A stretch of DNA of 33,974 nt, taken from assembly GCA_020049415.1 (NCBI GenBank), contig JAIFKV010000105.1, forward strand, positions 1 through 33,974. Direction: 5' to 3'. A program made the position numbers and the translations under genes. Origin of the DNA: Betaproteobacteria bacterium (GTDB lineage: Bacteria > Pseudomonadota > Gammaproteobacteria > Burkholderiales > Thiobacillaceae). Below, piece after piece: positions 1 through 33,974 of the stretch. Every line of letters starts with the position of its first letter. Positions within the stretch are counted from its first letter, which is position 1. The notes beneath the pieces were generated by a model. The model worked only from the letters and a program-made list of their open reading frames with translations. It searched no databases and was not told the origin of the DNA.

Positions 1-2
1 GA

Positions 3-767
3 GGCGAGCCGCCAGCTTCTTTCCAAGGCGAACTGCAGATCAAAGTCACCGCCAGAGACGATGCCGGTCGGCAAGCCGAAACCATCTTGCGCATGACCAG
101 CAATGCCAACGACGCCACCGGCAACTCGCCAGCCGGCAACCCTGGCGAAGGTCAAGCCGGCCAGACTGAGCCATCTGCCGGACAAGGCGCGCCGCTGAGC
201 GAAAGCGCCGACCCGTTGCCGGTGATCACCACGGTGCAAGGTTTCCCGGTTCGAGTTGATGAAACCGGTGGCCCGGGCAGAGACTTCGAGTTGCGTATCG
301 ACAAGGCGATTCCAGACCAGGTTTTTGCCGCCGATACAGAAACATTCACTTATCAGGTGCCGCTGGATGCCTTTGTGCATACCGACAAAGATGCACGCGT
401 GACATTGACGGCACTGATGGACGACGGCTCTGCGTTGCCCGGCTGGCTCAGCTTTGATGGCGAAACAGGCAAATTTACCGGCGTGCCAGAAGGCTTCGTC
501 GGTGAATTGCTGATCAAGGTTATCGCCCGTGATGAGCAAGGTCGACAGGCCGAGACGGTGATACGCATCCGAGTCGGGAATCCGGCTGCGGACGTTTTGT
601 TGAAGGGCAAGCCAACCTTGACCGCTCAATTGAAAGCGCAAGGCGTGTTTGCCTGGAAGGCCGAACGCGATCATCTGCTGCAACATGCCCGCGAGGCGGC
701 GCAACAGCGTGCCGAACGCCAACAAACGCCGGCAGGCAAGGTGATGCGAGTCGATAAAGTTGCCTGA
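3..767 (+). CDS. C-terminal part of a cadherin/Ig-like repeat surface or exported protein (5' end outside window)
   Basis: The frame is open from the first complete codon at position 3 to a TGA at 765-767, so the gene begins to the left of the window and only about 254 residues are visible. Two related segments can be seen: one ending near the left edge (ELQIKVTARDDAGRQAET) and a fuller one near residues 155-190 (LPGWLSFDGETGKFTGVP, then ELLIKVIARDEQGRQAET). This pattern is typical of dystroglycan-type cadherin-like or 'putative Ig' domains found in large bacterial adhesins. A Gly/Pro/Ser-rich linker separates the two. The tail is rich in Ala, Arg, Gln and Lys and does not look like a usual RTX/type I secretion signal; no GGxGxD repeats are seen. 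The next gene overlaps its 3' end, so it is probably the substrate or partner of the two membrane proteins downstream. That role is inferred; the repeat-domain call is fairly sure. Confidence 0.75.
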   Translation, partial: GEPPASFQGELQIKVTARDDAGRQAETILRMTSNANDATGNSPAGNPGEGQAGQTEPSAGQGAPLSESADPLPVITTVQGFPVRVDETGGPGRDFELRIDKAIPDQVFAADTETFTYQVPLDAFVHTDKDARVTLTALMDDGSALPGWLSFDGETGKFTGVPEGFVGELLIKVIARDEQGRQAETVIRIRVGNPAADVLLKGKPTLTAQLKAQGVFAWKAERDHLLQHAREAAQQRAERQQTPAGKVMRVDKVA

Positions 768-2184
768 AACCCCTGTTGTCGAGCTTGCATCGCCGACGCC
801 CGACATTCAACCGCTCGCCACGCTGCTTTACCTGGCGCGGCGGGCGCGCCAGGCGCATGACGATGCCGAACTGGCGTTTATCGCGGTGAATGAAACGCTG
901 TCGCTGGCCGCCTATCGGCAAGCCGCGCTGTGGTTGAATGAGGGCGGTGTCAAAGCGCTTTCCGGCGTGGTTTCCGCCGAAACCAACGCGCCCTATGTGC
1001 AGTGGCTGGGGCGTGTGTTTCGGCATCTGCAACAGCCTCGATCCGACCCATCGGCGCGCGTCCTGACCGCGTCCGATTTGCCGGCCGCAGTGGCGGCGGA
1101 ATGGGGCGAATGGCTGCCGGCACAGGGCCTCTGGCTGCCGCTGCCCAACCTAGCGGGGCGCTTCAGCGGCGGCGCGTTGCTGCTGGCGCGCGATGCGGAA
1201 TGGAGCGAGGCGGAATTTGCTCTGCTGACCGAATGGGCGGCGATCTGGTCGCAAGCGCGCGCCCTGATGGCGCGCCCATCCCTGCTCGGCAACGCCTGGC
1301 GGCGACTTTCCGGGCAAACGCTGACGCCGTCCGGCCTGGCCGATTCTGGCTGGGGCGTACGTCTGCGCCGCCTGTTGCTGCATCGCCGCTTGTGGCTGAG
1401 CGCGCTGCTGCTCGGGGCGATGTTCATCCCGGTTCGCCTCACCGTGCTCGCCCCGGCCGAACTCATCCCGCTGCGCCCCGCTGTTATCCGCGCGCCGCTC
1501 GACGGCGTCGTCGATCGCGTTCTGGTGACGCCGAATCAGCAGGTCAAGGAAGACGACGCCTTGTTCGAGTTCGACCGCGCCAATATCCAGAACCGCCTGC
1601 AAGTCGCGCTGCGCGCATTGGCCACCACGCAAGCCGAATACCGACAAAAAGCGCAGCAAGCCTTGTTTGACCCGGTCAGCAAATCGCAATTGGCGGTGTT
1701 GCAAAGCCAGATCGCCGAGAAGAATACCGAGGTGAGCTACCTGCGCAAGCTCGACCAACGCGGTGTCGTAGCCTCGCCGCGGGCCGGCATCGTGTTGTTC
1801 GATGATCCCACCGAATGGGTCGGACGCCCGGTGGTAACCGGCGAGCGGGTGATGGTGGTGGCGGATGAACATGCCGTCGAAGTCGAAGCCTGGCTATCGC
1901 CGGCGGACGCCATTCCGCTGCGCGATGACGCGCCCGTCACGCTCTACCTGAATGCCGATCCAACCCAACCGCTGGCGGCGCGGCTGCGCTATATCAGCCA
2001 CGAAGCGATCCCCCGACCCGACGGCAACTATGCCTACCGCGTTCGCGCCAGCCTGATCGGCGAAGCCAGCCTGCCGCGCGTCGGCCTCAAAGGCACCGCC
2101 AAACTTGCCGGCGAAGAAGTCAGCCTGGGCTACTGGATGCTGCGCCGGCCGCTTGCCGCCATGCGTGCCTGGCTGGGCATCTAA
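760..2184 (+). CDS. HlyD-family membrane-anchored periplasmic adaptor with N-terminal GAF-like region
   Basis: The protein has 474 residues. Residues 1 to about 200 form a soluble, GAF-like region (weak call). One membrane segment lies at about 207-230. After it comes a barrel-sandwich/lipoyl-like half motif (APLDGVVDRVLVTPNQQVKE), a helical hairpin around 285-335, the second half motif (ASPRAGIVLF) and a beta-barrel part. This is the layout of membrane fusion proteins that link an inner-membrane transporter to an outer-membrane channel. The start is TTG at 760, overlapping the previous stop by 8 nt. An in-frame TGA at 742 excludes an earlier start, and no ATG or GTG lies nearby, so translational coupling is likely. 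The gene lies 3 nt before the M50/HlyD fusion, with which it probably forms one complex. No ABC transporter or TolC gene is visible in the window. A cytoplasmic sensor-like N-terminus on an adaptor is unusual. Confidence 0.8.
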   Translation: MPETPVVELASPTPDIQPLATLLYLARRARQAHDDAELAFIAVNETLSLAAYRQAALWLNEGGVKALSGVVSAETNAPYVQWLGRVFRHLQQPRSDPSARVLTASDLPAAVAAEWGEWLPAQGLWLPLPNLAGRFSGGALLLARDAEWSEAEFALLTEWAAIWSQARALMARPSLLGNAWRRLSGQTLTPSGLADSGWGVRLRRLLLHRRLWLSALLLGAMFIPVRLTVLAPAELIPLRPAVIRAPLDGVVDRVLVTPNQQVKEDDALFEFDRANIQNRLQVALRALATTQAEYRQKAQQALFDPVSKSQLAVLQSQIAEKNTEVSYLRKLDQRGVVASPRAGIVLFDDPTEWVGRPVVTGERVMVVADEHAVEVEAWLSPADAIPLRDDAPVTLYLNADPTQPLAARLRYISHEAIPRPDGNYAYRVRASLIGEASLPRVGLKGTAKLAGEEVSLGYWMLRRPLAAMRAWLGI

Positions 2185-2187
2185 GCT

Positions 2188-4233
2188 GTGGCGCTGCCCG
2201 TACTCCGCGAGGAACTCGCCCTTTACGCCGGTCCGCATGCCGCCAATGGCGCGCCGACCTGGTCGCTGCACGACCCGGTGCGCAACCTGTTTTTCCGCAT
2301 CGACTGGCTGACGTTTGAAATCCTGTCGCGCTGGCATCTCGAAGACCCCGCCGCGATACTGCAATCGGTCGCGACGGAAACCCCGATCCAGCCAGAGGAA
2401 GAAGACCTGGTCGGCGTCGCCCGTTTCCTCAGTGAAAACGAACTGGTGCGCCGCCACGATGCCGAAAGCACCGCCTGGTATTGCGCCCAGGCGCAGAAAC
2501 GCCGCAGCTCCGCAGGTGCATGGCTATTGCATCACTACCTGTTTTTTCGCATCCCGTTGTGGCAACCCGACGCCTGGCTGAATCGGGCGACCCCCTGGGT
2601 GGCCGGATTTTTCACCCGCAGCTTCCTGTTGCTGACCCTGCTGGCGCTGTTTGCCGGCCTGATCGAAGTTTCGCGACAGTGGGACGGTTTCGTCTCCAGC
2701 CTCATCGACACCATCTCCTGGCATGGGCTAATGGGCTATTTCATCGCCCTGATCGGCGTCAAATTCCTCCACGAACTCGGCCACGCCTTCACCGCGAAAC
2801 GCTTTGGTTGCCGCGTGCCGACCATGGGGGTGGCCTTCCTGGTGATGTTTCCAATGGCCTATACCGATGTCAACGAAGTCTGGAAATTGTCCGATCGACG
2901 CCAACGTCTGGCGGTCGGCGCGGCCGGCATCCTGACCGAACTGGCCATCGCCGCCTGGGCCACCCTGGCTTGGGCCATGCTGCCGGATGGCGCATTGCGC
3001 GGCGCGGCCTTTTTACTGGCCACCACCACCTGGATATCCACCGTGCTGATCAACGCCTCACCGTTTTTACGCTTCGACGGCTACTTTCTGCTGATGGACT
3101 GGCTGGATATGCCCAACCTGCACCAGCGCGCTTTCGCCCTCGGCAAGTGGCGGCTGCGCGAAACGCTGTTCGGTCTGAATGAAGCGCGTCCCGAACATCT
3201 GCCGGCGCGACGGCATCGCGGCATTTTGCTGTTTGCTTACCTGATCTGGATTTATCGTCTGGTCGTCTTCACGGGTATTGCCATCATGGTCTACAACGTT
3301 TTTCCGAAACCCCTCGGACCGGCGCTGGCGGCGGTCGAAGTCATCTGGTTCATCCTGCTGCCGGTCTGGCATGAACTGCGGGAATGGCGACCACGACTGC
3401 CCGCCATCATCAAATCGCCGCGCACCTGGCTGACGCTGACGCTACTGAGCCTGCTGCTGTTCGCTGTCTTCGCGCCGTGGGATCGACGCGTCAGCGCGCA
3501 AGGACTGCTGCGGCCCGCGCAGCACTATCCGCTGGTTTCCCCCGGCGCAGCGCGCGTCAAAGCGCTACCGGTGGCCAACGGCCAGACCGTGCAGGCCGGC
3601 CAAACGCTGATCGAACTGGAAGCGCCGGATTTAGGCTACCAACGCCAGGCCGCCAACGCCCGCGCCGCCAGTCTGCAATGGCAAGCCGATGCCGCCGGTG
3701 TCGATGCCAAACTCAGAGAGCAACAACAAGTGATTGCCGCCGCGCGCGGCAAAGTTGGCGCGGAACTGGCCGGCATCCGCGAAGAACAACTGCGCTACAC
3801 CCCCACCGCCGCTTTCACCGGCAGGCTGTATCTCAACCATCCCGACCTGCAACCGGGCGCGTGGGTCGGCAAGAACGAAAAACTTGGCGTCCGCATCGCC
3901 ATCGGCGATAGCGGCCGCTTCTACTCTGAAACGCCCGACGTGGCGCAATTGTCGCTACGGGTAGAACACATCGACCGCGACGCCACCCGCATCCTGCCCG
4001 ACGGCATTCTGGCCTCGACTCGCGGCGGCGAATTACTGGTACGCGAAAGCGGCCAGCATCTCGTACCGGAAACCGCGCTTTATCGCGTGACCCTGTCTCT
4101 AAGCACGCCCTACGCCCCCGACACACCGCAAATCCTGCGCGGAAAAATCGTGCTTCAAGGCGCCCCCAAAGCCTTCACCGCCGAATTCACCCGAGCCGCC
4201 GCAGCATTGTTTGTGCGCGAGGCGGGGTTTTAA
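2188..4233 (+). CDS. PqqD-like / M50 (site-2-protease-like) membrane protein fused to an HlyD-like adaptor region
   Basis: The protein has 681 residues and starts at GTG 2188, three bases after the adaptor's stop. Residues 1-90 resemble a PqqD-like winged-helix domain (HDPVRNLFFRIDWLTFEIL). A multi-span membrane region of roughly seven or eight segments follows (about 140-432). It carries the zinc-protease motif HELGH at 195-199 and a later LRFDGYFLLMD motif with Asp297 as the likely third zinc ligand, so the M50 active site looks intact. After the last span (about 415-432) comes a periplasmic part with a barrel-sandwich half motif (VKALPVANGQTVQAGQTLIEL), a helical stretch and a beta-rich end. 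Such proteins are often annotated as putative peptide zinc metalloproteases. The role here, processing or handing over the repeat protein during export, is inferred from the tight operon. No ATP-binding motif is seen. Confidence 0.82.
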   Translation: MALPVLREELALYAGPHAANGAPTWSLHDPVRNLFFRIDWLTFEILSRWHLEDPAAILQSVATETPIQPEEEDLVGVARFLSENELVRRHDAESTAWYCAQAQKRRSSAGAWLLHHYLFFRIPLWQPDAWLNRATPWVAGFFTRSFLLLTLLALFAGLIEVSRQWDGFVSSLIDTISWHGLMGYFIALIGVKFLHELGHAFTAKRFGCRVPTMGVAFLVMFPMAYTDVNEVWKLSDRRQRLAVGAAGILTELAIAAWATLAWAMLPDGALRGAAFLLATTTWISTVLINASPFLRFDGYFLLMDWLDMPNLHQRAFALGKWRLRETLFGLNEARPEHLPARRHRGILLFAYLIWIYRLVVFTGIAIMVYNVFPKPLGPALAAVEVIWFILLPVWHELREWRPRLPAIIKSPRTWLTLTLLSLLLFAVFAPWDRRVSAQGLLRPAQHYPLVSPGAARVKALPVANGQTVQAGQTLIELEAPDLGYQRQAANARAASLQWQADAAGVDAKLREQQQVIAAARGKVGAELAGIREEQLRYTPTAAFTGRLYLNHPDLQPGAWVGKNEKLGVRIAIGDSGRFYSETPDVAQLSLRVEHIDRDATRILPDGILASTRGGELLVRESGQHLVPETALYRVTLSLSTPYAPDTPQILRGKIVLQGAPKAFTAEFTRAAAALFVREAGF

Positions 4234-4249
4234 CGGCGAATCCCCAGCA

Positions 4250-4341
4250 CGTAGGGAGGAAAAGCCGGCGGCCGTATGCCGGCGCCTTCCGCCGTATGCA
4301 TCGAGCGTTGGCGGAAGGCGCTATCGCATTTCCACCCTACG
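4250..4341. repeat. REP/MITE-like hairpin unit
   Basis: The outer arms CGTAGGGAGGAAA (4250-4262) and TTTCCACCCTACG (4329-4341) pair with one mismatch. The inner arms GCGCCTTCCGCC (4282-4293) and GGCGGAAGGCGC (4310-4321) pair perfectly. The unit could fold as one long stem after transcription of the upstream operon, and it resembles dispersed palindromic repeats of proteobacteria. It carries no coding sequence. It could also act as an mRNA 3' stabiliser for the operon ending at 4233. Confidence 0.7.
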
Positions 4342-4479
4342 GGGCACCGGTTAAAGCGGATAGCCTCCTCTGATTGTTTGCCTTGTGTGGTTGGTCATGG
4401 GGCATGTTGATATGCAAACATAGGTCGGTATGGGCGCCGGCCGGCCGACCCTGCTGACACGCCTGCCGACAACGCGCGG

Positions 4480-4530
4480 TGCATACGGCGGAAGGTGCCG
4501 GCATACGGCCGCCGGCTTTTCCGCCCTACG
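4480..4530. repeat. Inverted copy of the left half of the 4250-4341 unit
   Basis: The reverse complement of this 51-bp stretch matches 4250-4300 at 49 of 51 positions, counted by eye. The two copies face each other across about 179 bp. The near identity suggests recent duplication or maintenance of a repeat family. Confidence 0.8.
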
Positions 4531-4623
4531 GAGCAGATCATGTTGTGGCTCCAGCGGTTAACCTGGAATCTTCAGGTGGAATTGAATGTTGTGAAATTTC
4601 AATCGGTTGCGTTATTTATGTAG

Positions 4624-4673
4624 GTGCGAATTTATTCGCACGCAAGCGGTTGATTATGCGAATAAATTCGCAC
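4624..4673. repeat. Palindromic repeat GTGCGAATTTATTCGCAC
   Basis: GTGCGAATTTATTCGCAC at 4624-4641 faces TGCGAATAAATTCGCAC at 4657-4673, a 17-bp perfect inverted repeat around a 15-bp spacer. Each arm is also nearly self-palindromic. It is AT-rich in its core, unlike the neighbouring GC-rich repeat, so it belongs to a different repeat family. Confidence 0.75.
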
Positions 4674-4843
4674 GTAGCACGTAGGGCGGGCGGATCATGC
4701 GGTGGCTCCAGGGGTAAAACCTCTTTTGCCCAACATCGATGGACCCGCTGCACCCGTTCTCGGCCCGCCGGAAGCCTATGCGACTAAACCCGCCGCCAAG
4801 GTATCCGCTGCGCTTGGCCCATCCTGCAAATCTCTGCGGACAT

Positions 4844-4870
4844 AAAAAAGCGAGCACCTTGGTGCTCGCT
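4844..4870 (-). terminator. Rho-independent terminator of sodB
   Basis: A 9-bp stem (GCGAGCACC / GGTGCTCGC) with a TT loop spans 4850-4869 and is followed on the minus strand by six T residues (A run 4844-4849 on plus). It lies about 100 nt beyond the sodB stop. Confidence 0.9.
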
Positions 4871-4970
4871 CAAGTTACGACTTTATTCAATCTGTCTGCA
4901 CCAGGCTGGTTCTGTAACCCTCGCTAAATCGGCTTGGGTTGAACCCGTCGGTCAGTGATTGATCAGCTTG

Positions 4971-5558
4971 TCAGCCGGCGAAATTGGCTTCCGCGAATGA
5001 CCAGTTGACCAGGCTGGTCAGGAAGGTTTCGACGAACTTGGGACGCATGTTGCGGTAGTCGATGTAGTAGGCGTGTTCCCATACGTCGACGCAGAGCAGG
5101 GGCTTGTCGGCGGTGGTCAGCGGGGTGCCGGCGGCGCCCATGTTGACGATGTCGACGCTGCCGTCGGCCTTTTTCACCAGCCAGGTCCAGCCGGAACCGA
5201 AGTTGCCGACGGCGCTGGCTTGGAAGGCTTTTTTGAATTCATCCAGGCTGCCCCATTTGGCGTTGATGGCGTCGGCCAGCGCGCCGGTGGGTGCGCCGCC
5301 GCCGTTCGGCTGCATGCAGCTCCAGAAGAAGGTGTGGTTGGAGACTTGCGCGGCGTTGTTGTAGATGCCGCCGGCGGGGGCGGTTTTGATGATCTCTTCC
5401 AGCGTTTTGCTGTCGAAGTCGGTGCCCTTGATCAGGTTGTTCAGGTTGGTGACGTAGGCCTGATGATGCTTGGCGTAGTGGTAGTCGAAGGTCTCGGCGG
5501 ACATGTGCGGGGCGAGTGCATCTTTGGCATAGGGCAGGGCGGGCAACTGGTGTTCCAT
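4971..5558 (-). CDS. sodB: Superoxide dismutase, Fe type
   Basis: This 195-residue enzyme converts superoxide to oxygen and hydrogen peroxide in the cytoplasm. Metal ligands are visible at His27 (FDYHYAKHH), His75 (NHTFFW), Asp158 and His162 (DVWEHAYY). Gln71 in AAQVSNHTFFW is the position expected for an iron-type active site. Length is normal for the family. The ATG start is preceded by a GGAG ribosome binding site. The gene has its own promoter (about 5610-5639) and terminator, so it is probably monocistronic. It lies 143 bp downstream of pbpC on the same strand with no evident functional link. Metal specificity (Fe rather than cambialistic) is inferred from motif residues only. Confidence 0.96.
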   Translation of the reverse strand: MEHQLPALPYAKDALAPHMSAETFDYHYAKHHQAYVTNLNNLIKGTDFDSKTLEEIIKTAPAGGIYNNAAQVSNHTFFWSCMQPNGGGAPTGALADAINAKWGSLDEFKKAFQASAVGNFGSGWTWLVKKADGSVDIVNMGAAGTPLTTADKPLLCVDVWEHAYYIDYRNMRPKFVETFLTSLVNWSFAEANFAG

Positions 5559-5609
5559 CTGTATTTCTCCGGTGTGGTTACAAACGAGGGTGGGTAAATT
5601 TGAGCGCGC

Positions 5610-5639
5610 ATTCTAAGCGGCAGGACGGGGCTCAAGCAA
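5610..5639 (-). promoter_or_regulatory. Candidate sigma-70 promoter of sodB
   Basis: On the minus strand TTGCTT (5634-5639) and TAGAAT (5610-5615) are separated by 18 bp, giving a start about 45 nt upstream of the sodB ATG. No other good candidate is visible in the 143-bp gap. Confidence 0.6.
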
Positions 5640-5701
5640 TAGTTGACTGAAACTGTTGGTTATTGACGGCCTGTTTTTCGGGTTCATCTGAAATATCCGG
5701 G

Positions 5702-7810
5702 TTAGCGAACTTCAAAATCAATTTGGTCGAGCGGTGTGCCGTCGGCGTCGATCAGGATGAGTCGATGCTTTCCGCGGGTTGGCGGCCAGGTTGCGCCCGC
5801 TTGTGTTGTGGTGTTGATTTGCCAGTGGGCGCCCACCGGCGGGTTATGGGCGTGGAAACTGAGTTGTTGCCGCGCGGCGGGGATATCCGGGTCTAGCGCG
5901 AGGATCATGCCGTCGAGCGGATGGGCGATTGCGGGCCGTGAGTGGGCGGTTCGCCATGTTCGGGCGGTGGGTTCGGTGCCGCGTATGAACCATTCCTGGC
6001 GGCTGGCTTCGTTGGCGGGCTGGATGCTTTTGCGCAGCAGACCCGGCACAGCTGGCGGCGGTTGCAGGTCGGCGGCGTTGTCTCCCGCGTGCAGGCTGTT
6101 GATGATTGCGGCCCAGGCTGGCGCAGCGCCGCTGATGCCGGATACATCGTGCATCGGGCTGCCGTTGAAATTGCCGATCCAGACGCCGACGGTGTAGCGG
6201 CGCGAGAAGCCGATGCACCAGTTGTCGCGCATGTCTTTGCTGGTGCCGGTTTTGACTGCTGTCCAGTAGCGTGTGGCAAGCGGATTTTCCAGGCCGAAGG
6301 TGGTGGCGCGGGCTTGTCGGTCGGCCAGGATGTCGGCGATCAGAAAGGCCGATTCGGCCGATTGCACGCGGATTGGGCGGGGTTTTGCGGCGTTTGGCAG
6401 TGGTGGCGTAAAGCGCAGTGGCGTGGCGAGTCCGCCATTGGCCAGGCTGCGGTAGGCGTTGACCTGCTCTTCCAGGCTGGCATCCAGGCTGCCCAGCGCG
6501 AGTGCGTAACCATAAAAATCGGCGTCTTCGGTGAGACCTTCATAGCCGAATGCTTGCAGGCGCGCGGCAAACGGCGCCAGTCCGGTCAACTGTAGCGTCT
6601 GCACGGCGGGGATGTTGAGCGAGCTGGCCAGGGCGACGCGGGCGCTGACCAGGCCGCGATAAACATGATCGTAATTTTGCGGCGCGTATTGACCGCTACC
6701 CGTGGCGATGGAGAGCGGTTCGTCTTGCAGCGGCGAGGCGGCGGTGAGCAGGCGTTTTTCAAATGCCAGGCCATAAAGGAAGGGTTTCAATGTCGATCCG
6801 GCCTGGCGCCGGGCTTGTACGCCGTCGTTCTGCGCGGCGGTGGATTCGCGGCTGCTTTGGCTGACGTAGGCGAGTACCGCGCCGCTGGCGTTGTCGACGA
6901 CCAGCGCGGCGGCATCGTTCACATTGCGCGCGCGCAGAAATTCGAGTTGTTGCGCCAGCATGGCGGCTACTTGACGTTGCAGGCTGGCGTCCAGGGTGGT
7001 GCGTAAATCTTGGCTTCGGTCGGTTTCGGCGAGCCGGGCTGTTAGCCGCGTCGCCAGATGCGGGGCGAGATTGGCGGCCGGGATGATGGGGTAACGTCCG
7101 CCGAGGGCGTTGAAGGTGCGTGCTTCCAGGCTGGCGCAATCCTGTTCGGGCGCCAGCGCGCAAACCCGCCGGGCGACATCGCGGGGTTTGGCGTTGGGCG
7201 AGCGGATCAGCGCGGCCAGAATCAACGACTCGCTTTCGCTCAGGCCGGCTGGACGTTTGTCGAACAAGCCGCGCGCGGCGGCGTCGATGCCGGTGAGTTC
7301 GCCGCGAAACGTTGCCAGATTCAGGTAGGCCTCCAGGATTTCGGCTTTGCGCCAGCTTTTTTCCAGTTCACTTGCCGCTTGCATCTGCCGCCATTTTTCC
7401 GACACGTTGCGACGCTCGACCCTGGCGCGATATTGCGCATCCAGCAGCCCGGCGAGTTGCATGGTCAGGGTGGATGCGCCGCGCGGTTTTTCATTCAGCC
7501 AATTGGTCAGCGCTGCTTTGCCTGCGGCCAGCCAGTCGACGCCGGCATGGTCGGGAAAACGTTGGTCTTCGGCTTGTATTACCGCTGCGATCAGCGCCGG
7601 CGAAATATCGGCAAGCGACGTCCAGGCGGTGCGGCGGATACTCGGGTCGATGCGGATTTCTTGCAGTAAAACGCCGTTGCGATCGAGCAGGCGGGCTTCC
7701 GATGCGCGCCAGTGGGCGCGCAGTTGCTGGAAGTCGGGCAGGGCGGCCATTGCCGGCGCGGTGAGGAACAGCGCCAGCAGAAACCAACAACGGATGCGCG
7801 GCGTGAACAA
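5702..7810 (-). CDS. pbpC: Penicillin-binding protein 1C (bifunctional glycosyltransferase/transpeptidase-like)
   Basis: The protein has 702 residues. A signal-anchor at 8-24 precedes a glycosyltransferase 51 domain with catalytic Glu81 (EDQRFPDHAG) and GASTLTMQ at 111-118. The penicillin-binding domain carries Ser339-x-x-Lys342 (STLK), SLN at 397-399 and KTG at 520-522, so both active sites look intact. The end (about 620-702) is the Ig-like PBP1C C-terminal domain. PBP1C polymerises peptidoglycan at the periplasmic face. The gene sits 68 nt downstream of the alpha-2-macroglobulin gene, the usual pairing. The start is TTG at 7810, with AAGG just upstream; an ATG later in the frame would remove the signal-anchor, so TTG is preferred. 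Confidence 0.93.
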   Translation of the reverse strand: MFTPRIRCWFLLALFLTAPAMAALPDFQQLRAHWRASEARLLDRNGVLLQEIRIDPSIRRTAWTSLADISPALIAAVIQAEDQRFPDHAGVDWLAAGKAALTNWLNEKPRGASTLTMQLAGLLDAQYRARVERRNVSEKWRQMQAASELEKSWRKAEILEAYLNLATFRGELTGIDAAARGLFDKRPAGLSESESLILAALIRSPNAKPRDVARRVCALAPEQDCASLEARTFNALGGRYPIIPAANLAPHLATRLTARLAETDRSQDLRTTLDASLQRQVAAMLAQQLEFLRARNVNDAAALVVDNASGAVLAYVSQSSRESTAAQNDGVQARRQAGSTLKPFLYGLAFEKRLLTAASPLQDEPLSIATGSGQYAPQNYDHVYRGLVSARVALASSLNIPAVQTLQLTGLAPFAARLQAFGYEGLTEDADFYGYALALGSLDASLEEQVNAYRSLANGGLATPLRFTPPLPNAAKPRPIRVQSAESAFLIADILADRQARATTFGLENPLATRYWTAVKTGTSKDMRDNWCIGFSRRYTVGVWIGNFNGSPMHDVSGISGAAPAWAAIINSLHAGDNAADLQPPPAVPGLLRKSIQPANEASRQEWFIRGTEPTARTWRTAHSRPAIAHPLDGMILALDPDIPAARQQLSFHAHNPPVGAHWQINTTTQAGATWPPTRGKHRLILIDADGTPLDQIDFEVR

Positions 7811-7878
7811 CGCCTTACCCCGGTGAGGGACGAATAGCCGAATCCGGGCGCTTGCGCGGTGTGGCTGTCATGGCGCGC

Positions 7879-10800
7879 TTATGGTGCAACTTCGAACACG
7901 GCATTGGGCGCTTCGCCAAACATTTCCGGCGCGTACATCGCTTCGACGCGGGTTGGCGGCAATTGGAACTGGCCGTCGCTGTTCAGGCGGACGGTGTATT
8001 CCAGGCTGATGCGGCCGCGCGGGACGTATTCGTAATAGGCGCGGTAGCTGTCGAACAGCCGCTCTTGCCACGCCGGCCAGGCGTGGCCGCGATTTCGCTC
8101 GTCCTGCGTCAACATGGCGGAACTGCGTTGCGTGCCGTTGCCGAGGATGCTCGCGCCGGCCGGTATCGGGTCTTCCACCACTACCCAGCCCATGTCGTCG
8201 CGGGCGTCGATGTCGAGGCGGACACGCAGGACGTCGCCGCGACGCCATTTGCCGGGGGTTTTCTGGTCGATCGGAATGAGCTGGCGTTTGACGCTGTAGC
8301 CGCGTTGCAGCGGGGCGGTGATCGGCACGGCGGCGAGCGTGGTGAGGCTGAGGTAAGGCTCGCCGGCGCCTTCATGCCGAAGTTTTAGGGCGCTTGTTTC
8401 CGCGCCCAGCGGCAGGAAGGCGGTGGCGCCTTTGGGGAAGGCTTTCCAGTCGATCAAGCGGTTGTCTTTGCCGAGTGCAACGTAGCTCTTGCCGGTCGGC
8501 TTGACTGCTTCGAATTGCTGCTGGTACCGCTGCAGCGCCAGGATGCCCCAGGCGTTGGCGGTGGTGGTGTTCCAGCGGCCATCGCGTTGCCGCGCCAGCG
8601 TGCCGGTGAGCAGTTTCGGCAGGCGATCTTTCCAGCGGGTCTCCGGCATCAGGGCGAGCAGGGCGCGCAGGGCGTTGGTGTCGGCCGAGGTCATCATCCA
8701 CCACAGGTCGTCGCTGGCTTCGGTGTTGAAGTTGAGCCGCTTGCCGGTCTGCGTGAAGCGCGCATTCAGCGCCGCCAGGGCGGTGCGCAGTTGGCTGTCG
8801 CGGTTGGCCAGTTTGGGCGATTTCTGCAGCATGCTGATCCAGTCGATCAAGGCTGAACTAGGCCAGAGGGTGGGTTCCGGCTTCACCGTGGCGACCAGTT
8901 CGGGCGTCGCCAGGCCGGCGCGCGCCAGGGCTTCCAGCGCGGCGAGGCGAAGCACCACCGGGTTTTCCCAGGCGTTGCGCGGCAATTCGATCTGGCCGGA
9001 AAGATAGCCGACCAAGGCGCGTTGCATGCGGGTTTGCGCGTCCAGCGGCAGGTTCCAGCCGGCCTGGTCGGCAATCGCCAGAACATAAGCGGTGAGCGCG
9101 ATACTGCCGTCGCCGCTGCCTGGGAAGAAATTGACCAGGCCGTTTTCGGCCAGATAAGTCGGCAGATTGGCGGTGAGCGTTTCCCAGCCGGCGCGGTTTT
9201 GCGTGGCGATGGCTTGCGAGACCTTCTGTTCCAGGCAGCCGTATGGGTAGCGCCGCATATAGTCGCGCAGCCCGGTTTGGCCGTCCGCCAGGCTGGCGGT
9301 GAGGGTGGCGCGGAGTTCGCCGCTGTTGGGCAAACTGTTTGCCGGCGTCGCCACCGGCAGTTCAAGCGGCTGGTCGAGGCGATACAGACTGGCCGATTGC
9401 ACGCGGGTGGGTACAGCGGCATGGATGGTTTGCTTTGCATTCAGCGCATCGCGTGCCTTGCCGCCAACTTCCGTTGCGTTCAGCGTCCAGTCCAGGCGAT
9501 CGATTTCCGGTACGACAACCGGCCAGACGATTTCGCGAGACTCGCCCGGCGCAAGTTTGACATTGCGCGCTGGCAGCTCTTTCAGGCCGCTGGCGCTGGC
9601 TTTTACCTCGATCTTCATGCTTCGCTCACTGCCGTTTCTGACGGTGAAATAGCCTTGCAATCGATCGCCCTGGCGCACGACGGGTGACAGGCCGGAGATA
9701 AGTTGCAGATCCTGGCTGCTTTGGATTGTGGTTTTTCCGGTGCCGAAGCGGTTTTCCGCGGCGGCGATGGCGACGATGCGGAATGCGGTCAGGCTGTCGT
9801 TGAGGGGGATTTCGACGCTGGCTTCGCCGTTGCTGTCGAGTCCGACGTTGGCTTGCCAGAACAGCAGGGTGTCGAACAGTTCGCGGGTTGGCAGTTTGCC
9901 GCCGCCGCCGCCAGCCGGCAGCGCTTTCTTGCCGAAGTGGCGTTTGCCGGTGACCTGCATTTGCGCGGTGAAGGTCTGCATGCTGTAGCCGCGCTTCGCC
10001 ATCATGGCTTCGAGCAGATTCCAGCTGTCGTTGGATGCAAGTTCCAGCAGCCCCTCGTCGACGGCGGCCAGGGTGACTTCGGCGCCGGCCGGTGGCGCGC
10101 CCCCTTCTGGCGTGCGCACCTTGATGCGGGCTATGGCTTTTTCGCGGATCTGATAACGGGTTTTGTCGGTTTTGACCTCGACTTCGAGGCGATGCCCACG
10201 CTGGCCGATTTCAATGCCGGTGATGCCGAGTTTGAAGCTGGGGCGGCCGAGGTCGACCAGGGCGGTCGGCTTGATGTCGTCGTTACGGCCGCGCACCAGC
10301 AGCGCGGAAACAAAAATATTCGGCGCCCAACTCGCCTTGATGGGCAGGTCGATCACCGGTGATTTGCCGGAGAGTTTGACGACGCGCGCGTCGAGTATGC
10401 CTTCACGCTCTACCGTCACCAGGGCGGTCGCTTCGCGGAACGGCATGCGCACTTGAAAGCGTGCGATTTCGCCCGGTTCATAAAGCTTCTTCTCCGCGAT
10501 CAGGTCGATGCGGTCATGATTATCCTGTTCGAAAACCCATTCATCCTGGCCGGCGACCCAGAAGCTGTGGTGGGTGATGGCGGCGCGACCGCTGCTGTCG
10601 AGGGCGCGGGCGCTGAGCATCACTTCGCCCCCCTGCGCGGTGTTTGCCTGGCAGGTGAATTGGCCTTTGGCGTCGGTTTTTCCGCTGCATTCGGCGGCAA
10701 TCGGGGTATCGCGGCTTTCGTTGTGATAACCATAGAAGCCGCCGGTCAGGCGCACCCGTTGCGAAAAGGTCTGCCGCAGTGACAGCTTGGCTTCTACCGG

Positions 10801-13479
10801 CGCCTCGGCGGCGGGTTTTCCGGCCAGGTCAACCACCTGGAAAAGCAGGCTGTGGGCCTTGCCGGCGCGCACCCAACGGGCGTTGTTCAGTCCTACAACC
10901 ACCTTCGCCGGCCACCACGCGGCGGTGCGGCTGATGGTCTGGATTTCTCCATTCGGGTCGGCGTATTCCAGTTCCAGGCGCAGGTTTTGCGGCGTTTCAA
11001 GCGCCGGCAAGGGGCTGATGCGCGCACGTTGGGTGCCGTTGGCGTCGAGTTTCAGATCAACCTGGGGCAGGCTGATCGGCCCGCCTTCTTCGCTGCCGTC
11101 TTCAGCATCGTTGCGCCGCGCGAAGTCGAATTCCGGGTAATTCGCAAACTCGACTTGTTGTCGCGGTTCCAGTTGCGCGCGCAGCTTGACCGGCAGATTC
11201 TTTGCGCCGCCGCCATTCAGGTAGCGCACGGCGAGGTCGAACTCGGCCGCCGATGCTGCCACCAGCGCGCTGCTGACCGGGTCGATGTCGGCGCGCATCA
11301 GCGGTACGCGGAAATCGCTGACGCTGAATGCGCCGGAGTCGAGTCCTTCCAGGTTTTCAAGTTGTTCGGTCGAGCCGTCCGCTTGGATCGCTTTGTTCAG
11401 CAGGCGCAGGCTGTAATCGCCGCGTTTTGCGCTGTCGGGGATTTTCCAATGGTTTGCCGCCGCGCCGTTTTTCCAGGTCAAGGGCAAAAACCAGCGCTGG
11501 TTGCTGGCGTTATGCTCGATCAGCAAGGTCGGCGGGGATTTTGCCGGATAGCTCAAGCCGGTTTCGCGTTTGTCGCGCAAGATATGTTGCATGTGCAGCG
11601 TCTCGCCGGGGCGGAACAAAGTGCGGTCGAGCACGCTGCGGGCGATGCGGTTGTCTTCGCTCCAATCTTGCGGCAGTCCGAATCGCCAGGTTTCGATGCC
11701 CTCGTCCCAGTCCGAGCGGGCGAAGCTGAGATCGTCATCAAGGCGGGCGCTGACAAACAGCGGACAGTTGTATTCCACCGTGCGCGGGTCGGGCAGATTC
11801 TTCGGCAGCAACGCCATGCCTTGTTTGTCGGTGCTCGTTTCGGCCAGCAGGCGGCCTTTGCAATCGCGCACTGCAATGCGCGCGCCGGCGGCCGGGGCGC
11901 CTGAATCCAGCCGGGTCACCCAGGCCAGCGACGATGCCGATCCCCATTTGAAATGCACCGCCAGGTTGGTGACCAGGGCGCTGCTGCGCACATACATCGG
12001 GCGGTCTTCGCCCAGCAACGATTTGCCCAGGCGTTGGCTTTCGGCTTCCACAATATAGAAGCCGGGTTTTTCCAACGGCAGGCCGACGACTTCGAATGCC
12101 TGCGCGCCATTCGGCTTGGGCAGTTCGCGTTGGTGGACTTCGGCGATTTCGGCATTGAGCAATTGCGCCTTGCGCTGATCCGGATAACGTTTGTTTTCCT
12201 CGTCGTATTCCGGGTTGTTGAATTGATGCAGCCGGCTTTGCCATGTCTGGATGGCGGCGTCGTCGGTCAGTCGCAGCCAGCGAACCTTGGCGCTGCTGGC
12301 GTCAGCGGCTTCCAGATTGCGCAGGGTGATCGGCAGCAAGCCGCCCGCCGCGCGTTCGATGATGCCGAAATCGCCGGCAAACTTGACCAGTGGCGGCATT
12401 TCGCCAACCTGGAAGCGTAGCGGGAAGCGCGCTGCATTGACCAGCGCACGGCCTTTGTCGTCCAGCAGTGGGTCTGGCAATGTCAGGCTCAGGCTGGCAT
12501 TGGCGGTGAAGGGGCCTTTGAAGACGATGCTGTCGTCCATTGCGGCCGGTGTTTCGCTTTGCGTCTGCGCGTAGGTTTTGCCTTTGGCATCTTGCAGGCT
12601 GATGCGGTCGAGCAATGCACGCGCCACCGGGGCGGTGAAATCGAGTCGGATCGGGGTCAGCGGCAAACAGCCCGCCTTGGCGTTTTCTCTTTGGCAGCGC
12701 ATCCGCGCGACGAAATGGTCGCGCACGCTGAACTCCAGGCGCTGATCCGATGGGTTGCTTTGTCCGGACGGCATTGCGATGCCGGCGCCCCAGACCAGCG
12801 CGACTTTGGCATTGGCGGGCAAGGTGCGCTGGCAGCGCAGCACTTCCAGTTGCGGGTCGGCTTGCGCTTGTTTTTCGTTCCAGTTGCCGCCCAACTCATC
12901 GAGCAGGTCTTTCAATTGCCGCAGTGTCCGCGCCCGTTCGGCGCCACTCAGACGCTGGATGGGAATCTGTTCATGGATGCCTTGCGCTTCGCAACGCGCA
13001 TACGTCGCCAGGCTGTCGGCGCGCGCCGCGCCATTTAGCCGCAGTACGAAGATCTGATCTTCATCCAGCGTTGCGCCAGGCTGCGGCAAGCTGGCGAGAA
13101 TGCGCGGGCCAATCACGCTGAACAGGTAGTCGGCTTCGGCGACCACTTTCTCGCCAGCCAGCGTGGTGAGCTCGGGTTTGAGTTGGAAGCGACACGTCAC
13201 GCCGGCTATCGGGGTCGACAGGTCGTACACCCACGTTCGCTCATCGGTCCAATAACCGTTGCCGGCGATGCCGCAATCAATGTTGAATGGCGCTGGCGCA
13301 TCAGATTGGCCCAGCGCGGTCATCGGCGCGGAGAAACGCGCTTGCGCTTGACGGATATCGAGCTGTTCGCCCTGTGGGCTGAAGCTTTCAACGCTGGCTG
13401 CGCCGGCCTGAGCGGCAACCAGAGCGGTAATGGCGACGGCGATGATGAGCGAGAAAAAGAAGCTGGTCTGGCGATGCAT
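7879..13479 (-). CDS. yfhM: Bacterial alpha-2-macroglobulin (periplasmic protease trap)
   Basis: This 1866-residue protein is thought to trap invading proteases in the periplasm and protect the envelope while the linked PBP1C repairs peptidoglycan. The thioester motif CLEQ lies at Cys1415-Gln1418 (YPYGCLEQ), so covalent trapping is possible. The macroglobulin-like beta domains fill the N-terminal two thirds. A probable bait region near 1190 contains GGGGGK before LPTRELFDTLLFW. Residues 1-28 form a signal peptide ending QAGAA, but there is no lipobox cysteine, unlike the well-known lipoprotein form in enterobacteria. It is therefore predicted soluble or held in another way. It is longer than the E. 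coli homologue. The ATG is preceded by GGGAGA. It is the first gene of a yfhM-pbpC transcript. Confidence 0.93.
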   Translation of the reverse strand: MHRQTSFFFSLIIAVAITALVAAQAGAASVESFSPQGEQLDIRQAQARFSAPMTALGQSDAPAPFNIDCGIAGNGYWTDERTWVYDLSTPIAGVTCRFQLKPELTTLAGEKVVAEADYLFSVIGPRILASLPQPGATLDEDQIFVLRLNGAARADSLATYARCEAQGIHEQIPIQRLSGAERARTLRQLKDLLDELGGNWNEKQAQADPQLEVLRCQRTLPANAKVALVWGAGIAMPSGQSNPSDQRLEFSVRDHFVARMRCQRENAKAGCLPLTPIRLDFTAPVARALLDRISLQDAKGKTYAQTQSETPAAMDDSIVFKGPFTANASLSLTLPDPLLDDKGRALVNAARFPLRFQVGEMPPLVKFAGDFGIIERAAGGLLPITLRNLEAADASSAKVRWLRLTDDAAIQTWQSRLHQFNNPEYDEENKRYPDQRKAQLLNAEIAEVHQRELPKPNGAQAFEVVGLPLEKPGFYIVEAESQRLGKSLLGEDRPMYVRSSALVTNLAVHFKWGSASSLAWVTRLDSGAPAAGARIAVRDCKGRLLAETSTDKQGMALLPKNLPDPRTVEYNCPLFVSARLDDDLSFARSDWDEGIETWRFGLPQDWSEDNRIARSVLDRTLFRPGETLHMQHILRDKRETGLSYPAKSPPTLLIEHNASNQRWFLPLTWKNGAAANHWKIPDSAKRGDYSLRLLNKAIQADGSTEQLENLEGLDSGAFSVSDFRVPLMRADIDPVSSALVAASAAEFDLAVRYLNGGGAKNLPVKLRAQLEPRQQVEFANYPEFDFARRNDAEDGSEEGGPISLPQVDLKLDANGTQRARISPLPALETPQNLRLELEYADPNGEIQTISRTAAWWPAKVVVGLNNARWVRAGKAHSLLFQVVDLAGKPAAEAPVEAKLSLRQTFSQRVRLTGGFYGYHNESRDTPIAAECSGKTDAKGQFTCQANTAQGGEVMLSARALDSSGRAAITHHSFWVAGQDEWVFEQDNHDRIDLIAEKKLYEPGEIARFQVRMPFREATALVTVEREGILDARVVKLSGKSPVIDLPIKASWAPNIFVSALLVRGRNDDIKPTALVDLGRPSFKLGITGIEIGQRGHRLEVEVKTDKTRYQIREKAIARIKVRTPEGGAPPAGAEVTLAAVDEGLLELASNDSWNLLEAMMAKRGYSMQTFTAQMQVTGKRHFGKKALPAGGGGGKLPTRELFDTLLFWQANVGLDSNGEASVEIPLNDSLTAFRIVAIAAAENRFGTGKTTIQSSQDLQLISGLSPVVRQGDRLQGYFTVRNGSERSMKIEVKASASGLKELPARNVKLAPGESREIVWPVVVPEIDRLDWTLNATEVGGKARDALNAKQTIHAAVPTRVQSASLYRLDQPLELPVATPANSLPNSGELRATLTASLADGQTGLRDYMRRYPYGCLEQKVSQAIATQNRAGWETLTANLPTYLAENGLVNFFPGSGDGSIALTAYVLAIADQAGWNLPLDAQTRMQRALVGYLSGQIELPRNAWENPVVLRLAALEALARAGLATPELVATVKPEPTLWPSSALIDWISMLQKSPKLANRDSQLRTALAALNARFTQTGKRLNFNTEASDDLWWMMTSADTNALRALLALMPETRWKDRLPKLLTGTLARQRDGRWNTTTANAWGILALQRYQQQFEAVKPTGKSYVALGKDNRLIDWKAFPKGATAFLPLGAETSALKLRHEGAGEPYLSLTTLAAVPITAPLQRGYSVKRQLIPIDQKTPGKWRRGDVLRVRLDIDARDDMGWVVVEDPIPAGASILGNGTQRSSAMLTQDERNRGHAWPAWQERLFDSYRAYYEYVPRGRISLEYTVRLNSDGQFQLPPTRVEAMYAPEMFGEAPNAVFEVAP

Positions 13480-13543
13480 GATGATCTCCCGTGGTCAGAA
13501 CGCAATTTTTGCCTATTCCCGTGCTGCGTGTGGTGGAATAATT

Positions 13544-13562
13544 GTTGACCAAAAGTGTCAAC
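13544..13562. promoter_or_regulatory. Palindrome GTTGAC-N7-GTCAAC in the divergent yfhM/tusE region
   Basis: GTTGAC (13544-13549) and GTCAAC (13557-13562) form a perfect 6-bp inverted repeat with a 7-bp spacer; two further outer positions also pair after one mismatch. It lies 65 bp from the yfhM start and 58 bp from the tusE start, and TTGACC within it could be a -35 element for tusE. It looks like a dimeric repressor or activator site, but the regulator is unknown. Confidence 0.4.
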
Positions 13563-13620
13563 TATAGATAAAGTTCGTCCATCAGCTTTTTTGATCACTT
13601 TTGCAAAGAGAGGGCACAGC

Positions 13621-13953
13621 ATGGAACTTGAAATTAATGGACGTATCGTGGAAACCGACCCCGAGGGTTATCTGGTCAATCTGGAAGACTGGTCCGAGGA
13701 TGTCGCCGAATACCTGGCCAGTCAGGACAAGCTGGAACTGGGTGAAAACCATTGGAAAATCATCAACTACATGCGGAGTTATTTCCATGAATATGGCACC
13801 GCGCCGAATCTGCGTTTCTTGCAGAAGGGGTTGAAAGAAGAGTTTGGTTCGGAATGGGGCGAGAAGAAATTTCTCTTCGATATCTTCCCGTTTGGCCCCG
13901 CCAAGCAAGCCGGCCGTTATGCCGGAACGCCGAAACCGACTGGTTGCGTTTGA
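13621..13953 (+). CDS. tusE: TusE/DsrC-family sulfur-carrier protein
   Basis: The protein has 110 residues from ATG 13621, which follows an AGAGAGG ribosome binding site. The upstream extension of the frame has no good start or homology. The family fold is clear (LVNLEDWSEDVAEYLA, then HWKIINYMRSYFHEYGTAPNLR and the end TPKPTGCV). Members pass persulfide sulfur to partners. The penultimate Cys is present, but the second cysteine that marks true DsrC is replaced by Gly (KQAGRYAG). This points to the TusE type, which acts in tRNA 2-thiouridine synthesis, rather than to dissimilatory sulfur metabolism. No dsr or tusBCD genes are nearby. A strong terminator follows. Confidence 0.9.
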   Translation: MELEINGRIVETDPEGYLVNLEDWSEDVAEYLASQDKLELGENHWKIINYMRSYFHEYGTAPNLRFLQKGLKEEFGSEWGEKKFLFDIFPFGPAKQAGRYAGTPKPTGCV

Positions 13954-13997
13954 CCGTTTCGCTATCGCATTCAGCTTGATTACATCAGGCTAAAATG

Positions 13998-14031
13998 GCC
14001 CCGCCCGAGAAATCTCGGGCGGGGCTTTTTT
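13998..14031 (+). terminator. Strong Rho-independent terminator after tusE
   Basis: A perfect 13-bp GC-rich stem (GCCCCGCCCGAGA / TCTCGGGCGGGGC) with an AA loop is followed by six T residues. It ends only 12 nt before the ATG of the next gene. Confidence 0.95.
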
Positions 14032-14043
14032 GATTGGACCGTA

Positions 14044-14334
14044 ATGAATCGTATTTTTCTGTCTGTTCTTCTGGTTTTGATGAGTGGTCAAACATTGGCT
14101 TTTCCGTGGCACGCGCAAGGCGACAACATTCGCGGCGCGCAGTTGCTGTCGCCGGAGGAGCGCAAGGCTTATGTGTCGCGTTTGCTCAACATGAAATCCG
14201 CCGAAGAGTGCAAAAGTTATATGCAATCGCATTACCTTGAGGTCGACAAGCGCGCCAAGGATCGCAATGTGGTGTTGCCGCCGATCCAGGGCGACCCTTG
14301 CGAAGTGATGCTCAAGATGGGGCGTATTCGCTAG
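14044..14334 (+). CDS. Small exported protein of unknown function
   Basis: The protein has 96 residues. A typical signal peptide (about 1-19, ending QTLA) is followed by a charged, mainly helical mature part with the segment LLSPEERKAYVSRLLNMKSAEEC and two cysteines (in AEEC and GDPC) that could form a disulfide in the periplasm. I recognise no named family. The gene begins directly after the tusE terminator, leaving almost no room for its own promoter, and lies 20 nt before thiO, so it may be co-transcribed with thiO. The function is unknown; a periplasmic location is the only safe inference. Confidence 0.75.
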   Translation: MNRIFLSVLLVLMSGQTLAFPWHAQGDNIRGAQLLSPEERKAYVSRLLNMKSAEECKSYMQSHYLEVDKRAKDRNVVLPPIQGDPCEVMLKMGRIR

Positions 14335-14354
14335 CTTTCGACTGGATTTTTCCT

Positions 14355-15461
14355 TTGCTTTCAGATTTTGTCATCATCGGTGCTGGCGCCGTGGGCTTGG
14401 CGTCAGCGCTGGAATTGGCCCGACGCGGCGCGCGCGTGACGGTGCTCGATAAAGGCCAAAGCGGCGGTGAATCGACCTGGGCCGGCGGCGGCATTCTGTC
14501 GCCGTTGTTGCCTTGGCAGTACGGCGAGGAAGTCAATGCGCTGTCGGAGTATTCGCGCGCGTTGTTTCCCGCTTGGCGTCTCCGCCTGGAGGCGCTTTCT
14601 GGCCTGGAGGCCGAGTATCGGGTCAGCGGAATGCTGGTTTTGCCCCCGTTTGAGCAGCAACCCGCTTTTGCTTGGTGCGCCCGCCATGCCTGGCGTCACG
14701 AACTGCGTAACAGCGGCGATGTGCTGGCGAATGGGTCAAATGAGGCATCGCTCTGGTTGCCGGAGGTGGCGCAGGTGCGCAATCCCCGCCTGGCGAAAGT
14801 GCTGCGTGGCGCGGCGCTGGCGGCGGGTGTGCGCATTCTGGAGTCGGTTCAGGTTACCGGCCTGGTTTCAGCTGCGGGCCGAATTGCTCGTCTCAGCACG
14901 CAGCAAGGAGATTTTTCCGCCGCCGGGTTTGTCGTCGCCGCTGGTGCTTGGAGTAGCGCTTTGCCAGGGCTGGAAGCGTTTGCCGAACGAATTTTTCCAG
15001 TACGCGGGCAAATGCTGTTGTTCAAATTGCCGCCCGATTCGTTGCGCAGCATCGTTCTGCACAATGGCGCTTATCTGATTCCGCGCACCGATGGCCATGT
15101 TCTGGCGGGCAGCACGCTGGAATATTCCGGATTTGATAAATCGACTACCCAAGCGGCAAAACGTGACCTGCTGGCGTTTGCGGCGCGCATTCTGCCGGCC
15201 TTGAGCGATCTGGTGCTGAGCCGTCACTGGAGCGGCTTGCGGCCGGGTTCGCCCGACAATGTGCCGGTCATCGGACCTTGCCTCGGCTACGACAATCTAT
15301 TCATCAACAGCGGTCATTTTCGCTATGGTGTGACGATGGCGCCGGGGTCGGCGGTGTTGCTGGCCGATTTGATCGAGGGCAAAAAGCCGGCGATATCAGC
15401 TGCACCCTACACTGCCGGCATGGCTACGCCGAAAATGCGAGAACTCGCTGCAGACGCTTGA
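14355..15461 (+). CDS. thiO: Glycine oxidase ThiO (FAD-dependent)
   Basis: The enzyme oxidises glycine to dehydroglycine (iminoglycine), which ThiG uses to build the thiazole of thiamine. The N-terminal dinucleotide-binding motif is clear (VIIGAGAVGLASALELARRG), followed by STWAGGGILSPL, typical of DAO-family glycine oxidases. The substrate-side motif LRPGSPDNVPVIG and a C-terminal HFRYGVTMAPGSA segment complete the fold. I choose TTG at 14355, which gives 368 residues and puts the FAD motif at the expected distance from the start; an earlier TTG at 14298 would overlap the upstream gene and add an unmatched tail. thiS and thiG are in the same window but about 16 kb away. Function is likely, and the start codon is uncertain. 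Confidence 0.88.
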   Translation: MLSDFVIIGAGAVGLASALELARRGARVTVLDKGQSGGESTWAGGGILSPLLPWQYGEEVNALSEYSRALFPAWRLRLEALSGLEAEYRVSGMLVLPPFEQQPAFAWCARHAWRHELRNSGDVLANGSNEASLWLPEVAQVRNPRLAKVLRGAALAAGVRILESVQVTGLVSAAGRIARLSTQQGDFSAAGFVVAAGAWSSALPGLEAFAERIFPVRGQMLLFKLPPDSLRSIVLHNGAYLIPRTDGHVLAGSTLEYSGFDKSTTQAAKRDLLAFAARILPALSDLVLSRHWSGLRPGSPDNVPVIGPCLGYDNLFINSGHFRYGVTMAPGSAVLLADLIEGKKPAISAAPYTAGMATPKMRELAADA

Positions 15462-15640
15462 AGTTCGACTTTTATGTTTGATGGTCGCCCCGATTGCGCT
15501 TCGTTTACGCTTTGTTTAGGTCATCGACAACCTGTTTACGCGTGACTTGATGTGATAAAACAGCGGCGGAATTCATCCAGGTTCCCCGGTTTACTGGTTT
15601 TCTGGCGCAACAACAAATCAATAACAAACAGGATGAGGCA

Positions 15641-16078
15641 ATGAACACAAAACGATGCACTGGTTTTACTGTTATTGAATTAATCGTGGCGATCAGCATC
15701 GTCTGCCTGCTGGTCGTCGTTGCGGTGGGGTCTTTTTATGATCACATGTCGCGCAAGTCCAGGGTAGAGGCGCAAAGAGCCTTGATTGAAGCGGCGGAAT
15801 GGCTGCAAAACCAGCATGCCACATCGGGTACTTTTCAGGTGGAACTGCCGGTGAGACAAGTGCCTGGCGACGGCAACGCCGTTTATAGGATCAGATTGGC
15901 GTCGACAGCGGTTGTCGCGACCGACCCGAAAGCGACTTTTCCGGCCACCACCGCATCAACCTATACGTTGCAGGCGGAGCCGCTCGAAGATGATACCTGC
16001 GGCACTTTGTTGCTGGATTCCAATGGACGCCCCGGGGTAGTTGGAAAAGATGCCTTGCTCGCCAAGTGTTGGCGTTGA
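15641..16078 (+). CDS. Type IV pilin-like protein (PilE-type minor pilin)
   Basis: The protein has 145 residues. A short positively charged leader (MNTKRCTG) is cut before FTVIELIVAI, with the required Glu at +5, and the first 25 mature residues form the hydrophobic pilin helix. The C-terminal part has two cysteines (DDTCGTLLLDSNG and LLAKCW) enclosing a D-region loop, as in PilE-like minor pilins. AGGATGAGG precedes the ATG. No pilus assembly genes lie beside it on this strand; birA follows 18 nt later. It could serve the general type IV pilus encoded elsewhere, or the pseudopilus cluster on the other strand 2.5 kb away. Confidence 0.88.
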   Translation: MNTKRCTGFTVIELIVAISIVCLLVVVAVGSFYDHMSRKSRVEAQRALIEAAEWLQNQHATSGTFQVELPVRQVPGDGNAVYRIRLASTAVVATDPKATFPATTASTYTLQAEPLEDDTCGTLLLDSNGRPGVVGKDALLAKCWR

Positions 16079-16096
16079 TTTGTCTGTTTATTCATC

Positions 16097-17167
16097 TTGA
16101 GTCAAATTGATTCTGTGAGCGTTTTTCCCACCCAACTGATCTCTGTATTACGACAACTTTCGCCCGATTTTTTCCTTTCCGGCGAACAGATTGCGCAAGT
16201 CCTGGGATGCTCGCGCGCTACCGTCCACAACGCCATTCGCGCCGCGCAGGAGACTGGTTTTTCGGTGCAGGCGGTGCATGGACGTGGTTATCGCTTGACT
16301 GCGCCGGTCAGTTGGCTGGAACTGGAGCGCATTAGTCCGGCGTGTGCGGCGCATGGCATTACCCTGCGTTATCAAGATCAGGTTGTCTCGACCAATACCT
16401 TGATGCTGGAATGGGCGGCGGCTGGCGGAGGCGTCGAGGCTGACCCGACGCCGGGTGGTTTGCCTCAACGCGCGCCGCACCGGGCGTTGGTCAGTGCTGA
16501 ATGGCAGAGCGGCGGACGTGGCCGGCGCGGGCGTGGATGGTTTGCCGGCCTTGGCGGTGGACTGGTTTTTTCTTACCTGTGGCGCTCGGCGCGGCCGGCG
16601 GCGCAACTTTCCGGACTTTCTCTGGCGGTCGGCGTTGCCTTGGTGGAGGGCTTGCGCGGCATCGGCCTGGTCGGCGCGCAGGTCAAATGGCCAAATGATA
16701 TTCAGGTTGCCGGCGCAAAACTGGCGGGGGTGTTGATCGAGTTGGCGAGCGATAAATTCGCCAGCGATGTGTTGGCGCCCAGCACTGCGGTGATTGGCGT
16801 CGGTATCAATATTCTCGGTGGCGAGGCGTTGACTCGGCAGGTTGGTCAGCCGGTGACGGATTTGCAGACGCATCTTGCCGCGCAAGCCAGGCCATTGGAT
16901 CGTAACGATCTGTTGTTGCATCTGGTGAAGCAACTCGATACCGATCTGGCGCGTTTTGAAAGCCATGGCTTTGCGGCGTTTCAAGATCAGTGGCATGCCT
17001 GTCATGCACATCAAGGTCAGCCGGTTTGCCTGCTGAACGGTCTCGGCGAGGCCACTTACGGCGCCGCGCTGGGGGTTGATGCGCAAGGCGCGTTGTTGCT
17101 GCAGACGGCCACCGGCGTGCGCGCCATGCACTCCGGCGAAGTCAGCTTGCGAGCGGTGCAAGCATGA
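16097..17167 (+). CDS. birA: Biotin-protein ligase / biotin operon repressor BirA
   Basis: It joins biotin to the carboxyl carrier protein of acetyl-CoA carboxylase via biotinyl-AMP. Residues about 27-66 form a winged-helix DNA-binding domain (LSGEQIAQVLGCSRATVHNAI), so it probably also represses biotin genes. Catalytic motifs are STN at 98-100, GGRGRRGRGW at 139-148, KWPND at 197-201 and KLAGVLIEL from 208; a C-terminal SH3-like domain ends the protein. A short Gly/Pro-rich insertion (about 110-128) lies between the first two motifs. The start is TTG 16097 or GTG 16115; no ATG is available and neither has a strong ribosome binding site. The stop overlaps coaX by 4 nt (ATGA). Confidence 0.93.
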   Translation: MSQIDSVSVFPTQLISVLRQLSPDFFLSGEQIAQVLGCSRATVHNAIRAAQETGFSVQAVHGRGYRLTAPVSWLELERISPACAAHGITLRYQDQVVSTNTLMLEWAAAGGGVEADPTPGGLPQRAPHRALVSAEWQSGGRGRRGRGWFAGLGGGLVFSYLWRSARPAAQLSGLSLAVGVALVEGLRGIGLVGAQVKWPNDIQVAGAKLAGVLIELASDKFASDVLAPSTAVIGVGINILGGEALTRQVGQPVTDLQTHLAAQARPLDRNDLLLHLVKQLDTDLARFESHGFAAFQDQWHACHAHQGQPVCLLNGLGEATYGAALGVDAQGALLLQTATGVRAMHSGEVSLRAVQA

Positions 17168-17922
17168 GGTTGTTGGTCGATGCCGGTAATACCCGCATCA
17201 AGTGGCGCATTGTCAGTGCCGGTGTGCTTCACGCGAGCGGCGCGACGCAAACCGTTGCGGCAGCGGAACTGGAGCCGGTCTGGCGGTGTTTCCCTTTGAC
17301 CCGCGCCTTGATCAGTTGTGTTGCCGATGAAACGACGCAAACCACGCTGCGGCGGGCGTTTGCCAGCATCGGCGTGACGCCCCGATGGCTGACCCCGGAG
17401 CGCGAAAAATATGGTTTGGTCAATCGCTATGAGCAACCTGAAAAACTGGGTGCGGATCGCTATGCCGCGCTGATTGCCGCCGCTCGCCTGAAGCTGGGAG
17501 ATTGCATCGTGGTCAACGTGGGTACCGCAACCACGGTCGATATGCTGAGTCGAAACGCCGAATTTCTCGGTGGCGTCATTGTCCCCGGGCCTGATTTGAT
17601 GCGGGCGTCTTTGCTGCGTGGCACCGGCCAGGTCGAAAACCGGATGCGGTCATCGACGGTGAGTTTGCCTGGCGTCGGGATCGCCGCCTGGCCGCGCGAT
17701 ACCGATACGGCGGTCGAGATGGGAATTGCACTGGCGCAAGCGGGGGTGATCAATGCGCTTTGCGCGCGGATGCCGATTCCCGACGCTAGACCGCCATTAG
17801 TGATTCTGAGCGGCGGCGCGCGCGACAAGGTACGCGATTGGCTGCAGTTGGAGTTGATTGAAATCGAAGATCTGGTTCTGGAAGGATTGGCATGGATCGA
17901 CCTGGATACGGCGGCGTGTTGA
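17164..17922 (+). CDS. coaX: Type III pantothenate kinase
   Basis: The enzyme phosphorylates pantothenate in the first step of coenzyme A synthesis. The 252-residue protein shows the ASKHA-fold motifs: phosphate-binding DAGNTRIKW at 6-14, GADR at 96-99 with catalytic Asp98, and GTATTVD at 120-126, plus a C-terminal LSGGARD segment. The ATG overlaps the birA stop in an ATGA, and the SPOR gene overlaps its end, so the three are translationally coupled. This birA-coaX-SPOR order is common in Betaproteobacteria. Confidence 0.95.
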   Translation: MRLLVDAGNTRIKWRIVSAGVLHASGATQTVAAAELEPVWRCFPLTRALISCVADETTQTTLRRAFASIGVTPRWLTPEREKYGLVNRYEQPEKLGADRYAALIAAARLKLGDCIVVNVGTATTVDMLSRNAEFLGGVIVPGPDLMRASLLRGTGQVENRMRSSTVSLPGVGIAAWPRDTDTAVEMGIALAQAGVINALCARMPIPDARPPLVILSGGARDKVRDWLQLELIEIEDLVLEGLAWIDLDTAAC

Positions 17923-18611
17923 AACTGGTTGGTTTGCTGCTGGCGCTCAATGTGGGCGTATTTGTGGCCGGCATGGCGTTGCAATACGGCACGCCGACGG
18001 CGCCGGAACAAGCGCTTTTCAACGCCGACAAAGTACATCTGCTGGCATCGCAAACACCGTTTGAACGAGAAGTTGTCAGCCCCGCGCAGCCGGCGCCGGC
18101 GGAAATCCAGACCGACCCGGCAACCCCGCCTGACAGTCCGCTCACCGAGGTGAACCGGCGCTGTTTGAGCTGGAGTCAGCTGGCTCCGGATGATCTGCTC
18201 AGCATCGAGTCGTATCTCGCACAAATCGGTATTACCTTCAGCGCTTATCGTATTGAACTCGACAAACCGCTTGGCTGGTGGGTGTTCTTGCCGCCGTTCA
18301 AGGATAAGGCTGCGTTGGATGTGAAAATCGAAGAAGTGCGACGTCTGGGCATCAGTGACATGGCGCCGGTCAGAGGCGGTTCGATGCGTAACGCGCTTTC
18401 TTTGGGGGCTTTTGCCGCGCTCGAGCAAGCCCGCGAACATGCCGCCAGTCTCGCCAGAAAGGGCGTCATGGGGGTGCGCTACGGGCCGCGTCCAGAGTCG
18501 GGTACGGCGCGTTTGATCATCGCCGACTCGATTGCCGAATATGTCTTGCCGAGCCCCGATTCAGCCTGGCCCCAGGGATTAAAGCCGATGCGCTGTGTAT
18601 TGCCGGAGTGA
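17892..18611 (+). CDS. SPOR-domain-like single-pass membrane protein
   Basis: The protein has 239 residues from ATG 17892, which overlaps coaX by 31 nt; GTG 17916 (overlap 7 nt) would place the membrane helix right at the N-terminus and is equally likely. One hydrophobic helix (LKLVGLLLALNVGVFVAGMAL) is followed by a Pro/Ala-rich periplasmic linker and a C-terminal domain (about 115-205) with the WWVFLPPFKDKAALDVKIEEVRRLG pattern of SPOR folds, which bind denuded septal peptidoglycan. A conserved Cys pair (RRC and MRC) flanks this domain. It is the last gene of the birA operon and meets the pseudopilin gene tail to tail with a 6-nt gap. Its exact role is unknown. Confidence 0.8.
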   Translation: MDRPGYGGVLKLVGLLLALNVGVFVAGMALQYGTPTAPEQALFNADKVHLLASQTPFEREVVSPAQPAPAEIQTDPATPPDSPLTEVNRRCLSWSQLAPDDLLSIESYLAQIGITFSAYRIELDKPLGWWVFLPPFKDKAALDVKIEEVRRLGISDMAPVRGGSMRNALSLGAFAALEQAREHAASLARKGVMGVRYGPRPESGTARLIIADSIAEYVLPSPDSAWPQGLKPMRCVLPE

Positions 18612-18617
18612 TGTTGT

Positions 18618-19403
18618 TCAGTCGCCACCCCGGCACAAAGAAGCGGGATCGCATAGCCGGCCACGCAGCCAATCGGCGGAAATGGGCAACACCAAGTCGT
18701 CGAATTCGCCACTGGCGTGGTCCGCCGGGCGTGGCGGACGCATGATGAAACGGCTGTCCTGGTTGGCGTTTTCAATTTCATCCGCCGAAGTTGGCGCCAG
18801 ATTGCGTTTGTTGTTGAGGTTGCTGGCGCCGAAACCATTGCGGCCGTAAGAAATAATCACTGCGGCGGAGGTCATGGGTTGAGCGCAAATTCTGTCCGGG
18901 CAAATCTGCGGCAGATTTTCTCCGTCTGCCGCAGTGGACAGCGAATCGGTTAACGGCGCGCGATCGGCCGGTAAGGTCCAGTCGTTGGCAACGGCATAAC
19001 CGAGATGGTTGCCCCAGGCATCGCCTTCGGCCAGGCCGAGTGTTTTCCAGGGCAGATTTCCCGCCAGTGCGGCGCATTTTCCATCTTCAAGTCGGTCTTC
19101 CAGTCCGTCGCTGGCGTCGTCATCGGTTTTTTTCGAGGGAGCGCCCGGCCAGTCGGGGCAGGGCAGCGGGCCAGCCTGGTCGGCTTGGCGCAGGGCGTAG
19201 CCAACCAGCGCCAGATGGGCCGCCTCCAGGGCGCGTCGGGTTTCTCCAATTTGTCGTTCGGCGATTTGTTGGCTGAGCGGGGTGAGTACGCCCCCCAGCA
19301 GCAGGGTGATGATGAACAGGACGATCGCCAGTTCGATCAGGGTGAAGCCCCGCATCGGCTGGCGGGCGGCGGCCTTGCCGACCCAATAGCATTCAGTTTC
19401 CAT
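18618..19403 (-). CDS. Long pseudopilin (type II secretion/pilus-like) of the 18.6-27.6 kb cluster
   Basis: From ATG 19403 the protein has 261 residues. A 19-residue leader ending PMRG is cut before FTLIELAIVLF, with Glu at +5 and a long hydrophobic helix after it. The globular part has LPCPDWPG, GNLPWKTLGL, GDAWGNHLGYAV and a C-terminal FDDLVLPIS segment, a pattern shared with a group of uncharacterised large prepilin-like proteins. At least six cysteines suggest disulfides in the periplasm. The start overlaps the upstream gene by 11 nt. The open frame extends further upstream, but a leader of that length would be unusual. It is the only pilin-like gene of this cluster, so it is either the main subunit or the tip. 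Confidence 0.85.
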   Translation of the reverse strand: METECYWVGKAAARQPMRGFTLIELAIVLFIITLLLGGVLTPLSQQIAERQIGETRRALEAAHLALVGYALRQADQAGPLPCPDWPGAPSKKTDDDASDGLEDRLEDGKCAALAGNLPWKTLGLAEGDAWGNHLGYAVANDWTLPADRAPLTDSLSTAADGENLPQICPDRICAQPMTSAAVIISYGRNGFGASNLNNKRNLAPTSADEIENANQDSRFIMRPPRPADHASGEFDDLVLPISADWLRGRLCDPASLCRGGD

Positions 19404-19947
19404 GTTGACTGAGCGTCCACCAGTTGAGACGACAGGTAGCCTGCTTGCCGATGCCGTCTCGGTCGAGCTCCAGCGCGCAGCGTTCAATGGTGAAGCGACC
19501 GCGCGCTTCGGCGCGCAATTGTTCGATCAGCGCGCGGAGTTTTTGCGGGTCGATCGAACTGGCGGTGAATTCCATGTTGCTGACAAACAGGTCGGGCGCG
19601 AGTGGGCTGGATGCTTGCGGCGTCATCCGCCAGGACAGGCTGGCGAGTTGCATTTTGGTCCGGGTTTGCGCCAGCGCGCTAATCCAGCCGACACGATCTT
19701 CTTCGCCGATAAACCCGCTTTCGAGAATATGCCGATACAGCTTTGATGCGTTGCGATCTTCGATCAGTCGGGCCGGCGCTTCGCGAACCGCGCGGGCGGA
19801 TTCATCGGCGCTTGATTTTTCGGCAATCAGGCGCGCTTCGGATTTCAGGCGGGAATTCAACGAAACCAGAAACAGACCGCTTCCCAGCAGCAATGAGGCT
19901 AGCAATAGTGTGATGGGGAAACGCAGTTTCTGTAGCAGATGTTTCAT
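19393..19947 (-). CDS. PilO/GspM/MshJ-like inner-membrane assembly protein
   Basis: The protein has 184 residues: one N-terminal membrane helix (about 10-29, RFPITLLLASLLLGSGLFLVSL), a short coiled-coil-prone stretch (30-65) and a periplasmic domain ending in RLNWWTLSQ. Size, topology and position directly after a PilM/PilN-like gene fit the PilO or GspM role of bracing the inner-membrane platform. The sequence itself is poorly conserved, so the call rests mostly on context. It overlaps its upstream neighbour by 4 nt. Confidence 0.65.
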   Translation of the reverse strand: MKHLLQKLRFPITLLLASLLLGSGLFLVSLNSRLKSEARLIAEKSSADESARAVREAPARLIEDRNASKLYRHILESGFIGEEDRVGWISALAQTRTKMQLASLSWRMTPQASSPLAPDLFVSNMEFTASSIDPQKLRALIEQLRAEARGRFTIERCALELDRDGIGKQATCRLNWWTLSQHGN

Positions 19948-21449
19948 CGCTGTGTCTCCGCAACTTCAATCGAGAAACGTGCGTTGACATGGCTATTGCC
20001 GAATTCGCCTTCCAGGTCGCTGGTTGTCGATGCGTTCAACGGCCAGCGCTTGACGCTGATGATCCGATTGGCGGGAAGATCGCCGCGCAGTTGATCGGCG
20101 AGGTCTTGCACGCGCCGGTGAGCCGCGCTGAAATCGTTGTCGAAAGAGATCACCTCGCCTTCAATGGCGAGAATTACTGCCTCTCCGGTCACCCATTCCA
20201 TCCGCTGAATATGCAGGTTGCCTATTTTGTTGCTGATATTCAGGATGCGCTGAAACATCGGTACCGGGTCTTGCTCCAGCGCGGCAATGCGCTGCCAGAT
20301 TTGTACTGTTCTGATGCGTTGCGCGAGGGCTGTTGCGCCGCCGACTTCGGCCAGTAGATCCGCTTCCCTGGTCTGGTTTTGCTGCCTCGCAGCATGCTCG
20401 ATGTCGGCATTGTGCTGAAGTCGCCAGCTATCCAGCAACAGCAGGCTGGAAGCCAATGCCGCCAGGCCGAACCAGGCTGCGGCGACAAACAACAGGCCGC
20501 GCTTCAGCCAGTGAAAACGGGTGATGGCGTGTTGTTCGCGCGTCATTAGATTGGCGCTGCGCGGTGCATCCGGCAGTAATTTCAGATACAGCGCGTCGGA
20601 TGACTCCGCCAGCAACGTCGGCGGCAGCTTGAGTTTCTCCAGGAGTTCTCCACGCAGAATGCTCTCGCACAAAAAGCCGGCCGATTCGGGCAAAAAGGCA
20701 TGCAGCTCCGCCAAGGTGTTGAGCGGGTCAAGCAGCAAGGTGCGCAAGGGCTCCGAGCGCGCCAGGAGTCGTTGGCCGACCAACGATTGGCGGGTGCGTT
20801 CGATTTCCTCGGCGTAGCTTTCCAGCGGATTTTCGTATTCGCTGCTATCGACTGGCGCCAGTCGCGAGAAACGCAATTCGCCATCTTCCAGATAGGTCAG
20901 GCGCAGGCCGCCGGTTTGCTCGGATACCAGCAACAAGCGGCTTTGGGTGAGTCCGAATTTTTTCGCCAACGGAATCGCCAGCGCCGGCAATAACCAGATG
21001 CCGGCCAGGTGGGAGCCGCGCATGTGCAGGATGTCCAGCCATGGCCGCACGATTTCGGTATTGGTCAGCCCCATCATCAGATAGCGGTCTTGCCGGCCCG
21101 GACCGGCCACCGGACTCTGCCGCAAGGCGGCGCGATAAACGGAATGGTGGATCAATTGGCGCAATCGTCGATCGGTCATTTCGCGCCGGTCGGCGCCATG
21201 CGCGCGTGGCAGGATATCTTGCCGATAAATCTCGTCTACCGTGTCGACCGCGATGGCAACCGGCTTGTCGGGATGCTTCAGCAACATCGCATTGAAATAT
21301 TCCCAACCTTCCTCGTCGCTGGGAAGCGAGTGAACTTCCTTCAACGCGGCGCGATGATACAAAGCACTGCTCGCTCCCGCCGCGGAAAGATAGAGCAGGA
21401 TGAAGTCGTTCAAGGTCAGTGCATTGAAGGCTGGCGCTTTGAAATTCAT
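19944..21449 (-). CDS. PilM-PilN / GspL-like fusion protein
   Basis: The 501-residue protein has a cytoplasmic actin-like half (about 10-300), a membrane helix at about 318-340 and a periplasmic PilN-like half. The latter includes VPMFQRILNISNKIGNLHIQRMEW, the usual PilN/MshI pattern for comparing pilin-assembly domains. GspL of type II secretion has the same overall topology. It would link the ATPase on the cytoplasmic side to PilO-like and pilin subunits in the periplasm. Both ends overlap neighbours by 4 nt, showing tight coupling. Actin-fold nucleotide motifs are not obvious, so the N-terminal half may no longer bind ATP. Confidence 0.7.
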   Translation of the reverse strand: MNFKAPAFNALTLNDFILLYLSAAGASSALYHRAALKEVHSLPSDEEGWEYFNAMLLKHPDKPVAIAVDTVDEIYRQDILPRAHGADRREMTDRRLRQLIHHSVYRAALRQSPVAGPGRQDRYLMMGLTNTEIVRPWLDILHMRGSHLAGIWLLPALAIPLAKKFGLTQSRLLLVSEQTGGLRLTYLEDGELRFSRLAPVDSSEYENPLESYAEEIERTRQSLVGQRLLARSEPLRTLLLDPLNTLAELHAFLPESAGFLCESILRGELLEKLKLPPTLLAESSDALYLKLLPDAPRSANLMTREQHAITRFHWLKRGLLFVAAAWFGLAALASSLLLLDSWRLQHNADIEHAARQQNQTREADLLAEVGGATALAQRIRTVQIWQRIAALEQDPVPMFQRILNISNKIGNLHIQRMEWVTGEAVILAIEGEVISFDNDFSAAHRRVQDLADQLRGDLPANRIISVKRWPLNASTTSDLEGEFGNSHVNARFSIEVAETQR

Positions 21450-22648
21450 AGCGGCAATTCTCCAATGATCTGGTAGATGGGCAAGAACACCGCCAACATC
21501 AACACCCCGAGCAGCAGGCCAAGTAGCGCGGCCAACCCGGGTTCGAGCAATTTCAGCGCGCGGGTGATGGTTTCGCGGGAGTCTCGCTCAAAGAACCAGG
21601 CTACGTTTTCGAATGATTCCGCCAAAGCGCCGTTGGCTTCGCCGGTATGCACCATGCGCAATACCAACGGCGGTAACAGTTCTTGCTGGCGCAGACTGTT
21701 GGCGACGCCTTCGCCCGCGGCGATGTGCTGCGCGGTGGCAATCAATTTGAGTTGGATGACGCGGTTGCCGGCGCTTTCGGCGCAAGCTTGCAGGGCGTCG
21801 AGCAAACCGACGCCTGATTGCAGCAACAGTGCGAGCAGGCCGGAAACTCGCGCCAGAATGTGTTTGCGCAAGGTGGGGCCGAGAATGGGTAATTTGAGCC
21901 AGACTGCATCCATGCGGTTGGCAAATTTGGGTGAATGCCGCAGCACCAGAAAAAACCCCAGACCGGCGAACAAGAGCAATGGCAGCATCCAGAATATATG
22001 CGTGCGCGCCAGTTCGGAGGCGATGATCAAGCCGCGTGTGGCCGCTGGCATCGGCATGTTCAGGCTGTTTACCAGCAATGCCAACTTGGGCGTGAGATAA
22101 AACAGCAATACTCCGGCGGCGGCAAATACCGCGCTGGCGGCGAGGCTGGGATAAATCAGCAGGCGGGTGAATTCGGTTTGCAGTTCATCTTGCTGCTTGA
22201 GCCGGGCTTCGAGTCGGGCGAAGACAGTTTCCATCTGGTCACTGGTTTCGGCGGCATGCACCAGCGCGACAAAAACCCGATCGAATACATCGGGATGCGC
22301 TGACAGCGACTCCGACAGCAACTTGCCACCTTCCAGATCGTCCGCCACCAACGCGAGCAGGTCGCGAAAACGAGAATTTTCTGTGCTGGCGATGAGGTCT
22401 TTCAGTCCTTCCAGCAGCGGTGCGTCGGCGCGGGCGATCTGTTGTATATGAAAGCAGAAGCTGATCAGGTCGCGTCGACTGGCATGCCAGGACGAGAATA
22501 AGCCGCGTCTATTGGCCGCGCGCGCCCGAATCAGCGTCAACCCCATGCGGCGCAAGCGCAGATCGAGATCGATATCGTTGATGGCGGCGAGTTCGCCCTG
22601 GATGCGATGGCCATCGACATTAGCGGCGCGGTAGCGAAAACGGGGCAT
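21446..22648 (-). CDS. GspF/PilC-family platform protein
   Basis: The protein has 400 residues with the RYRAANVDGHRIQGEL start, two repeated cytoplasmic T2SSF domains (about 60-180 and 260-385) and three membrane segments near 170-190, 215-235 and 375-395. This is the standard inner-membrane platform that the GspE-type ATPase turns to push pilin subunits out. Length is typical. It overlaps the PilM-PilN-like gene by 4 nt and lies 26 nt after the ATPase gene. Confidence 0.92.
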   Translation of the reverse strand: MPRFRYRAANVDGHRIQGELAAINDIDLDLRLRRMGLTLIRARAANRRGLFSSWHASRRDLISFCFHIQQIARADAPLLEGLKDLIASTENSRFRDLLALVADDLEGGKLLSESLSAHPDVFDRVFVALVHAAETSDQMETVFARLEARLKQQDELQTEFTRLLIYPSLAASAVFAAAGVLLFYLTPKLALLVNSLNMPMPAATRGLIIASELARTHIFWMLPLLLFAGLGFFLVLRHSPKFANRMDAVWLKLPILGPTLRKHILARVSGLLALLLQSGVGLLDALQACAESAGNRVIQLKLIATAQHIAAGEGVANSLRQQELLPPLVLRMVHTGEANGALAESFENVAWFFERDSRETITRALKLLEPGLAALLGLLLGVLMLAVFLPIYQIIGELPL

Positions 22649-22674
22649 GGTCTGAACTGTTTCGAGGATGCCGG

Positions 22675-24399
22675 TCAGCGTCTGGACAGGTTGACCACCC
22701 GGCTGATTTCAGCCAGCGAGGTGTCGCCACAACGGACGCGTTCAAGGCCGTCTTCAGCCAGGTTGCGCCAGCCGCGTTGTTCAGCCAGGCTGGCCAATTC
22801 GCGCGGTGTTGCGCCGCGCAAAACGGCTTCATCCAGGCTGGCATCCATCAGCAGCAGTTCCATCAACGGCAGGCGGCCGCGATAGCCCTTGTAGGCGCAA
22901 TGGGCGCAACCTTTGGCTCGATAAATATGCTCCGGGGCGTTGTTGTCGAGCAAACGCCGTTCCGCTTCATCCGGGCTGTAGGCTTCTTTGCAATGCGGGC
23001 ACAAGCGGCGCACCAGACGTTGCGCTACAACCGCGACGATGTTGCCGGCAAGAATAGCCGGGCTGATGCCCATATCCTCCAGGCGCGGGAATACGCCCAA
23101 CGCGGAATGCGTATGCAAGGTGGTGAACACCAGATGGCCGGTCATGGCGGCGCGGAATGCCATTTCGGCGGCTTCTTTGTCGCGTACCTCGCCGACCAGA
23201 ACGATGTCCGGATCTTGCCGCATGATGGCGCGCACGCCAGCGGCGAAATCAACCTTGGAGAGTTCGGTCAATGAAGTCTGGCGGATCAGAGGTTGAGGAT
23301 ATTCGACCGGGTCTTCCAGGGTCATGATGTTGACCTCTTCCCGGTTCAGATGCGCCAGCAGCGAATACAGCGTGGTGGTCTTGCCCGAGCCGGTGGGGCC
23401 GGTAACGATGACCAGTCCTTCAGGGCGGGAAATCGCACCGAGCAAGCGCGCCAGGGTTTCTTCCGGCAAGCCCATGCGGGCGAGTGGAATGATCGACTTT
23501 TCCCGGTCGAGAATGCGCAGCACGATGTTCTCGCCATGCAATGTCGGCATGCTGGAGACGCGAAAATCGATGCCGCGACCATATAGGGTCAGCGAAAGAC
23601 GGCCATCTTGCGGCGCGCGCGATTCAGCGATGTTGAGGCCGGAGATGACTTTCAGGCGAACCGAAATGGCCGGCCAGTATTTCCGGTGCAGGCTGCGCAT
23701 GGCTTCGAGGACGCCATCGATTCGGTAGCGCACGCGGAGAAAAGCCGCCTCTGGTTCGAAGTGCACGTCCGAAGCGCCGCGTTTGACCGCTTCCGCCAGC
23801 ATGGCATTGACCAGCCGCACAATCGGCTGGGTGTATTCAGTTCCCATCTGCAGGCTGCTGTTCGCGCCGACATTGCCGCCGGTATGCAGACTGCTCCAAT
23901 CGACTTCGCCCGTTTCGATCTCTTTCAGGATGCCATCGACGGATAAATCGAAACCGTAGAACTTGTCGAGATGTTCGAGGATCTGCGCTTCCGCCGCCAA
24001 TACCGGACGGATGTCGTAACGGCCTTCGAGGTGGGCGCGCAGTTGGTCGAGCGCGACCAGGTTGAACAGGTCCGGCACCGCGACGGTAAGCGTGCGTTCA
24101 TCGGTATCCGCCGCCAGCGGTAACACGTGATGCCGACGCGCCAAGTGCTCCGGGGTCAGTGCGATGGCTTCCGGGTCGGCAATGACATGCGCCAGATCAA
24201 TACTGGTTTCGCCCGCGTTTTGCGCCAGCACATCTCGTAACACGCTGTCATTGATGAAGCCCAGACTGATCAGTTGACGCCCCAGCGGAAGACCACTGGC
24301 GCTCTGCTCCATCAGCGCGATGCGTAGTTGGTCGGGGCTGATCAGCCCTTGTCCGGCGAGCCATTCGCCTAGTTTTGGCGGTTCGGGAAAGTGGGCCAT
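22675..24399 (-). CDS. GspE/PilB/MshE-type assembly ATPase with MshEN-like N-terminus
   Basis: The 574-residue ATPase powers pseudopilus extension. Walker A GPTGSGKT is at 334-341, the Asp box LEDPVE at 361-366, Walker B LVGEVRD at 401-407 and the His box near 422-430. The Cys4 zinc motif of GspE is present (C467xxC470 and C498xxC501). Residues 9-60 hold two tandem motifs of the type LGxxLxxxGxIxxxxLxxAL (LGEWLAGQGLISPDQLRIAL, then LGRQLISLGFINDSVL). This matches the MshEN c-di-GMP-binding pattern, although the leading Arg of the first motif is Lys here. c-di-GMP control is therefore probable but not certain. Confidence 0.93.
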   Translation of the reverse strand: MAHFPEPPKLGEWLAGQGLISPDQLRIALMEQSASGLPLGRQLISLGFINDSVLRDVLAQNAGETSIDLAHVIADPEAIALTPEHLARRHHVLPLAADTDERTLTVAVPDLFNLVALDQLRAHLEGRYDIRPVLAAEAQILEHLDKFYGFDLSVDGILKEIETGEVDWSSLHTGGNVGANSSLQMGTEYTQPIVRLVNAMLAEAVKRGASDVHFEPEAAFLRVRYRIDGVLEAMRSLHRKYWPAISVRLKVISGLNIAESRAPQDGRLSLTLYGRGIDFRVSSMPTLHGENIVLRILDREKSIIPLARMGLPEETLARLLGAISRPEGLVIVTGPTGSGKTTTLYSLLAHLNREEVNIMTLEDPVEYPQPLIRQTSLTELSKVDFAAGVRAIMRQDPDIVLVGEVRDKEAAEMAFRAAMTGHLVFTTLHTHSALGVFPRLEDMGISPAILAGNIVAVVAQRLVRRLCPHCKEAYSPDEAERRLLDNNAPEHIYRAKGCAHCAYKGYRGRLPLMELLLMDASLDEAVLRGATPRELASLAEQRGWRNLAEDGLERVRCGDTSLAEISRVVNLSRR

Positions 24400-24418
24400 T
24401 TTCGCTGGATGAATTCTG

Positions 24419-24446
24419 AATCTTGCAACGACCGCGTTGCAAGATT
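24419..24446. other. Perfect 12-bp hairpin between response regulator and ATPase genes
   Basis: AATCTTGCAACG (24419-24430) and CGTTGCAAGATT (24435-24446) enclose a 4-nt loop. It lies within the 58-nt gap of the minus-strand cluster. No T run follows on either strand, so it is not a standard terminator; it may be an RNA processing, stability or regulatory element. Confidence 0.6.
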
Positions 24447-24457
24447 AGAAATTCAGC

Positions 24458-25888
24458 TTAATCCTGCTGGTAGGTCTGCATGCGACTGTAAAGCGTGGTT
24501 CGGTTGACGCCTAATATTTTGGCGGCTTGCGAGAGGTTGCCATGTGTCATCGCCAGCGCGGCTTCGACATAGCTGCGTTCCCATTGCCGGATAACCTGGT
24601 CAAGGTTGAAGTTGTGCAAGTTGCGCAGGTGCGCCTTGGCATATTCCTGCAACGCCAAACCGTCAGTAGGTAACGGGATGCTGGAGGGGGAGACTACGTC
24701 GAGGTCGAATTCGTCTTCCAGTTCGCGCGCGTTGATGCTGCGGCCGGCGTACTTGGTGGTCAGACGGATCACGATATTACGGAGTTCGCGCACGTTGCCG
24801 GGAAAATGATAGTCCTCCCAAAGGCGACGCGCGTCGGGCGAGAAAACAAATGGCTCGGCGTTGACCTGGCGCGCAAAGTGGCTGCGGAAGTGCTCCAGCA
24901 GTGAGAGTTTGTCTTCTATCTGATCACGCAGCGGCGGCACATGTACCGAAAACACCGAGAGTCGATGGTAGAGGTCGCCGCGGAAACGTCCTTCGCGTAC
25001 TTCTTTGCGCAAATCGCGGTTGGTGGCGGCGACGATGCGGGCGTTGGAGAAGCGGCTACCGGTTTCGCCAACCCGTTGGAATTCGCCGTTTTCCAGTACG
25101 CGCAGGAGTTTGGCTTGGAGTTCCAACGGAAGCTCGCCGATTTCATCGAGAAACAAAGTGCCTTCGCGGGCATCTTCGAAATATCCGGTCTGCGCTTGCG
25201 TAGCCCCGGTAAAGGCGCCCTTGGCGTAGCCAAAAAGGGTGGGTTCAACCAGGGTGGGTGAAATGGCGGCGCAATTGAGCGCCATATAGGGTTTGTTATG
25301 CCGTTTCGACCATTGATGCAGGCTCTTGGCGACCAATTCCTTGCCGCTGCCGGATTCGCCTTCAATCAGGACGGGAAACGGCGCATCTGCATATAACTTG
25401 ATCTGATTGCGCAACCGGTCAATGGCGAAGCTGGCGCCGACGATGCCACTTGATTCAAGTGATGCGGGCAGGGCCTGAAGCGCGGGTTCTTCCTGATTGA
25501 AGCGCAGGGCGGAGAACAGGGCTTCCTTGATGGTCTGCGGGTCGGCCGGTTTGCCGATGAAATCGATTGCACCCAGCGCCCGGGCATGGCGCGCATTGGC
25601 TTCGTCGTTCTGGCCGGAAAGAACCAGGATGCGGATTTTGTTGGAGTAGTTGAGCAGGTCGGTAATCAGGGCGAAGCCTTCGTCCGGCTTGTGCTGTGAT
25701 GGTGGCAGCCCGAGATCGACCAGTGCAAGCGGCGGCGCGGTATCAAGTTGCGTCAACAGGCTTTTGACCTGTTGCCGCGATTCCGCCACATAGACTTCGA
25801 AATCGTTCGATAAAACGAAGTGCAGCGTGTCGGTGATGAGCGGGTCATCGTCAACGATGAGCAGGGCCGGTTTTGAGTCAGATTTCAC
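24458..25888 (-). CDS. NtrC-family sigma-54-dependent response regulator
   Basis: The protein has 476 residues. A receiver domain has the acidic pair D13-D14, phospho-acceptor D58 in LALVDLGLPP and K113. The AAA+ domain has Walker A GESGSGKE (177-184), the sigma-54-contacting GAFTGA loop (224-229) and LFLDEI. A Fis-type helix-turn-helix ends the protein (NLSQAAKILGVNRTTLYSRM). All parts look functional. The receiver resembles that of PrsR-like regulators. No sensor kinase is adjacent. The start is GTG at 25888 with GGAGA upstream. It probably controls this cluster and perhaps exopolysaccharide or pilus genes elsewhere; the target is inferred from location only. Confidence 0.93.
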   Translation of the reverse strand: MKSDSKPALLIVDDDPLITDTLHFVLSNDFEVYVAESRQQVKSLLTQLDTAPPLALVDLGLPPSQHKPDEGFALITDLLNYSNKIRILVLSGQNDEANARHARALGAIDFIGKPADPQTIKEALFSALRFNQEEPALQALPASLESSGIVGASFAIDRLRNQIKLYADAPFPVLIEGESGSGKELVAKSLHQWSKRHNKPYMALNCAAISPTLVEPTLFGYAKGAFTGATQAQTGYFEDAREGTLFLDEIGELPLELQAKLLRVLENGEFQRVGETGSRFSNARIVAATNRDLRKEVREGRFRGDLYHRLSVFSVHVPPLRDQIEDKLSLLEHFRSHFARQVNAEPFVFSPDARRLWEDYHFPGNVRELRNIVIRLTTKYAGRSINARELEDEFDLDVVSPSSIPLPTDGLALQEYAKAHLRNLHNFNLDQVIRQWERSYVEAALAMTHGNLSQAAKILGVNRTTLYSRMQTYQQD

Positions 25889-25974
25889 AAGGGTTCTCCA
25901 TCATGCTGCCTTTTGTTTTCTTGTCCGCTTGCAGCCCAAGAATGGGGCCGCAAGGGTATGCCCTGCCCAGATTG

Positions 25975-27636
25975 TCAGGCTGACTGACTATAAGTTGTCA
26001 TCAGCCAGCCGTCCCCCTTGTCACGCACTGATTCGAGCCGGATATGGTGCACCTCGGTTGGGGAGCGCATCTTGAATTGCCGGCCGTGGGCATAACGTGC
26101 GCTTTCCATGATGATCAGTTTGCTATCTTGCAGATTCGGAAAAATCAGCGCCTGGTTGGTGGAATTTTCCGCCAGGTTGTTATGTTCGACGGAATAGCTC
26201 AGACCGGCGGAGATTTCATGCGATTCGAGTTGAACCAGCAGCGGTTCGCTGCTCAGAGTCTGGACGCCGATCTTGCGCATCTCGTCCGGCATCCGCGTGA
26301 TGCGCCGAATAATGCCGATTTGCCAGGCATGGGTGGGATCAAGACGAATCGCAAGCAGTTTGCCGACCTTGACCCATTCGCTTTCTTCGCCTCTCAGCAT
26401 GACGCCCAGTCCGGAGTTGCTTCGATCAAGCAGCGGCCATTGTTCGGCGCTGAGGTCTCGGTTGCCCTGAGAACGCTGGTTTGCCGCCGATTTGGTACGC
26501 TCGGTGACAAATCCATAGAGTTTGATATCGAGTATCTCTTCCATGCTGAGTTGCTGGCTGGGGCTGTTGCCGCTGCTGATCAGCAGTTCGGTCTCCAAGC
26601 GTTTGCAGATTGCGCCGAGATCGCGCACCACCTCGCAGCGGCCATCGGTAGGCGCGCGATTGTCGACACGACGTTCACGCTCACTGGTCGCTGCCCATTC
26701 GTTGGCGACATGACTGAGCAGGTCGTAGCCGTCCGGCAGGCGAAACTCTTCACCCAACCCCAGGCTTGGAGGCAGCGCACCCGATTTCAACGCAAACTCG
26801 GTGCGCTTGATGTGTTCTTGCAGGGGTTCGATATCGATGTAACGGAAACTGGATTGGATTTCGACGGTCGGGCGAATGCGCTTCAGGCCATGACCTCTTT
26901 CCTGGTCGATGTAAAAGAAATGACGATCGGAGTCGAAAGTGTTTTCCAGTTGCGACTTGTCTGCCCAGTTATCCAGCCAGCTATCGACCATTTCTATTTG
27001 TTTCGGGGTCATGCTGCCGGCGCCTAATGGCGACAGCAGTAGCGCCTGGACGTACTCTCTCATGCAACTCGAAGGCAGCGAGTCTGAGGCGTAGAGCTTC
27101 ATGCTGGTATTCTGGAAACCGTCAAATTCAGCGATGCGATAAAGATTGTGCAGGCGCTGCCAGAGTTTTTCTTCGACCTTTTCATAGCGGAAATAGCGCC
27201 ATTTGAAGATGTCGGCAAAGCCGCGCAGCGCGCGCGCGGTGATTTGCGGTATTGCCGGTTGAATTTTGCTGCCACCGGGGTTGCCGACAAAATCCATCAG
27301 GAAGCTGTGATAGCCGCGAGTGACTTCCCAGTAGAAGGCGTGAATGGCGGTCCACAGGCGTGATTCAATGACCTTCGACATGCGCGGGTTGCGCAGGTAC
27401 TGCATGCACAACGAGTACTGCATTTCGCGCGCCTGATTATCCAGGTGCATGAGAACCTGCAGTCGATCCTTGGACATCGGCAGGCCGGCATGGTTGAACT
27501 GAATCAGGCTCTGCACCACCTGTTCCTGTGCCGTGTAGATGTCACCTGCGGGGAGCTCCTGCATCCAGCGCGAAACCGTTTTCAGGTCGCTAAGCGGATC
27601 CTCTTCGCTCTTCTTGCGTTTGAAGAACCCGAACAT
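25975..27636 (-). CDS. Large cytoplasmic protein with PilZ-like C-terminal region
   Basis: The protein has 553 residues with no signal peptide or membrane helix. The first 350 residues are helical and I recognise no named domain. From about 385 to 550 the sequence looks beta-rich and holds LLDRSNSGLGVML, the D/NxSxxG half of a PilZ c-di-GMP site. A clear RxxxR partner is not seen (TERTKSAANQR is the nearest), so binding is uncertain. An ATG with GAGGA upstream lies 25 nt after alaS. It stands at the head of the pseudopilus cluster, and with the MshEN-like ATPase it suggests c-di-GMP control. Function is otherwise unknown. Confidence 0.7.
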   Translation of the reverse strand: MFGFFKRKKSEEDPLSDLKTVSRWMQELPAGDIYTAQEQVVQSLIQFNHAGLPMSKDRLQVLMHLDNQAREMQYSLCMQYLRNPRMSKVIESRLWTAIHAFYWEVTRGYHSFLMDFVGNPGGSKIQPAIPQITARALRGFADIFKWRYFRYEKVEEKLWQRLHNLYRIAEFDGFQNTSMKLYASDSLPSSCMREYVQALLLSPLGAGSMTPKQIEMVDSWLDNWADKSQLENTFDSDRHFFYIDQERGHGLKRIRPTVEIQSSFRYIDIEPLQEHIKRTEFALKSGALPPSLGLGEEFRLPDGYDLLSHVANEWAATSERERRVDNRAPTDGRCEVVRDLGAICKRLETELLISSGNSPSQQLSMEEILDIKLYGFVTERTKSAANQRSQGNRDLSAEQWPLLDRSNSGLGVMLRGEESEWVKVGKLLAIRLDPTHAWQIGIIRRITRMPDEMRKIGVQTLSSEPLLVQLESHEISAGLSYSVEHNNLAENSTNQALIFPNLQDSKLIIMESARYAHGRQFKMRSPTEVHHIRLESVRDKGDGWLMTTYSQSA

Positions 27637-27661
27637 AGGCTTTATTCCTCACTCATTGAAT

Positions 27662-30280
<2,619 letters not shown>

Positions 30281-30389
30281 GGCTTGTACTTAGTAAATAA
30301 GAAGTTTGCGAATTGTAGCGATGAATATTACCGCCCGGGAGGCGGGCGAGTGTCTTTTTGGAATCGCACTTCAGCCTGGCAAGAGGCGG

Positions 30390-31070
30390 TTAGCGACGTC
30401 GAAAAACGAGATCCCAAACCCCATGCCCAAGGCGCAGACCACGTTGCTCGAATTTTGTCAGCGGACGGTACTCGGGGCGGATAGCAAAATCGTTTGCCGT
30501 ATTCAACAAGTTTTGCTCGCCGGTGAGGACTTCCAGCATTTGTTGGGCGTAATTTTCCCAGTCCGTGGCGAGATGTAGATAAGCGCCAGGTTTTAATTTC
30601 CGACTCAGCAGGGTGACAAATTCAGCTTGAATAAGACGGCGTTTGTGGTGCCGCGATTTGTGCCATGGGTCGGGGAAGTAAATGTGGATGCCATCCAGGC
30701 TGGCATCCGCAAGCATGCGTTGTATGACTTCTACTGCATCGTGTTGAACAATGCGCAGATTGCTTAACTGGCGTTCGCCGATTTGCTTGAGTAGCGCGCC
30801 CACCCCAGGCGTGTGAACCTCAATGCCAAGATAGTCTTTCTCTGGATGATTCGCCGCAATTTCAGCCGTGGCGCCGCCCATGCCAAAGCCGATTTCCAGT
30901 ATCTTTTCGGCATGACGCTGGAATGTTGCGTCGAGGTCGAGTTCATTGGCTTGATAAGGCACAACAAAGCGCGGTCCGAACTCCTGTAGCGCTTTTTGCT
31001 GCCCTGAACCTATTCGACCGGCACGCAGGACGAAGGAGCGAATGGTGTGATGTGAAGTTTGTTCTGGCAT
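30390..31070 (-). CDS. trmB: tRNA (guanine-N7-)-methyltransferase
   Basis: The enzyme methylates G46 in the variable loop of tRNA using S-adenosylmethionine. The 226-residue protein has the SAM-binding motif [14 protein letters not shown], the catalytic [14 protein letters not shown] segment and the TDWENYA and TKFEQRG tail motifs. I start it at ATG 31070; a TTG one codon upstream is less likely. It lies 50 nt after thiG on the same strand. Confidence 0.96.
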
Positions 31071-31120
31071 CAAGCGTTGTTATTGAGATCTATCAACCGG
31101 GTATCCGGGCGCGGCAAAAC

Positions 31121-31903
31121 TCAAGATCCGATCAATCCGGAGGTGGGAGAAGACGGACTGGCTTGATATATCTTCTTCGGTACGCGTCCAGCCAGAAAAG
31201 CCTCGCGCCCGGCTTCGACCGCCTTCTTCATCGCGGATGCCATCAAAACCGGATTCTGCGCCTGCGCAATAGCAGTATTCATAAGCACCGCGTCGCAGCC
31301 CAGTTCCATGGCGATTGCCGCATCCGACGCGGTGCCGACTCCGGCGTCGACGATCACCGGGACTTTCAGGCGATCAATGATGATCTGCAAATTCCACGGG
31401 TTGAGAATGCCCATTCCAGAGCCGATAAGAGACGCCAGTGGCATGACGGCAACGCAGCCAATGTCTTCGAGTTGCTTGGCGATGATGGGGTCATCACTGG
31501 TGTAGACCATGACTTTGAAACCATCCTTGACCAACACCTCCGCAGCTTTGAGAGTTTCGACTACATTCGGGTAGAGGCTTTGCGGGTCGCCCAGTACTTC
31601 CAGTTTTACCAGATCATGACCATCCAGCAGTTCACGCGCCAGGCGCAAAGTGCGAATTGCGTCGTCGGCGGTATAGCAGCCAGCGGTATTGGGTAGATAC
31701 GTAAACTGCTTGGGTGGCAGCGCGTCCAACAGGCTGGGCTGTTTGGGGTCCTGGCCAATATTGGTTCGACGGATGGCAACAGTGACAATCTGTGCCCCCG
31801 AGGCGTCAATAGCGGTGCGGGTTTCCTGGAAATCCTTGTATTTGCCAGTGCCGACGAGCAGGCGGGAATTGAATGTTTTGCCAGCGATGATGAGTGGGTC
31901 CAT
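31121..31903 (-). CDS. thiG: Thiazole synthase
   Basis: ThiG forms the thiazole phosphate of thiamine from deoxyxylulose phosphate, dehydroglycine (from ThiO) and sulfur carried by ThiS. The 260-residue TIM barrel shows [10 protein letters not shown], the Schiff-base Lys in [24 protein letters not shown] and [17 protein letters not shown]. The ATG at 31903 (MDPLIIAGK) is the usual family start; the frame stays open upstream without homology. thiS is 66 nt upstream, with a terminator-like hairpin between them. Confidence 0.97.
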
Positions 31904-31914
31904 GGGGTAATCCG

Positions 31915-31949
31915 AAAAAACAGTTAGCCTGCGCCAGGAAGGCGCAGGC
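31915..31949 (-). terminator. Terminator-like hairpin between thiS and thiG
   Basis: On the minus strand a perfect 9-bp stem (GCCTGCGCC / GGCGCAGGC, loop of 5) is followed after TAACTG by six T residues. It ends 11 nt before the thiG ATG and could cause partial termination, so that more thiS than thiG is made, or act as an attenuator. Confidence 0.65.
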
Positions 31950-31969
31950 AAATGAGGCTTGATAATTTA

Positions 31970-32173
31970 CTAGCCGCCGCCTACCGCGACGACAATTTCC
32001 AGTTGATCGGAGTCAGCTAGGTAAGTCTCGGCGTGCTGGCTTCTGGGTACGATATCGCCATTTAGTTCCACCGCAACACGCTTGCCGGCAAGAGCAAGTT
32101 CGTCAAGGAGATTGGAAACGCTCATGTTGGAAGAAAATTGACGCTGTTGGCCATTGATGCTGAGAGTGATCAC
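31970..32173 (-). CDS. thiS: Sulfur carrier protein ThiS
   Basis: This 67-residue ubiquitin-fold protein is made as a thiocarboxylate at its C-terminal Gly-Gly (VVAVGGG) and gives sulfur to the thiazole ring. VAVELNGDIVPRSQHAET is the family's central segment. thiG follows. No TPP riboswitch (THI box) is seen in the 50 bp between it and tRNA-Gly. Confidence 0.96.
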   Translation of the reverse strand: MITLSINGQQRQFSSNMSVSNLLDELALAGKRVAVELNGDIVPRSQHAETYLADSDQLEIVVAVGGG

Positions 32174-32174
32174 T

Positions 32175-32202
32175 TTGTTAAGCCCGCGAAATCAAGTAGG
32201 AT
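32175..32202 (+). promoter_or_regulatory. Candidate promoter of tRNA-Gly
   Basis: TTGTTA (32175-32180) and TAGGAT (32197-32202) are 16 bp apart, with a likely start about 15 nt before the tRNA. The -35 element begins 2 bp from the divergent thiS start. Confidence 0.45.
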
Positions 32203-32223
32203 TCTGGCCCGCGAGTTTACAAC

Positions 32224-32297
32224 GCGGGTGTAGTTCAATGGTAGAACGGCAGCTTCCCAAGCTGCATACGTGGGTTCGATTCCCATCACCCGCTCCA
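32224..32297 (+). tRNA. tRNA-Gly, anticodon CCC
   Basis: A 74-nt cloverleaf can be drawn by hand: acceptor GCGGGTG/CACCCGC, anticodon stem GCAGC/GCTGC around TTCCCAA (anticodon CCC, reads GGG), and T-arm GTGGG/CCCAT with TTCGATT loop. The discriminator base is T and CCA is encoded. It lies 61 nt upstream of tyrS and may share a transcript with it. Confidence 0.95.
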
Positions 32298-32358
32298 CCA
32301 TTTGTCCCTGGCCTTGCTTGGCAGTTTTGGGTTTTCCCAAACACAGGTCAAAGCACAA

Positions 32359-33564
32359 ATGAATAAGCCGTCCATCGAAGAATCCCTGGAAATCATCAAA
32401 CGAGGTTGCGACGATTTGCTCGTCGAAGCCGAGTTAGTCGAAAAGCTCAAGACCGGTCGTCCTTTGCGGGTCAAGGCCGGATTTGATCCAACCGCCCCCG
32501 ATCTTCATCTGGGCCATGCGGTATTGCTCAACAAAATGCGGCAACTTCAAGATCTGGGGCATCAGGCGATTTTCTTGATCGGCGATTTCACTGGCATGAT
32601 CGGAGATCCGACCGGCAAGAACGCCACGCGCCCTCCGTTGACGCCGGATCAAGTGGAGGAGAACGCTCGAACTTATCAAGCTCAGGTTTATAAAATTCTT
32701 GACCCGGAAAAAACCGAGGTGGAATTCAATTCACGCTGGATGGGGGCCATGGCCGCCTCTGACATGATCAAACTGGCGGCAACGCACACCGTTGCGCGCA
32801 TGTTGGAACGTGACGATTTTTCCAAACGCTATGCGGGCGGACAGCCGATTGCAATACATGAATTTCTCTATCCGTTGATTCAAGGCTATGACTCGGTCGC
32901 TCTGAAGGCAGATCTGGAGCTGGGCGGCACCGATCAGAAATTCAATCTACACATGGGGCGAGAATTGCAACGCCACTATCGTCAACCATCGCAATGCATT
33001 TTGACCATGCCGTTGCTGGAAGGACTGGATGGCGTAAACAAGATGTCTAAATCACTCGGTAACTATGTCGGCATCACCGATTCGCCAACAGAGCAGTTTG
33101 GTAAGCTGATGTCGGTCTCGGATACCTTGATGTGGCGCTATATCGAGTTGCTATCCTTCGAGTCGTTATCGGTAATCAAACAGTGGAAGAGCGAGGTTGA
33201 GGGCGGGCGTAACCCGCGTGACATCAAAGTGATGTTTGCGCAGGAGATCATTACCCGTTTTCACAATAGCAATGCGGCCAGGTTGGCGTTGGAGGACTTC
33301 GAGGCGCGTTTTCGCCAAGGCGGTATCCCGGACGACATCGAGGCGTTCAGTTTTGAGGTGCCAGAAGGCGGTTTGGTCATCACCCAAGCACTCAAAATGG
33401 CAGGTTTGGTGCCCAGTACATCAGAAGCGATGCGGTCGATCGCGGGCGGCGGAGTAAAGTTGGACGGTGACAAAGTGATGGATAAGGGCCTGATATTGAA
33501 AAAAGGCACTTCAGTTGTCGCCCAAGTGGGCAAAAGACGTTTTGCCCGTATTTCATTTGTGTAG
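32359..33564 (+). CDS. tyrS: Tyrosyl-tRNA synthetase
   Basis: The enzyme charges tRNA-Tyr. The 401-residue class I synthetase has HLGH at 50-53, KMSKS at 228-232 and a C-terminal S4 RNA-binding domain ([14 protein letters not shown]). The start is ATG 32359 ([13 protein letters not shown]); the frame is open further up, into the tRNA tail, without homology. No clear terminator follows before the rrn promoter 58 bp downstream. Confidence 0.97.
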
Positions 33565-33622
33565 CTAACATCATGACTTGATTGAGCTTTTGTCCTCGTT
33601 GTAAAAAACCTGAAACAAAAGC

Positions 33623-33650
33623 TTGACGGTCAGAAAACGCTCCCTATAAT
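33623..33650 (+). promoter_or_regulatory. Strong sigma-70 promoter of the rrn operon
   Basis: TTGACG (33623-33628) and TATAAT (33645-33650) are 16 bp apart, near consensus. AT-rich sequence upstream (TGAAACAAAA) may serve as an UP element. An inverted repeat AGCTTTTGT / ACAAAAGCT (33585-33593 and 33615-33623) reaches the -35 box. Confidence 0.85.
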
Positions 33651-33893
33651 GCCGGTCTCTCGCTGCAGCAACGAACGCAGCGAAGCGGTAAAAAACGTAA
33701 CAAAAACAGTTCTTTAACAAATCACTTACAGCCTTAAGGTGTGGGCATTGGGTTAAGCCAAATCACGGAAGATTCAGGTCTGAAGTGAAGGAGCGAAAGA
33801 TAAACCTGATGCTTGCACAAGCAGAAGCAATTCTGCGAATGGAAGCGACCTGCTTTAAATGAAGTGGGTAGAAGTAAAGAGTAAACAGAGATT
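33651..33893 (+). other. rrn leader with boxA-like antitermination element
   Basis: The leader of about 240 nt holds a short hairpin (CGCTGC / GCAGCG, about 33661-33682) and TTCTTTAACAA at 33710-33720, matching the rrn boxA that loads the Nus antitermination complex. No gene is present; together with the promoter region it fills the gene-free stretch 33565-33893. Confidence 0.8.
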
Positions 33894-33974
33894 GAACTGA
33901 AGAGTTTGATCCTGGCTCAGATTGAACGCTGGCGGCATGCTTTACACATGCAAGTCGAACGGTAACAGGCCTTC
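33894..33974 (+). rRNA. rrs: 16S rRNA, 5' end (partial)
   Basis: AGAGTTTGATCCTGGCTCAG, the universal 16S start, lies at 33901-33920, and the predicted mature 5' end is at about 33894. The following GGCGGCATGCTTTACACATG is the form usual in Betaproteobacteria. The gene runs out of the window. Confidence 0.98.

Follow-up and report, generated by a model that had tools for sequence, protein, structure and literature searches.

A predicted FimW-like PilZ protein with a complete but split c-di-GMP motif, encoded after alaS beside an MSHA-like pilus cluster

The gene after alaS and its neighbors

Within the window, the whole stretch of 33,974 nucleotides that was analyzed, a gene for a 553-residue protein lies between alaS and a gene for a sigma-54 response regulator, with a set of pilus genes beyond the regulator.

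27662..30280, (-): alaS, 25 nt upstream of the FimW-like gene
25975..27636, (-): FimW-like gene, 553 aa, with a helical N-terminal part, a split PilZ domain and a C-terminal beta domain (ORF list, alignments, model, family profile)
24458..25888, (-): sigma-54 response regulator with REC, AAA+ with GAFTGA and Fis-type HTH (Pfam, NCBIfam)
22675..24399, (-): GspE/MshE-like pilus motor with an MshEN c-di-GMP domain (PF05157, 1.3e-17; NF053729, 54.8 bits, cut-off 38)
21446..22648, (-): GspF/MshG-like platform protein (PF00482; GspF match under the equivalog cut-off)
19944..21449, (-): 501-aa pilus-cluster protein, conserved in position, no Pfam or NCBIfam family over cut-off
19393..19947, (-): 184-aa pilus-cluster protein, conserved in position, no Pfam or NCBIfam family over cut-off
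18618..19487, (-): pseudopilin with an N-methylation motif (PF07963, 1.6e-06)

The reading frame, its length, its coordinates and its place between alaS and the regulator are as given in the original prediction. A search of genome contigs found 24 loci with relatives, and 23 of them together with the window make up the 24 rows of alignment A1, from which the truncated L024 was omitted. The A1 rows are 55-81% identical to the window protein and keep its start region, which confirms the gene and its start. No Pfam or NCBIfam family matches the whole 553-residue protein over cut-off. The N-terminal part is the best-conserved portion in the close relatives of A1, and W159 is present in 130 of 132 rows of the wider family described below. 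This part had been said to match nothing, which holds for Pfam, NCBIfam and PDB sequences but not for the FimW-like family, to whose N-terminal part it is homologous (hhalign). Designed helical proteins and 14-3-3, offered by VIA-align as kin of this part (Z up to 9.4), were set aside because, according to the tool, helical bundles reach such Z scores without kinship.

The 25-nt gap suggests that alaS and the FimW-like gene are co-transcribed. A scan for sigma-54 promoters gave 16 sites against a chance mean of 23.6, fewer than expected, and a scan for sigma-70 promoters and terminators gave none above chance. ORFs 326 (17460-18440) and 337 (16148-17161) were rejected as neighbors, being shadows of plus-strand coaX/SPOR and birA. 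Also in the window are a ComP-like minor pilin (15641-16078, plus strand; ComP_DUS, 6.4e-09), apart from the pilus cluster, and a bacterial alpha-2-macroglobulin adjoining a PBP1C-type transglycosylase/transpeptidase (5702-13479, minus strand).

We take the neighboring machine, from its genes, to be MSHA-like, since orthologous loci L082 and L084 have MshM- and MshL-like genes and the motors carry the MshE c-di-GMP motif. Both loci encode MshM-, MshL- and TPR-like proteins together with GspE (Pfam matched all four L082 genes and the L084 GspE). Like the window GspE, that of L082 has the MshE c-di-GMP motif over cut-off; the MshL-like secretin near the L082 ortholog scored 247.7 bits against a cut-off of 250.2.

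The PilZ barrel, its two motifs and the insertion

The following parts of the 553-residue protein were distinguished.

26761..27588, (-): mostly helical N-terminal part, about residues 17-292 (model helices, conservation)
26248..26679, (-): PilZ barrel, residues 320-463 (VIA-align of two predicted models to PilZ chains)
26656..26670, (-): RxxxR motif, residues 323-327, RVDNR (invariant in A1; register on Alg44)
26449..26616, (-): helical insertion between PilZ strands 1 and 2, about residues 341-396 (alignments, models, bridging test)
26410..26427, (-): D/NxSxxG motif, residues 404-409, DRSNSG (ORF translation, alignments)
25981..26157, (-): C-terminal beta domain, residues 494-552 (model strands; fold not assigned)

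The whole protein was modeled with AlphaFold2 (mean pLDDT 75, pTM 0.54), and residues 300-553 were modeled separately (pLDDT 74.8, pTM 0.65, with pLDDT below 50 at residues 312-322, just before RxxxR). In VIA-align, where the tool grades Z scores of 8-9 as middling and the weight lies in the agreement among rows, the whole model matched PA0012 (Z 9.2, rmsd 3.4, 82 aligned), Alg44 (Z 8.5, 3.9, 87), YcgR (Z 8.3, 2.9, 79) and MrkH (Z 8.3, 2.6, 83). With the C-terminal model the first 19 rows were all PilZ-containing chains (Z 9.4-7.7), including PP4397 (Z 9.4, rmsd 2.5, 78 aligned) and PA0012 (Z 8.8, 2.4, 82). BcsA, MrkH, MotI and VCA0042 are among the VIA-align rows that we presume to contain PilZ, which their titles do not say. 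In Foldseek the C-terminal model matched c-di-GMP-bound VCA0042 at E 7.2e-4, with a query TM-score no higher than 0.25, and the best E for the whole model was 1.6e-3. The models, of middling confidence, predict that the window protein contains a PilZ barrel. The comparison with PilZ and YcgR folds, proposed as a check on the original prediction, did not yield a fold lacking the barrel and supports a PilZ-type protein.

That prediction had recognized DRSNSG at residues 404-409, which is indeed present and kept in 23 of 24 close rows, but had described the PilZ motif as half-intact, with no clear RxxxR. RVDNR is present at residues 323-327, and the three arginines of R322-R323-VDN-R327 are all invariant across the 24 rows of A1. 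An insertion of about 55 residues, placed between strands 1 and 2 of PilZ, puts the second R of RxxxR 77 residues ahead of D404. The same genome encodes four Pfam PilZ proteins, in three of which the second R lies 23, 25 and 30 residues from the D/N; the spacing pattern did not fit the fourth (L027). In the AlphaFold2 model a strand at residues 328-338 is followed by helices between 340 and 391 and by a strand at 398-405 leading into D404-R-S-N-S-G409. As read from the alignments, both motifs are complete and parted by the insertion, and the half-intact motif was a misreading. The aligned ranges start with residue 321 on Alg44 residue 15 and with 324 on 18, which puts R323 and R327 on R17 and R21 of Alg44, an indicative register based on range ends alone. 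Alg44 residues R17, R21, D44 and S46 are named in passages of a review (PMC12564702).

The close group, window included, has 24 rows, and 23 of them carry both motifs intact. The exception is L021 (9001-10539), which is missing about 40 residues including D/NxSxxG, through natural loss or an assembly error. An alignment of 132 family rows, which includes L021 and in which L091 and L092 duplicate L017 and L018, has both motifs intact in 113. Of these rows, 131 have R at position 327, 123 have R at 323 and 129 have D or N at 404, while the S of position 406 is kept in 122 and the G of 409 in 131. The insertion spans 54 residues in the window protein and 53-54 in its group; outside this group it varies from 9 to 102, and 65 class-level rows have a median of 79. 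Within it, LDIKLYGFVTxRT at residues 369-381 is invariant in A1.

When the insertion was bridged in silico, Pfam PilZ was the sole match in four of five proteins, in each case from profile position 1. The gathering cut-off of this family (PF07238) is 22.5 bits, and the bridged window protein (E 0.0076, 17.0 bits) falls under it. Bridged L005 gave E 0.026 and 15.3 bits. Scores for L017 went from 17.2 bits (0.0067) for the intact stretch to 24.4 bits (3.8e-05) after bridging, and those for L008 from 23.5 (7.1e-05) to 33.8 bits (4.4e-08); the intact matches of these two begin only at profile position 20-22. For the window protein, L005 and a paralog from the same genome, the intact stretches gave no PilZ match, L005 having just one hit, unrelated, at 0.062; the paralog stayed without a match even after bridging. 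PDB sequence searches with A1, with A2 (the C-terminal alignment), with A3 (an alignment of 23 distant members) and with a single member returned nothing convincing, neither PilZ nor any other relative.

A FimW-like family and its link to fimX

To see how far the family extends, we used profiles from both alignments. The A1 profile matched 48 of 61 related genomes, the genome of the window counted, and 29 of 274 sampled class genomes. With the A3 profile the family was found in 136 of the 274. The two alignments match each other with probability 100 across 518 columns in hhalign, and the A3 profile finds the window protein at 4.3e-72 (hmmsearch). Judged by sequence, the window protein is homologous over its full length to a family linked to fimX. 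Profile libraries largely pass it over: none of 13 full-length members scanned is over a Pfam cut-off and none of 10 over an NCBIfam cut-off. One stretch of L008 alone passes PilZ, narrowly (23.5 against 22.5 bits). For ten distant members the best PilZ matches in Pfam were 0.019 (L122) and 0.065 (L093), both under cut-off, and NCBIfam gave nothing relevant for nine.

We examined the neighbors of 40 loci hand-picked from well-scoring A3-profile hits, and the rates apply to such members. Of these loci, 27 have a FimX-like match downstream of the family gene, 27 have EpmB on its upstream side and 24 have both. Two of the FimX-like matches (L169 and L172) are partial, the EpmB count excludes a hit in L146 with 23% identity, and three of the 13 loci without FimX (L156, L158 and L173) have a contig end where it would be expected. 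Among 20 class loci picked from A1 hits, four (L122, L130, L135 and L136) have a FimX-like neighbor, and Pfam confirmed EAL and GGDEF in all four neighbors. An Acinetobacter baumannii locus with the family gene and a FimX-like gene lies on a record of 3.7 Mb that is deposited as a plasmid. Three A. baumannii "plasmids" in PLSDB (NZ_CP077849.1, NZ_CP064203.1 and NZ_CP104448.1; 3.7-4.1 Mb) are chromosome-like in size. Several genomes have tandem pairs of family genes (L103, L105, L117, L123, L129 and L153).

We call the family FimW-like because its gene is linked to fimX, as FimW is to FimX in Pseudomonas aeruginosa. The name is given by linkage and homology, the identity coming through the co-encoding of FimX and FimW and not through the sequence of FimW itself, which we take to be PA4958. 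FimX is PA4959 in the relevant passages of PMC7148300. According to the accessible text of a 2024 review (PMC11656802), P. aeruginosa FimW is encoded with FimX, binds c-di-GMP, gathers at the poles upon surface contact and is needed for optimal twitching, and its exact function is unknown. In one study, as excerpted, a fimW deletion left twitching as in the wild type (PMC12288467). Parts of two further papers describe c-di-GMP as leading to FimW dimerization and recruitment (PMC10212136) and list FimW as a PilZ-domain protein (PMC12564702, a review).

Our tree was built by a quick method, with an arbitrary root, from 120 of the 132 members; the 12 omitted are near-copies, the partial L022, L021 with its missing motif, and L091 and L092 as repeats of L017 and L018. 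In this tree, branches with SH-aLRT 100 separate the alaS-linked from the fimX-linked genes. The genome of the window also encodes a member on the fimX side (L116). These placements indicate that the window gene represents a second branch of the family, separate from FimW proper. No EAL or GGDEF match, and so no FimX by the window gene, was found among the window ORFs scanned. A 691-aa frame elsewhere in the genome (C15), near a contig end and with a degenerate GGDEF, might be a FimX candidate.

Role in pilus assembly and comparison with known systems

We consider it likely that the window gene encodes a cytoplasmic c-di-GMP receptor of a FimW-like family, with a complete but split PilZ motif, and that this receptor promotes type IV pilus assembly. 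We infer that the window protein binds c-di-GMP. At rising c-di-GMP levels, the bound nucleotide would connect the RxxxR arm with the DxSxxG strand of the split PilZ domain, and the insertion and the N-terminal helical part would then shift. This putative conformational switch would lead to dimerization or to docking at a pilus assembly site, through which assembly would be promoted. A role for the insertion in oligomerization is reasonable because helices inserted at the same place in Xanthomonas XCC6012 build a tetramer. The presumed pilus target in its own genome is most likely the MSHA-like machine next door, which is probably not the only one. Signal and machine would both be available, as this genome (3.7 Mb, 84% complete) has 78 GGDEF matches and a PilB over cut-off. 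Those 78 matches amount to a heavy c-di-GMP signaling load.

A narrower form of this explanation, in which the protein works only with the neighboring sigma-54 regulator and the MSHA-like cluster, we regard as rather unlikely. In the close loci the regulator is next to the gene in 23 of 24 (it is absent in L024) and GspE is present in 20; of the other four, L015 has a contig end, L020 a remnant, and L018 and L024 no GspE. L024, which has lost the regulator and the pilus genes, matches only the first 258 residues of the FimW-like gene, consistent with dependence on the cluster. So is one genome (G033) in which the ortholog (L085) is not beside alaS and a second family member (L115) adjoins MshM- and MshL-like genes. 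Against it, L018 has lost the pilus genes from the locus and retains an intact FimW-like gene and regulator. We also surveyed 13 genomes, the window's own included, that were chosen for holding an ortholog, some of them incomplete drafts. An ortholog of the MSHA-type GspE is found in seven (at least 57% identity) and is missing in six, and the regulator has an ortholog in eight (at least 55% identity) and is missing in five. The proposed role in pilus regulation is likely to stand, whereas a regulator dedicated to the pseudopilus cluster, as first suggested, is doubtful on these counts and that of L018. The link to pili is broad and the link to the neighboring cluster local.

It is less probable still that the protein is a degenerate PilZ scaffold, which has lost c-di-GMP binding and makes protein contacts only, like PilZ itself and XCC6012. 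PilZ itself does not bind c-di-GMP, per the portion of the review consulted (PMC11656802), and XCC6012 has its insertion at the same place without RxxxR, as the excerpted report gives it (PMC3131395). The better conservation of the N-terminal part than of the PilZ part in close relatives would also fit, as would the 19 of 132 family rows that deviate in a motif, among them L021 with its second motif lost. Such a scaffold is hard to reconcile with the retention of all five motif residues in 23 of 24 close rows against a largely variable C-terminal half. In A2, which has 23 rows and a 254-residue query and omits L021 for its missing second motif, 46 of 254 columns are invariant and R323, R327, D404, S406 and G409 are all among them. 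With invariant columns placed at random, all five would be among them with a probability of about 2e-4, a value made smaller by the omission of L021.

A function tied to alaS, in translation or with AlaRS, and an incidental pilus neighborhood are very improbable: alaS is directly upstream in 23 of 24 close loci (L022 begins within the gene) and in 8 of 13 among L080-L092 (L091 and L092 repeat L017 and L018), but distant relatives adjoin a SpoIIAA-like, fimV-like or fimX-like gene instead. Linkage to alaS only, which had been named as the neighborhood that would speak against a pilus regulator, is what the more distant L080, L081 and L083 have, with neither regulator nor pilus genes, but not the close loci with their regulator and GspE. 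The SpoIIAA-like gene adjoins the family gene in L086 (10095-10463), L087 (9470-9829) and L088 (9811-10197), which are from three bacterial families; the assignment is by Pfam for L086 and L088 and by sequence similarity for L087. The fimV-like neighbor is found in L089 and L104, two relatives from the same taxonomic order, the L104 match being under the Pfam cut-off, and it speaks for the pilus reading.

The preferred reading, a FimW-like c-di-GMP receptor that promotes pilus assembly, was also compared with the distribution of PilB, which is over cut-off in about 190 of the 274 genomes. PilB is found in 117 of 136 family-positive and 73 of 138 family-negative genomes, which are not independent of one another (p 2e-9 for all 274, 0.03 for those of at least 2.0 Mb and 0.12 for those of at least 2.5 Mb). 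We do not rely on this genome-wide tie, which weakens once small genomes are left out.

The gene is real and well conserved and was misread as half broken. Its family is wide (136 of 274 class genomes), often found beside fimX and largely unnamed in profile libraries. The complete but split motif shows which residues to target by mutation, and in the alaS-linked branch proteins for such tests are encoded next to a pilus motor that has its own c-di-GMP motif. A bolder proposal, possible but held tentatively, is that c-di-GMP receptors of this kind form a class-wide family that profiles largely miss because a variable insertion splits PilZ, that the insertion is a ligand-gated latch for oligomerization or docking, and that the alaS-linked branch represents a second receptor of FimW type, adapted to MSHA-like pili. 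If true, c-di-GMP would act on one pilus machine at two points, the receptor and the motor.

Several known systems resemble parts of the window protein. As far as the excerpted report describes it, XCC6012 (the Xanthomonas tetrameric PilZ) has an insertion of two long helices, 57 residues in all, between strands 1 and 2 that builds the tetramer, and has only SxxG in place of complete RxxxR and D/NxSxxG motifs (PMC3131395). XCC6012 (PDB 3RQA/3PH1) shares with the window protein the place of the helical insertion, but is a single PilZ domain without complete motifs. A PDB sequence search found no sequence match between it and the window family, and the structure match was weak (3ph1_B, Z 6.4, rmsd 6.8, 121 aligned, C-terminal model). 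YcgR, Alg44, PA0012, VCA0042 and other c-di-GMP PilZ domains are similar in the barrel, as predicted in the window models, and in having both motifs, with the Alg44 register the same by range ends; unlike the window protein, they are without such an insertion. The MSHA system is similar in the MshE-type c-di-GMP motif of the motor adjacent to the window gene and in the MshL-like secretin near the L082 ortholog, whereas none of the window ORFs scanned is an MshL or other secretin. P. aeruginosa FimW, placed by linkage in the fimX-linked family to which the window protein is homologous throughout, is similar also in a PilZ domain with both motifs and in its type IV pilus context. The window gene differs from FimW in following alaS, with no fimX seen nearby, and in its separate branch. 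Compared with the class-level loci, where the insertion has a median of 79 residues, that of the window protein has 54 and contains the invariant LDIKLYGFVTxRT.
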